This document shows positions 1 through 58,366 of a DNA stretch of 58,366 nucleotides, piece after piece. Source of the stretch: an uncultured Carboxylicivirga sp. (GTDB lineage Bacteria > Bacteroidota > Bacteroidia > Bacteroidales > Marinilabiliaceae); the NCBI GenBank assembly GCA_947491945.1, contig CANLLN010000029.1, positions 1 through 58,366 on the forward strand, written 5' to 3'. Made by a program: the position numbers and the translations under genes. Numbering within the stretch: position 1 is the first letter of the stretch; each line of letters begins with the position of its first letter. The notes under the pieces are model-generated. The model was not told the DNA's origin, did no database searches, and worked only from the letters and a program-made list of their open reading frames with translations.

Positions 1-23
1 TCTTTTATTTTGGCGGTATCCAT
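1..23 (-). other. possible start of an interrupting ORF (mobile element?)
   Basis: An ATG at position 23 opens a minus-strand frame reading MDTAKIK that runs off the left edge. It starts 43 nt after the premature stop of the SusD fragment, where the rest of SusD should be. An inserted mobile element with its own gene is the simplest reading. Seven codons cannot identify a family, so this is inference from position only. Confidence 0.2.
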
Positions 24-66
24 GGCATTTTCTCATTAAGTTACAAAATTAAAACGCTATTGTAAA

Positions 67-342
67 CTACAGCCTTCCTTTATTATAGTCACCATGTTTC
101 CAGCTGGATGTGCCCTGGTCGGATGAAGCAAACACATTGGATAAAAACTGCTGATTATAATAACCCGGCCCATTTTTTAGCTGTGCATAAGCCGCTGTTA
201 AAGCCATTAAGGCCTGGTCTTTATCCTGATAGAAGTAATCGGTTCCAATTTGGGTTTTAGGCTCTTCTTCTAACCAGCTTTCGCAGGAAGAAAAAACAAC
301 AATACCCAATAGTAAAAATGTGATATATTTTAAATTATTCAT
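67..342 (-). pseudogene. SusD-like lipoprotein, truncated after 91 residues
   Basis: N-terminal fragment of a SusD/RagB-family surface glycan-binding lipoprotein. Residues 1-20 form a lipoprotein signal ending in FSSC (Cys20). The following ESWLEEEPKTQ and the YFYQDKDQALMALTAAYAQL helix are typical SusD N-terminal features. Family members are usually about 450-600 residues; this frame stops at TAG (67-69) right after DYNKGRL. It sits 18 nt downstream of the SusC gene, so it is the expected partner. The lost part may have been displaced by an insertion, since a new ATG frame opens just beyond the stop. A frameshift or simple deletion is also possible. The protein is unlikely to work as a SusD lid. 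Confidence 0.8.
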
Positions 343-360
343 TGCTTACAGTTTTGCTGA

Positions 361-3300
361 TTAGAAATCAAGTTTAACACCAAACACATAGTTTCTCGTT
401 CCAGGGAAAGCTCCGAAGTCAATGCCTCTTCGCTGTGGATCTTTATTGAAAGCCTGAACTTCAGGGTCATAACCAGGGTAATTCGTCCAGGTAAACAAAT
501 TCTGACCTGAAGCATATAGTCTCAGACTTTTCTTGTTTTTGAATCGGAAGGTATAACCAACATTGATGTTCTTTAATTTGATAAACGACCCGTCATAAAT
601 CTGACGGTCAGATACAATTGCTCTTTGTCCACCATCGGTGGCAGCTGCCGGGTTAGCTACTCTTGTTGTTTGACCAACAGCTGGGTTATAAGCCACTTCG
701 TAGGTATAGTCTTCTGTTACCTCATCATAAACGGGCGTTACAGTCAATGGTGCTATCCATGAATCATTATAAGCTTCAGTAGCTACATTGGTACTTTTCT
801 TCAAAGCATTTAAAGGCCATGAATCAACCCATAATATGTCACCACCTTTTTGGCCGGTAAACAATATGCTTAAATCCCAGTTTTTATAGCTTACGGTATT
901 ATTTATCGAAGCCGTAAAATCAGGGTTTGGATCACCGATCTGCACATAATCATCGAAATTGATGGTTTGAACATCCAATGGATTTCCTTCTTCATCATAA
1001 TCTACAGAGTGGTTGATGTATTTAATCTCACCTGCTGCAGCATCATTTATACCACTGGCTGCTGCCTCATCCCAATTGGCATACACACCATCCGTTTCAG
1101 CACCCCAGAAAATACCGAGAGGTTTTCCTTCCATAAACATAGATGGATAGGTTTTATCATAACCAACCGCAGGTCCTAACTGACGTTCAAGATTAGAATT
1201 TAGCTTCACTAACTTGTTTCGATTCACACTAAATGTTCCCAGAACGTTCCACTGCCAGTCTTTATTTCTAATTATATCACCACCAATTGTTAGTTCAATA
1301 CCTTTATTCTCAACTTCTCCAAAATTGTCTGTTCTCCAAGGATATCCATTTGAAGCAGGTAGATTTACTAGCTGCAATAAGTCGTGTGTCAGCTTGTAAT
1401 AAGCATCAAAGGTTAGATTTAGTCGCGAATTAAACATACCAAAGTCAAGCCCAACATTGTACTGATCAGTTGTTTCCCATGTTAAGTCAGGATTGGCCAA
1501 ATTCTGTTCAAAATAACCTACTACAACCTGACCATTAAAATTGTAACGGATAGGTGACATCACACCCAACGACTGGAAAGCTGCGATAGGGTTACTACCA
1601 GTTTTACCATACGACATTCTTAATTTAAGATTAGAAATAGATTCTACATTTTTTAAGAATGGCTCTTCAGATGCTCTCCAAGCTAAGGCTACAGAAGGGA
1701 AGAAAGCACTCTTTTTGTTTTCAGCAAACTTGGAAGAGCTATCCATACGTGAATTGACATCCACATAATACTTGCCTTTGTAGCTATAACCAACTCTAAA
1801 AAGGCCAGATAACAACCCGACTCTTGTAAATCGTGTTACAGGAACCATGATATCGGTTGCTGATTCAAAAGTATAGTAAGTGGTAATATCACTACCGTAT
1901 CCATAAGCCTTATTAAAAGTGGATCTAATATTATTAACCTCGTAGGTTCCGACCACAATTGCATCTACTTTATGCTGACCAAACTTTTTCACATAGTGCA
2001 AGTTGGCTTCGGCGTATGTTTTAATATTTTGAGTATAGGATTGTGTTGCTTCACCATTATTACGGCGACCTCGGGTTGTAAAAGTAGGATAATAACTATC
2101 TCGTAGACTCATTTGATAATTGACTGCCCCCTTAGCAGTAGCACTTAAATGTGGTGTTATTTTTCCAACTAAAGATAATGCCTGATTAAAGGTGATGGCT
2201 GTTTTCTCATCTTCCACATATTTAGCTAGCGTATAAGGGTTAGACATGATTTGACCTTCATTTAAGTCAGCATAAACATCATCATCCTGACCTGGCTCTA
2301 ACAAGTCAAATATTGGCTGAAAACGTAAAGCATTAGATACCACACTTCGGTCCTGATACATTTGACCATTCCCTACTGAAGACGCTCTTCCCTTGCCATA
2401 AGAAGCATTTGTTTTGGAGTAAATCTCCACCTTTTTATTAAAGGCTTTGCGCATGCCATTCATATTAAAAGTGGCACGCTTGTAATCTGTATTGATAATC
2501 ACCCCTTGATTATCAGACAAACCCAAACTAACTGATAGGTTACTATTCTGGTCACCTCCACGATAAGCCACATTGAAAGCCTTTGAGTAAGCTTTACGAT
2601 ACACCTCATCCTGCCAGTTAGTATTAATACCGGTTGTTGTTGGGTAAGGCAAAGTATAACCATCTAACTCCTCAAAGTTTTCCGGTGTTAAGTCCTGTGT
2701 GCCATCAAACACCATTCCGTCACGACCAGGATTGGTAATATCAATATACAATTGATTGATCGTACGCTGATTCATATACCCTTCGAATTGAGGTCCATTA
2801 AGCACATCAATTTGCTGGTTCAGCTCCGACATGGCAAAATCGGCTGTTACAGAAAATTGGTCTTTTGTACTTTTGCCATCAGCCTGCTTGGTGGTAATCA
2901 CCACAACACCATTCGCACCACGTGCTCCATAGATAGCTGTTGCAGCAGCATCTTTAAGCACTTCCATCTTCTCAATATCATTCGGGTTAAGGAAACTCAA
3001 GGAACTCTGAGACTGGCCAGAATTACTGTTCCCCTGAGCATCCTGAATCGGATCAATTGGTATACCATCAACTACGTATAATGGTTGTGTACCTCCTAAC
3101 ATCGAATTGGTTCCTCGAATGGAGATACTCACACCGCCACCTGGTTCGGAGTTTTCGTTAACTACCACCCCAGCTACCTGTCCTTGTAACATGCGCTCTA
3201 CTGAATTTGTGCGCACTTTTTCCATCTGATGAGAGGTGACCTGTGCCACAGAACCAGTCAGGTCACTCTTCTTCACATTAAAGTAACCTACACTCACTAC

Positions 3301-3606
3301 TACTTCATCCAATTCCGATATTTCTGGTTCAATATAAATGGTTAAGTTGGTCTCATCACCCACTGCTACTTCTTTTGTTTTCATCCCAATAAAAGAGAAG
3401 ACCAAAACATCTGCTTTTTTAGCTTTAATATTAAAATCTCCAGAAGTACCACTTATTGTTCCATTGGTAGTGCCTTTTATATACACCGTCACCCCTGGAA
3501 GTGGTTGGTTGGATTCTCTGTCTAATACCTTCCCTGAAATGTTTAGTTCTTGAGCAATCAGGCTTATTGGCACCAAGAACAATAATAACATTAATAGTTT
3601 TTTCAT
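361..3606 (-). CDS. SusC/RagA-type TonB-dependent outer membrane receptor
   Basis: Imports oligosaccharides across the outer membrane using TonB energy, normally as a complex with SusD. At 1081 residues it has full family length. A signal peptide (about 1-19, ending SLIAQ) is followed by a carboxypeptidase-D-like domain (about 20-95, GKVLDRESNQPLPGVTV), then a plug domain starting near ELDEVVVSVGYF and containing the AIYGARGANGVVVITTK signature. The rest is a beta-barrel that ends in an aromatic residue (VKLDF). It is fourth in a tight operon behind three putative glycan hydrolases, with gaps of 16 and 18 nt. Its SusD partner downstream is broken. Having SusC/D at the end of the operon is less usual than at the front. 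The substrate is unknown; sulfated polysaccharide is inferred from the neighbours. Confidence 0.95.
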   Translation of the reverse strand: MKKLLMLLLFLVPISLIAQELNISGKVLDRESNQPLPGVTVYIKGTTNGTISGTSGDFNIKAKKADVLVFSFIGMKTKEVAVGDETNLTIYIEPEISELDEVVVSVGYFNVKKSDLTGSVAQVTSHQMEKVRTNSVERMLQGQVAGVVVNENSEPGGGVSISIRGTNSMLGGTQPLYVVDGIPIDPIQDAQGNSNSGQSQSSLSFLNPNDIEKMEVLKDAAATAIYGARGANGVVVITTKQADGKSTKDQFSVTADFAMSELNQQIDVLNGPQFEGYMNQRTINQLYIDITNPGRDGMVFDGTQDLTPENFEELDGYTLPYPTTTGINTNWQDEVYRKAYSKAFNVAYRGGDQNSNLSVSLGLSDNQGVIINTDYKRATFNMNGMRKAFNKKVEIYSKTNASYGKGRASSVGNGQMYQDRSVVSNALRFQPIFDLLEPGQDDDVYADLNEGQIMSNPYTLAKYVEDEKTAITFNQALSLVGKITPHLSATAKGAVNYQMSLRDSYYPTFTTRGRRNNGEATQSYTQNIKTYAEANLHYVKKFGQHKVDAIVVGTYEVNNIRSTFNKAYGYGSDITTYYTFESATDIMVPVTRFTRVGLLSGLFRVGYSYKGKYYVDVNSRMDSSSKFAENKKSAFFPSVALAWRASEEPFLKNVESISNLKLRMSYGKTGSNPIAAFQSLGVMSPIRYNFNGQVVVGYFEQNLANPDLTWETTDQYNVGLDFGMFNSRLNLTFDAYYKLTHDLLQLVNLPASNGYPWRTDNFGEVENKGIELTIGGDIIRNKDWQWNVLGTFSVNRNKLVKLNSNLERQLGPAVGYDKTYPSMFMEGKPLGIFWGAETDGVYANWDEAAASGINDAAAGEIKYINHSVDYDEEGNPLDVQTINFDDYVQIGDPNPDFTASINNTVSYKNWDLSILFTGQKGGDILWVDSWPLNALKKSTNVATEAYNDSWIAPLTVTPVYDEVTEDYTYEVAYNPAVGQTTRVANPAAATDGGQRAIVSDRQIYDGSFIKLKNINVGYTFRFKNKKSLRLYASGQNLFTWTNYPGYDPEVQAFNKDPQRRGIDFGAFPGTRNYVFGVKLDF

Positions 3607-3622
3607 CAGATTATGTTTTTAG

Positions 3623-6034
3623 TTACTGTTTTATAAATTTTAAAGCAATCGACTGTAGCCCATCATTAATCATTAGCACATAAGTACCTGTTGGCAATTG
3701 ACTCATGTCAAGAAGTTCACTGCTATAGTTATTATACGATTTTAGTAATTGTCCCCTAAGTGTGTAGATGCTCAGCCGGGCATTTCTAAGCCCTTTCACC
3801 TTTGCATAGTCACTTACCGGGTTAGGAGTCATTTTATAGGATAATCTTTCCGTTTCAAAATTAGTTACGTTTGTTGTTGTATCAAACTGTTCCATCAGGA
3901 ATTCTGCTGCATGCCCCCAGGTGCCATCCGGTTCAATCAACCATTTCCCATCCATCCATTCATATAAAAATGAAGTTTCATATTCCACACCCTTTTCCCA
4001 GGTAAATCCATCGGGTGCACCTTGTTGACCAGAGCAGTATAAGTTCCACAAGTAGAAATATGGTAAATCCATAGCTAATGCCAAACCACACAACTTATCA
4101 TATTTAGTACGAATTTGTGAGCGACTATGACTCGAATAGGGAGCATTTTCGTTGATGGCAAATTCACCAATCTGAACAGACAGATCGCCATACTCACCTG
4201 TTGAAGTGGTGAAGTAATTAATCATCTCCAGCCCTGTCCACATGGCTGATGGAAATGGATAGTCGTTATTTTCCCATCCGCCATCGTAGGCCGACCAGGA
4301 GGCCAGGTCAATGCGGCAATGCGGTATCACATCCGCTGCCAGACAAGGGGTGTTATTATCCATCATGGTTAATCTCTGCCCATCTTTTTGCATCCATAAC
4401 TTATTGAGCTCTATCCCATGCATTACCCTTGCCGTGGCATCCGGAAATTCCTTTCGTGCTCTTTCCGTGCCTCTTTGACGAGCCCTGAACATACGTGCCA
4501 TACCTGCAATTTGCCATTCTACATCATCTGGTATCAGTGCTGGATCTTTCTCCCATAAAACACCTTGACCACGTAACATCCAGTCACCTTCCCAGTTTTG
4601 GTAAACGAAAGTCTTATCCAGATGTCCATAGGTTTCGAGCAGTTTTACCGTTAATTCGTACCACTGCTGCTCTTCATTCACATAAGAAGCATGCTGAAAA
4701 TCGGGTCCATCTTTATAATCTCCCTTATTTTTTGAAGTCACCCAAAAGGTATGAGTTTTGATATTAGAGCGACTGTATAAATCCTGTATCTCCGGCACAT
4801 CCAATAATTCCACCACCCTATTTACATTACTCCAGGTATGATTGAACGGATAGGCCGAACTCATCTTTCCGTTAATTGCCGACAAAGTTGTTTTAATGGC
4901 TGTTGAACCAAACTCTTGATAGTAGTCCAAGCCTTCGGTCATAAACGGTTTATCGGTAAAGTGATACCACCCAGCTATGTGCGAAGCTCCAAATATATCA
5001 CGAAGTGCTTCCTTCTCATTATTCACCGATGGCTTGTACTGATTAACCTGATTAACAATCTCTGAAGGCGGTGTTAAGGTTTCGCGATAATGTACACGAA
5101 CCTCACCATTATTTACCAGGCTAAAATTGGGGTTATCCAATGTGAGATTGGTAAAATTAATACCTTCTCCTAAACGCAATAAACCGCTTTGCGCAATTGA
5201 AAGCGTAAAGCCAGCGGCTTCCGACTTCTTATTTAAATTACCATTATTAATCATTAGTGTATAGATACTGCCTCCATCATTAATGGTGATGGACGAGCTC
5301 TCTCCATTACTTGGATTTTTAGTAAACAAACTGATATCGTTACAGACTATTAAACCATTTACAATTAAATTGGCTTTAGCTGTTGCTGAGCTCCATTGAT
5401 AGGTACTGCCTGTTAAACCAAGAGTACCTTTTACATAGATATACGAATAACGTTCGGTGGTTACTATTACCCTGTTATTTGACTTCACAACGAGGTTTTC
5501 ATCGCATACCAGATTATACAAATCAATCAACACATTTTTTTCGCCACTATCACTAAACATACTTAATGTGCCCGGATGAAAATAACCCTTACCGGTTATG
5601 TAAGTTGTGACATCCTGCAGATTCATGAAAATGCGACTATTATATTTGTATAACGAACCATCGCCCGAACTACCGGGCTGCACTCGACCAGATGAGAATG
5701 TGCCTTGACACTCAATACTACCGTTAATCACCAGGTCTTTGGCAAAATTATCGGTATCATGCCCCATGCTTAAACTTGCCGACTGATTAACTTTCAGATG
5801 TCGGCATAGTACAATGCGTTCTCCCGATACGCTTCCCTGTACATCGATGTATACTGAATGATTATTTTCAATTCGCACATCATCATCAGGTCCCGGAACA
5901 AAACCACCTGACCAAAGGCCCGGGTCGGACCAATTGCCACTTTTAACAGAGTATATAGCCCCGGAAAAATCAATCTGCGCACTAATATTCACAGCGTAGA
6001 ATAAACCTATTATTATGTATAGAATTTTCTTCAT
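3623..6034 (-). CDS. T9SS-secreted beta-helix plus NWEGDW-type putative glycan hydrolase
   Basis: 803 residues. A signal peptide (1-20, ISAQ) is followed by a G8-like or right-handed beta-helix region (about 25-320; GNWSDPGLWSGGFVPGPDDDV and many short Gly/Asn-rich strands). Residues about 350-720 match the two smaller downstream-numbered paralogues. Shared motifs are NWEGDW (Glu482), HGIELN (Glu542) and QIGEFA (Glu624), which I take as candidate active-site acids. The last 75 residues (about 730-803; MTPNPVSDYAKVKG to ALKFIKQ) form a T9SS sorting tail, so the protein is probably secreted or surface-attached. It is third in the operon, 14 nt after the preceding gene and 16 nt before susC. The fold and family are inferred from motif layout; I do not recognise a named GH family. 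Confidence 0.75.
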   Translation of the reverse strand: MKKILYIIIGLFYAVNISAQIDFSGAIYSVKSGNWSDPGLWSGGFVPGPDDDVRIENNHSVYIDVQGSVSGERIVLCRHLKVNQSASLSMGHDTDNFAKDLVINGSIECQGTFSSGRVQPGSSGDGSLYKYNSRIFMNLQDVTTYITGKGYFHPGTLSMFSDSGEKNVLIDLYNLVCDENLVVKSNNRVIVTTERYSYIYVKGTLGLTGSTYQWSSATAKANLIVNGLIVCNDISLFTKNPSNGESSSITINDGGSIYTLMINNGNLNKKSEAAGFTLSIAQSGLLRLGEGINFTNLTLDNPNFSLVNNGEVRVHYRETLTPPSEIVNQVNQYKPSVNNEKEALRDIFGASHIAGWYHFTDKPFMTEGLDYYQEFGSTAIKTTLSAINGKMSSAYPFNHTWSNVNRVVELLDVPEIQDLYSRSNIKTHTFWVTSKNKGDYKDGPDFQHASYVNEEQQWYELTVKLLETYGHLDKTFVYQNWEGDWMLRGQGVLWEKDPALIPDDVEWQIAGMARMFRARQRGTERARKEFPDATARVMHGIELNKLWMQKDGQRLTMMDNNTPCLAADVIPHCRIDLASWSAYDGGWENNDYPFPSAMWTGLEMINYFTTSTGEYGDLSVQIGEFAINENAPYSSHSRSQIRTKYDKLCGLALAMDLPYFYLWNLYCSGQQGAPDGFTWEKGVEYETSFLYEWMDGKWLIEPDGTWGHAAEFLMEQFDTTTNVTNFETERLSYKMTPNPVSDYAKVKGLRNARLSIYTLRGQLLKSYNNYSSELLDMSQLPTGTYVLMINDGLQSIALKFIKQ

Positions 6035-6048
6035 AACCTATCTACAGT

Positions 6049-7257
6049 TTAGAGCTTACCTAATACTTCGATCCCTTTCTTTTTGAAGACCTCATATTCT
6101 GGATAAACTTTGTGCTCATTTTTATAGGTTTTCAAGAACTCATTCATCTCTGAATAGAAATTCTGATGCAGATAATAAACCGGCTTCTTTTTACCTTCTT
6201 CACTAATCATCGACATCCCCTTGGACACTCCTGCGTTTGTGTATTCATTATTGTACATCTCCCAATGCAATGCAAAAGGCAAATTCAAATCCAGACTCAC
6301 TCTCATCATTCGTTTAGTCAGAAAGAGCTGTTTAGCATCATCCTGATTGGCATTGGTTTGATAGCCATACTCGCCAATATATACACGACGTTTAAAAGGG
6401 ACCCCATCTTTCTCAGCTAACTTACTCTCAATGTAGTCCATAGCTTCGCCTACGGCTTTCTTTAACTCTAAGTAGGTTGGCTTCTTCTTGATGATTTCGT
6501 AGCTGGAGTAGGACACCAAATCAGGGTTTGTATGTGGTAGCACACTATTGACAATGCATTTTTTACCTTCTAGACCTTTAGTCACAAGGTTAAGTTCAAT
6601 ATAGTGCCAAACCTCAACCTCTTCATGAGGTGTATTCCTTTTAGCATCATCCACTGCAATCTGACGAATATTGAACCAGTCAATCATACCTTGAACCTTC
6701 TCATCGGACGGAATATTGTCTCGTTTACCCAAACCGTGTAGCAACCAATCGCCCTCCCAGTTCCCAAACAAAAAGGTTTTGCCGGACCCACTGTAGGTTT
6801 TCAATACATACTCTGTCAGTTCATACATCTCCCGATATAGCATCAACTTCTCCTCTGAAGTTAAGCCATCCTGCCATTTGGCTTCTGTAAACGTATGAAC
6901 CCAGGCGAATATGTATTTAAAATCCATATCCATGACCTTCTGGTAGTCTTCTTTCTTCTTAATTAAATCTAGTGTTGTTTTAATACCTGAAGCCGGTTTC
7001 ATGCCGTAAGATTTGGCATAATTTTTACCCATTGAAATCTTCAGGATATTGGAGCCCATACCTTGAATATGTTTGGCCTGCTCAACAATAAACGATTCTT
7101 TGGTAAACTTATAGTTAGCACCAATGGCTTGAGTTCCGCAAACAAAGTTATAGTCTTCCAGTTCAGGCGCTTTATCAAATATCTCTCCATCTACTGTTTG
7201 GGCCTTAAGCTGGCCCAATATAACTATGACAACTAATAAGATGTTTAAAGCTCTCAT
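6049..7257 (-). CDS. NWEGDW-type putative glycan hydrolase (402 aa)
   Basis: Secreted protein with a signal peptide at about 1-20 (LGQLKAQ) and no sorting tail, so probably periplasmic. Motifs line up with both neighbours: YNFVCGTQAIGANYKF near the N-terminus, FGNWEGDW (Glu168), HYIELNLV (Glu221), NPDLVSYSSYE, VYIGEYGY (Glu296) and LHWEMYNNE. The pattern of alternating strands with a conserved Glu late in the sequence resembles clan GH-A (beta/alpha)8 hydrolases, where the nucleophile lies on strand 7. That is inference; the family is not recognised. Gaps are 6 nt upstream and 14 nt downstream, which supports one transcript with its paralogues and susC. Confidence 0.75.
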   Translation of the reverse strand: MRALNILLVVIVILGQLKAQTVDGEIFDKAPELEDYNFVCGTQAIGANYKFTKESFIVEQAKHIQGMGSNILKISMGKNYAKSYGMKPASGIKTTLDLIKKKEDYQKVMDMDFKYIFAWVHTFTEAKWQDGLTSEEKLMLYREMYELTEYVLKTYSGSGKTFLFGNWEGDWLLHGLGKRDNIPSDEKVQGMIDWFNIRQIAVDDAKRNTPHEEVEVWHYIELNLVTKGLEGKKCIVNSVLPHTNPDLVSYSSYEIIKKKPTYLELKKAVGEAMDYIESKLAEKDGVPFKRRVYIGEYGYQTNANQDDAKQLFLTKRMMRVSLDLNLPFALHWEMYNNEYTNAGVSKGMSMISEEGKKKPVYYLHQNFYSEMNEFLKTYKNEHKVYPEYEVFKKKGIEVLGKL

Positions 7258-7263
7258 CGTTCT

Positions 7264-8517
7264 CTATTTTAATGCATTAAAATTCAAAGCCGCTTCCTTA
7301 AATATTGCCAAGGATGGTACATGGTTATGCTCTTTATAATACCTTTTGACAAATCGCTGACTTTCTTTATAGAACTTATTATGAGTGTACCAAATTTGCT
7401 GTTTCTTACCCTCGTCATCAATCATCCAGTAGCCCACTTGTTCGCCAGTTTCCTTCTTTATTTCGTTGTTATACATTTCCCAGAACAAAATAAAAGGAGA
7501 CTCCCACTCCAAGCCTGCTTTAATCACCCATTTAGCACGCTCATCCTGCACATCTTCGCCATGACTCATAAATGGGCTGCCATATTCGCCTATCCAAACT
7601 CGCTTACCTTCAGGGAGTCCTTCTTTTGCAGGCAAATACGATTCAATGTAATCCAAAGCTGTTTTAAGCTTCGTGTTCAACTCAGCTTCTGTTTTAGGCG
7701 GGTTGGTTACATCGTAAGTTGAATAGGATACATAATCAGGATTGACCTCTTTTAACACAGAGTTGGTAAGCACTTTATCATTCAAATCGATGCCACGTTG
7801 AACCAAATTCACCTCCATGTAATGGTATATTTCTACATTTTGGTATTCCGTATCACGCTTGGCATCATCAATGGCTTTTTGACGTATTTTAAACCACTTT
7901 TTGATACCTTCCAAGGTAGCTTCATCTGCTGGCTTTGTACGGTCGTAGTCCCAACGCAAGTGCCAGTCACCTTCCCAGTTACCCAGGTAAAATACCTTAC
8001 CGGAGTTGTTAAACTCCTTCAGCATGTATGTTGTTAAATCGTATAATTCATCATACAATGCCTCAGCATAGCAATCTTCATAGCCACCAATGAACTTAAC
8101 TTGCGTGGTGTCGTTTTTCTGCCCAACAGGTTCGGGTAAATATTGCGAAAAGCCATACACCCAAATGTGGTAATATTTAAAATCCATGTTCAACACTTCT
8201 TTAACCGATGGCTCCAGCTGTGCCAGTTTTGTTAAAGAAGTGATCTCTTTATTCTCGGGTAAACCATAATTCTCAGTACAATAACGAGGATGCATCGAGA
8301 ACTTAAGCAAGTTGGAGCCCATGTCTTTTATCTGTCGTGCCGTTTCCACCAACATGGATTCTTCGGTGAATTTGTATTTCGACCCAACTGTTTGTGTGCC
8401 GATCATATAATTATAATCGTTAATCACTTTTTGAGAAACGTCATCTTTTTTTTGTCCGGCCAATGCCCAGGCACTCACCAGTATGACCAACGCGATGACA
8501 AAATAGATAATCTTCAT
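7264..8517 (-). CDS. NWEGDW-type putative glycan hydrolase (417 aa), first gene of operon
   Basis: First gene of the five-gene operon. An N-terminal hydrophobic signal (about 1-21, ending WALAGQ) without a lipobox Cys suggests a periplasmic protein. It shares with the next gene the blocks YNYMIGTQTVGSKYKF, MGSNLLKFSM, LGNWEGDW (Glu182), YHYMEVNLV (Glu235), YVSYSTYD, VWIGEYGS (Glu311) and LFWEMYNNE. Spacing between the three Glu residues is 53 and 76, nearly the same as in the 402-residue paralogue (53 and 75), so the two arose by duplication but have clearly diverged. A clan GH-A type hydrolase is the best guess. Upstream lies a 340-nt non-coding stretch that should hold the operon promoter. 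Confidence 0.75.
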   Translation of the reverse strand: MKIIYFVIALVILVSAWALAGQKKDDVSQKVINDYNYMIGTQTVGSKYKFTEESMLVETARQIKDMGSNLLKFSMHPRYCTENYGLPENKEITSLTKLAQLEPSVKEVLNMDFKYYHIWVYGFSQYLPEPVGQKNDTTQVKFIGGYEDCYAEALYDELYDLTTYMLKEFNNSGKVFYLGNWEGDWHLRWDYDRTKPADEATLEGIKKWFKIRQKAIDDAKRDTEYQNVEIYHYMEVNLVQRGIDLNDKVLTNSVLKEVNPDYVSYSTYDVTNPPKTEAELNTKLKTALDYIESYLPAKEGLPEGKRVWIGEYGSPFMSHGEDVQDERAKWVIKAGLEWESPFILFWEMYNNEIKKETGEQVGYWMIDDEGKKQQIWYTHNKFYKESQRFVKRYYKEHNHVPSLAIFKEAALNFNALK

Positions 8518-8857
8518 ATTACTCGTTTTTCTTTATAGTTATTGACAATTTCATTTTTAGAAGTACATATTCACATTCATCCATTGATTACGCGATGATG
8601 TACTTTCACGATTGCAATATGAAAAACAATAAGAAAACAAGGGTTTGAATGCTGTGCAGATAGGTTGAATCTCCAACCGAGCAAGATAAGACACTAATTC
8701 ACTTGCACTTATCAAATTTAAACATGCTATAAATTATACATGTAACATTAAGTTTGTTATCCACTAATATCCTTTTTACACAAAATATAGACTCATAAAA
8801 AATGCGGATAAAACAAAAGTCCTCCGCATTCATATTTTAAACTTCAGTAGTTGACTA
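8518..8857. other. intergenic region with operon 5' end and upstream terminator
   Basis: No gene seen. On the minus strand it leads into the NWEGDW/susC operon. A TAAATTTG match to the Bacteroidota -7 box (TAnnTTTG) lies at 8713-8720, but I see no TTG at the right spacing, so it is a weak promoter candidate. An 8-bp inverted repeat (AAGTACAT at 8561-8568, ATGTACTT at 8598-8605) lies 44 nt before the start codon and could be a 5' UTR hairpin or operator. The terminator of the upstream sensor gene is listed separately. Confidence 0.45.
8796..8830 (-). terminator. rho-independent terminator of the hybrid sensor gene
   Basis: An 8-bp stem (AATGCGGA at 8801-8808 with TCCGCATT at 8823-8830) is followed on the minus strand by a T-run (8796-8802 complement). 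It sits 28 nt past the stop codon of the sensor gene. Confidence 0.7.
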
Positions 8858-11800
8858 TCAACCCTGACTTTCCATAAACTCTTTGGGTGTTTTACCATGG
8901 AATTTTTTGAAAACCGTGCTAAAATATTTGGGATCATGAAAGCCCGATTCGTAGGCAATATCAGCAATGCGCATATTCTTACCCGATTTAAACAACTCTA
9001 CGGCATGGTTAAGTTTGATCTTAATCATCAGGTCAGATGGTGTCATACCGGTTAAGCCTTTTAACTTGCGAAAGAGGTTTGAACGACTTAAGCCCAATTG
9101 CTCACAAAGCACATCAATGGTAAAATCACGGTCCGTCATATTCTCTTTGATGAGCTGAACCGCATTGGACAAGAACTCTTCATCGGGTGACGCATGCGTT
9201 GCTTTCTTTTCTTCACCAGACTGCTCAACCTGCCCGAGGGCCTGCCGTGTACGCAACAGGTTATTAATGGTGGCTTTTAACACTTCAATGCTAAAGGGCT
9301 TCTCCACGTAGGCATCGGCACCCACTTCCAATCCCTCCACCTTATCGTCAACACCAATTAAGGCCGTAATCATCACCACAGGGATATGACTTGTTTTAAA
9401 ATTACTTTTTATCACCTGGCACAATTCTTTGCCATTCATTTGTGGCATCATCACATCGGTAATGATGAGATCAGGATTTTTCTCAACCGCTAACACCAAG
9501 CCCTCTTTTCCGTTGGGTGCCTCAATAATCCGATAGTTCTTAGCCAACTCCGATTTGATGGTTGCCCTTAAATCATCGTTATCTTCCACCAGCAATACGA
9601 GTTTATTCTCACCAATGATATCAGCTACTTTCTGTCCTTCATCAACATGGCCCTCTTCCAGCATGATTTCATCACTAACAAAATGCTGCGAACCCATGGG
9701 CAGTTCAACTGAAAATGTGGACCCTATGTTTTCTTTACTTTCCAGACAAATCGTTCCATGGTGCAACTCAACAATGCGCTTGGCCAGCATTAAACCGATG
9801 CCTGTACCGGCTATACCTTTTAAGCGTACGTTTTCACCACGTGAGAACCTGGAAAAAATCTGCTTCTGCTGCTTTTCGGGCACGCCTAATCCATTATCGA
9901 TAAAATCAATCCTGAGCTTTCCATCTAACAAATGGGTTTTCACCTTAATATGCCCACCTTCTTCACCGTACTTAATGGCATTGGATATTAGATTATTAAA
10001 CACACGACTAATTTTTACTTTGTCGACCCATAGGTTGACTTCATGAGATGACACCTCGATATCCATTGATTGTTTTTCCAGTAGGGGTTGAAAATCACGA
10101 CTTATGGAGTAAAGTAGTTTACCCAAGTCAACCTTCTGCACCTTTAGTTTTAACTTCTGACGTTCGGCTTTTTGGAACTCCAGAAGCTGAGAAACATATT
10201 CATTAAGACTACCGGCGTTACGCATAATTAACTCAATGGCGTCCTTACTCTTCTCATCTTTCGGCAACTGCTCAACCAGTAGCTGAATTAATGATATGGG
10301 CGTACGAATATCATGCGCCACATTCACAAAAAACTGTATTTTCTCATCACTAAAGCGTTGTTTCTGCCTGGCCTGGTTGGTCATAATAACAAGTATTAAC
10401 AAACCTAATATCACGAAGACATAAACCACAAAAGCCCACCACCTTAACCATAATGGATTTAAAATCTTAATATCCAATCGGTATTGCGAATCGAGGTATT
10501 TACCATCGGGAGAAATGGCCTTTACAATCAATTGATAAGTACCAGGCCGAATTTTTCGATAGCTGGCTCTTCGTTTATCCGATGAAACAATCGCTTGCTC
10601 ATCATAACCTACCAGCTGCCACTCAAAACTGCTTTTACGCGGCCCATGCAATTCCACCACTTCAAAAGTAAATGCCAGTGAATTTTGATTATAGCTTAAC
10701 TCCAACTCATCGAGATAATTCACATCTTTCAATACTGTTAATGTGTCAGGACTTAAACCGTTAATTAAAAATTCCGACACTCGTAGTTTGCCCCTATTGT
10801 TATATTCCCTCACGCTATCGGGGTGAAAAATAACGGCTCCATCAGGACCTCCAAATGCCAGTTCTCCATTCTTCAATTTGGCAGATGCTCCAAAACCAAA
10901 TTCGTTAGCTACAATACCATCCTTTACATCGTAATGCCTAAAGTGTTTTTTATTCATGTCGAGCTTCCAGAGCCCTGTGCTGGCTGCCAGCCATAGATTA
11001 TTGGAATTATCATCCAACAAAGAGTATACGATTCCAAGTTGCTTATTGCTTTCTGGATTTAATTGCTCAACGTCATTAGATTGTAAATCATAGACAAATA
11101 AACCTTTATCAGTGCCAATCCACAAATTATGTTGGTCATCGTAAAATAATCCATATACATTAGTAAGTACATTATTCGCTATTTCAGTTGAATATGTCAA
11201 TCTTCGATGACTACCATTACGCTTATTTAACTCAAATACACCATTCATGCCACCAACGTATATGGTCTCATCTTTTCCCTTGACAAAATACTTGGCACTT
11301 CCGACCGGATAGGTTTGATGCAGTCTACCACCAACAAAACACATAACCGGGCCATCGGTCCCCCCTATCCAGACCTCATCATCGTCAACAAAAGTGGTAA
11401 ATACCAATTTATGAGGCGGTTTTTCAATTAATTTCCTAGAATCTGATAAGCCTTTGAGTGGATCAAACTCAATGATTCCTTCACCATATGTTCCCAACAA
11501 CAGATGCCTATGGTACCCTGAGATAGACAACACCGGAATATCTGATAACTGATTGAATCGATTAAAGGTAGACCATTCACCGCTTGGTGACAAACAACTT
11601 AATCCATCTTCTGTACCAAACCAAATATTACCATAATTATCCTCACAGATTGAGCGCACACTGTTGTTGTGCAAACTATTCTTCTCATTTAAAATGTGTG
11701 CTATATTCTTAAATGGGTTATTACTATTGTAAAGTATATCAATCCCGGTTTCTCCTGAGGCCAGCCAATAGGTATTAAACTCATCGATGTAAATATCATG

Positions 11801-12685
11801 AATACTATTTTGCCGAATGCTATTTGTATTATCCGGATCATGCGCAAGTTGCTGTTTGACCTTATGTGATTTATCCATAATAAATAAACCTAACCTGTCT
11901 ACAGCAACAACTGCCTCTCCTTGTTTATTAAAGGCAATACTTCTAACGGTATTATACCTGTCAGCCGATCTAAATAAATCCGGGTGATGTAACTTGTCCG
12001 TCTCATTAATAATGAACAAGCCATCATTTTCAGTACCTACCCAAAGCTGATTGCTCTCATCAATATCAAAGTGAATAATATCCATCTTCTCCAGATAGAC
12101 TTTACTCTTTGTAAGTTGTCCATTATTAAAATGGAAGATATGAATACCTTTCGATGTGGCTAAATAAATCTTCCCATCTTTTACTTTAAGGTGACGGTTG
12201 TACGTTAACTCAGGAAAAATCACTTCGCTAAATTGATTTGAATTGATATCGAACACCAACAAACCATTGAGCATGCCAATAACCATAAGGTTGTCATCTA
12301 CCAGACAAGCAGAAATAAACTCATGTTCATAGGCTTCTCCAAGGGTTAAAAAATCGTCATATTCATATTGGTACTTATAAATACTACCGCCAGTGCTTAT
12401 TACAAAAAGCTCACCTTCATGATTGATGAGCTCAATAACCCTGTTACCCCATTTGTTTTTCTTTTGATTAAAGCTATAGTTGCGAACTTCATACCCGGAG
12501 TGGCGGTTCAGACCATTTGATGTAGCAATCCACATATAACCCAGTGAATCCACTTCAAAGTCATTGACATAACCATTACTTAAGCCATCCTCAACACCCA
12601 AGTGCTTGATTTCATAAGCACCTGCAGTATGGCTCAAAAAAAATACAATTAAAAGTAAATACCACTTCCCAACTGCTGCTTTCAT
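8858..12685 (-). CDS. hybrid two-component system (HTCS) sensor/regulator
   Basis: A one-protein signalling system that senses a PUL-derived oligosaccharide in the periplasm and activates PUL transcription. 1275 residues: signal peptide about 1-23; two-component-propeller repeats about 25-620 (many WIGT/WFGT-type strands); Y_Y_Y domain about 655-742; one membrane helix about 748-768; HisKA with the phospho-acceptor in VAHDIRTP (His791); HATPase_c about 885-998 with N-box SNAIKYG and the GTGIGL glycine motif; receiver about 1027-1145 with Asp1077 in ITDVMMP; AraC-type HTH about 1165-1275. All key residues are present. It ends at a terminator and follows a sulfatase gene by 38 nt, so the two may share a transcript. 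It probably controls the NWEGDW/susC operon next door. Confidence 0.95.
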   Translation of the reverse strand: MKAAVGKWYLLLIVFFLSHTAGAYEIKHLGVEDGLSNGYVNDFEVDSLGYMWIATSNGLNRHSGYEVRNYSFNQKKNKWGNRVIELINHEGELFVISTGGSIYKYQYEYDDFLTLGEAYEHEFISACLVDDNLMVIGMLNGLLVFDINSNQFSEVIFPELTYNRHLKVKDGKIYLATSKGIHIFHFNNGQLTKSKVYLEKMDIIHFDIDESNQLWVGTENDGLFIINETDKLHHPDLFRSADRYNTVRSIAFNKQGEAVVAVDRLGLFIMDKSHKVKQQLAHDPDNTNSIRQNSIHDIYIDEFNTYWLASGETGIDILYNSNNPFKNIAHILNEKNSLHNNSVRSICEDNYGNIWFGTEDGLSCLSPSGEWSTFNRFNQLSDIPVLSISGYHRHLLLGTYGEGIIEFDPLKGLSDSRKLIEKPPHKLVFTTFVDDDEVWIGGTDGPVMCFVGGRLHQTYPVGSAKYFVKGKDETIYVGGMNGVFELNKRNGSHRRLTYSTEIANNVLTNVYGLFYDDQHNLWIGTDKGLFVYDLQSNDVEQLNPESNKQLGIVYSLLDDNSNNLWLAASTGLWKLDMNKKHFRHYDVKDGIVANEFGFGASAKLKNGELAFGGPDGAVIFHPDSVREYNNRGKLRVSEFLINGLSPDTLTVLKDVNYLDELELSYNQNSLAFTFEVVELHGPRKSSFEWQLVGYDEQAIVSSDKRRASYRKIRPGTYQLIVKAISPDGKYLDSQYRLDIKILNPLWLRWWAFVVYVFVILGLLILVIMTNQARQKQRFSDEKIQFFVNVAHDIRTPISLIQLLVEQLPKDEKSKDAIELIMRNAGSLNEYVSQLLEFQKAERQKLKLKVQKVDLGKLLYSISRDFQPLLEKQSMDIEVSSHEVNLWVDKVKISRVFNNLISNAIKYGEEGGHIKVKTHLLDGKLRIDFIDNGLGVPEKQQKQIFSRFSRGENVRLKGIAGTGIGLMLAKRIVELHHGTICLESKENIGSTFSVELPMGSQHFVSDEIMLEEGHVDEGQKVADIIGENKLVLLVEDNDDLRATIKSELAKNYRIIEAPNGKEGLVLAVEKNPDLIITDVMMPQMNGKELCQVIKSNFKTSHIPVVMITALIGVDDKVEGLEVGADAYVEKPFSIEVLKATINNLLRTRQALGQVEQSGEEKKATHASPDEEFLSNAVQLIKENMTDRDFTIDVLCEQLGLSRSNLFRKLKGLTGMTPSDLMIKIKLNHAVELFKSGKNMRIADIAYESGFHDPKYFSTVFKKFHGKTPKEFMESQG

Positions 12686-12723
12686 TATTCACCTATTTAG
12701 TTATCAATGACAAAAATAAAACA

Positions 12724-14271
12724 TTAATCGTTCGCGTTTGGCTGAAATAATTTTGTATGTCCTTTAGTTGCACCATTTCGATTCTTATGGCGCTTCCACC
12801 TCAACTGTTCAGCGCGTTGAATGGCTTTCCGATCCTCTTCCTGCATCCACTGATTCAAGGCATTCAGATTATCACGCACCTTAAAAGCCGATAAGACATA
12901 ATCATTGGTAGCCTGCATCTGACTTTCCAACTCTTGTCTTAGTTTTTCGGCAATATCCTTGTATGCCGGGTCATCAATCAGGTTATGTAAGGCATCCGGA
13001 TCCTTCTCATAATCGTAGAGTTCCTCAACACTGCGATACACCCAATGCTCGTAGCGTTCTTTCACCTCTTGATTGGAAGTGGCTTGTGCTTTCATATATT
13101 TATGGCTGGCATAAGCATCGGCCGAACACTTAAACGGATATTTACCCGTTGCCCAGGCATTAAATACATAGCCATATTTTTTTGTCAATACGGTTCGTGA
13201 AGGCCGTGGTACACCACCTGCATTCTCATCAAATTGGGCAAACACATATTCTGAGCTTTTTAATTCATTGCTTTTCAACGCATCGTAAAACGACAAACCT
13301 TCCACTCCTGCAGGCTGTTTAATACCGGCCATATCCAACACAGTAGGCATAAAGTCAATGGCCGAAATCATATTATCCGTATTGACGGCACCTGCCTCAA
13401 CCTCGCCGGGCCAGGCCACAATCCATTGGGTTCGGATACCATTGGGATAAACTGATGACTTGGCAAACGGTAAGGGCATACCATGGTCCGATACAAAAAT
13501 CACAATGGTATTCTCATGATAGGGGCTCTTCTTCAGCACCTCAAGAATGGCACCCACGCAATCATCTCCACGTTTCACCGAGTTGTAGTAATTAAGCACC
13601 TCTTGTTTTACTTTTGGCGCATCCGGTAAAAAAGCCGGTACATCCACCTCATCGACAGAGAACACTTTTGAAGGTACAAAAGCATCAAATCCTTGCTTTT
13701 TCGATTTGACATCGTTGAAAAAAGGCTTGTGCGGGTCGGCCACGTTCACCACACAATAAAAAGCTTGCTTTTCTTGCTCTACTGTGGAAAGAAATTCCTC
13801 CAATTGCTGACCATATGAAATGGCGGAGCGTTTCTCGGCGCCTTTAAAATCGATCTTAACATCCCAATACTTTTCAAAATCGGGACTCAAACTACTATCT
13901 GCTGCTTTGTTGATGACCCCGGTAATATATCCACTCTCTTTTAATACCTCGGGCAGGGTTTTAAAACCAGCTTCCACATAAAAGAAACCACGCATACCGC
14001 TTTGATGTGGGTAACGGCTGGTTTGAAACACACTGCGCGATGGTGAACAATTGGAAGCCTGTACATAGGCCTGTTCAAAACGCATTCCTTCCTCAGCCAG
14101 GCGGTCAATATGAGGTGTTATTTCTGGTATCTGGCATCCATAAGCCCCAATGGAGTTCCAGTTCATATCATCGACAGTGATGAATAAGACATTGGGTTTG
14201 TTTTTTGATGATGCGAACATCATTAAACCAAATGCGCATAATAAGAGGGTTATAAAATAGATCCGTTGCAT
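12724..14271 (-). CDS. sulfatase, heparan N-sulfatase (SGSH)-like, secreted
   Basis: Formylglycine-dependent sulfatase of the alkaline phosphatase superfamily, removing sulfate esters or sulfamates from glycans. 515 residues with a signal peptide about 1-21 (FASS; no lipobox). Metal-site residues DD34-35 lie in ITVDDMNWN. The modification motif is NCSPSRS with Cys75, so a maturation enzyme encoded elsewhere is required. VSDHGMPLP gives the later metal ligands. The order of motifs and the C-terminal YDYEKDPDALHNLIDDP block resemble the SGSH-like branch. That is only a similarity by eye and does not prove N-sulfatase activity. It is divergent from the esterase gene and lies 38 nt before the HTCS gene. 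Confidence 0.92.
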   Translation of the reverse strand: MQRIYFITLLLCAFGLMMFASSKNKPNVLFITVDDMNWNSIGAYGCQIPEITPHIDRLAEEGMRFEQAYVQASNCSPSRSVFQTSRYPHQSGMRGFFYVEAGFKTLPEVLKESGYITGVINKAADSSLSPDFEKYWDVKIDFKGAEKRSAISYGQQLEEFLSTVEQEKQAFYCVVNVADPHKPFFNDVKSKKQGFDAFVPSKVFSVDEVDVPAFLPDAPKVKQEVLNYYNSVKRGDDCVGAILEVLKKSPYHENTIVIFVSDHGMPLPFAKSSVYPNGIRTQWIVAWPGEVEAGAVNTDNMISAIDFMPTVLDMAGIKQPAGVEGLSFYDALKSNELKSSEYVFAQFDENAGGVPRPSRTVLTKKYGYVFNAWATGKYPFKCSADAYASHKYMKAQATSNQEVKERYEHWVYRSVEELYDYEKDPDALHNLIDDPAYKDIAEKLRQELESQMQATNDYVLSAFKVRDNLNALNQWMQEEDRKAIQRAEQLRWKRHKNRNGATKGHTKLFQPNAND

Positions 14272-14399
14272 ATTTCAATTTTTGCCAATAAAATTACTAC
14301 GTACTTCCAAAAGCTTTGTTTATAAGGTATTCAAAAAGGTGTAAATACTGGTCATTTCCCATGTCAAACACTACTATTAATACAAGTGCTAATTGTAAG

Positions 14400-14430
14400 C
14401 AAACCTAATTGACAGGAATACAAACCTCAA
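14400..14430 (-). promoter_or_regulatory. candidate Bacteroidota promoter for the sulfatase/HTCS unit
   Basis: On the minus strand, TTG (14428-14430) is followed after 20 nt by TAGGTTTG (14400-14407). This fits the Bacteroidota sigma-ABfr pattern TTG-N19-21-TAnnTTTG. The start codon is about 128 nt downstream. It lies in the 215-nt divergent region. I saw no equally good match for the plus-strand esterase gene. Confidence 0.4.
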
Positions 14431-14486
14431 TAAGCTTATGCTACTTTATTTTGCATGCATCGATTCACTTTTGAAAAAAATCCATT

Positions 14487-15392
14487 ATGAAGTATGTAAC
14501 GATTATTTTAACCTGCCTGGGACTATCTTTACTTTTTACACTTAACGCCTGCGATAAGGATTCAAACAAAGCAATTGAAGAAGAAAAAGAGTTACCTGCA
14601 GAATCGCCTGACAATAATAACAAAGATAAGGTAGCTGATTATTCAGATATTGAAAGCCTGCCTGCAGATACCGGTGGCGAACAGCTAGCCTACCTCAAAG
14701 GCACTACAGCAGCCAGTTATGGCTATTATGCCTATACACCTTCTGCATACCACCAGGGAACAGAAGAATACCCATTGATTATTTCTTTGCATGGTGTCGG
14801 AAAGCGAGGTGATGGCACTGATTTAGATGATTTGAAGAAGGTGCTTTGGCTAGGACCAGGTAACCTGATAAAGAAAGGTGAGTGGAATCCTACGTATCCG
14901 GCCATTGTGGTAGCTCCCTTAACAGCCACCAACTGGGATGCCAAGAAAGTACATGCCTTTATTCAATACCTGATGGACACATACCGGGTTAATAAGCAAC
15001 GCATTTATTTAACCGGCAACAGCATGGGTGGATTCGGCACCTGGAACTACATTCAGGAATATGGAGACCAAGCACTTGTAGCCGCCATCATACCTATCTG
15101 CGGAAAAGGAAATCCTGATTTAGCTCATCAGTTTACTAACATTCCAGTTTGGGCATTCCATGGGATTGATGATAACACAGTGGATGTGTATGGAAGTATT
15201 GACATGGTTAAGGCCATTAAAGCTTTGGAAGTGGATTTGACTTACACACCTAAATTAACGCTTTACCCTGGTGTAGGCCATGATTGCTGGACCATGACTT
15301 ACGATGGCTCCGGCATGGGACAAGGTAACCCCAATTTTGATGCTTTTGACATGAGCATTTACGATTGGCTGTTCAGGTATAAGAAGGAATAA
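14487..15392 (+). CDS. lipoprotein alpha/beta-hydrolase, probable carbohydrate esterase
   Basis: Likely removes acyl groups from polysaccharide at the cell envelope. 301 residues with lipobox LNAC (Cys22), then an acidic, low-complexity linker (about 28-60) common in surface lipoproteins. The alpha/beta-hydrolase core (about 70-300) shows the oxyanion-side ISLHGVG, nucleophile elbow GNSMGG (Ser179), an Asp in HGIDDN (Asp228/229) and His265 in GVGHDCW. This is the prolyl-oligopeptidase/PHB-depolymerase-like layout also used by several carbohydrate esterases. The bond cleaved is not shown by sequence. It leads a two-gene plus-strand unit, 29 nt before a sulfatase, and is divergent from another sulfatase, which supports a role in removing side groups. 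Confidence 0.8.
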   Translation: MKYVTIILTCLGLSLLFTLNACDKDSNKAIEEEKELPAESPDNNNKDKVADYSDIESLPADTGGEQLAYLKGTTAASYGYYAYTPSAYHQGTEEYPLIISLHGVGKRGDGTDLDDLKKVLWLGPGNLIKKGEWNPTYPAIVVAPLTATNWDAKKVHAFIQYLMDTYRVNKQRIYLTGNSMGGFGTWNYIQEYGDQALVAAIIPICGKGNPDLAHQFTNIPVWAFHGIDDNTVDVYGSIDMVKAIKALEVDLTYTPKLTLYPGVGHDCWTMTYDGSGMGQGNPNFDAFDMSIYDWLFRYKKE

Positions 15393-15421
15393 ACGTCTAT
15401 TAATATTTTAATTATAAATCT

Positions 15422-16999
15422 ATGAACAAAACATTTAAATATGGTTTTGCAGGGCTAATCCTGATTATTCTGGGAGCTGCTTGTAATCCCTCAAAGCGGA
15501 AAAAAGCGGAAAAGCACCCCAATGTATTGGTGATTATGTGCGATCAGCTGAATTACGAAGCCTTGAGTTGCTATGGCGGCCCTGTGCCAACGCCCAATAT
15601 CGATCGCATTGCCAAAGAAGGCGTACGATTTACGAGAGCCTATAGCACAACTCCTTTTTGCTCCCCTTCTCGAGCCTCTATTGTAAGCGGACTTTATCCT
15701 CACCAGCATGGTGTAGCCCATAACCTGGGGTTCAAGCAAAAAGAAGGCATCACCATCAAGGATGAGACAACTGGTAAATTATTGAATAAAAAGGGGTATA
15801 AAACCCACCAATTTGGAAAGTGGCACATTGAGAGCGATTCCTTAAATTATTTGCCTTACTATACCGACCAGTACGACTATGGCTACCAGTACAAAAAAGA
15901 AATGGAAGACAAGGGCATTACCGTTCGTAAAGATGATGGTAAGGATTGGATGAATTTTTACAATCAGTTTTGGCCGGTAGAAGTGAGTCCTTATATGAAG
16001 GAGAAGAGAAACTATCTTGAGTCATTGTGGGCGGATCATAGTAATAAAGACTTTCCTATTAAAATGGGTCGATTGAGATTAGAACAAGAGGACTGGATCG
16101 ACGATAAGTTAGCTAGCCTGACGGTTGATAGAATTCGAAGAGCTACATCCAGTAACGATCCGTTTATGATTACGACCTCTTTCATTTGGCCTCACGACCC
16201 TAACTTTGTCCCGGATCCTTACTATGACATGTTTAATCCCGATTCGTTACAGATGCCTGCAAGTCAATTTCCGGATAAGAAGTTTGATAAGTCATGGTCA
16301 CGAAGAATGGTAAAAGGCTATGGAGACGAAGGCCTTAAAGAGTTTATGCGTATCTATTATGGTGCTGTCAAATACCTCGACGACAGGGTAGGTAAGATAT
16401 TGGCGGAACTGGAGAAACAAGGTGTGATGGATGAAACCCTTATCATCTTCACCTCCGATCATGGCGATATGATGGGAGGCCACGGCATGGTATGGAAGGT
16501 GAATGAATCATTTTACGAAGAACAGGCGGCTGTCCCTTTTATTATCCGTTACCCTAAGCTCCTAAAAGCTGCTGTTTCAGACATACCCGTGAGCCTTGTT
16601 GATATGAAACCAACCATTCTATCGGTGACGGAAACAGCATTTGAACAAAAAGTGGCAGGCGTCGATCTTATTCCTTTCCTCACGGGAGAAAAGGCTCGAT
16701 CATTGGCACCTAAATACTCATTTTGTGAGCGCATTAAACCTAATCCCAATGGTAGTCGCGAAGTGCTGGAAGATGCCAAAGGGTCGTTTATGATTCGTAA
16801 TGAACAATATAAGTTAATCATCTACCATGATGGGGATCGCTTCTTTTATGATTTAAAAAATGATCCGAATGAAACGGAAAACATGGTTAATGACAGCGCT
16901 TACAAGGAACAAGTCCTGGAGTTGGAAAACGCCATGCAAAACTGGTTAGAAGATACTGGGTGGAAAGGTCAGAAAGTGAAGTACATGTACCGAACATAG
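15422..16999 (+). CDS. sulfatase, lipoprotein (525 aa)
   Basis: S1-type sulfatase anchored by a lipid: signal with lipobox LGAAC (Cys21). The formylglycine motif is FCSPSRAS with Cys80, followed by GLYPHQHGV. VIMCDQLNYE holds the N-terminal metal Asp (the second Asp of the usual DD pair is replaced by the preceding Cys or following Gln, as in some arylsulfatases). TSDHGDMMGGHGM carries later metal ligands. The C-terminal DLKNDPNETENMVND block is typical. It follows the esterase gene by 29 nt and ends at a strong hairpin terminator, so esterase and sulfatase form a two-gene unit. The exact sulfate position cleaved cannot be read from sequence. Confidence 0.92.
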   Translation: MNKTFKYGFAGLILIILGAACNPSKRKKAEKHPNVLVIMCDQLNYEALSCYGGPVPTPNIDRIAKEGVRFTRAYSTTPFCSPSRASIVSGLYPHQHGVAHNLGFKQKEGITIKDETTGKLLNKKGYKTHQFGKWHIESDSLNYLPYYTDQYDYGYQYKKEMEDKGITVRKDDGKDWMNFYNQFWPVEVSPYMKEKRNYLESLWADHSNKDFPIKMGRLRLEQEDWIDDKLASLTVDRIRRATSSNDPFMITTSFIWPHDPNFVPDPYYDMFNPDSLQMPASQFPDKKFDKSWSRRMVKGYGDEGLKEFMRIYYGAVKYLDDRVGKILAELEKQGVMDETLIIFTSDHGDMMGGHGMVWKVNESFYEEQAAVPFIIRYPKLLKAAVSDIPVSLVDMKPTILSVTETAFEQKVAGVDLIPFLTGEKARSLAPKYSFCERIKPNPNGSREVLEDAKGSFMIRNEQYKLIIYHDGDRFFYDLKNDPNETENMVNDSAYKEQVLELENAMQNWLEDTGWKGQKVKYMYRT

Positions 17000-17020
17000 T
17001 TAGATAAACCACTAAATATC

Positions 17021-17052
17021 AAAGTCAGGCTGCAAACAGTCTGACTTTTTTT
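17021..17052 (+). terminator. rho-independent terminator of esterase-sulfatase unit
   Basis: AAAGTCAG pairs with CTGACTTT, continued by CTG/CAG around a CAAA loop, then a run of seven or more T on the plus strand. It starts 22 nt after the sulfatase stop codon. Confidence 0.8.
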
Positions 17053-17109
17053 ATGTCTTTTAAAGAATCTGGCTTATGTTATTTGGTAATTAGAAGATAT
17101 CCATAACAC

Positions 17110-17226
17110 AAATATTTCTCACAAAGTGCGCAAAGCTATATAGTCGCGAAGAACGAAAAACACACAAAAAAGCATTCTATATTTTGCGACCTTTGCGTAA
17201 TTCTTAGCGGTCTTAGCGTGAACCTT
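17110..17226. repeat. intergenic inverted-repeat element (REP-like)
   Basis: Outer arms CGCAAAG (17129-17135) and CTTTGCG (17191-17197), inner arms GTCGC (17143-17147) and GCGAC (17186-17190). The right side continues as TTCTTAGCGGTCTTAGCGTG. This low-complexity style (CACAAAGTGCGCAAAG ... CTTTGCGT) is typical of dispersed intergenic palindromes in Bacteroidota genomes. That it is a multicopy family is inferred; only one copy of this kind is in the window. Confidence 0.45.
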
Positions 17227-17308
17227 ATTTTTCAGATACCAATACTTATCTGTCCATTCTATGGTTTTAACAGGAAGATAAAATGCGATTAACAGGTCCT
17301 CTCAATTG

Positions 17309-17343
17309 AAAAAAAAGCCTCTATCATCAATAATGACAGAGGC
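17309..17343 (-). terminator. rho-independent terminator of GH130-symporter-sulfatase operon
   Basis: GCCTCT (17318-17323 region) pairs with AGAGGC (up to 17343), extended by TCAT/ATGA around a short loop. On the minus strand the stem is followed by eight T. It lies about 58 nt beyond the sulfatase stop codon. Confidence 0.75.
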
Positions 17344-17401
17344 CTAATACAAACTTACAAATCCACTTTTACGCTCAACTCAAGTCGCTTAAATATTATC
17401 A

Positions 17402-18883
17402 TTAATGCTTCTTTTTCTTTTTGGGTGCTACCTGGCGCAGCCACCAGTCGCGGTCAGGGTTATAGTTGTATTGCACTTTTAGTCGCTCAATCTCCTGACG
17501 CAACTGAGCTTCAATTTCGGCATACTCAGGCATTCCAATCAGGTTATTCATCTCTCCCAGATCGTTTTCCAAGTCATACAGTTCATCAATATCATGGTCT
17601 AAGAAACAATCCACTAACTTATACTTATCGGTTCGTACAGCCAACATATCAGGTCCGGCGTATGGATATTCATCATCCACATAATACTGGAATAACATGG
17701 ACTGGCGCCAGGCATCATCCTTTTGATGTTTCAATAGTTCTACCATTGATTCACCCTGCATATAATCCGGCTGTTCAACACCTGCTAACTCAAGTATGGT
17801 AGGTGCCATATCCACATTAAGGCACAGCTCATTAATTTTTAACTCCGGCTGAATCAATTTTGGATAACGAATCAGCATTGGAATTCGCATGGAAGCCTCA
17901 TAGGCAATACGTTTATCCCAGTAGCCATGCTCTCCCATAAAATAACCATTATCGCTGCTATAGATGATAACCGTATTCTCTAATTCACCTAATTCCTCAA
18001 GGGTAGCCAATACTTTACCCAACGATTCATCCACGGCCTTTAAAGTTTTGAGTAAGCGCATAAACTTATCACCTTTCACCGGCCATTTTTTAATCGGCAG
18101 TGAATCAACAGGCACATATCCTTTCCACTTGGCATCGGCTGCTTTAATGCGCTGCCACTCCGGTTTACCGGCAAAAGTCTCGTTGAGCATGCCATGTGGC
18201 GGCTCAGGCAGTTTCTCATCCGCATACAAATTATCGTGACGGGGTGCCGGCGAATGATCCTCATGCACCGCTTTATGCCACAGGTTCAAACTGAAGGGTT
18301 TATTTTTATCACGCTTTTCTTTTAACCAGGTAATGGCTTTGTCAGTCAGGATATCGGTCATGTATCCCTTCTCCTGGTATTCACGACCATTATCATTTAC
18401 CTGTGGATCAAAATAATCGCCTTGTCCGTTAAAGCTGAACCAATAATCAAAACCCGGACGGATATGTTCAGCTCCTTTTTTATGTGCCATGTGAATTTTA
18501 CCCACATGAGCCGTTTGGTATCCGGCATCCTGTAGTAATTGCGTGTACGGCTTAAATCGATTCCAATCCGGATCAACATGGCGGTTATTCTGGTTTACCC
18601 CATGAATATGGGCATACGTACCTGTTAAAAAACTGGCACGCGAAGGCGAACAAATGGATTGCGTACAAAAATAATTTTCGAACAACACCCCTTCTTTGGC
18701 CAAGCGATCCATATTGGGTGTTTGTAAAAACGGATAGCGTTCATTCACACCTAACGCATCATATGGTTGGTCATCTACCAATACAAACAAGAAGTTGGGT
18801 TGTATATTTTCCTTCTTTTTTTTTGCCTGGCAAGAAGTAAAAACCATTACTACCAGTGATACCAATATTATATTTCTAATCAT
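17402..18883 (-). CDS. sulfatase, lipoprotein (493 aa)
   Basis: S1-type sulfatase. The signal ends in lipobox FTSC (Cys18), so it is membrane-anchored. LFVLVDDQPYDALG carries the metal Asp pair (37-38) and SICSPSRASFLTGTYAHIHG the formylglycine Cys78. SSDNGYFMGEHG supplies later ligands (Asn where some family members have His). The tail is a basic KKKKKH. It is third in an operon: the symporter stop lies only 12 nt upstream of its start, and GH130 precedes the symporter. It differs clearly from the other two sulfatases, so the three probably act on different sulfate positions or residues; this is inference. A terminator follows. Confidence 0.92.
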   Translation of the reverse strand: MIRNIILVSLVVMVFTSCQAKKKKENIQPNFLFVLVDDQPYDALGVNERYPFLQTPNMDRLAKEGVLFENYFCTQSICSPSRASFLTGTYAHIHGVNQNNRHVDPDWNRFKPYTQLLQDAGYQTAHVGKIHMAHKKGAEHIRPGFDYWFSFNGQGDYFDPQVNDNGREYQEKGYMTDILTDKAITWLKEKRDKNKPFSLNLWHKAVHEDHSPAPRHDNLYADEKLPEPPHGMLNETFAGKPEWQRIKAADAKWKGYVPVDSLPIKKWPVKGDKFMRLLKTLKAVDESLGKVLATLEELGELENTVIIYSSDNGYFMGEHGYWDKRIAYEASMRIPMLIRYPKLIQPELKINELCLNVDMAPTILELAGVEQPDYMQGESMVELLKHQKDDAWRQSMLFQYYVDDEYPYAGPDMLAVRTDKYKLVDCFLDHDIDELYDLENDLGEMNNLIGMPEYAEIEAQLRQEIERLKVQYNYNPDRDWWLRQVAPKKKKKH

Positions 18884-18895
18884 TTTATCTTGTGT

Positions 18896-20530
18896 TTAAA
18901 AAAACATAAAGTACATCGTGAAACAGGCAATTACGAGTAGCAGTGACAATACCCTGAAGTTCTTGTACAATACTACATTTTTCAACTCTTCCGACTCTTG
19001 TTTCCAAATGTCCAAGGTCCATGTATTTTGCTTCACCTTGTCTTCATCTGGCAAGTGCGTTGCTAAACTCACAATAACATTAACTATTACACTTAATACC
19101 AAAATGATTGGCGCTAATAATAAGAAATGAAGTTGTATTTCCATACCCAGCACATATTTGCTAATCATGATAATGGCTGCCAATAACAAACCTGACATCA
19201 AACCAAAGAAAGCCCCTTTTTCATTAGAACGCTTCCAGAACAATCCTAAGAAAAAAGTACCGACAATAGGCGGGGCCAAATACGACGTCACCTCCTGGTA
19301 ATAGGCTACTAAGGAATCAAACTGCTGAATGATGGGTGCCCAGAAAACTGCAAATACCAATACCAAAAATGAGGTAATCCGACCCACCCATACTAACTTC
19401 TTTCCATCTGCATTGGGATGAAAGCGTTTATAGAAGTCCATGGTGAACAGTGTCGAAACAGAACTCAGTGTCGCACTTAAGGTGGATGTTAATGCCGAAA
19501 TCATGGCTGCCAGAATAATGCCAATTAATCCAACCGGCAATAATTTTACAATCATACGTGGATAAACCTGGTCGGTATTAATGCCAAAGCCTGACTTTAA
19601 GGCACTACCATCTATCATTTCAAATGGCAGGTTTTCCACTCCAAATAAATTGATACCACGAGCAATTAATCCTGGCAATATGAAAATAAAGAGGGTAAAA
19701 AGGTACAGAAATCCAACAAACAAAACGCCTTTTCGGCCATGGTCAATGGTCTTAGCCGATAAAACCCGCTGCACCATCACCTGGTTATTACCCCAAAAAT
19801 AGAAGCCTAAAATGGGTATACCTATCCACATGCCTAGCCAAGGCACGGTTGGGTCACTCATGGGGCGGGTTAACTTTAACCATACGCCTTCATTGAAAAG
19901 GGTATATAATTCTTCCCATCCGCCTATTGAATCGAGTGCGAAGAAATACAGTATAGCCGATCCTACAATTAAAACTGCTGCCTGAATCATATCGGCGTTT
20001 ATGGCCGATGACAATCCACCAATAATTGTATAACTACCAGCTACAGCTGCCATAATAACAATAATGGTGAACAACTCTAAATCTGGAAAAATCAACTTGA
20101 TAATTAAGGCTCCTGTATATAGCGTTGCTGCCGCATCCAAAAATACATTTCCAAAAATGGTGATGAATGAAAAGTAATATCTCGACTTCTTATCGAATCG
20201 TCTCTCCAGAAATTCCGGCATGGTAAAAATCCCTGATTTTATATAAAAGGGAAGAAAGAACAGCCCAAAGAACACCATTACCAACACGGAGATCCAGTTA
20301 TAGTTGAATACGGCTATCCCACTAATAAATCCTTCGCCTGAATGTCCCATTAATGTGGAACTTGATACACTGGCTGCAAATAAGGAAAGACCTATCACCG
20401 GCCAGGTCATGCTTCGGCCTGCCAGGAAATAAGAGTCCGAGTCTGAACTCTTGCCATTCTTCAAAGCCCACCAAATGATGCCGACTAAAAAGATAACTAG
20501 GATGCTAATATCTATTGCACTAATATTCAT
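18896..20530 (-). CDS. sodium/solute symporter, SSS family (SGLT-like)
   Basis: Inner-membrane sodium-coupled transporter, probably for a mono- or small oligosaccharide. 544 residues with about 14 hydrophobic helices. Family features: the broken first core helix ASVSSSTLMGHSGEG (about 53-67), NADMIQAAVLIVG, and the later Ser-rich ALTSTLSATLSSVSTLFTMDFY segment that holds the Na2-site Ser/Thr pair in SGLT proteins. It lies 29 nt after GH130 and 12 nt before a sulfatase gene, all on one strand. The pairing with a cytoplasmic GH130 suggests it imports the sugar or disaccharide that GH130 processes. Substrate identity is not deducible. Confidence 0.92.
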   Translation of the reverse strand: MNISAIDISILVIFLVGIIWWALKNGKSSDSDSYFLAGRSMTWPVIGLSLFAASVSSSTLMGHSGEGFISGIAVFNYNWISVLVMVFFGLFFLPFYIKSGIFTMPEFLERRFDKKSRYYFSFITIFGNVFLDAAATLYTGALIIKLIFPDLELFTIIVIMAAVAGSYTIIGGLSSAINADMIQAAVLIVGSAILYFFALDSIGGWEELYTLFNEGVWLKLTRPMSDPTVPWLGMWIGIPILGFYFWGNNQVMVQRVLSAKTIDHGRKGVLFVGFLYLFTLFIFILPGLIARGINLFGVENLPFEMIDGSALKSGFGINTDQVYPRMIVKLLPVGLIGIILAAMISALTSTLSATLSSVSTLFTMDFYKRFHPNADGKKLVWVGRITSFLVLVFAVFWAPIIQQFDSLVAYYQEVTSYLAPPIVGTFFLGLFWKRSNEKGAFFGLMSGLLLAAIIMISKYVLGMEIQLHFLLLAPIILVLSVIVNVIVSLATHLPDEDKVKQNTWTLDIWKQESEELKNVVLYKNFRVLSLLLVIACFTMYFMFF

Positions 20531-20559
20531 AATATTGAAACTTTTTATGTGGATAACTC

Positions 20560-21573
20560 CTACTTCGTATTGTCTTTTATGAATTGTACCAACTCATGAA
20601 TATTAGCTGTAGCAGCACAACACCACTGATCTGAAGCTCCATAGTAAACATACAAGGTATCATCAACGATCACATTTCCTGTTGGGAAAACGACACCCCA
20701 TTTATATAAGCCGTTTTTCTCAATATCTGTTTCAGGTTCCAGAATAAAATCCTGAGTACGATACAGTATTTTAGTTGGATCTTCCAAATCTAACAGACAG
20801 GCTCCTAAGCGGTAAGTAAAATCCTTATCCACACCATGGTAAAGCATCAACCAGCCTTCATCTGTCCTAAGAGGTGGTGTGTTACCACCTACTTTCGGCT
20901 CCCACCACTCTTCACCTTTCAGCAATAATTTGCTTTCCACATTCCACGACATCATATCATCGGATGATTTAATCCAAATAGCAGGGGCATCAGTTCCATA
21001 TTCTTCACCTACATAATTTTTTGGACGGTGAAGCATGTAAAATTTACCATTTATCTTTTCAGGAAATAAAATAACGTCACGGTCATCAAGGCTTGGCTCT
21101 GTTAGTCTACCAACCTTTTTAAAGTTAACCAGGTCTTTTGAGATCGCTAAAGCAGTATTTCCAACATTCTCTCTTAAACACTTAGGGGCAAACTCACTTA
21201 ACTTAGGCGCTTCTATCTGGTCGTATTCATTCTTCCAATACTGTCCCGGAGGATAGGGGCGAAATGCATAAGTCATATAATACTCGTCGCCAAACTTAAC
21301 GACCCTTGGATCTTCAACAGAACCTGCATCATAACCATTAGGATCTGGCGTTAAAACAGGTTTATCCTGAACACGCTTGAAGTTAAAACCATCCTTACTT
21401 GTTGCTAACCCAATATGTATATGATGTTCCTTATCGTCACCTGCAGCTCTGTACAATAAATAAAATGTTCCATCTTCATACCAGACAGCAGGGTTAGTTG
21501 CAACTAAACTTTCCCACTCATTATCCGGATTAGGTGATAAAATTGGATTTCCTTCAAATTTCTTCAGCTTCAT
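20560..21573 (-). CDS. GH130-family glycosidase/phosphorylase, cytoplasmic
   Basis: GH130 enzymes act on beta-mannosides, by phosphorolysis or, in some subgroups, hydrolysis. 337 residues, no signal peptide, so probably cytoplasmic. Five-bladed-propeller motifs appear in order: NPILSPNPDNEWES, NPAVWYEDGTFYLLYRA, SVEDPRVVKFGDEYYMTY (the EDPR Asp is the family proton donor), a phosphate-side region near WWEPKVGGNTPP, and VVFPTGNVIVDDTLYVYYGASD near the C-terminus. It starts the operon GH130-symporter-sulfatase. The subgroup cannot be fixed by eye; a mannoside substrate is expected from the family but unproven, since no other mannan enzymes are here. Confidence 0.9.
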   Translation of the reverse strand: MKLKKFEGNPILSPNPDNEWESLVATNPAVWYEDGTFYLLYRAAGDDKEHHIHIGLATSKDGFNFKRVQDKPVLTPDPNGYDAGSVEDPRVVKFGDEYYMTYAFRPYPPGQYWKNEYDQIEAPKLSEFAPKCLRENVGNTALAISKDLVNFKKVGRLTEPSLDDRDVILFPEKINGKFYMLHRPKNYVGEEYGTDAPAIWIKSSDDMMSWNVESKLLLKGEEWWEPKVGGNTPPLRTDEGWLMLYHGVDKDFTYRLGACLLDLEDPTKILYRTQDFILEPETDIEKNGLYKWGVVFPTGNVIVDDTLYVYYGASDQWCCAATANIHELVQFIKDNTK

Positions 21574-21954
21574 CGTTATCTTCTTTAATTGTTATTTTTC
21601 CTATAGCTGTTTGGAGACATTATCCCAAACTGATAAGCCAAATATATTGGTCATTAAAGAAGATGTGGTTTTATAACTGGTCAAGGAGTTTCAAATGTTG
21701 TTCACCTATCTTTATATAATTACTAATGTGACATATAGATATGTGCATTTTTAATAATTAATCTTTTTCATTGCTATAATTACTTAATCATACTATCAAT
21801 TTCCTGAATAAACAATCCCTGTATTTCATTCCAGAATTATTAACTTCTTTTTATAATACTAAAAATAGGAGCTGAACTTAAACCAACTCCTATCAATATA
21901 ATTAAAATCCACTAACATCCTGAAAGATAATATTTTAATCTATGGTGCCGCAGT
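21574..21954. other. intergenic region, GH130 operon leader and terminator of region 2
   Basis: No gene seen. A TATATTTG match to the -7 box lies at 21639-21646 (minus strand), 66 nt before the GH130 start, without a clear TTG at proper spacing. The region also contains the terminator of the upstream glycan-binding gene at 21861-21894. Confidence 0.45.
21861..21894 (-). terminator. rho-independent terminator at end of the beta-glucan PUL
   Basis: ATAGGAG (21865-21871) pairs with CTCCTAT (21888-21894), followed on the minus strand by five T. It lies about 60 nt beyond the stop codon of the T9SS glycan-binding gene and separates region 2 from region 1. Confidence 0.6.
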
Positions 21955-23280
21955 TTACTTCTTAATAAGCTTAATAACTGAATCGCCTACTTTAACAATG
22001 TATACACCAACCTCTAAATTCGCGACTGAAATAGTACCGTTAGCAACTATAGCTTGCTTCACCATGGCCCCATGTACTCTGTATATTTCAAGTACAGCTC
22101 CCTCTGCAGCTCCACTAATATTCAAAACATCAGTTGCGGGATTAGGATAAACTGAAACATCTGACTCATCAATAGCATTAAGGCCAGTGGCCTGATCTTT
22201 ATAAAAATAGACGTTGTCAATATAAAAGGTGCCATAGGAGAAGTTACCTGGTGTTCCTTCTGTATCGAATTTGAACTGATAAATATCGTTAAACAGCATA
22301 TCAGGCTTGGCATTTGTGAAATAACTTATGGGTATATCCACGCTAGTCCATTGCTCCTGTGTTATTGTGCTAATATGGTATGCTGTCTCACCAGTATTCT
22401 GACTAATTGGCGAAGCTCTTAATTCTATTCCATCAGCCGTCCAGTAATCGAAATGCAAGTAATCTGCAGCAGAAACATCCATTGCATCGAAAGTGGTTCC
22501 CTGATAGTTCAGTTTCCCAAACTTCAATGTTGATCGACCATTAATATCGATTAAGGAGAACTCCGTACTTTGCCACCAACCCGGATTGTAATCCACATTA
22601 CCAGGCGCTATATAACTGTCACTAAAAATAGCGGTAACATCAGATTGGGAATGATTAGGAACTGGAGCATTAGTAGCGGGCAAAGGATCCACAGCTACCG
22701 CCGTACCAACAGGTCCGGTAATATTATCAAAGTACAGTTCTACACCATTAGTTATTGTTTTTTCTCCGCCAGCACCGTCATACCCTGGGAGAAAAAGAAC
22801 GTGCAGATATTCATCATTAGCACTAACCACACTGCCGTTCCAGGCCACACTAAAGTCAAGACTAATCGATTCCCATCCACTACCTGCAGTTGTAAAACCA
22901 ACTTCCACACTTGAACCTCCATTTAAAGACGATTCGAGCTTTATTATACCTCCTGCCACTTCAGTCGTATAAACGTCAAAAGTTACTGTTTTATCTACCC
23001 CTGTCAGATCAATGTAATTGCCGATTAACTTTATTTTAACAAGCTGCCATTGTTTAGGGCCATCCTGGTCCCACGCTACGGTAGGGCCACTTTCAATATA
23101 TTTAAGCACTTGTCCATGAGTGCCACTAGCATCAGGATCACTGACAATTTCAGCTTGTCCGCCATCACCTGTTAATAAGTTAGCGCCATAATCGGATTCG
23201 AAATCCAAGGGTAGCGTCTGAGCCATCGTCATACAAACTGTCAGTATGAGCATTGTAAAAATTGTAGAGATTCTTTTCAT
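21955..23280 (-). CDS. T9SS-secreted two-module glycan-binding protein
   Basis: 441 residues with a signal peptide (about 1-20, TMAQ). Two beta-sandwich-like modules follow: about 22-195 (LPLDFESDYGANLLTG ... ELYFDNITGP) and about 208-365 (SDSYIAPGNVDYNPGW ... GTFYIDNVYFYKD). Both end with an F-x-DN(I/V) strand as in carbohydrate-binding modules. Residues about 375-441 are a T9SS tail (VYPNPATDVLNIS ... VIKLIKK). No catalytic motif is visible, so a surface glycan-binding role is inferred. It is last in the beta-glucan PUL. The 253-nt gap to GH3 could allow a separate promoter, but none was recognised. Confidence 0.75.
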   Translation of the reverse strand: MKRISTIFTMLILTVCMTMAQTLPLDFESDYGANLLTGDGGQAEIVSDPDASGTHGQVLKYIESGPTVAWDQDGPKQWQLVKIKLIGNYIDLTGVDKTVTFDVYTTEVAGGIIKLESSLNGGSSVEVGFTTAGSGWESISLDFSVAWNGSVVSANDEYLHVLFLPGYDGAGGEKTITNGVELYFDNITGPVGTAVAVDPLPATNAPVPNHSQSDVTAIFSDSYIAPGNVDYNPGWWQSTEFSLIDINGRSTLKFGKLNYQGTTFDAMDVSAADYLHFDYWTADGIELRASPISQNTGETAYHISTITQEQWTSVDIPISYFTNAKPDMLFNDIYQFKFDTEGTPGNFSYGTFYIDNVYFYKDQATGLNAIDESDVSVYPNPATDVLNISGAAEGAVLEIYRVHGAMVKQAIVANGTISVANLEVGVYIVKVGDSVIKLIKK

Positions 23281-23533
23281 GATTTTTGTTTTAAGAATTT
23301 ATTAAACTGATCTACTCCTCGTCAGGAATCTTCTTCTTGAAATCAATTCACCAGGCCACATCACTGTTGCCAACCTACCATTTCAACACTCACATTCTTT
23401 CACTTACATGCACACGCAAACTCAAACCCCAAGGGTCAACAAAAAAACAGTGAACCGGAAATAAACATCTGGAGTAAGAGGAAAAGTAACTAGCTGTTAA
23501 ACCAATTATCTTTACCTCTAACATTATAGCTAA

Positions 23534-25858
23534 TTAGAACCTTCTAAAAGGACATGTCCATCTGCCACTTTGAGTAGCATTAATCATTACAACCTCGCTA
23601 CCAACCTGCACCTTAAAGTCCCCTTCTTCCAATACCCATTCACCAGCCAGATTAACAAAGGCTAAATCAGACGCCTTCACTTTTATTTGAACTGTCTTGG
23701 TTTCATTAGGACTCAGCTCAATTTTATCAAACCCACGCAAACGACGATTATCAGGTGTAATGGAAGCATACAAATCTGATGCAAATAGCAGCACAGATTC
23801 TTTTCCTGTTCTCTTTCCGGTATTGGTTACATCAACAGAAAAAGTTAGTGTGTCTGATGGTGTAAACTCAGGCTTATCAACCTTCAAATTACTGTATTCA
23901 AATGTTGTATAGCTCAACCCATGACCGAAGCCATATTGTAAATCCTGAACAGCACCGTAATTATAGGCACCTTGCATCTCCGTCCTGTTCTCAGCTGGTT
24001 TATAATCATAATTCATCAATGAATTGGGATGCTTGGGGTATGTATAAGGCAGTTTACCCGATGGATTAGTAACGCCAAATAAAATGTCAGCAGTCACATC
24101 TCCTCCGAATGTTCCCGGAAGGTAGGTTTGCACTATAGCTCCGGCTAATGGCTCTATATCCGAAATGGTACGCGGGCGTCCTTCATTCAATACCAATATG
24201 ATTGGTTTACCTGTTTGAGCTAAGGCCTTAACTAAATCTTGTTGATTTTGCGATAAAGACAGATTGTTCAGATCGCCGGGTTTCTCGGTATAGGTGTTTT
24301 CTCCTATACAAGCGACGATTACATCAACATTTCTGGCAGCATTTACAGCCTCGGCGATATTAGTCGTTTCTTCTTTCCACCAGGCATCCATTTTGTAAGA
24401 TACCCCAGGTGCATACACCACATCATTAGCATGTTTCTTAATTGAGGTTAAGAAGGTATTGTGGTTATCAATGAATTGTTCGACCTTTTCGCCTTGCCAC
24501 GAAAGGGTCCAGCCACCTTGCAAGGTGCGCATTGAGTGCGCATTGGGTCCTGTCACCAATACTCGTAGCTTAGGCGATAGGGGCAAAAGGTTTTCAACAT
24601 TTTTTAGTAAAGTGATTGACTCTTCTGCAGCTCTTCGTGCCTCATCCTGATGGTCTATGCTGGCAAACTTCTCATAACCAGCGTAATCAAACACGGGTTT
24701 TTCAAATAGTCCAAGACGATATTTTAAAAGCAAAATACGACGCACAGCGTCATCCAGACGAGACATTGATATTTCACCTTCATTGATTAATTCGATAAAA
24801 TAGTCGGTATAATCCACATCATAAGGTACCATGGCCATGTCAATACCTGCATTAAAAGCTATTTTGATGGCCTCTTTATCGCTTTTAGCAATACGGTCAC
24901 GTTCGTAAAGATTATTAATATCCTGCCAGTCTGTTACCACCACGCCATCAAACTGCAGGTCTTCTTTCAACATTTTTGTTAGCAGATTATAACTGGCATG
25001 AACCGACTCTCCATTCACAATACCTGAGTTAACCATTACTGTAAGGGCTCCGGCCTCCACAGCCCTCACAAAAGGCTCGTAATGTTTCTCTACCAGTTCA
25101 TGTAATGGGATATTGGCAGGCGTTCTATCCTTACCATTTACAGGAGTACCATAGCCCATATAGTGTTTCAGGCAGGCTGCAACATGGTGTTCATCTACTA
25201 CATCTCTATCAGCCCCCTGGTAGCCTTTTATCACTTCCTTTCCCAACTCTGAAATGAGATACACATCCTCGCCAAAAGTTTCCCAAATTCTCGGCCACGC
25301 AGCATTACGCCCCAAGTCTAGTACTGGCGAAAAATTCCATGGCAGATTTGATGCTCGTGTTTCGTACGCTGTGTTTTCAGCACCTTTTCGTACCAAATCT
25401 CTGTTGAATGTGGCTGCCTGTCCAATTTGCTGAGGTAAGAAAGTAGCCTTTTGTGTGTAGGTGGTTCCGTGTATGGCATCAATACCATAAATCACAGGAA
25501 TACCTGTTGCTTCAATGGCTATCTCCTGAATGCGGCTGACCACAGCTTGCCATTCATCCAGTGTTAGTGGTGTATTGGTCGCCGTATTAAGTATAGAGCC
25601 CGTTTTCCGATTGACTAATACGTCATTTAGCATCACTTCGTCCAGTTTAAACGGAAAGTGACTTGAATATACATTCTCACCTTCTCCAATCACATCGAGA
25701 GTAAATTGGGCTGTTTGCCCCACTTTTTCTTCAATAGTCATTTGAGTCAAGAGCGCCTCAATTTCTTTATGATAAGGGGAATGACTTTCTTTCTGACCGC
25801 AGGATATAAAAGAGATAGTTAATGATATGACAGTAACTATTGCGAGTACATTTTTCAT
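23534..25858 (-). CDS. GH3 family beta-glucosidase, lipoprotein
   Basis: Releases glucose from beta-gluco-oligosaccharides at the envelope. 774 residues, normal for three-domain GH3. Lipobox FISC (Cys20). The N-terminal barrel carries GIDAIHG, KHYMGYG (about 231-237) and the nucleophile Asp310 in VVVTDWQD. The alpha/beta sandwich follows (PLSPKLRVLVTGPNA, IVACIGENTYTEKPGD), then an FnIII-like C-terminal domain from about 680. It sits among GH5, PKD lipoproteins and SusC/D on the same strand, which fits processing of beta-1,3/1,6-glucan oligomers. Specificity for laminarin products is inferred from context. Confidence 0.93.
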   Translation of the reverse strand: MKNVLAIVTVISLTISFISCGQKESHSPYHKEIEALLTQMTIEEKVGQTAQFTLDVIGEGENVYSSHFPFKLDEVMLNDVLVNRKTGSILNTATNTPLTLDEWQAVVSRIQEIAIEATGIPVIYGIDAIHGTTYTQKATFLPQQIGQAATFNRDLVRKGAENTAYETRASNLPWNFSPVLDLGRNAAWPRIWETFGEDVYLISELGKEVIKGYQGADRDVVDEHHVAACLKHYMGYGTPVNGKDRTPANIPLHELVEKHYEPFVRAVEAGALTVMVNSGIVNGESVHASYNLLTKMLKEDLQFDGVVVTDWQDINNLYERDRIAKSDKEAIKIAFNAGIDMAMVPYDVDYTDYFIELINEGEISMSRLDDAVRRILLLKYRLGLFEKPVFDYAGYEKFASIDHQDEARRAAEESITLLKNVENLLPLSPKLRVLVTGPNAHSMRTLQGGWTLSWQGEKVEQFIDNHNTFLTSIKKHANDVVYAPGVSYKMDAWWKEETTNIAEAVNAARNVDVIVACIGENTYTEKPGDLNNLSLSQNQQDLVKALAQTGKPIILVLNEGRPRTISDIEPLAGAIVQTYLPGTFGGDVTADILFGVTNPSGKLPYTYPKHPNSLMNYDYKPAENRTEMQGAYNYGAVQDLQYGFGHGLSYTTFEYSNLKVDKPEFTPSDTLTFSVDVTNTGKRTGKESVLLFASDLYASITPDNRRLRGFDKIELSPNETKTVQIKVKASDLAFVNLAGEWVLEEGDFKVQVGSEVVMINATQSGRWTCPFRRF

Positions 25859-25991
25859 TGTTTCTTAATTCTAGATATGAGACAGAACCCGGAAAGTATT
25901 CATCAGGCTCCATTAATTGGTTTAATTGAAATCGAATCTTTATAATGTTTTCAATTGAGTTTCTTCAACTCAATTAGTAATTAATGTAGGT

Positions 25992-26651
25992 TCAGTTGAG
26001 CGTAATGGTGATGACAGCGCTCTGTGTGGTTTGTCCCCTGCTATCTTTGGCTTCTACATACCAACTCAGATTTCCTGCATTCAGATGGCTTGTATACGAT
26101 GTACCTTCAATACCTTCTTTCAGCAATGAAAAGCCATTAGCAGCATCTTGTTGAATGTATAAGTCGTAGGTGATGGTTCCTGTGCCGGCAGATGAGGCAT
26201 TCCAACTAAAAGTAACATCACCAGCTGGCATATCTGCTTTAGGAGCTATGAGTGCAGGTCTGGAAGGCAGCACTCCACTCTCTCCTTCACCAATTGTACT
26301 AAAAGAATTAATTTCACTTTTAGTGCTCGAAGTTCCATCGTAGGCCTCTATCTGCCAATAGTACTTTGCGGCTATATTTAACTCCTGAGAAAGGGTATAA
26401 CCAGGGTTTTGAAGATTATCACCTGCAATACTCAAATTATCCTGTGTTGTTCCAAACCAAAATGTGTACGTAAGGTCATCCTGCTCCGGATCGCTTGCTT
26501 CCCAAGTAAAAGATGGTTGCAATGACTCGCAGGTTTCTCCGTCAGCGGGTGAAAGTAGTATTGGTTGGGTGGGTGGCAAATTGGGATCCTTTGATTTACT
26601 ACAACCCAATAGAACTGTCACTATACTAAATATCATTATTTGTGTTCGCAT
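25992..26651 (-). CDS. FnIII-like surface lipoprotein
   Basis: A frame opens further upstream at 26714, but that would overlap the GH5 gene and add a non-signal N-terminus. The ATG at 26651 gives MRTQIMIFSIVTVLLGC with a lipobox at Cys17, so I chose it (219 residues). Two FnIII-like modules follow: PPTQPILLSPADGETCESLQ to FST (about 25-120) and PSRPALIAPKADMPAG to the C-terminus (about 128-219). No catalytic motif. It lies 22 nt after GH5. A spacer or glycan-binding surface protein of the PUL is the likely role; function is inferred. Confidence 0.7.
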   Translation of the reverse strand: MRTQIMIFSIVTVLLGCSKSKDPNLPPTQPILLSPADGETCESLQPSFTWEASDPEQDDLTYTFWFGTTQDNLSIAGDNLQNPGYTLSQELNIAAKYYWQIEAYDGTSSTKSEINSFSTIGEGESGVLPSRPALIAPKADMPAGDVTFSWNASSAGTGTITYDLYIQQDAANGFSLLKEGIEGTSYTSHLNAGNLSWYVEAKDSRGQTTQSAVITITLN

Positions 26652-26673
26652 AATTTTTCCGTATGAAGAGGGG

Positions 26674-29600
26674 TTATTGCACAATAAATCGCATGGTTTC
26701 TTCCATGCAATCATTAGATATCTTTAAAAGGTAGATACCCTTTTTTAGCTGACTCACATTTACCTTAATCTTATTATTGGATGCATACCGTCGTTGCGAT
26801 AGCAGGTGCTGCCCACTAATTGAAAAGATTTCCAATGAATACACTTCTTCCTCAATATTTGCAGGGCAATTGATTGACAGCACTCCAGTTGTTACAGGAT
26901 TAGGATAAACTGCCAGGGAATTAATAGCAAATGATAGCATACCATCTTCAGAACACTGGTTGCTATCCATCAGACTAGCAACATAATGACCTGTTGACAG
27001 GTTGTTTAGTGTGAATGTGGCCGATTGACTTGCATATTTTTCTCCATTTAGCTCAATGGTGTATGGCGCCTGGCCACCCTGAATCGTAATGGTTACATCG
27101 TTTCCTGCGACAGTTGCGGCACCCTTTAGAGCTTCTGCCTGATTTAATACAACTGTATAATGACCTTTGTAATGATTAACCGATGTAGCAAGAAGTTTAT
27201 ATTCGCCGGCTGCTAAATCAGATATCGTGTATGCCATGTTCTGGCTTATCGGATGTGAACTGCCGTCATCTAAAGTGACCGTTATAGGGGCCACTTTGCT
27301 CAATATCGTTATGCTCCCATCATCTAACTGGTAGCATGATGGGGATACATACGATATTTGAAAATTATTAGCAGAAAATATTTCTTCAGCATCATCGGAG
27401 ATAATTTCCCCAACCTGTTTAAATTCAAACCAGTTAAGATTATGCTCTTGTTGTTCTACTTTAAATCGTAGGATATAATTGCCTTTATTTAATAATAAAG
27501 AAGGTCCTTTTTGCGTTTGCCAGGTACTCCAACCACCCGTGCTGCTCAAATTAATTGTGGCAAGCGATTCAAATGTTTCACCATTATCGCTGCTTAACCA
27601 CATGGATAGCTTTGGTGCATTATTTTGCGATGCAACGCGCATACTTAAATCATAATAGGCTGTGTTTTGAACCGTAATCAGATAGTCCAAATAATAACCA
27701 TCGCGAGCATATGATGAGTTTTGACCTCCTCCGGCGTCAGAACAATTCTCAAAAGTAAAACCATAATTAAAGTGAAAATCTTCAGCTTCTATTTTGCCCG
27801 GCACCGGATGACGCATTGGCAAATTATTCTGCACCGACATATTTGTAAAACTACCTAAGGTCTGTGTTCCGGCTTTAACGCTAGTTCCATTATAGGATAA
27901 TAATAGCTCATCAAAATAAGTAAAAGCAGAAGCCGTGGATAATTGCAGTACCTTGGAATTCTCAGAACTGATCTTAACCTCAACTAATTGATAATTTGTT
28001 CCATCTTTGTCAGCTAAAATAAAATCATCTAACTGCAGACTGCTGGCCGATGTCACCTCCTTATTAAGCGTCAGGTAAACCTCGGTTCCTGCGATGTTGG
28101 ACGCTGCCGAAAAAGCGTTGAACTCAACATTACTGATTGGCTGTGGGTTAACAAATTCAAAATAATTGAGATTGGCACCTCCCTGTTCAAAATAGAACAC
28201 CAGCTTCACCTCCCCGGCTGGTAATATAATATCATCAAAAGCCGATGTTGCCCACGTTTCGTAGTTAGCAGTTGATGGTAATTCCAGTGCAGATGTTATA
28301 TCCAGGCCATTGGCCATTAATTTTATTTTTGCCGTATTACCGGCATGTCGAATATTTAATGTATATGACTGCTCCAAGTCATTATTAATCGTGTACTGTA
28401 GCCATTCCTTATCTGCCGTCCAACCAACATTATAAGGGGCTTCCACAAATGAGCCATCCTGATTGGTGTCGCTACTGTGCTGAATATCGACCCCATCGCT
28501 GCGATAGGCCCAACCGGTATTCCAGTCGGTATAATCGGTCACCTGGCTTAGGTTGGCTGTATCGGTATCCCAGTAGGCATAACCATTACGTCCCAGGTCA
28601 TAGTCAGCAAACCAGGTTCTCTCGCCAACATTGTGCTGTTTATAGGGCTTTGTATCATAGGTATGTGGCTGACGAATCATGGCATCAATCACATCATGCA
28701 TCACACGCACATTTTCTATTTTATGATTATTGGCCCATTCGGTTACCGCATCAATAGCTGCCTGACCTGTCACATCATCTGATGTGGCACTGGTTCTCCA
28801 GCCATCAATAAGTTTTTTGTAGGATTCAGGCTCTTCAACATACATTACATTGTTGATACCATTCTTTTTAACCGGCCACCACGACCAGCCAATGTCCTTG
28901 CTTTCGCATAACTGAATCAGATGCGTGTACCATACATTGGAATTTTCGCCACTCTCGCCCAACCAAAGTGGCACATTGTGCTGTACACTTCTTTCGATGA
29001 TCCAATCAAGTGAGTTGGCATCTACATTATTCCAATATTTATGAAAGCTAATGACTAAGTTATCGTCCCACAGAGGGTAAGGTAGTCCATCGTAGTTATT
29101 AGCCCAATCGTTACCTTCCAGAAAGATTATGTGATTATCACCTGTTGAACGGATAGCATCCGTACATTCTTCAAGTAAACTCCACAGCATTTCATTGCCA
29201 TTATCCTTGAGTTCACTCCAGTTGGTTTCATTCAATAGGTCGTAGCCGCCTATCCAGGGTTCATCTTTATAACGTTCGGCCAACTTTTTCCATAAAGCCA
29301 CCATCTTATGTCGGTTATTCACATCCTCCCACAAAGATGGTTTGCTGTCGTCGTAATCACTGATGTCAGCATTACGACCTTGCCCGCCTGGTGCCGCATG
29401 CAAATCTAATATGAGGTACATATTATTTGCTTTGCACCAGCTTAACACATCGTCCACACGGTCGAAACCACTTTGATGCCAGGTGTAATTTTTAGCACCT
29501 AAATCAGTAGCACTTTCTTCTTCAATTGGTGGGGTAAACTGGTTGTAGTGCATGGCCAGGCGGAGGCTATTGAACCCCCATTTGGCCATCGAGTCCACAT

Positions 29601-29886
29601 CTGCCTTAGTCATGTGGTTGTTCCACCATAGCTCGAAGAATTCATCGGTGGCGGCTTCCCCTATAACTTCATTGAGTTTGTTACGGAATTCATGCTGTGT
29701 GCCTGCTACACCGGCCGTTTTCATCATGTACCCTTCCATCAACACCCAGTTACCGGTTCCAATGCCACGCAGAATAACCTTATTTCCCTGGTCATCTTTA
29801 ATCAGCCGGCCTTCGGTGGTAAGAGTCTGGGCATTTATAGCACCAATGCCAACAGCCAGTAATATAAAAAGGAGTATCTGTCTCAT
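26674..29886 (-). CDS. GH5 family endo/exo-glucanase with CBM modules and T9SS tail
   Basis: 1070 residues, signal peptide about 1-19. GH5 barrel about 20-365: FNSLRLAMHYNQF, LDLHAAPGGQG, acid/base Glu220 in DLLNETNW, nucleophile Glu311 in LWLGESGEN. A CBM6-like segment follows (about 415-590; DYTDWNTGWAYRSDGVDIQ ... NLNYFEF), a beta-sandwich linker, a second CBM6-like module (about 690-825; IEAEDFHFNYG ... NLNWFEF), two Ig-like repeats, and a T9SS tail (about 1000-1070; VYPNPVTTGVL ... MRFIVQ). It should be secreted or surface-held. The PUL context suggests beta-glucan cleavage; the GH5 subfamily was not assigned. A gap of 125 nt separates it from the PKD genes. Confidence 0.9.
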   Translation of the reverse strand: MRQILLFILLAVGIGAINAQTLTTEGRLIKDDQGNKVILRGIGTGNWVLMEGYMMKTAGVAGTQHEFRNKLNEVIGEAATDEFFELWWNNHMTKADVDSMAKWGFNSLRLAMHYNQFTPPIEEESATDLGAKNYTWHQSGFDRVDDVLSWCKANNMYLILDLHAAPGGQGRNADISDYDDSKPSLWEDVNNRHKMVALWKKLAERYKDEPWIGGYDLLNETNWSELKDNGNEMLWSLLEECTDAIRSTGDNHIIFLEGNDWANNYDGLPYPLWDDNLVISFHKYWNNVDANSLDWIIERSVQHNVPLWLGESGENSNVWYTHLIQLCESKDIGWSWWPVKKNGINNVMYVEEPESYKKLIDGWRTSATSDDVTGQAAIDAVTEWANNHKIENVRVMHDVIDAMIRQPHTYDTKPYKQHNVGERTWFADYDLGRNGYAYWDTDTANLSQVTDYTDWNTGWAYRSDGVDIQHSSDTNQDGSFVEAPYNVGWTADKEWLQYTINNDLEQSYTLNIRHAGNTAKIKLMANGLDITSALELPSTANYETWATSAFDDIILPAGEVKLVFYFEQGGANLNYFEFVNPQPISNVEFNAFSAASNIAGTEVYLTLNKEVTSASSLQLDDFILADKDGTNYQLVEVKISSENSKVLQLSTASAFTYFDELLLSYNGTSVKAGTQTLGSFTNMSVQNNLPMRHPVPGKIEAEDFHFNYGFTFENCSDAGGGQNSSYARDGYYLDYLITVQNTAYYDLSMRVASQNNAPKLSMWLSSDNGETFESLATINLSSTGGWSTWQTQKGPSLLLNKGNYILRFKVEQQEHNLNWFEFKQVGEIISDDAEEIFSANNFQISYVSPSCYQLDDGSITILSKVAPITVTLDDGSSHPISQNMAYTISDLAAGEYKLLATSVNHYKGHYTVVLNQAEALKGAATVAGNDVTITIQGGQAPYTIELNGEKYASQSATFTLNNLSTGHYVASLMDSNQCSEDGMLSFAINSLAVYPNPVTTGVLSINCPANIEEEVYSLEIFSISGQHLLSQRRYASNNKIKVNVSQLKKGIYLLKISNDCMEETMRFIVQ

Positions 29887-30011
29887 CTTGTCTTGTTTTA
29901 AATCACTAGTAATAATTAAATTACGTTAGCAAATAGCGTCTACAATGATTCAATTATTACTATTTGGAAGTAAAGAGGTGAATTGGCATCCACCTCCATT
30001 CTTCTAACCTT

Positions 30012-31190
30012 TTAGTTCTGTTTTTTAATGCCTGAATACTCTTTCTTTAAGACAATCTCATCCACGTAAATAACACCACTGGTTCCTTTACCATGACTGA
30101 ACATTACCCATAAATATCTGATATCATTGGCATCAATATTGCCGTGTGAAAAGTCCTTATCGGAGAAGTCAAATGATAAGTCAACCCAGCCATCTGTCTC
30201 AGTTATAGCGTGCTCCACTTCAACACGTCCATCCCATGTATCCAATGTGGAAAGTCCTATTTTTAGCAGACGCTCATTTTCTGGCATATTAAAATTATAA
30301 TCAGTTCCGCCAATATTAACCGTATTTCCCTCTAAATACACACGCAAGGACACTTCGCTGTACTCACCCAAGAAGTTAAGTGTTACATCCGACAAAGCAT
30401 AGCGGGTTTCGGTCCACCAGCCGCCTGTTTTTCCCATTAGCAATACATTGCTTCCATCAAATGTATAAGGATTCGTATCCGGGTGAAACTCATTCAAGAG
30501 CTTTGTATCTCCATTAGCATCACCCCAGCCACCAGCATAGGCTGCTTCATCGTCAAAATTGTTAAAGAGCATGCTCTGCTTTTGAATATCCCCGCTTTCA
30601 ATTGTAACAGTTGCTTCAGCTGAGAGTAAGGCTCCCTGAACAGCCGACTCAAATTTCACGGTATATGTCCCGGCATCTAAATAGCGTAAGGTAGTATCCG
30701 TAGTTGAAGTATTCACCCAGTTACCATTGCCAAAGTCCCAGCGACTATTTGTAAAAACAGTCGACGCATCGGCATTTATTTTAAGTTGTCGTAAGTTTTC
30801 CTCACCGGCCACGCCTGGAGTTGACACATCACTTACTAAAATAAGTTCATCGGCTGTAACACTTATCTCATCAAAGGTTTCAGTATTCATCCTATTGCCG
30901 AACACAGCTGTAACCTTGGGCTGATAAGTGCCATCTACGGTGTAAATAAATACACCTGACTCCTGACGTACGGTCTTTCCATTTCCAAAATCCCACTCAA
31001 TGTAACTCAACCCAGGTGTTTTATTCTCAAATGCATAGCTATTGGCAATACCAATCTCGGCGGAAACATCTGTAAAAGTAACATCGAGGTCAATGATGTT
31101 CTCACTCCAATCTTTTGGTTTGTTTTCATCTTCGCAGGCCACTGTTAATGTTAACAAGGTAATTGCGATGGTATATAATATTTTTTTCAT
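30012..31190 (-). CDS. PKD-domain surface glycan-binding lipoprotein (392 aa)
   Basis: An upstream in-frame start at 31319 would overlap the previous gene and lacks a signal. The ATG at 31190 gives MKKILYTIAITLLTLTVAC with lipobox Cys19, so I use it. Two PKD-like domains each carry a WDFGNG signature (about 75 and 165). A C-terminal beta-sandwich (about 225-390) contains NVLLMGKTGGWWTET and ends GVIYVDEIVLKKE. It is a paralogue of the adjacent PKD protein. Position after susD fits a surface glycan-binding protein (SusE/F-like role), as in known laminarin PULs. No enzymatic residues seen. Confidence 0.82.
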   Translation of the reverse strand: MKKILYTIAITLLTLTVACEDENKPKDWSENIIDLDVTFTDVSAEIGIANSYAFENKTPGLSYIEWDFGNGKTVRQESGVFIYTVDGTYQPKVTAVFGNRMNTETFDEISVTADELILVSDVSTPGVAGEENLRQLKINADASTVFTNSRWDFGNGNWVNTSTTDTTLRYLDAGTYTVKFESAVQGALLSAEATVTIESGDIQKQSMLFNNFDDEAAYAGGWGDANGDTKLLNEFHPDTNPYTFDGSNVLLMGKTGGWWTETRYALSDVTLNFLGEYSEVSLRVYLEGNTVNIGGTDYNFNMPENERLLKIGLSTLDTWDGRVEVEHAITETDGWVDLSFDFSDKDFSHGNIDANDIRYLWVMFSHGKGTSGVIYVDEIVLKKEYSGIKKQN

Positions 31191-31218
31191 TGTATTAACG
31201 ATTTTAGAATACATACTG

Positions 31219-32202
31219 TTATTCGAAGCAACCTGGTACCTTTTGGACCAATTCAATATCATCAACCATGATAACACCTGTCCCGTCGCGGCCAGCTCCC
31301 CTGTCATTATCCCAAGCATGGGTAAACATCACCCAAATGCTTTCGACTTGGGTTGGGTCAATCTGATCGAATGCGTTGTCGGTAAAGTCAAATTCTACGT
31401 CAATCCATTGGTCTAACTCGTTCAACTTTATTTTTCGCTCAATCTCCTGACGACCAGAGCCATCGTTTAATCCTATCTTTAAGTTCAGGTAGGACTCTGG
31501 TATGTTAAAGTCGAAATTGCCTTCCGGCACTTCAAATGTGCTTGGGATATAAAAACGCATGGCCACTTTACGCCACATGCCTGCATGAGAGAAGTCAAAC
31601 ACCTCAGTGTCGAAATCAAAGGCCACTTCGGTCCACCAGCCACCGGCTTTACCAATTAACAATACATTGTTATCTTCAGGAAACTGATACGGTGCATCGC
31701 CATCTACATGGTAATCATTAAAAAGCACAACATCATTGGGGTGTTTTTGCACCCATGTACCTGCGTATGTCGCCTCATCATCAAAATTATCGAGCATTAT
31801 ACGCTGACCGATAGCACACCAAAGTGTTTCGGTGGCAGTTACTGTTTCAGCCTCTTTAGATAGCTCGCCATCATAGGTGTAGGCATTGAAAGTAATGGTG
31901 TATTCACCCGGATTGATGTAGTACACTGTGTCTTTATCCTGCTTACTGGTTTCGCCATTCCCAAAGTCCCATGTTATAAATTGGATGGCATTATCGGCCT
32001 CACCACCTCCTCCACGCACATACTCTACTTCGTATATTTGAGCGGCAATTTCGGTCACATTAATCTGAAGTTGATCAGCCAATTCTTTTAAACTCTCAGG
32101 ATTTGGTTTTTTATAGTCGTCTACAACACCTACTTCTGTTGGTTCACAATTCCATAAACCTACAGCCAGGATTAACAATAGTATTTGTGATATATGTTTC
32201 AT
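31219..32202 (-). CDS. PKD-domain surface glycan-binding lipoprotein (327 aa)
   Basis: Signal MKHISQILLLILAVGLWNC with lipobox Cys19. One PKD domain (about 55-135; ITWDFGNGETS, YYINPGEYTITFNAYTYDG). The C-terminal module (about 145-320) includes NVLLIGKAGGWWTEV and VIMVDDIELV, closely matching the neighbour and pointing to tandem duplication with loss or gain of one PKD unit. It lies 20 nt after susD and 28 nt before its paralogue, so it is part of the core PUL operon. Surface glycan binding is inferred from position and architecture. Confidence 0.82.
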   Translation of the reverse strand: MKHISQILLLILAVGLWNCEPTEVGVVDDYKKPNPESLKELADQLQINVTEIAAQIYEVEYVRGGGGEADNAIQFITWDFGNGETSKQDKDTVYYINPGEYTITFNAYTYDGELSKEAETVTATETLWCAIGQRIMLDNFDDEATYAGTWVQKHPNDVVLFNDYHVDGDAPYQFPEDNNVLLIGKAGGWWTEVAFDFDTEVFDFSHAGMWRKVAMRFYIPSTFEVPEGNFDFNIPESYLNLKIGLNDGSGRQEIERKIKLNELDQWIDVEFDFTDNAFDQIDPTQVESIWVMFTHAWDNDRGAGRDGTGVIMVDDIELVQKVPGCFE

Positions 32203-32222
32203 TTTTAGTTTTTTTTAGTTGC

Positions 32223-33746
32223 TTAATACCCTGCATTTTGCTTTAGTGGCTTAGAGCTTGAGCTTGATAGTTGAATCTGCACATCGGCTATTGGCCAGAT
32301 CCCGCGCGTTGCTTTATCAAAGGTGACATCAAAAGGACTTTCGTAATTATTTGTTATAGCTGCGTCGGCCACGTCAATACCCTGTCGTAATAGATCCCAG
32401 TACCGCAGGCCTTCACCGAAAAACTCCTTTCTACGCTCTTCAAAAATTCTATCAATACTTACAGGAGGATGTGTTGTGAAACCAGCACGTATGCGCACTT
32501 CCTCGAAATAGCTTTGGGCAGTTCGGGTAAATGCTCCCCCCTTTAGTGATAACTCTGCAGCCATTAAAAGCACATCGGCATACCGAACAACTGTCCGTCC
32601 ATCAGGATGACCACTGAACGCTGGATCATCAACGTATTTGCTAAGTGGAGTATACTTTTTAAAATAGTACCCCGTATGCTGATAGCTATTGGAATATTCA
32701 TTTTCACCCACCTCACTATTGGCATCTAATATGGTTGCATTACGCCGTTCATCGGCCGGGTCAAAAATATTGTATACATCTGGATGAATGGTTCCAAAGC
32801 CCCAACCTGCCGCATATGTTGATGTATTGGACAGGTCTCTTAAACCATAAAACTGAACATCGGAACGGCTGGCCCCTTTGCCATTGTAAGAATAAGGAAT
32901 CTGGTAAACATGTTCTCTGCTGTAATATGATTCATCGGAGCCGGAAACTAACCATAGATCAGCGAAATTATCGACTAAACCATAGTGATTGTCTTCAATA
33001 ATATTATCAACCAATGAACTAATTACATTTAGTGTAACGCCTGGCATGTCGGTTTGAGAATAAAAGCCTGTATAAAATAAATACACACGAGCCAACATCG
33101 CCTGTGCGGCATATTTTGTAACACGTCCTTCTTCCCCTTCAACTGATTCGGGCAAATCTTCGATGGCTGCCAGGTAATCTTGCGCTATCTGTTCATACAC
33201 CTCATCGGGATCGGCCTGGCCCACATCAGCATCGGCCAATGTGATAGGTTCGGTAATCAATGGTATGTTTTCATACATACGCACCAGATTAGAATATATA
33301 TATGCGCGAATAAACTTGAGCTCAGCCAGTATTCTTGCCTTCTCAGTCTCATCTTCAAATGTGATGTTGGGTATTTTTTCAAGCGCTACATTCGTGCGGT
33401 AAATACCCACATAGCCTCTCCACCAAAACTGGTCGTGCTGCCAGTCGGTAGCCAGCATCTTGTGCTTTTCAAAACGTCTGACATCTGTTCCATCGGATGA
33501 ACTGCCTCCACCAGTAAACATATCATCGGAACACATATTAAGGAAAAATTCAAACTCATTGGTACCGCCCTTGTCATCTGTTGTTGCGTTATAGGCAGCA
33601 TAAAGAGCAGCATAAGCATCTTCTTCTGTTTGATAAAAATTGTCTTCGGTGGTTGCCGTGTGGTTATCAACCTCCAAATAATCGTCACATGCAGTAGCTC
33701 CTAAAACCAACAGAGCCATTGTGATGTGTAAAATATATCGTTTCAT
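32223..33746 (-). CDS. SusD/RagB-family glycan-binding lipoprotein
   Basis: 507 residues, normal family length. Signal with lipobox ATAC (Cys20), then DDYLEVDNHTATTEDNFYQTEEDAYAALYAAYNA, a standard SusD N-terminus. Later TPR-like helices (AELKFIRAYIYSNLVRMY, AAQAMLARVYLFYTGF) and the conserved C-terminal FFGEGLRYWDLLRQG block are present. It lies 53 nt after susC and 20 nt before the PKD lipoproteins. It should form the lid of the neighbouring SusC. The partner enzymes (GH5, GH3) suggest a beta-glucan ligand. Confidence 0.95.
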   Translation of the reverse strand: MKRYILHITMALLVLGATACDDYLEVDNHTATTEDNFYQTEEDAYAALYAAYNATTDDKGGTNEFEFFLNMCSDDMFTGGGSSSDGTDVRRFEKHKMLATDWQHDQFWWRGYVGIYRTNVALEKIPNITFEDETEKARILAELKFIRAYIYSNLVRMYENIPLITEPITLADADVGQADPDEVYEQIAQDYLAAIEDLPESVEGEEGRVTKYAAQAMLARVYLFYTGFYSQTDMPGVTLNVISSLVDNIIEDNHYGLVDNFADLWLVSGSDESYYSREHVYQIPYSYNGKGASRSDVQFYGLRDLSNTSTYAAGWGFGTIHPDVYNIFDPADERRNATILDANSEVGENEYSNSYQHTGYYFKKYTPLSKYVDDPAFSGHPDGRTVVRYADVLLMAAELSLKGGAFTRTAQSYFEEVRIRAGFTTHPPVSIDRIFEERRKEFFGEGLRYWDLLRQGIDVADAAITNNYESPFDVTFDKATRGIWPIADVQIQLSSSSSKPLKQNAGY

Positions 33747-33799
33747 ACTTTATAAATCTTTTGTAACTATTTAAATATGTGATTCAAACAACCCTTCCA

Positions 33800-36700
33800 T
33801 TAAAACCTTAAATTCATTCCAACGGTAAAGGTCCTGGCCTGAGGATAAGTACCAGTATCAACTCCTGAGTTAATAGTACCGGAACCAAACTCAACATCTA
33901 CACCCGAATAATCTGTAAAAGTGTATAGATTCTGAGCCGCCACATAAAGCTTTAGATGTTCAATTTTAAAACGCGATAGGGCTTTCTGACTAAAAGTGTA
34001 TCCCAGCTGAACATTTTTAATGCGCAGATAATCCCCATCAACAACATATCTATCTGAGAATAGACTGTAGTTTTTGTTAGGATCTTCAATGGATGCGCGT
34101 GGCTCGTTGTTGGTCGAATTTTCGCCGGTCCAACGGTTGAGCATTGTAGCAGGCAGATTGGTTAGTCCTGCATCTAAACGGCGCGAAAGGTTCGCAATTT
34201 GATGGCCGCCTGCGCCCTGCATAAACACAGATACATCAAAACCTTTCCAATCGGCGAACAGTGATAAGCCATAGAAATACACCGGATTTGAGTTCCCCAG
34301 GTTAATTTTGTCGTTATCATCTAAAACACCATCACCATTCTGATCAATAAAGCGTACATCACCAGGCTGTGCATGAGGCTGCATCTTAACGATATCACCA
34401 TTCTCATTAACTGATACCGGCATATTATCAATATCTGTCTGATTCTGAAACAAACCATCGGTTTGGTAGCCCCAGAAATAGCCCAATGGTTCGCCTTCTT
34501 CTGCCCTGGTTACCAATCCATATGTTTGAACAACAGCACCACCCAGTACCTTTTCATCATTACCAATATAGGTTACCTCATTCTCGTTAAATGAAATGTT
34601 GGCATTGACACCCCAGTTAAATGCACCTGCCTTATCATTGTAACCAAATTCAAACTCATATCCACGGTTACGCACCTCTGCTGCGTTATCTATAGGCGAG
34701 TTACTACCATAATGCCCGGGAATCTTGACCGCCAGCAATAAATCTTTTGTCAGCTTATTATAATAGTCAAAGGTAAAGGTGAATTTGCTATCTAAGAAAT
34801 GTGCATCTAAACCAATATCAGTTTGTTCTGAGGTTTCCCAGCGAATGTCTGGTGTAGGAATGGTGTTAGGCGCTAGGCCCTGCATGGATATACCGCTGGT
34901 AAGCGGATTGCCAATCACATAGCTACCTGCATCTGATATATTTGAAACATACACAAAGTTGCCAATATGGTTACTACCGTTTTGTCCCCAGCTGGCTCTT
35001 AGCTTAATAAAGTTGGCAATACTTTTAAGAGAAGCCGCGAAGTCTTCATTGGTCAACACCCATCCTCCTGAGAAAGAAGGGAAATAACCGTATTTATTAT
35101 CCGGTCCGAATCGTGATGACCCATCAGCCCTGAACGTAGCAGAAAAGAAATACTTTTCATTATAATCGTAATTAACCCGAGAAAAGAAGGATAGCAATCG
35201 GTTAGGTATCCCCATACCACCGCTTGAGTTACGTGTTTCTTTATCGCTGATGGTATTATCAATATATGCGTAATCTTCTCCTTTTGGTGTTTTGGTAATA
35301 TCAACCCCACTCCCCCAAAGACTATGAGACGTTTCTTCTAAGATGGTGCTACCCGCAACCGCATTAATACTGTGCTTGTTGAGTTCCAGATCATAGGTAA
35401 CCACGTTTTCCCAGTTGTGATTAAAATAGCGCGTCATACTTTTTTGCACATCATCAACCAGGTTAAAATCAGAGGGGCTTAGTTTATAAACCGGATTATA
35501 GTTTTCCCAGGTTACGTAGGCCAGGTCAATACCATACGAACTTTTAAACTTCAGATTCTCCAGAATGCTGTATTCAACAAACATATTACCAACAAACTTG
35601 TCCGTTCGGGTTTGTGAATGCAGGTACTCCATTTTCCCAACCGGGTTAGTAATACCCTGGCTGACGTATTCTGACACACCATACTTTCCATGCTCATCGC
35701 GTACCGGCGTTAACGGATCTAAGTTATAGGCTGAAGCCAAAGGACCGCCATAGATATTGTTTACATCAATACCACTGCTTTCTATATTAGAATAGTAAAG
35801 CGATGTACCTGTGCGTAACTTATCATTATGGCTCTTCGTTTCTGCATTTACACGAGCGGTAATACGGCTATAGTTAGAGTTATCAGGTGCTACCAACCCC
35901 TCTTGTCCGAAATACGAAATACCTGAAGAAATCTTTGCCCTTTCCGTGCCGCCATTCAATGTCACACTATGATTCATCATTGGTGCATTCTTGTTGTAAA
36001 TCTCATCTTGCCAATCCGTGTTCGCCCGACGATTAAAATCCATCGGTCTGACACCATCGTTTAACTGAGCTTCGTTATAAAAAAGCACATACTGATCGGC
36101 ATCCATCAATGATAATTTACGCTCAGGATTTTGAATACTTTGAAAACCATCGTACGTCACCGTGAAGGCCTGGGCTTTTCCTTTTTTAGTGGTAATCAGT
36201 ACAACGCCGTTAGCTCCACGGGCTCCATAGATAGATGAAGATGCTGCATCCTTTAATATTTCCATGCTCGCAATATCACCCGGGTTGAGATAGTCGATGC
36301 CACCAACCGGCAAGCCATCTACAATATAAAGGGGATCGGAATTTCCATTGGTACCGGCACCACGAATACGTACCGACATACCAGCACCCGGCTGAGCAGA
36401 ACTACTGGTTACGGTAACACCGGCCGTACGTCCTTGCAATGCCTGTTCTACTCTTAAATTTTGGGTTTTCTCTATATCCTTTTCGCCTACCGACGATATG
36501 GCAGCTGTTAGCGAGCTTTTCTTACGGGTTCCATACCCTACCGCAACCACTTCGTTTAAGCTGATGTTTCCAGACCTTAAAACAATATCCATTTTTTGAC
36601 CACCACTTGCATTCGTTAGTTGTACTTCCTGCGTCTCCATACCAATAAATGAAAACACCAGGATGTCACCTGCTGCCACATTATTTATGGTATAGAATCC

Positions 36701-36871
36701 GTCCATATCTGTTATCACCCCTTTTGATGTTCCTTTCACCGTAACATTTACACCGGGTATTGCCTCCCCATGCTCATCAGCTACCTTACCAGTAACATCT
36801 AATGTTTGGGCTAATAAACCTGTTACACTGCATAGCAGCATTGCAACGAAAAATAGTTTCAATCTTTTCAT
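33800..36871 (-). CDS. SusC/RagA-type TonB-dependent receptor of the beta-glucan PUL
   Basis: Start chosen at 36871 (MKRLKLFFVAMLLCSVTGLLAQ, a clean signal peptide) instead of the upstream in-frame start at 36913, which adds 14 charged residues. 1023 residues. Carboxypeptidase-D-like domain about 22-97 (GKVADEHGEAIPGVNV), plug with LNEVVAVGYGTRKKSSLTAA and SSIYGARGANGVVLITTKKG, then a barrel ending VGMNLRF. susD follows after 53 nt. It is the first gene of the PUL operon, and a 482-nt leader separates it from the SusR-like regulator gene. Confidence 0.95.
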   Translation of the reverse strand: MKRLKLFFVAMLLCSVTGLLAQTLDVTGKVADEHGEAIPGVNVTVKGTSKGVITDMDGFYTINNVAAGDILVFSFIGMETQEVQLTNASGGQKMDIVLRSGNISLNEVVAVGYGTRKKSSLTAAISSVGEKDIEKTQNLRVEQALQGRTAGVTVTSSSAQPGAGMSVRIRGAGTNGNSDPLYIVDGLPVGGIDYLNPGDIASMEILKDAASSSIYGARGANGVVLITTKKGKAQAFTVTYDGFQSIQNPERKLSLMDADQYVLFYNEAQLNDGVRPMDFNRRANTDWQDEIYNKNAPMMNHSVTLNGGTERAKISSGISYFGQEGLVAPDNSNYSRITARVNAETKSHNDKLRTGTSLYYSNIESSGIDVNNIYGGPLASAYNLDPLTPVRDEHGKYGVSEYVSQGITNPVGKMEYLHSQTRTDKFVGNMFVEYSILENLKFKSSYGIDLAYVTWENYNPVYKLSPSDFNLVDDVQKSMTRYFNHNWENVVTYDLELNKHSINAVAGSTILEETSHSLWGSGVDITKTPKGEDYAYIDNTISDKETRNSSGGMGIPNRLLSFFSRVNYDYNEKYFFSATFRADGSSRFGPDNKYGYFPSFSGGWVLTNEDFAASLKSIANFIKLRASWGQNGSNHIGNFVYVSNISDAGSYVIGNPLTSGISMQGLAPNTIPTPDIRWETSEQTDIGLDAHFLDSKFTFTFDYYNKLTKDLLLAVKIPGHYGSNSPIDNAAEVRNRGYEFEFGYNDKAGAFNWGVNANISFNENEVTYIGNDEKVLGGAVVQTYGLVTRAEEGEPLGYFWGYQTDGLFQNQTDIDNMPVSVNENGDIVKMQPHAQPGDVRFIDQNGDGVLDDNDKINLGNSNPVYFYGLSLFADWKGFDVSVFMQGAGGHQIANLSRRLDAGLTNLPATMLNRWTGENSTNNEPRASIEDPNKNYSLFSDRYVVDGDYLRIKNVQLGYTFSQKALSRFKIEHLKLYVAAQNLYTFTDYSGVDVEFGSGTINSGVDTGTYPQARTFTVGMNLRF

Positions 36872-37353
36872 AGTAACTTTACTTTTTATCAGACTTAGTC
36901 TTTTCCATGACATTTAGATTTCTTGTATTTGCCGATTGTAAAACTATTTATTCGGAGTATCCAAGCCCAAGAAAGCACATAGACTATAGGTAGACAGAGT
37001 AAATTTGATATGGATATCTTATAGACAGCTTAATATTAGCACCTGACAATCAAAACCTTTTAAGACCCAAACTTTACACTGGCAGGTACGTCTTTTACTT
37101 ACAAATATTAAGCGAAAGAACATTCACTATCATTCGAATCATAAGAATAAATCAGGCATTAGCTATAGTATAAAGTAAGCTACCTTTATAATGCACTCAC
37201 TATATTGATTAATAATGAGCAAAATGCCAAGTGAGTATGACACACCAATAGCCCCATCACCATAATGCTTCAATGCAAAGCCAAGCTACTTAAGGCAGAT
37301 TGATTTGAGATGTATGATAAGCTTTCAACTATCACCCTGAATAAGAAATTATC
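36872..37353. other. intergenic leader of the beta-glucan PUL
   Basis: No gene of credible length on either strand. It must hold the susC promoter and the 3' end of the regulator transcript. I found no full TTG-N19-21-TAnnTTTG match and no convincing hairpin terminator here. Confidence 0.5.
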
Positions 37354-40023
37354 TTAAAATTCTCTGATGAATTTATACAAGTTCTGAGAGTGTTCCAGGT
37401 TTAGCTTTTTACGTAAGCGATAACGGGCAGTATCCACGCTGCTTGGCGAGATATTTAAGAACTGTGCAATTTCGTTGGTATTGGCATTAATACGAATAAA
37501 GGAAATCAGGCGAATATCATGTTGGGTCAGTTCAGTAAATTGGGATGATATGCGTTGAATAAAATACTGATGATTTTCTGCAAAAAGCTTATGAAACAAG
37601 AATTCCTTCTTTTCTTTGTTTATCTCCTGATCTATTTTATTCACCCATCGTGACGCTGCACTGTTTTTCATTTGAGCCAGTGCACCTCTCACCTCTAGCA
37701 AAAAGGTATTCTTATGCCGTATTATTTCGGTAAATTGTAATAACTGTTGTTTTTTAGATTGTATCTGAGCTGCTGCCGCCACCTTTTTATAATGTTTATG
37801 CTTCAATCTTAACTTCTGATTTTTAGCATATTGTATCGCAATCAATGCAAGAGACAGAATAATAACCAATAAAACACTTAAGCGCAGATAATAATAGCCT
37901 ATGCCTTCGATAAAAATGGGCAAGGTTGTTTTTCTTTCTACCGTACCATTAAAACGGCTCTCAAGTTCAAAGTGGTATTCCCGTGGCTTTAAATCCCCAT
38001 ATGCAACTTGTATCTGTGAAGAAGACCATTCTGACCATTCATTATCATATGGCATTAGCCTATATCGATATTCAACATTGTGCTTTTTACCACTTGCAAA
38101 TGAGAGTGTAAGTGTTTTAAATTGCCGACTCACCAGGTTTAAGGTATCCCTGGTATATGGATAATATAACGTTTTAGGCTTATGTATCCCTGAATAGGTT
38201 ATTTCAATCTTTGATATGACTGGCTCTTTTATAACCTGATAATTATACTTGAGGTTTAATGGCAGTACTTTCACCCCTTGTTCAGTGGCTATGTAGAGTA
38301 GTTTTTCAAATACTTTTAAACATTCAAACTGCTTAAGTATATCATTATTAACCTCACTTAAGAGTTTACTGTGAACCACTGTAGAACCATCCGCCAGTTC
38401 TTCAATCATCTTTAATTCATCATTTTGAATATAAACCGCAATATTGTTTTCAGGAGATACTTCAAGAGCTGTGATGCCACTCCCTTCAATACTTCGCGTT
38501 AGCCCAATCCGACTCTTTACAAAATGCCCCTCTACATATTCAAATAATGCTGCGCCATCATAAAAGAAAAAGCCATTACCCGTCGTAAATACATTCTGCA
38601 TGGCAGTTGCTGTCACAGCACATGTATCATCATTTATCTGAACACGATAAACAGTGGCATCAGCACTACCTCCATGCACCCATATACAGTTATTGGCTTT
38701 ATCAAAATCAAGTTTAGGATTTCCCCAAATACCTAGATTTTGCCGTTCTTTAAATTTGCCCCTTTCTTCTTGCATCCATAAAGTACCAGTATATGCAGAA
38801 AATAAATAGTGATGTGAATTGCCAAACTGTGCAACATCCATCACCCCTGTTTCGCTATAAATTAATCTGGAAGAAGCCTGGTTTATCTTTAACAAACCTT
38901 TATTATGGCATGCAAACAGTCCGGAGGCGGACTCATTCAAGGCCCAAACCTGTCCCTGTGTTCCTGATATAATTGAGAAATCTTCTGGCTTATAATTGGC
39001 ATACAATCCTTTGTTGGTGGCAACATATGTTGTTTGATTATTTAATAAGATATCGTAGGTCGCACCTTTGCTAATGATTGACTTTAAAAGACTCTCTTTG
39101 TTAATCTTTGCAATACCGTAATCAAGTCCGGCCCAAATATTTCCATTCTTATCCACAGCCAATGATAACACTGTATTATCAAGAAGTCCTTGTTGCTGTT
39201 GTATCTTACGTTGAATAACCCCCCTATTATTTTCGGTCTTTACTGGAATTATTCCGTCCAGAATGGAACCAATGTAAAAGGTATTTTCGTCGTAATGAAT
39301 TGCTGAAAAGCAAGTCATACTTTCGGGCAATACAACAGTATTAAAATAAGCACCATCGTAATTATAAATCTCACCATTCAACAATACAATGTAGAGTTTA
39401 TCATCATGTTCAAATAACACTCTAACTTCCTGCTCCATGGCAGGTGCAAATGGCTTAACTAAAGTAAACCCATCTGAATTCAAGGTGCCCAGGCCTTTTT
39501 CAGCACTTATGGTCCATATTTGATTTCGCCATTTGCCTAAACCTGATAAAGTCTTAGGGAATGTGAACTGTGCGATGCTTTTTGTTTGAATGTTATAAAC
39601 AGTTATTACACTATTAGACTGAAAATAAACATTGTCTCCATTTGCCTCAATATTCCAAACATTACCATTGACATCAGCAAGATGGTGGTAAGTCAAGTTC
39701 CCTTCTTCATCGATATCGAAGCAGCCTATTTCGTCACCGCCGCACCAAATTTTATCTTTGTAAATAGAAATAGCGCGTAACGATTTGCCATTGGGCAGTT
39801 CATTTAATATCCACTGTCCGTAAATATAGCGTAACAGTCCTTTATCGTTTGCAATGTAAATAATGTTTTCAGCATCAACTTCAATATCCCAATTCTGTCT
39901 GCCAGCCCTGTAATCATTCTTGTCATAAGAGGTAATATCAGGAACATATGTATATTCAAGTGCATTAGTAACGCTAAACATGAAAAGGCATAGGATTATT
40001 AGTAGGTTATATCTTAATCTCAT
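37354..40023 (-). CDS. SusR-like membrane sensor with LuxR-type HTH
   Basis: Transcription regulator that probably senses oligosaccharide in the periplasm and activates the adjacent PUL. 889 residues: signal peptide about 1-21; beta-propeller-like repeats about 30-600 (WAGLDYGIAKIN, YVATNKGLYANY); Y_Y_Y-like domain about 630-725; membrane helix about 733-755; coiled coil about 760-800; C-terminal GerE/LuxR-type HTH (about 820-889; LTQHDIRLISFIRINANTNEIAQFLNISPSS). No HisKA, HATPase or receiver domain is present, so it is not an HTCS. This is the architecture of SusR. It is upstream of and co-oriented with susC. Confidence 0.88.
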   Translation of the reverse strand: MRLRYNLLIILCLFMFSVTNALEYTYVPDITSYDKNDYRAGRQNWDIEVDAENIIYIANDKGLLRYIYGQWILNELPNGKSLRAISIYKDKIWCGGDEIGCFDIDEEGNLTYHHLADVNGNVWNIEANGDNVYFQSNSVITVYNIQTKSIAQFTFPKTLSGLGKWRNQIWTISAEKGLGTLNSDGFTLVKPFAPAMEQEVRVLFEHDDKLYIVLLNGEIYNYDGAYFNTVVLPESMTCFSAIHYDENTFYIGSILDGIIPVKTENNRGVIQRKIQQQQGLLDNTVLSLAVDKNGNIWAGLDYGIAKINKESLLKSIISKGATYDILLNNQTTYVATNKGLYANYKPEDFSIISGTQGQVWALNESASGLFACHNKGLLKINQASSRLIYSETGVMDVAQFGNSHHYLFSAYTGTLWMQEERGKFKERQNLGIWGNPKLDFDKANNCIWVHGGSADATVYRVQINDDTCAVTATAMQNVFTTGNGFFFYDGAALFEYVEGHFVKSRIGLTRSIEGSGITALEVSPENNIAVYIQNDELKMIEELADGSTVVHSKLLSEVNNDILKQFECLKVFEKLLYIATEQGVKVLPLNLKYNYQVIKEPVISKIEITYSGIHKPKTLYYPYTRDTLNLVSRQFKTLTLSFASGKKHNVEYRYRLMPYDNEWSEWSSSQIQVAYGDLKPREYHFELESRFNGTVERKTTLPIFIEGIGYYYLRLSVLLVIILSLALIAIQYAKNQKLRLKHKHYKKVAAAAQIQSKKQQLLQFTEIIRHKNTFLLEVRGALAQMKNSAASRWVNKIDQEINKEKKEFLFHKLFAENHQYFIQRISSQFTELTQHDIRLISFIRINANTNEIAQFLNISPSSVDTARYRLRKKLNLEHSQNLYKFIREF

Positions 40024-40101
40024 GATAATGATTAGTGGCTATTTTGGGTTATCCATCTTCCTCACACAACTCAGAACAAGTTCTTACTTGAATGTGCCAT
40101 A

Positions 40102-40109
40102 CAAATGTA
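40102..40109 (-). promoter_or_regulatory. candidate -7 box for the SusR-like gene
   Basis: TACATTTG on the minus strand matches the Bacteroidota TAnnTTTG -7 element, 79 nt before the start codon. No TTG at the expected -33 spacing is visible, so support is weak. Confidence 0.25.
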
Positions 40110-40199
40110 GGTAATTATTTCCTTTTTCATTTTGATAGTTAGTAACGACTAAACCTGTATATTAACTGACATAACCACTTATATAACTATTACTACACA

Positions 40200-40535
40200 T
40201 TACCTTCTGCCAACAGTTTGCCGAATAACCGCCATCTCCTCCTCATTCCGATAAACATTAAAAACAGTATCTAATCGACTAGCTACCTCCATATTAATAT
40301 TGTTGGTTGCTTTAAGGTATCTTAATTGAAGGTCACTGTCTTTTAAGTTCTGATTCTCATAAATCAAATAGAAACAGAAGAAAACAGCGATTGCAAATAA
40401 CATCTGAAACACAAAGACTTTATTAGCCTGAAGTTTTCGTTTGTGAAGACTCAGCTTCGCCTCGTTCATTGATAATACGAGAGCGTTAGCCCGCTCATCC
40501 ATTTTTAAAAGTACCTCATTATATTCTTCTGACAC
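40200..40535 (-). CDS. small single-helix membrane protein (111 aa)
   Basis: Not recognised. The frame opens directly after a stop codon with a GTG at 40535; an ATG at 40502 is an alternative start that drops 11 residues. The N-terminus (about 1-38) is charged and helical. A hydrophobic helix spans about 40-59 (VFVFQMLFAIAVFFCFYLIY), followed by a charged C-terminal helix. The gene is on the same strand as the SusR-like regulator and lies 176 nt before it. A role as an accessory to the regulator is possible only by position. Confidence 0.55.
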   Translation of the reverse strand: MSEEYNEVLLKMDERANALVLSMNEAKLSLHKRKLQANKVFVFQMLFAIAVFFCFYLIYENQNLKDSDLQLRYLKATNNINMEVASRLDTVFNVYRNEEEMAVIRQTVGRR

Positions 40536-40773
40536 ATATCAGTTGAAGCTCAAAACAAGCCATGAAGGTTTGCCTATAATTCTCAGTCAGTATATAGGCA
40601 TCATAGAAATGGAGCTTGTGTACCACTTGATTCAGGTTGATGCATATTTTGTCAAGTATATCTTAATTAATATAGTCCGATGCTGCTCGGTGTATTTTCT
40701 TTTTATGCATTGATTACGGTATTACGTAATTTTCTGCTCTTATTCATTTTAGTCCCACCGGGCAAGTCCTCCC

Positions 40774-40793
40774 GTTTTTAGGTACCTAAAAAC
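40774..40793. repeat. perfect 20-bp palindrome
   Basis: GTTTTTAGGTACCTAAAAAC reads the same on both strands, centred on a GGTACC site. As RNA it would be a 10-bp stem with no loop, so it is more likely a protein-binding or insertion-end palindrome than a terminator. Its role is unknown. Confidence 0.5.
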
Positions 40794-41414
40794 ACATCTT
40801 GCATCCACTTCGTAAGAGATATTTCAAAACCTCCTTTTCTTTATCTGATAGTGCATATTGGGGCTTTTTTACATGCGTAAGCCACCCCATTTAAAAGGTC
40901 ATGGTTTGGCAAAAGGAAGCGGAATAAAAAGCCTCGTGCGCTGGGAAGAGAAATCAATTCAAAGAGATTTTGAGCGGACAGAGCAAAGGGCTTGTATTTT
41001 GCGGCACGCAATAATACCAAGCTTTTTGCTCTCGGGCCTGTGCGATGGAAAAGAAAATGTCTTTGATTGATTTTGGCGCGTTTATGCCGAACGCTTTTGC
41101 ATCAAACCACGACCGGTCACACCTTTGCTGAAGCATGTATAAAAAGGCATGGCTTTAAATAATTCTTTAAGTTTCATACTGGTAGTTTATGAGTGTTATT
41201 TCTACCTCATTAAAAAGAGACGAATACAACATGGCATTCGCCTGTTATTTTCTTTTGGGAAGGAACTCTGCCTATTGGCAGATGAACTATTGGGAGAATG
41301 AAACTTTTAAACCTGAGCAATTTAAATTACCTTTGTTTGTAGTCAATTATATCAAAAGTGACCATTTGACGACCACTTATTTTTGACAACCATAACTCAC
41401 TGAAAATATAAGCG

Positions 41415-41507
41415 TTGCGGGCACACCAAAAGTCCCGCCTCGGGTACCAATCTAGATTCATCTAGAACCAAAAGCGCTTAAAACGAATGTTTTAAGCGCT
41501 TTTTTAT
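41415..41507 (+). repeat. tRNA-3'-end-like repeat plus hairpin, copy 1
   Basis: GCGGG (41417-41421) can pair with CCCGC (41434-41438), followed by CTCGGGTACCA. This resembles the T arm and acceptor strand of a tRNA-Leu, but the loop is too long and no 5' half exists. It continues into TCTAGA-TTCA-TCTAGA and then a strong 15-bp hairpin. From 41434 on it aligns with 57043-57116; AACCAAAAGCGCTTAAAAC is identical in both copies (19 bp). Confidence 0.55.
41470..41507 (+). terminator. strong hairpin terminator in repeat copy 1
   Basis: AAAAGCGCTTAAAAC (41470-41484), loop GAAT, GTTTTAAGCGCTTTT (41489-41503) and further T. A perfect 15-bp stem with a plus-strand T-run. No intact plus-strand gene precedes it, so it is probably a leftover of a lost tRNA or other gene. 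Confidence 0.75.
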
Positions 41508-41537
41508 TTTCAGAAAACTTCAAAAACAGTGGTCAAA

Positions 41538-41579
41538 GGATCAGGGGATCAGGCGTAAATTCGGATCAGGTGCAAATTC
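41538..41579. repeat. GGATCAGG short direct repeats beside transposase remnant
   Basis: GGATCAGG occurs at 41538, 41546 and 41563. The last two begin a 17-bp near-perfect tandem (GGATCAGG-CGTAAATTC and GGATCAGG-TGCAAATTC). They lie just beyond the stop codon of the transposase fragment and could be subterminal transposase-binding repeats of the insertion sequence. Confidence 0.4.
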
Positions 41580-41584
41580 TGGGT

Positions 41585-41704
41585 CTATGCATAAATTTTG
41601 CAGAGACGGTAGAGGAAAAAGTTGACATCCTTAACACCTCTGAATTGTCTTCTGAAGTCTTTGATTTTAGCATTAAATGATTCAGCCGCCGCATTGGTAC
41701 TTCT
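41585..41704 (-). pseudogene. transposase C-terminal remnant (ISAon1/ISL3-like)
   Basis: The last 39 residues of a 76-codon frame (from RSTNAAAESFNAKIKDFRR to YRLCKIYA) match the C-terminal end of DDE transposases of the ISL3/ISAon1 type as I remember them, including the AAESFNAKIKDFR catalytic-Glu region. The codons before this block (41705-41815) look unrelated, so the gene is truncated. It shows that an insertion sequence once sat upstream of the GH16 end of region 3. Confidence 0.6.
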
Positions 41705-41924
41705 TCCTAGATTAAGCTGCAATCCCTTGCTACAAAAGACCTTTGTGATCCCCATCCCTCCGCCTATGGCAGCGTACTTCCCCTTGCCTTCAATGGCAAA
41801 GGGAAGGGTGTACACGGCGCTTATGAAGCAAATGCTTTCTTAGACCTCAAATGGCTTAAAAGTGAGTAAGGAAGCAATATCAAATTTCGGGTTGCAACAG
41901 GCCTTTGTCATAAAGCAGTTAGGA

Positions 41925-43988
41925 TTATTTTATAATAATCTTTTTAACCTTACTGGAGAATGAAATTTTAAATAGATAAACTCCAGGGATGATATCAGAC
42001 ACGCCGATTATGGCTCCTGAGGATACTTTACCTTCTTTAACTTTTAACCCGTTTAACGAAACAATGGAATAATAATGCTCATTTGTATCATCAAAATTAA
42101 CGACTATTTTTTCTGAAGCAGGATTAGGGTATATGCTAAAGTTTTCCTTAATTTCTTCTTCACCCACGATAGACAATCCCCCACTCTTTAACACAGGCTC
42201 TAATGCTATTAACTCCAAATCATCCGCATAAATAGTTTCAGCTCCTCCCGGTGGATTATATATATAAATTTTTGCAGATGTATCATTTACTCCAGTCGTA
42301 AAGTCAATATACTGTTGTGTATACGCCGTATTCGTAAAAGATGTATAGATCTCGCTCCCTCCATACTCTTTAACACCAATTCTTCCTTCACCCAACTGTG
42401 TTGTTACATAGGCTGAAAACCTATAGCTGGTATTAGGTGATAAGTTTGAAACTAAATGCTCATAACCTCCCCCCCAGGTTGAATTGTCATTCAGTTCCGC
42501 CACATAACTTCCTGCATAGGGGGCATTCGTAACAACGCTACTGCCTCCCCATAAATAAGTAGAGGCACCAGTTTCAAAACCAGGATCATCAATCATATTT
42601 ATGGGAGATGTAGGCTCCTGCGAATTTAATTGATAGACTCTGATATAATCAACCAGATAAACAGTGGAATCAGGCAGCGCAGAAGTACTTCCACCAGCAT
42701 TACCCCCAAGGGCGAGGTTTAGCCATAGCAGTTGTGGTGAGCCTTTAAATGGAGCCGTTCCAGGACAAGAATATGAATCGCTATTATTGGTTGTATTTGG
42801 ATCAAATTCGTTGATTAAGATACCATCTACATATATCTTCATATAGTTCTCCGTCCAATCCAAGGTCCATACATGATACTTATCCGACCATTCTGGATCA
42901 CCAAATTCCGACACCGCAATCTTTCTTGCATCCCATTTGGCATTCCATCTTCCACTTCCGGCCAATGCAAAATTACCTAAAATGCCATTTCCATAATTCT
43001 CCATAATATCAATCTCGCCACCCGCGGGCCATTCTCCAGACTGACAATCTCCTAATAATTCCGCATCAGCATAGGTTTGCTCACCTGCAATTTGCCCTAC
43101 AGTCCATATAGCAGGCCATGTGCCAGTTAAATTCGATACCTTTGCCCGACACTCTACCCTACCGTATAAAAAATCAAACTTACCGGCTGTATTGATGCTT
43201 CCGGATGTCCAACTAGCATATTCCCTATTCAACTTCCAATTGTCAGAGGTAGGATCATAATATTCGTTTGCATATTGCTCTCTGATTGCCGATATCACCA
43301 GGTTACCATCTTTTTGAACTAAGTTATCCGGAAGATAATACTGCGCTTCATTGTTACGTTGAAATCCCCTTTCGCTCACCCATTTTGTATGATCAATCGG
43401 TCCATCAACATTAAACTCATCACTCCATATTAACTTATAATCAGTGCTATCGATAGGATCCAGACTACTTGGATCGCCAGGCCCCATATCGAATAAAGAT
43501 AAATCATCGGCATAAATTACATTTGTACCACCAATTTCATTATAAATTGCAATTTTAGCAGATGTGGCTCCCAGCCCTGTGGTAAACACTAAGGTTTGTT
43601 TCTCGTAAGTTGTGTTGAAAAACTTGTTATTTAATTCTTCCCCACCATACTCTTTAACAACAAGGCTCCCTGCTTCACTGCCTGAAGATAATTTCACATA
43701 AGCCGAGAATTGGTACTTGGTTAAAGGACTAAGCCCTGTAACTAATAGCTCAAGACCTCCGCCCCATTGTGAATCATCATCAAGTAAAGCAGCAAACGAA
43801 CCGGTATAAGCATTGTTATCTATTAGCATTGATCCTCCCCATAAGCCGGTTGTTAATCCGGTCTCAAAAGTGGGATCAAAATCGGGAAAATCCACAAGCA
43901 TATTGGGATCTCCCTGACCTTTTGCATGTACGCAAGTAAGGAGACAAATTAAAAGAATAAAACTTTTCACTTTTCGCAGATGTTTCAT
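41925..43988 (-). CDS. GH16 family beta-glucanase (laminarinase-like) with CBMs and T9SS tail
   Basis: Start chosen at 43988 (MKHLRKVKSFILLICLLTCVHAKG, a good signal peptide); in-frame ATGs at 44009 and 44072 are alternatives. 687 residues. CBM4-like module about 27-168 (MLVDFPDFDPTFETG ... VIYADDLSLF), GH16 catalytic domain about 182-435 with the family motif GEIDIMENYG (Glu325, Asp327, Glu330), a second CBM4-like module about 447-600 (MIDDPGFETGASTYLWGG), and a T9SS tail (about 620-687; IYPNPASEKIVVN ... KKIIIK). A secreted endo-beta-1,3-glucanase is the likely function. It is the last gene of region 3, about 100 nt after the HTCS gene. Confidence 0.92.
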   Translation of the reverse strand: MKHLRKVKSFILLICLLTCVHAKGQGDPNMLVDFPDFDPTFETGLTTGLWGGSMLIDNNAYTGSFAALLDDDSQWGGGLELLVTGLSPLTKYQFSAYVKLSSGSEAGSLVVKEYGGEELNNKFFNTTYEKQTLVFTTGLGATSAKIAIYNEIGGTNVIYADDLSLFDMGPGDPSSLDPIDSTDYKLIWSDEFNVDGPIDHTKWVSERGFQRNNEAQYYLPDNLVQKDGNLVISAIREQYANEYYDPTSDNWKLNREYASWTSGSINTAGKFDFLYGRVECRAKVSNLTGTWPAIWTVGQIAGEQTYADAELLGDCQSGEWPAGGEIDIMENYGNGILGNFALAGSGRWNAKWDARKIAVSEFGDPEWSDKYHVWTLDWTENYMKIYVDGILINEFDPNTTNNSDSYSCPGTAPFKGSPQLLWLNLALGGNAGGSTSALPDSTVYLVDYIRVYQLNSQEPTSPINMIDDPGFETGASTYLWGGSSVVTNAPYAGSYVAELNDNSTWGGGYEHLVSNLSPNTSYRFSAYVTTQLGEGRIGVKEYGGSEIYTSFTNTAYTQQYIDFTTGVNDTSAKIYIYNPPGGAETIYADDLELIALEPVLKSGGLSIVGEEEIKENFSIYPNPASEKIVVNFDDTNEHYYSIVSLNGLKVKEGKVSSGAIIGVSDIIPGVYLFKISFSSKVKKIIIK

Positions 43989-44087
43989 AAAATCAAATAG
44001 TAGCTTCATTTTTTTGATATTAAAGGGTAAATAAAATAAAGGACAATATTCATCGCCTATTATCCTTATCAAATATTAATGAATAAA

Positions 44088-47000
44088 TCATTTCAGATGA
44101 GTTCGGTATTCACTTGGTGACATATTAAAGGTATCCTTAAAATTCTTTCTAAAAGTCTTCACCTCATTGTAGCCCAGCTTCATAGCAATTTCAGAAATGG
44201 TATCTGATGATTCGCTTAGATATCGTGCAGCTACTTTCATTTTAATTGCAATAATAAACTCGTGGGGACTCTGATTCGTAATTTTTTTTAAGCGACGATA
44301 AAATGTCGATAAGCTTATCGCTAATTGATCAGCTATCAATTTGGCGTCAAGATTAATATTATCAATATTCTGCTCAATCATCTTAATTGCAGATTCAATT
44401 AGCATAGCATCTTTATTTGATATCTGAACATTCTCTGCTTCCAGGTGAATTTGCTTAGAATACTTTTGACTCATCTGTTTTCTACTGGAGAGTAACATTT
44501 TTACTTTCTCCAGGAATAATTCCGGGAGAAAAGGCTTTGTAATGTATGCATCGGCCCCTTTTTTAGTTCCCAACAATTCATCTTCCGGCAAACCTTTGGC
44601 CGTTAGTAAAAGTACTGGTATATGACTCAGCTTAGGGTTTGTCTTAACCTTTTCACACAACTCAAATCCATCCATACCAGGCATCATCACATCAGAAATT
44701 AACAAGGCTGGCATATCCTCAAGCATGGCCTCAAAGGCCGATTCACCGTTTACTGCTTCGATTATTTCGTAGTACGAACTTAGAAAGTCGCTCAGGTAAT
44801 GTCTAATTTCCTTATTATCGTCAACAATTAAAATCTTAGCTCCCTTCCCTTTTGTATTAAGCGACTTAACCTGTCTTGGTTTCACATCAAGCATTCCTAC
44901 TTCGCATTCGATACGATTTGCTGTTTGAGCCGCCGTGTTAACCTTAGTTTCCATTTTACTAAGATTTAGTTTTACTGTGAAAGTCGTTAACTGATCGGGT
45001 ATGCTTTCAATGTCGATATGCCCATTATGAAGTTCGATGTAAGCTTTTGATAAACTAAGTCCAATGCCAGAGTTTTGAATACTTTGATTACTTTTCGACT
45101 GATGGAAGCGTTCAAAAAGATGTTGTCTGTCTTCTTTGGATATACCTTTACCGTTATTAGAGACTTTAATTTGCACCACAGTTTCCGTTATACCAAGGTG
45201 TAATTTTACAAGCCCAGGAGAAGCACAATACTTAAAAGCATTGGACAATAAATTATGCAATATTATTTGCATCCGTTCTTTATCAAATTGCACTACATGT
45301 GGTTTGCCTGGCAATTGAATCTGAAACTGAACTGAATTTTCATTCGCCAACTGCTTAAAATCATTTCCTATATGATTGACAAATTCCACGATATCTTGTG
45401 CAGTCAGGTTGAGTTTAATTTTACCAACTTCTAATTTTCTAAAATCAAGGAGTTGATTAATGAGGTTATTTAATTTATCGACATTTCTCTTGGCTATTTT
45501 TATTCTGTCGTAAACAAAGCTAAAATTATCACAAGGTGTAATTTTTGACATCAACTCATTTATAGGAGCCGATATCAATGTTAAAGGGGTGCGCAGCTCA
45601 TGTGATATGTCGGTAAAAAAACTGAGCTTATAATCAATCAGTTCCTTTTCTTTTTCTCTATTTTGTTTCTCGAATAAAACTAAATCTCGTAATCGGCTTT
45701 GTTTAATTTTTATTCTTATTATTATCCACACAATACTAAAAGCCATGAAAACATAAGCCAGAAGAGCATACCATGATCTCCAAACCGGTGGATTAATGAT
45801 AATGACAATACTTTTCATATCATTACTCCACTTTCCATTTGAACCAGCCCACCTTATACGAAGCGTATATTTCCCTGGACGTAAATTACTAAAAGATATG
45901 TGATGGCGATTCCCTAAATTTATCCATTGATTAGACAGGCCATATCCTTGCAATTGGTATTTAAACCTGTTTTTATCAGGTGCATTAAAATCCAATGAGG
46001 CAATATCAAAAGAAAACTCTTTCTGTAAATAAGAAAGCTCTACGGTATCCGTTTCGTTGATACTCTTTTTTAAAACTCCATCGGGTGATACTCTGACCAC
46101 CTTATTTAATACCTTAAAATTTGAAATAGCAAATTTTGAATCTGCTTTATTCGTTACAATATCACGGCTATCGAAATAAGTAAGACCTTTATAATTGCCG
46201 AAAAACAATAGACTATCTCGCCCCTGAAAACAGGAAGCCTCTGAAAAATTTACAACCCCTATTCTATCGTTGACAATGTAATTGAGAATATCATCGTTTT
46301 TGTGACTTACACAGGACAATCCGGCATTTGTACTCACCCAAATCTGACCATCATGATCGCTTAATATTGCATTTATATAGTCATCCAATAAGCCATCCTT
46401 TCGGGTCAATTCTAACAAGCTATATGTTCCTTCATGATTTTTAAATAACTTATTTAAGCCACAGGGAGTTCCAAACCAAATGGTATCGGCTACCGTATGT
46501 GTTGACAAGATAATATTACATAAAGGCTTCTTTGGCTCGTCCAATAGTTTATCTACCGGAACAAAAGTAGAGTCTTGCTGATTTAATTTATGAAGTCCTT
46601 TATAGGTCGATATCCAAAATTCACTATCTACTTTAAAAACAGAAGTAACTCTATCATCCGGAATAAAAAACTTTGGGCTGCGACTGCTATAATGCCTATG
46701 CAGTTTATAACCTTCTTTTTGTTTTACAAAAAGAAAAAGTCCTTGTTGCTGAGTTCCCACCCACATTTCATTATTGCAAAATAATACATCATGCACTTTT
46801 CGGACTGTATCAATATCACTCCCCAAACTACTTGCCAAATGCATACTATATTTGTTTTCTGCATTTTGTTGGGCAAAATAAAGCCCTTGATCCACGCTCG
46901 CCCAAATCCTTCCCGATGGATCTTCAAAAACTTTTTTTACTATGGTGATAGGATCTGCATTGTATTTTCTATTTAACGGAAACGCTACTTTTTTATAAAT

Positions 47001-48119
47001 ACTATCTTCAGCAACATATAAGCCATTCCCTCTTGTGCCCACCCATTTTCTATTATTAGAGTCTATAAGAAAGGAATTAACGTGTAAATCAAGCACCTTA
47101 TTCCTGGTGCGGATACCAACACAATTAAAATAACTTTTATGTGTTAATTTAACGATACCTCCACCATCCGTACCTAACCAGATAATAGAGTTTGAATCTC
47201 GATAAATATCAAGTATTACTTTATAGTTAATGGATGATTTTGTAACGACAGGAGGTTCAATTTCTATTGGTTGAAACGTTTCTGTTTTTTTATCAAAGAC
47301 GAACAATCCCTGCCCCCAGGTACCAACCAGTATATTGCCGTCTGCATCAAGACATAATGAATAAGTATCTTCATACAACTGCCCTGTAACATCCTTAATT
47401 TTGTATTGCGTAACCGAATTGGTAAGGTAATTATATTTGATCAGATGCATATTCCATCCGGCTATCCAGATCACTGATTCATCATTATCTTCAATCATAT
47501 CAACAATTTCAATGTCTTTAGATTGAAAATTTATCGTCACGCGTTCCTGTATGCTATTATAAACGCCATCTTTTGTTTCTGCCCACACCTCCCCGTCTCT
47601 GCTTGCAACTAAGGCTTTAACATTGGTATTGGAGATAACCTCATTGACGACATCCTCAGTGCGATTGTATTTCCATAATCCATCTCCCCAAGTACCTAAC
47701 CACATATTGTTGTTATGATCCTCCATCAATGAAGTGATGCGGCTGGGCAACATGCTTAAATTTGCTTTTCTAATAAACTTATCCTGCTTTAGATCAAATA
47801 AGCTAATTCCTCCTGACTTCGTCCCCACCCACAGATAACCTTCTGAATCATAAAATAATGACTCCACCGAAGGGTTAGACAGTGAAACATCCATTCCTTC
47901 TTCAGGCTTATAATGCTTAAAGCTATAACCATCATACCTATTTAGTCCTCCCCTTGTTCCAAACCATATAAATCCATATTTATCTTCGATGATAGAAGTA
48001 ACTTCATTCTGTGTAAGGCCATCTTTAATGGAAAGGTAACTTATTTGATAATCATGAGCATTAAGCACAGATGGTAAGAAACCTACTAAAATCAAAAATA
48101 AGCACCTTGCATTAATCAT
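44088..48119 (-). CDS. hybrid two-component system (HTCS) sensor/regulator
   Basis: 1343 residues. Signal peptide about 1-21; two-component-propeller repeats about 25-655 (many IWFGT/LWVGT/IWLGT strands); Y_Y_Y domain about 695-777; membrane helix about 783-803; HisKA with ISHELRTP (His840); HATPase_c about 945-1055 (N-box LLSNAFKY, GIGLSLSKAY); receiver about 1090-1205 with the phospho-acceptor Asp in LLISDVMMPGMDG; AraC-type HTH about 1240-1343 (ISLSTFYRRLKKITNQSPHEF). All domains appear intact. It lies between a GH2 gene and GH16. It likely senses a product of the region 3 substrate and controls its SusC/D. Confidence 0.95.
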   Translation of the reverse strand: MINARCLFLILVGFLPSVLNAHDYQISYLSIKDGLTQNEVTSIIEDKYGFIWFGTRGGLNRYDGYSFKHYKPEEGMDVSLSNPSVESLFYDSEGYLWVGTKSGGISLFDLKQDKFIRKANLSMLPSRITSLMEDHNNNMWLGTWGDGLWKYNRTEDVVNEVISNTNVKALVASRDGEVWAETKDGVYNSIQERVTINFQSKDIEIVDMIEDNDESVIWIAGWNMHLIKYNYLTNSVTQYKIKDVTGQLYEDTYSLCLDADGNILVGTWGQGLFVFDKKTETFQPIEIEPPVVTKSSINYKVILDIYRDSNSIIWLGTDGGGIVKLTHKSYFNCVGIRTRNKVLDLHVNSFLIDSNNRKWVGTRGNGLYVAEDSIYKKVAFPLNRKYNADPITIVKKVFEDPSGRIWASVDQGLYFAQQNAENKYSMHLASSLGSDIDTVRKVHDVLFCNNEMWVGTQQQGLFLFVKQKEGYKLHRHYSSRSPKFFIPDDRVTSVFKVDSEFWISTYKGLHKLNQQDSTFVPVDKLLDEPKKPLCNIILSTHTVADTIWFGTPCGLNKLFKNHEGTYSLLELTRKDGLLDDYINAILSDHDGQIWVSTNAGLSCVSHKNDDILNYIVNDRIGVVNFSEASCFQGRDSLLFFGNYKGLTYFDSRDIVTNKADSKFAISNFKVLNKVVRVSPDGVLKKSINETDTVELSYLQKEFSFDIASLDFNAPDKNRFKYQLQGYGLSNQWINLGNRHHISFSNLRPGKYTLRIRWAGSNGKWSNDMKSIVIIINPPVWRSWYALLAYVFMAFSIVWIIIRIKIKQSRLRDLVLFEKQNREKEKELIDYKLSFFTDISHELRTPLTLISAPINELMSKITPCDNFSFVYDRIKIAKRNVDKLNNLINQLLDFRKLEVGKIKLNLTAQDIVEFVNHIGNDFKQLANENSVQFQIQLPGKPHVVQFDKERMQIILHNLLSNAFKYCASPGLVKLHLGITETVVQIKVSNNGKGISKEDRQHLFERFHQSKSNQSIQNSGIGLSLSKAYIELHNGHIDIESIPDQLTTFTVKLNLSKMETKVNTAAQTANRIECEVGMLDVKPRQVKSLNTKGKGAKILIVDDNKEIRHYLSDFLSSYYEIIEAVNGESAFEAMLEDMPALLISDVMMPGMDGFELCEKVKTNPKLSHIPVLLLTAKGLPEDELLGTKKGADAYITKPFLPELFLEKVKMLLSSRKQMSQKYSKQIHLEAENVQISNKDAMLIESAIKMIEQNIDNINLDAKLIADQLAISLSTFYRRLKKITNQSPHEFIIAIKMKVAARYLSESSDTISEIAMKLGYNEVKTFRKNFKDTFNMSPSEYRTHLK

Positions 48120-48247
48120 ATTAACTCGTTTATATGGTATCGCAATAAGTTATTCTTTTTACTTGATCAACTCGTATTTCCCTTAAGGGCGAAACACAAA
48201 CTGTTTCAGGAATCCATTTTTACATCTTAAATAAGATGACAACACTG

Positions 48248-48306
48248 AAGCACAGAAAGGCAGAGCTCTGTAATCCAACAGAAAATTACTCTGCATCTCT
48301 GTGCTT
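48248..48306. repeat. intergenic inverted repeat
   Basis: AAGCACAGA (48248-48256) pairs with TCTGTGCTT (48298-48306), and CAGAG (48261-48265) with CTCTG (48289-48293), separated by matching 4-nt internal bulges. It lies in the 279-nt gap between the GH2 and HTCS genes. On the plus strand ATTTTTC follows the stem. The style resembles the element near 17.1 kb and may be another dispersed palindrome. Confidence 0.45.
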
Positions 48307-48398
48307 ATTTTTCTCAAAAACAAATATTCATACCCCCTTAAAAATAATTATAAGTCTAAAAGCCATCGTTGATATCGGGATAAACCGCTTCGCTACAA

Positions 48399-51838
<3,440 letters not shown>

Positions 51839-53320
51839 TTACAAATTAGGATTAATCAACTTCTCGCCAATAGGTATTGGTGCAAAATAATCATCCTTTG
51901 TTGGAGGATTCAGAATAGGCAATTCTGATTCATGCCTATTCGATGCAGCCTCCTCTACTCGCTCTAAACGAACTAAATCGTACCAGCGTGCTGTATTGAT
52001 TTCAGCACCTGCAAACTCCCAGGCACGCTCCATAACCACAGCATCACGAAAGGCAATTTTCGACAAGCCATCAGGCAAGTCCTCGAGCCCTGCACGATTA
52101 CGAACCACGTTAACTGCATCATATGCGGTCTGATCAGGTCCTGCAGCCATCGCTTGTGCCTCGGCATATACCAATAATACCTCCGCATAACGGATGACCA
52201 TATTCGTACGGCTTGACCACCAGTCTACATATGCCCAAGGCTCATCCGGATTATAGCCATCCATATCGCGCATTTTCTTATAATAAGGGTGCTTTTGCAC
52301 ACCTTCGGTCCAGTGCAAAGTGGTTTCAGCATCCGGGCGAATAACTGTTTGAAATGTGGCATCCTTACGTGGTCCTTCGGGAAAAGCGTTAAAGAAATTA
52401 ATTTCGGCAAAGTAGTCATCCCAGCCACCTTCTTCTTCAGGTTTTGAGGGTAAAGGCGCCCGCATATTACCATTTTCCCATGTCCATGGTGCAATGTTAC
52501 GGTCGTAAAATAAGCCAAAAACGATCTCATCATTGAATTGCTTCCGAGTCCATAAATCAGCAAAATTATCCAATAATCGATATCCATAAACAGCTGCATT
52601 ATCAATTACCTCTTTTGCCTTTTGCGCTGCCAGCGCATACTTTGTTTCATCCTTAAGCGGATAACCGGCCATTGTCAGGTATACGGATGCCAATTGAGCT
52701 TTGGCGGCTCCTTTAGTCGGTGCTACTCCTTTTTTAACTCCCTCCCAGGCTTCCGGCAGGTATTTCTCTGCATTTTTCAAATCTTCAACGATCAACTCAT
52801 ATACAGCTTCCGGACTCGACTTTTCGATATCAAAGCTAAACTGCAAATCAGTAACAAGTGGTAGTTCATTCCACCCACGCACTAAATAAAAATACGTCAA
52901 AGCTCGTATAAAGTAAGCTTGCCCGGCTGCCTCTAAACGCTCTTCTTCACTCGCCTCTGTTGCATATTCATAATTTACAATGACATTATTTGCTGCCCAT
53001 ACACAGGCGTAAGCCTGCCCCCAGCTCATCCTTGGGTTAGCATCTGTTGCCGAAAAGGTATCAAACTCGCGGAACGGCCCTTTGTTACTTCCCGAACGTG
53101 TTGTTACATCATCGCCTCCCATTAGTACAGTTGCAAAATTAGTTTCATTGTACATACCATTCACTTTGTTGTACATTGCCACCAAACCTAATTCTAAATC
53201 AGAGGCTGTTTTAAAAGAGCCACTATTGGTTAACTTTCCTTTAGGATCTTCATCTAAAAAATCAGAGCATGATGAAAAGATGATCCCAAGGGCAAATAAA
53301 TAAATTATATACTTTTTCAT
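51839..53320 (-). CDS. SusD/RagB-family glycan-binding lipoprotein of region 3
   Basis: Start chosen at 53320: MKKYIIYLFALGIIFSSC gives a lipobox (Cys18). The longer frame from 53422 starts next to the SusC stop and lacks a signal. 493 residues. SDFLDEDPKGKLT and the SDLELGLVAMYNKVN helix form the usual N-terminus; TPR-like helices (AAGQAYFIRALTYFYLVRGW, AAKAQLASVYLTMAG) and a C-terminal RAWEFAGAEINTARWYDLVRLER block complete the family pattern. It lies 102 nt after susC. The ligand is unknown; nearby GH2 and GH16 suggest a beta-linked glucan or galactan. Confidence 0.94.
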   Translation of the reverse strand: MKKYIIYLFALGIIFSSCSDFLDEDPKGKLTNSGSFKTASDLELGLVAMYNKVNGMYNETNFATVLMGGDDVTTRSGSNKGPFREFDTFSATDANPRMSWGQAYACVWAANNVIVNYEYATEASEEERLEAAGQAYFIRALTYFYLVRGWNELPLVTDLQFSFDIEKSSPEAVYELIVEDLKNAEKYLPEAWEGVKKGVAPTKGAAKAQLASVYLTMAGYPLKDETKYALAAQKAKEVIDNAAVYGYRLLDNFADLWTRKQFNDEIVFGLFYDRNIAPWTWENGNMRAPLPSKPEEEGGWDDYFAEINFFNAFPEGPRKDATFQTVIRPDAETTLHWTEGVQKHPYYKKMRDMDGYNPDEPWAYVDWWSSRTNMVIRYAEVLLVYAEAQAMAAGPDQTAYDAVNVVRNRAGLEDLPDGLSKIAFRDAVVMERAWEFAGAEINTARWYDLVRLERVEEAASNRHESELPILNPPTKDDYFAPIPIGEKLINPNL

Positions 53321-53422
53321 GTGTACAATTTTTTCTTTTACTAATGCGAAGGTTGTTGTTAATACATCTGTATCTACTAAAACAGCGACACACTTCACAT
53401 TATACTTTTTTATCATTATCAA

Positions 53423-56400
53423 TTAGAAATTTAAAGTAAGACCCAAGGTGTATGATCTTGCAGATGGATAAGACCCTAAGTCTAATCCTTGATCAATATC
53501 GCTTCCTCCAGTTGAGGTCACCTCGGGATCAAAGCCTTTATAATTGGTGATGGTCAGAAGGTTCTGAGCACTTACGGACAATTTCAAATCACCAATTTTA
53601 ATTCTATCCTTTGAGAAATGATAAGCAACACTAATATTACGAAGCTTAATGTAACTTCCATCTTGCAGCCATTTTGATGAGTTAATATGATCAACATTGG
53701 TAGAGCTGTTCAAGGCGGGCCATATTGTATTAGTATTATTTTCAGTCCAGGCATTGGCGGCTTCAGCCAAGGTAATTGATCGGGCATCACCTACGGCGGC
53801 ACCGGCGGCTGCATAACCTAAATTTAAAACATCACGTCCGTGAACCCCTTCAATCATCACATTAATATCAAAGCCCTTGTAACGAATCTGATTATTGAAT
53901 CCCCAACTAAAATCTGGCAAGGCATTACCAATAACCTGTAAATCTTTGCCGTCAATTACTTTGTCGCCGTTCAAATCTTCATATTTAGAATCGCCTGGTT
54001 TATAGCCATACAATGCAGCTTCAGCCGCTTCATCGGCCTGCCATAATCCTAAAAATTGGTATCCATAAAAGGTCCCCAATGACTCTCCTGGCTTCACAAT
54101 AAATGTTTTACTATCCAAAAAACCAGTTCCATAGGAATTACCGGGAAATATTTGCTCTTCATCTCCAATTGAAATCACCTCATTTTTAATGGATGAATAG
54201 TTAAAGGCAGCATTCCAGGTTAAATTACCTTTCCGAATAATATCATAAGCAATCATCAACTCAAACCCTTTGTTTTCAATCTCTCCGATATTCTGAATAA
54301 TTTTTCCTCCTCCGTTATAAGCTGGTAAAGCCTTGGCCTGTAAAAGCCCTTTCGTATCCTTTTTAAATATGTCGATTGTTGAATTCAAACGTCCATTTAA
54401 TGTTGTAACATCCAGACCAGCATTCACCTGTGTTGTCTCTTCCCATTTTAAGTAAGGATTTTCAGCTCCTACAGGTGAATAACCGATATGTGCTGTTGGG
54501 CTTCCATACGAATAGACTGATTTTGAAAGCAAAGCCATAGTTCCGTATGGAGGAATAGCCTGATTACCAGTTACGCCCCAGCTAGCCCTCAATTTAAGGT
54601 TTTGGAAAGCACTCATATCACTCATAAATCCTTCTTCACTTATACGCCATCCTAATGCCGCTGAGGGAAAGCCACTAAACTTATTATCCTCTCTAAAACG
54701 AGAGGAACCATCGATACGATAAGTTGCTGTTAAAAGGTACCGATCTTTGTAAGCGTAAGCGAATCGTCCTAAATATGATTGCAAGGCCCAACGCTCATAA
54801 TCTGATAAAATACCTTGTGATTGGTTAAGTGATAAATTATGATACCCTACTGATTCAGAAATAAGGTTTGAACCTTCGGCCTTGAAACTTTTAAATGTTC
54901 GTGAAGATTGCTCATAACCCGCCATGGCAGTTAAACGATGACCTCCATTAAACGTATTACTATACGTTAAGAACGTACTCAATTGTGCAAAAAGGGAGTT
55001 ACCATAAGTTCTTGATGAACCAGTAGTTGTACTCACATAGCGATTAGTAAAATCTGCATACTCAACATCACTATTTTCTGCACCCAAAATTGCACTCCAC
55101 TGCAGTTTATCAGTTAAATCATATTTAAAGGTTGCATTGGCCATTGTAATGGTTTCAAAAACATCATTCATGCGCTCCATAGAAACCATATATGGATTTA
55201 GTGCAATAGAGCCGTATTGATCATTGATATTATAAGTACCATCTGCGTTATAGACAGGCTCTGTAGGCGACCAAATTAAAGAGTTCCATATCGAACTTCC
55301 TTTTGAGCCGGCCATATCATTGCTATTATTCTTTTCGCTTTTGGTTACAGAAACATTAAAAGATGAATGAAAGCGTTCCGAAATCTGAGCATCAACATTT
55401 GACCTTACAGAATATCTTTTTTGTCCGGTATTAACTAAAAGCCCCTTCTGATCAATATAACTTCCGGAAATAAAATATTGAATTTTTTTTGAGCCCCCAG
55501 ATAGTGTAACCTGGTTATTACTTGTGTAACCTGGCTGAAAAATTTCATCCTGCCAATCAGTACCCCCTTTTTTCCTAAACTCCTCTATTTCTGCAGGGGA
55601 AAAAATCTCCGATCCACTATTCATGGCATTAATTAATTCTGCATAAGGGGCGGCTTCTAACAAATCATAGGTATTGGCAATGCGATCAAAAGAATAATTT
55701 GAACTTATTTGAACCCGCATTTTATCTGCTTGCCCTTTATTGGTTGTTATCACAATTACACCATTGGCACCTCTTGAACCATAGATAGCAGTAGATGAGG
55801 CATCTTTTAAAATCTCCATTGATTCAATATCATTGGGATTTAATTCGTTCAAATCAATATTCATTGCAACTCCATCTAAAACAACCAAAGGATTATTTGA
55901 GCCTAACATGGAATTGCCTCCACGAATACGAATTTTAGTTGTCGCACCAGGAGAACCTGAAGTTTGAGAAATAGACACTCCTGCGACACGCCCTTGTATG
56001 GATTGGGCAATATCAACAGTTGGCATATCTTTATAATCATCGGCTTTAATAGTGGTTGATGCGCCCGACAAATCACTTCTCTTCATTGTACCATACCCAA
56101 CAGCCACCACCTCATCTAAGCCAATAGCATCTTCACTTAAAGTTACATTGATCGTTTCCTGATCACCTACTTTTATAGTTTGGGACTTCATACCAATGAA
56201 GGAGAATATGAGTACATCGCTCGATTGAGCGTTAAGTGTATACTTTCCATCGATATCTGAAATCGTTCCAGTGGTTGTTCCCTGCACTACTACGGAGGCA
56301 CCAGGCAAAACCCCTCCGTATGAATCTTTTATTTGTCCGCTAATTTGTTTGGTCTGGGCACTGGCCTCCACCAAACAAAAAAACATTAGAATTGCTATTG

Positions 56401-56437
56401 CACTAAAGTGCAATAATAACGTTAACCTTTTTTTCAT
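53423..56437 (-). CDS. SusC/RagA-type TonB-dependent receptor of region 3
   Basis: 1004 residues. Signal peptide about 1-27 (LVEASAQ), carboxypeptidase-D-like domain about 30-105 (GQIKDSYGGVLPGASV), plug with LDEVVAVGYGTMKRSDLSGA and TAIYGSRGANGVIVITTNKG, and a barrel ending LGLTLNF with terminal Phe. susD follows. A 41-codon membrane peptide gene precedes it by 51 nt. Receptor of the third PUL; not close to the region 1 or region 2 receptors by eye apart from family motifs. Confidence 0.95.
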   Translation of the reverse strand: MKKRLTLLLHFSAIAILMFFCLVEASAQTKQISGQIKDSYGGVLPGASVVVQGTTTGTISDIDGKYTLNAQSSDVLIFSFIGMKSQTIKVGDQETINVTLSEDAIGLDEVVAVGYGTMKRSDLSGASTTIKADDYKDMPTVDIAQSIQGRVAGVSISQTSGSPGATTKIRIRGGNSMLGSNNPLVVLDGVAMNIDLNELNPNDIESMEILKDASSTAIYGSRGANGVIVITTNKGQADKMRVQISSNYSFDRIANTYDLLEAAPYAELINAMNSGSEIFSPAEIEEFRKKGGTDWQDEIFQPGYTSNNQVTLSGGSKKIQYFISGSYIDQKGLLVNTGQKRYSVRSNVDAQISERFHSSFNVSVTKSEKNNSNDMAGSKGSSIWNSLIWSPTEPVYNADGTYNINDQYGSIALNPYMVSMERMNDVFETITMANATFKYDLTDKLQWSAILGAENSDVEYADFTNRYVSTTTGSSRTYGNSLFAQLSTFLTYSNTFNGGHRLTAMAGYEQSSRTFKSFKAEGSNLISESVGYHNLSLNQSQGILSDYERWALQSYLGRFAYAYKDRYLLTATYRIDGSSRFREDNKFSGFPSAALGWRISEEGFMSDMSAFQNLKLRASWGVTGNQAIPPYGTMALLSKSVYSYGSPTAHIGYSPVGAENPYLKWEETTQVNAGLDVTTLNGRLNSTIDIFKKDTKGLLQAKALPAYNGGGKIIQNIGEIENKGFELMIAYDIIRKGNLTWNAAFNYSSIKNEVISIGDEEQIFPGNSYGTGFLDSKTFIVKPGESLGTFYGYQFLGLWQADEAAEAALYGYKPGDSKYEDLNGDKVIDGKDLQVIGNALPDFSWGFNNQIRYKGFDINVMIEGVHGRDVLNLGYAAAGAAVGDARSITLAEAANAWTENNTNTIWPALNSSTNVDHINSSKWLQDGSYIKLRNISVAYHFSKDRIKIGDLKLSVSAQNLLTITNYKGFDPEVTSTGGSDIDQGLDLGSYPSARSYTLGLTLNF

Positions 56438-56488
56438 AGTCTGTAATTTAAATTAACACTGTTATATACATATTTGGGTTTATCTTAA

Positions 56489-56614
56489 TCAGAAGGAGAG
56501 TATTGCAATCACGCCGGCAATTATTACAAATAGGAGAACGTATAATATATAACTCGCATATTTGAGCCGCTTTATAGAGACATTTGCATCCTGTTGTTTT
56601 TGTTTATTCATCAT
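56489..56614 (-). CDS. 41-residue single-helix membrane peptide upstream of susC
   Basis: A short frame with two adjacent ATGs (56614 and 56611), preceded by a purine-rich AAAGGGAAATAG. It encodes a charged start (MMNKQKQQDANVSIKRLKYA) and a hydrophobic helix (about 21-40; SYILYVLLFVIIAGVIAILS), then stops at 56489-56491. The charge-then-helix layout and inside-positive topology look like a real small membrane protein. It lies 51 nt before susC on the same strand. Not recognised; function unknown. Chance cannot be excluded for so short a frame. Confidence 0.5.
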   Translation of the reverse strand: MMNKQKQQDANVSIKRLKYASYILYVLLFVIIAGVIAILSF

Positions 56615-57042
56615 CTATTTCCCTTTCTAAATGCATGCACAAAATCAGTTTTTTTTCACACTCAGAAAGGGCATATTTTTGCAAATTGTCACCTCATTTT
56701 AAGCAATAATCAGTCTCTTTATAATTCAGAAAAGGGATTTTTTTACTCAGATTAAGCCGGTAAGCACCTCATCACATGCGACTTAATAATAAGCAAGTTG
56801 TTTCATGATTAAAACCTTACGAGCCTGACCATTCCGTTGTGCAAATGCCAAACAATGGATTAGAATATATACAAGTACAAGACCTAAGAAGTAAACTATT
56901 TCAAACACGAAACTTAATAATTACATGTGCAAGTGTTTTGAAACGCTGAAAGATAGGTAAGGATTGAAGGCAATAATTGGAGCTTGAAGAGTAACTATTC
57001 TTAATTTTATAAACTTTAAGCATTACAAAGGATTATAACCTA

Positions 57043-57116
57043 CCCGCCCCGCGTACAAAACTGGATTCTTTCAAAACCAAAAGCGCTTAAAACTTTCGTT
57101 TCAAGCGCTTTTGGTT
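57043..57116 (+). repeat. tRNA-3'-end-like repeat plus hairpin, copy 2
   Basis: CCCGCCCCGCGTACAAA, then CTGGATTC, then AACCAAAAGCGCTTAAAAC (57075-57093), aligning with copy 1 at 41434-41507 in the same orientation. The 19-bp core is identical. The two copies bracket all of region 3. Confidence 0.6.
57075..57116. terminator. bidirectional hairpin terminator in repeat copy 2
   Basis: AACCAAAAGCGCTT pairs with AAGCGCTTTTGGTT (14 bp), one A-C mismatch, then AAAC/GTTT around a TTTC loop. T-rich on both sides of the stem. No intact gene ends directly before it. Confidence 0.6.
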
Positions 57117-57620
57117 CTCTACACTCTTCATAAAATAAAGTAGCTGACTAAGAAATATGCGAGATTTATTGTGGAGACAGTTACTAACCACAAAAAAGTC
57201 GAGCCAAGCAATAAGAAACTGCGGACTCCTTCTTATCCAATTCATTAATGCATTTGAAGAAAAGGATTCAGCTCTAATTAACTGAACCCTGAAATACTAT
57301 ACTCACACACCTTGTGAGAAAGTGTCAATTAAAACAATCTAAGATGCCTCTAATTAAAACTTGAAGATCTTTTGCTATTGAGATAAAACAAAACATATAA
57401 TCCTAAAACAAATTTGACCATTTTAACTAAAGTTGCATTTATCTTCATCGTCTAATATAAGTTGTAAGCTACATGAAATCACCCAAAAACTCAAGTATTC
57501 ATAAGCGCTAAACAGGAAACTAAATTTCAAAATGACTAAGAGCGTAACAAGTTCAATAAGTCATGTTTACTTAATTTTTAATCGCCCCTGTCAATGGGCC
57601 TCAATTGAAATAAGGCTCCC

Positions 57621-57652
57621 AAAAAAGGGCATCGCATATTAACGACACCCTT
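57621..57652 (-). terminator. rho-independent terminator of the surface-repeat gene
   Basis: AAGGG (57625-57629) pairs with CCCTT (57648-57652), with inner TCG/CGA, and the minus strand continues into six T. It lies about 55 nt past the stop codon of the gene at 57707. Confidence 0.6.
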
Positions 57653-57706
57653 AGGAATTATTGGATTCTATTTAGAACTTAAGAATTTACAGTTTTTACC
57701 AGAAAA

Positions 57707-58366
57707 CTAATGAATAACCACTCTACGCACTACCAATCCAACTTTTACCATATAAATTCCTGTTGGGAGCCCATCTACATCAACCCTTTGTAGTTCGTGA
57801 ATATTCGTTATTTGTTTCACCAAGATACCAGCTCGATTAAAAATACTTAGTGTATTTCCACCGGCTCCATCGACCGTAAAATAAGTAGTTGCAGGGTTTG
57901 GATATATCGCAAAATGTCTGCTTCCTTCCTCAAAAACATTGTTGGCAATATCGTACTGAGCCGTTACAGTTAATGCTGTGGTAACATTATCAAATGCTAC
58001 ATCCCAACCCGTAAAGGTATAACCAACACGCGTTGGATTTGCTGGGGCCGTGGCTGATGAGCCATGATTTACGGTTTCTGTTTTTAGCTCACTGCCATCC
58101 CAATCTTCGAAACGCACGCTATAGGTATTAATCGTATATTGAGCCGTTACGGTTAATGCTGTCGTAACGTTATCAAATGCGATGTCCCAACCCGTAAACG
58201 TATAACCAACACGCGTTGGATCTGCTGGGGCTGTGGCTGACGAACCATGATTTACGCTTTCTGTTTTTAGCTCACTGCCATCCCAATCTTCGAAACGCAC
58301 GCTATAGGTATTAATCGTATATTGAGCCGTTACGGTTAATGCTGTCGTAACGTTATCAAATGCGAT
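57707..58366 (-). CDS. InlB-like (Listeria-Bacteroides) repeat surface protein with T9SS tail, 5' end missing
   Basis: Open to the right edge, so the N-terminus lies outside. The visible 220 codons hold two complete InlB B-repeat-like units and part of a third: VRFEDWDGSELKTE, VNHGSSATAP, PTRVGYTFTGWD, VTTALTVTAQY. The unit is 61 residues (183 bp) and nearly identical at DNA level, with GAAACGCACG recurring at 58109 and 58292. A T9SS tail follows (FAIYPNPATTYFTVDG ... GLVVRRVVIH). Such repeats usually serve as stalks or adhesion modules in secreted surface proteins. An apparent start at 58300 is a GTG Val codon inside a repeat. A terminator follows the gene. Confidence 0.85.
   Translation of the reverse strand: MAFDNVTTALTVTAQYTINTYSVRFEDWDGSELKTESVNHGSSATAPADPTRVGYTFTGWDIAFDNVTTALTVTAQYTINTYSVRFEDWDGSELKTETVNHGSSATAPANPTRVGYTFTGWDVAFDNVTTALTVTAQYDIANNVFEEGSRHFAIYPNPATTYFTVDGAGGNTLSIFNRAGILVKQITNIHELQRVDVDGLPTGIYMVKVGLVVRRVVIH

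Follow-up and report, generated by a model that had tools for sequence, protein, structure and literature searches.

An apparently unnamed family of putative glycoside hydrolases with a predicted clan GH-A-type barrel in a sulfatase- and GH130-containing locus of an uncultured Carboxylicivirga

Introduction

Two described systems come close to the locus presented here. GH195 is a sulfated α-1,3-mannan endo-hydrolase of Polaribacter and Ochrovirga, described in the accessible part of its report (PMC13063451) as a distant relative of GH99 that works together with GH92. The GH130-containing loci of marine Flavobacteriia carry GH26 and are read, in the accessible part of PMC6298971, as loci for non-sulfated β-mannan.

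Here, we describe a locus in a 58,366-nucleotide stretch of DNA from an uncultured Carboxylicivirga sp. (contig CANLLN010000029.1 of GenBank assembly GCA_947491945.1; hereafter, the window), in which three adjacent genes encode proteins sharing the motif NWEGDW. As far as the accessible text on GH195 goes (PMC13063451), GH195 loci and the NWEGDW locus both combine a new glycoside hydrolase (putative in the NWEGDW case), one copy of which is T9SS-borne, with the sulfatases of a Bacteroidota locus; GH195 acts on a sulfated mannan, and a sulfated, mannose-containing substrate is what we propose for the NWEGDW locus. Compared by description, GH195 works with GH92, whereas the NWEGDW loci here show GH130 together with a symporter, and none of their unnamed genes is as large as GH92. 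The window locus shares GH130 with SusC/SusD with the Flavobacteriia loci as these are described in the accessible part of PMC6298971, but no GH26 was found in it, and sulfatases are present.

We consider it likely that these proteins form a new glycoside hydrolase family, built on a clan GH-A-type barrel and working by a retaining mechanism. They would depolymerize the target of a single polysaccharide utilization locus, a polymer whose backbone probably includes β-mannosyl linkages. Homology, conservation, gene order, and domain fusions were observed directly and the fold was predicted; the chemistry, catalytic pair, localization, and substrate are proposed on that basis.

Genes and proteins

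The initial annotation described three consecutive paralogues, and the open reading frames bear this out (Table 1). By sequence comparison, P0001, P0002, and P0003 are homologous: P0003 matches P0002 with an E-value of 7e-97 (39% identity) and P0001 with an E-value of 2e-15 (22% identity). The three genes are separated by gaps of 14 and 6 nt, and 16 nt separate them from the SusC gene, a spacing from which we infer cotranscription. The three sulfatases, the α/β-hydrolase (a probable esterase), and SusC lie where they had been reported. The symporter and the GH130 gene of the same locus had not been on that list. The hairpin upstream of the operon was absent from the listing of the consensus scan, and 7 of 200 shuffled sequences folded equally well; a promoter scan returned 35 sites where 27.5 (SD 5.8) were expected, which is not telling.

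Table 1. Features of the window locus, with positions counted from the first nucleotide of the window
Feature	Position	Strand	Remarks
SusC-type TonB-dependent transporter	361..3606	-	Operon mate of P0001–P0003 by spacing
P0001, 803 aa	3623..6034	-	β-rich domain at the N terminus, then NWEGDW-family domain and T9SS tail; start signal peptide-like by eye
P0001, T9SS type A sorting domain	3626..3829	-	Pfam and NCBIfam searches
P0001, catalytic barrel domain (predicted)	3863..5029	-	Profile match, residues 336–724
P0001, N-terminal all-β domain	5030..5977	-	Weak G8 match, under the G8 cut-off
P0002, 402 aa	6049..7257	-	NWEGDW-family domain; start signal peptide-like by eye
P0003, 417 aa	7264..8517	-	N-terminal hydrophobic helix, then NWEGDW-family (β/α)8 domain (ORF list, conservation, AlphaFold2)
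P0003, Glu311 codon	7585..7587	-	Strand 7; proposed nucleophile
P0003, Glu235 codon	7813..7815	-	Strand 5; supporting residue or rival acid/base
P0003, Glu182 codon	7972..7974	-	After strand 4; proposed acid/base
Terminator-like hairpin and U-run	8800..8831	-	Between sensor gene and operon; z = -2.26
Hybrid two-component sensor/regulator (HTCS)	8858..12685	-	
S1 sulfatase	12724..14271	-	Nearest PDB chain: S1_8A sulfatase 9bb9 (3.4e-41)
α/β-Hydrolase, probable esterase	14487..15392	+	
S1 sulfatase	15422..16999	+	
S1 sulfatase	17402..18883	-	Nearest PDB chain: N-acetylglucosamine-6-sulfatase 5g2v (1.3e-92)
Sodium:solute symporter (SSF)	18896..20530	-	
GH130	20560..21573	-	No signal peptide by eye; nearest to 1,2-β-oligomannan phosphorylase

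All three proteins contain the blocks NWEGDW, E(V/L)N, and IGE(Y/F), as had been noted. The window contains exactly three DNA stretches encoding NWEGDW (4580–4597, 6745–6762, and 7963–7980), against none in 100 shuffled versions. The spacings between the conserved glutamates, given earlier as 53–60 and then 75–82, were measured as 53/76 in P0003, 53/75 in P0002, and 60/82 in P0001. A T9SS sorting domain was found in P0001 (TIGR04183; 37.4 bits against a cut-off of 23, E = 1.9e-9) and, in the same NCBIfam search, in neither P0002 nor P0003, in line with the reported one tailed and two tailless copies. The division of labor between periplasm and cell surface that had been derived from this pattern needs refining for P0003, which by eye looks membrane-anchored rather than simply periplasmic.

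Genomic context and proposed substrate

A single genome scan confirmed 198 relatives of the family. The neighborhoods of the best 80 of these were compared as 78 loci, which are not fully independent, as four pairs overlap on one contig (L020/L059, L043/L084, L048/L063, and L050/L071); L053, L070, and L080, in which the family ORF was lost to an overlapping ORF during gene picking, are kept in the denominators. Each neighbor cluster takes its name from a single representative or a few, and annotation reached only a minority of the rare neighbors. On this basis, the 78 loci contain sulfatase (38 loci), SusD (31), SusC (29), GH130 (20), GH2 (20), HTCS (18), and the symporter (14).

The substrate of the locus is probably a sulfated, mannose-containing polysaccharide. 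The GH130 protein of the window matches PF04041 over the cut-off, and its alignment to 9fj8 preserves most of the stretch LFPEKINGK...LHR. A sulfated glycan lacking β-mannose, such as a galactan or a glycan of amino sugars, acted on next to a GH130 of another specificity, is a serious competitor that we nonetheless hold to be somewhat doubtful. It would fit the nearest PDB chains of two of the sulfatases, a GlcNAc-6-sulfatase and an S1_8A sulfatase, as well as the occurrence of the family in loci without GH130; mannose is favored by the nearest solved GH130, a 1,2-β-oligomannan phosphorylase, by the recurrence of GH130 in 20 of the 78 loci (best 80 of 198 relatives), from both Bacteroidota and Verrucomicrobiota (L043 and L084 overlapping on one contig), and by the recurring GH2, one representative of which is nearest to a β-mannosidase and then to exo-β-glucosaminidases. 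For comparison, the background of GH130 was 106 matches in 99 genomes, or about one per genome. In the fetched stretches of the same 78 loci, sulfatase was absent from 40 and GH130 from 58, so that the family does not serve a single substrate. No GH130 was seen in the fetched stretches of the three closest Carboxylicivirga loci, which end short of the GH130 position. A further point against the β-mannoside reading is that the nearest PDB chains of the window sulfatases bear the names of other glycans.

Family assignment

The initial annotation could not assign a family, and our searches of Pfam, NCBIfam, and PDB sequences likewise gave no strong match to a characterized one; on this evidence, the family is apparently unnamed. 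Neither Pfam nor NCBIfam gave a convincing match to the catalytic domains of P0001–P0003 or of the 114 members of the structure alignment (the three window proteins plus 111 of 120 relatives used for residue conservation). A PDB sequence search with P0003 alone gave a single match (E = 1.4), and the best match of the 114-member profile (E = 0.18) was a GH5 xyloglucanase aligned over three short stretches of at most 5.3 bits each. GH5 was not adopted: PF00150 is absent among the families matched by the 114 members at E = 0.01, and when profiles were compared (hhalign) with those of three GH5 proteins encoded in this genome, the probability was 1% and the E-value 0.056. Matches of P0002 to GH25 (14.6 bits against a Pfam cut-off of 27), of P0003 to T7 helicase, and of a few members to TatD (3 of 114) and YabG (1 of 114) were weak and inconsistent between members and were taken as chance.

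It is unlikely, in our estimate, that the family already has a CAZy number or a publication and that the proteins are new members of a named family. CAZy steadily numbers new families, and a 2026 paper (PMC13063451), as far as its accessible text shows, describes GH195 from a locus for sulfated mannan in bacteria of this kind. Against this stand the 114 members without a convincing Pfam or NCBIfam match, the annotation "hypothetical protein" carried by the plasmid-borne relatives, and a literature search, covering subscription papers only in small part, in which nothing recognizable as this family and no NWEGDW string was found. GH195 was considered and not adopted: it is set apart, by description in the accessible text alone (PMC13063451), by its GH99 kinship and GH92 partner. 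PF16317 (GH99) is absent among the families matched by the 114 members, which bears on GH195 only indirectly. GH92 was found in 13 of 15 genomes examined and is absent from the other 2; nearly all its matches are about 750 aa or longer, and the twelve loci with three family genes in a row contain no unnamed gene of at least 600 aa, where a GH92 gene would show.

Predicted fold and active site

AlphaFold2 predicts a (β/α)8 barrel for P0003 (pLDDT 95.6, pTM 0.92). In this model, Glu182 lies three residues past strand 4 (residues 175–179), Glu235 is on strand 5, and Glu311 is inside strand 7 (residues 307–312); the model of P0001 has the same barrel and the same layout of glutamates at strands 4, 5, and 7. 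The structural check on the proposed clan GH-A likeness, which the lack of a barrel would have undermined, thus gave a barrel for both proteins. A fold search of the PDB with P0003 returned 175 matches at E ≤ 1e-3. By title or name, 49 of the 50 listed are glycosidases, headed by PslG, and the remaining one is a β-1,2-glucosyltransferase; an exo-β-mannosidase and GH164 β-mannosidases are among the first ten. PslG, the C. acnes exo-β-1,4-mannosidase, and GH5, like GH164, belong to clan GH-A. The resemblance to clan GH-A put forward earlier is upheld by these models, but at clan level only, because the nearest folds among the matches listed reach TM-scores of only about 0.5, with identities of up to 15%. 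The fold search with P0001 returned barrel glycosidases by title in all 50 listed matches, among which its N-terminal domain was not identified.

Like PslG, the C. acnes exo-β-1,4-mannosidase, GH164 Bs164, and GH5, the family would combine a (β/α)8 barrel with a glutamate near the end of strand 4, a glutamate in strand 7, and a conserved tryptophan after strand 8. An asparagine before the acid/base is general in clan GH-A, with exceptions such as GH26. The family departs from this usual Asn–Glu step by an Asn–Trp–Glu sequence at strand 4: Bs164 has Asn159–Glu160 and the three GH5 proteins used for the profile comparison have Asn before the acid/base, whereas Trp181 directly precedes Glu182 in 120 of 120 members. 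It also differs from clan GH-A by an additional near-invariant glutamate and an invariant asparagine at strand 5.

Conservation was assessed in 120 relatives, that is, 150 ORF matches without those having fewer than 280 aligned residues or more than 95% identity. Glu182 and Glu235 are each present in 119 of these and Glu311 in all 120, as are Trp181, Asp184, Asn237, and Trp346; Asn180, two residues before Glu182, occurs in 107. The sample is partly motif-selected, since relatives were chosen by two patterns, one of them NWEGDW itself, which inflates motif conservation. Members found without that pattern also include the variants HWEGDW, NWEADG, NWESDN, and HWQGDW.

Of the three conserved glutamates, probably only two are catalytic, and we infer Glu182/Glu311 to be the pair, with retaining chemistry. 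An active-site layout departing from clan GH-A within the same barrel, in which Glu235 and not Glu182 is the acid/base, seems improbable to us. Glu182 does come one residue later than the canonical Asn–Glu step, and a Halobaculum relative has Gln at this position while keeping Glu235; conversely, a Halomontanus relative has Ser for Glu235 and keeps Glu182, and the clan GH-A positions are those at strands 4 and 7.

Subfamilies and domain fusions

The family appears from sequence to span several bacterial phyla and salt-loving archaea, further members being found on three haloarchaeal plasmids. The tree and the gene order show three old subfamilies traveling together with GH130, the symporter, sulfatases, the hybrid sensor, and SusC/SusD; three family genes in a row, in the same order and on the same strand, occur in 12 of the 78 loci (best 80 of 198 relatives). 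It is very unlikely that pseudo-enzymes with a glycan-binding or regulatory role are present among the copies, the divergent 803-aa type being the first candidate: the branch of the 803-aa clade is very long (1.56), and the clade has the Asn–Glu pair after Trp346, present in most other members, in 0 of 14 rows, but it keeps the three glutamates in 14 of 14 rows, and a barrel is predicted for P0001.

CBM2 fusions over the Pfam cut-off were found in L060, L082, L087 (Vibrio sinus), and L088, and GDSL fusions in L083 (over the cut-off) and L060 (just under). These fusions support action of the NWEGDW domain on a glycan. The reading of the family as hydrolases is a strong one.

Proposed pathway

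In the proposed double displacement, Glu311 would act as nucleophile and Glu182 as acid/base, with Glu235 in a supporting role. We propose a cascade for a sulfated β-mannoside polymer because the GH130 is nearest to 1,2-β-oligomannan phosphorylase. The T9SS-exported 803-aa enzyme would cut the polymer, whose backbone probably has β-mannosyl linkages, at the cell surface, and SusC/SusD would import the pieces. Shortening of these in the periplasm would fall to the 402-aa enzyme and to its 417-aa paralogue, which is probably held in the inner membrane, while the sulfatases and the esterase remove sulfate and acyl groups. The symporter may then bring the small glycoside that is left into the cytoplasm, to be phosphorolyzed by GH130. 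More tentatively, and as a possibility we would not favor at present, this unnamed family with its shifted Asn–Trp–Glu acid/base might perform all polymer cuts of a widespread sulfated β-mannoside pathway, with three ancient paralogues at the surface, in the periplasm, and at the inner membrane, and a symporter/GH130 phosphorolytic end.

The analysis provides an active-site prediction for proteins of haloarchaea and of several bacterial phyla that carry no Pfam or NCBIfam name, and it points to a candidate depolymerase for a sulfatase/GH130 locus that recurs. With a defined NWEGDW enzyme, such sulfated glycans could be measured enzymatically, and the Asn–Trp–Glu step, if catalytic, would probe to what extent the active site of clan GH-A is fixed.

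Relation to known families and predicted fold

The initial annotation described P0003 (417 aa), P0002 (402 aa), and P0001 (803 aa), encoded by three neighboring minus-strand genes, as members of an unrecognized family, here named after its NWEGDW motif; the motifs and Glu spacings it listed were exact on re-measurement. Searches of the three proteins against Pfam gave nothing beyond a T9SS tail and a subthreshold G8 trace, both in P0001, leaving the catalytic domain with no named Pfam family, and NCBIfam gave nothing beyond the P0001 tail. Among 114 aligned members compared with Pfam and NCBIfam, there were no convincing matches in the family domain, and a sequence search of the PDB yielded nothing usable. 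Judged by sequence comparison, the family is thus unnamed relative to Pfam, NCBIfam, and PDB sequences, and it probably represents a new GH family.

The AlphaFold2 model of P0003 (mean pLDDT 95.6, pTM 0.92) shows a barrel with strands at residues 39–42, 70–75, 115–120, 175–179, 229–236, 262–266, 307–312, and 343–345. In the P0001 model, the same barrel (348–662) lies between an N-terminal all-β domain and the sorting domain. A PDB fold search with P0003 gave 175 matches with E values no higher than 1e-3, with PslG at the top (E 3.6e-7, TM 0.52, 12% identity); the best 50 of the 175 comprise, by title or name, 49 glycosidases and one β-1,2-glucosyltransferase. Glu182 and Glu311 (P0003 numbering) occupy in the model the strand 4 and strand 7 positions typical of clan GH-A, and such positions have been used to assign a family to this clan, as argued for GH164 (PMC7105311). 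The resemblance to clan GH-A proposed in the initial annotation is supported by the predicted barrel, the mostly glycosidase matches, and these Glu positions, and the clan-level fold is well predicted.

Gly67, Trp181, Asp184, Asn237, Gly310, Glu311, and Trp346 are invariant in 120 nonredundant members, and Lys72, Glu182, and Glu235 have one exception each, the Glu exceptions being haloarchaeal (Glu182 to Gln in Halobaculum and Glu235 to Ser in Halomontanus). Whereas Asn directly precedes the acid/base both in the β-mannosidase Bs164, as described in PMC7105311, and in the GH5 proteins of the same genome, the NWEGDW family has the invariant Trp there; Asn stands one place further upstream in 107 of the 120.

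Three subfamilies in one cassette

The window, from Carboxylicivirga, shares 99.4% identity over 18.4 kb with Carboxylicivirga mesophila JCM 18290. The gene order on the minus strand is hybrid sensor, hairpin, P0003, P0002, P0001, and SusC; 6 and 14 nt separate the family genes, and a further 16 nt precede SusC. SusD and another sulfatase lie past the end of the window, as visible in a related locus (L014).

Features in the window and of family members elsewhere
Feature	Position	Strand	Remark
Hybrid sensor gene	8858–12685	minus	Upstream of the three family genes
Terminator-like hairpin	8800–8831		Between hybrid sensor gene and family genes
P0001 N-terminal all-β domain	5030–5977		G8 match below cut-off (21.4 of 22.9 bits, alone)
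Two PKD-domain ORFs	30012–32202		Overlapping
LacZ-type GH2 β-galactosidase	48399–51514		Spread over two ORFs that overlap in different frames, each holding part of the LacZ_4 domain
Two more carbohydrate loci	21955–56437
Viral member	L013:4989–6050		On IMGVR_UViG_3300021197_001580; all three Glu kept
Haloarchaeal plasmid member	L010:11866–13770		Integrase gene nearby
Haloarchaeal plasmid member	L011:11953–13068		Integrase, sugar epimerase, and Gfo/Idh/MocA oxidoreductase genes nearby

P0003 and P0002 share 39% identity, and P0001, at 22%, is a distant yet clear homolog; a P0003 search of the genome matched only these three. In a quick tree with SH-aLRT values, they fall into separate sets of 17 (P0003, support 99), 30 (P0002, support 99), and 14 rows (P0001, support 100, branch 1.56), each covering Marinilabiliaceae and Flavobacteriaceae. 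A scan of genome contigs gave 231 pattern hits and 198 confirmed relatives, the best 80 of which define 78 loci. In 12 of these 78 (L014–L017, L021–L023, L025, L029, L030, L033, and L037, the last counted although the contig end truncates its first copy), the three genes are adjacent with order and strand kept. Since each set spans families and the triple order is conserved, this is not a recent tandem duplication, and the copies form a cassette of three old subfamilies.

The proteins differ at their termini. P0001 carries the T9SS tail, and P0002 has an N-terminal signal of cleavable appearance (by eye). P0003 and its orthologs start with a long hydrophobic stretch in which no consistent cleavage site was seen by eye; modeled in P0003 as a single helix (2–34), it was read as a putative inner-membrane anchor, with the enzyme facing the periplasm.

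Locus composition and putative substrate

Six loci (L021, L022, L023, L029, L030, and L033) share the order GH130, symporter, sulfatase, sensor, three family genes, and SusC. In L023, the family genes are preceded by an esterase gene on the opposite strand. SusD and a sulfatase follow SusC in L022, L023, L029, and L030; L033 has SusD without a sulfatase there, and the L021 stretch stops at SusC. Apart from the family itself, the named genes of these six stretches offer no candidate depolymerase; the strongest case for polymer cutting by the NWEGDW family rests on this. A further triple-gene locus, L017, contains a GH2.

Neighbors in the 78 loci (best 80 of 198) were sulfatase (38), SusD (31), SusC (29), GH130 (20), GH2 (20), HTCS (18), and symporter (14), and GH130 occurred together with a symporter or MFS_2 transporter in 17. 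In the order, 106 GH130 matches were counted in 99 genomes, approximately one per genome, so GH130 would be expected in an estimated <1% of random 20-kb stretches; the genome studied here has four. The GH130 in the window best matches a 1,2-β-oligomannan phosphorylase (5e-58), and no signal peptide was seen in it by eye; within GH130, phosphorylases using intracellular phosphate are set against secreted hydrolases (PMC4599007). In L060, L082, L087, and L088 (L060 and L082 are close kin), the family domain carries a fused CBM2, and a GDSL domain lies C-terminal to the family domain in L083 (over cut-off) and L060 (slightly below, 30.8 of 32.9 bits). These fusions are consistent with an enzyme acting on an acylated glycan. 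Overall, there is a strong case that the NWEGDW-family proteins are hydrolases, and a sulfated, probably β-mannosyl glycan is a lead as to their substrate.

Distribution of the family

The family occurs in 4 of 14 genomes of the genus (three matches in each carrier), 7 of 71 of the taxonomic family, and 4 of 393 of the order, and the genome studied here is the sole carrier among 395 drawn evenly from the phylum. By these counts, the distribution is patchy and, within the genus, all-or-none. The best 80 of 198 relatives span Bacteroidota, Verrucomicrobiota, Lentisphaerota, Armatimonadota, Planctomycetota, and Pseudomonadota, the last including Sphingomonas and Vibrio sinus. Relatives on plasmids of Halobaculum rubrum and Halomontanus rarus carry the annotation "hypothetical protein." Of the haloarchaeal plasmid members L010 and L011, one has Gln in place of Glu182 and the other Ser in place of Glu235.

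No member was found in a named phage collection; a single viral contig, L013, encodes one amid head genes, perhaps a virion-borne depolymerase. Scanning of 9 of the 12 ORFs in that stretch placed the end of a gene for a major head protein 2.5 kb upstream of the member and the start of a gene for a virion structural protein 2.0 kb downstream.

Other features of the window

One of the two additional carbohydrate loci encodes a GH3, a GH5–CBM6–CBM35 protein with a T9SS tail, and SusC/SusD; the other encodes a GH16–CBM4, a hybrid sensor, a GH2, and SusC/SusD. The divided LacZ-type GH2 suggests a frameshift or sequencing error, and the PKD-domain ORFs are possibly one gene broken by a frameshift.
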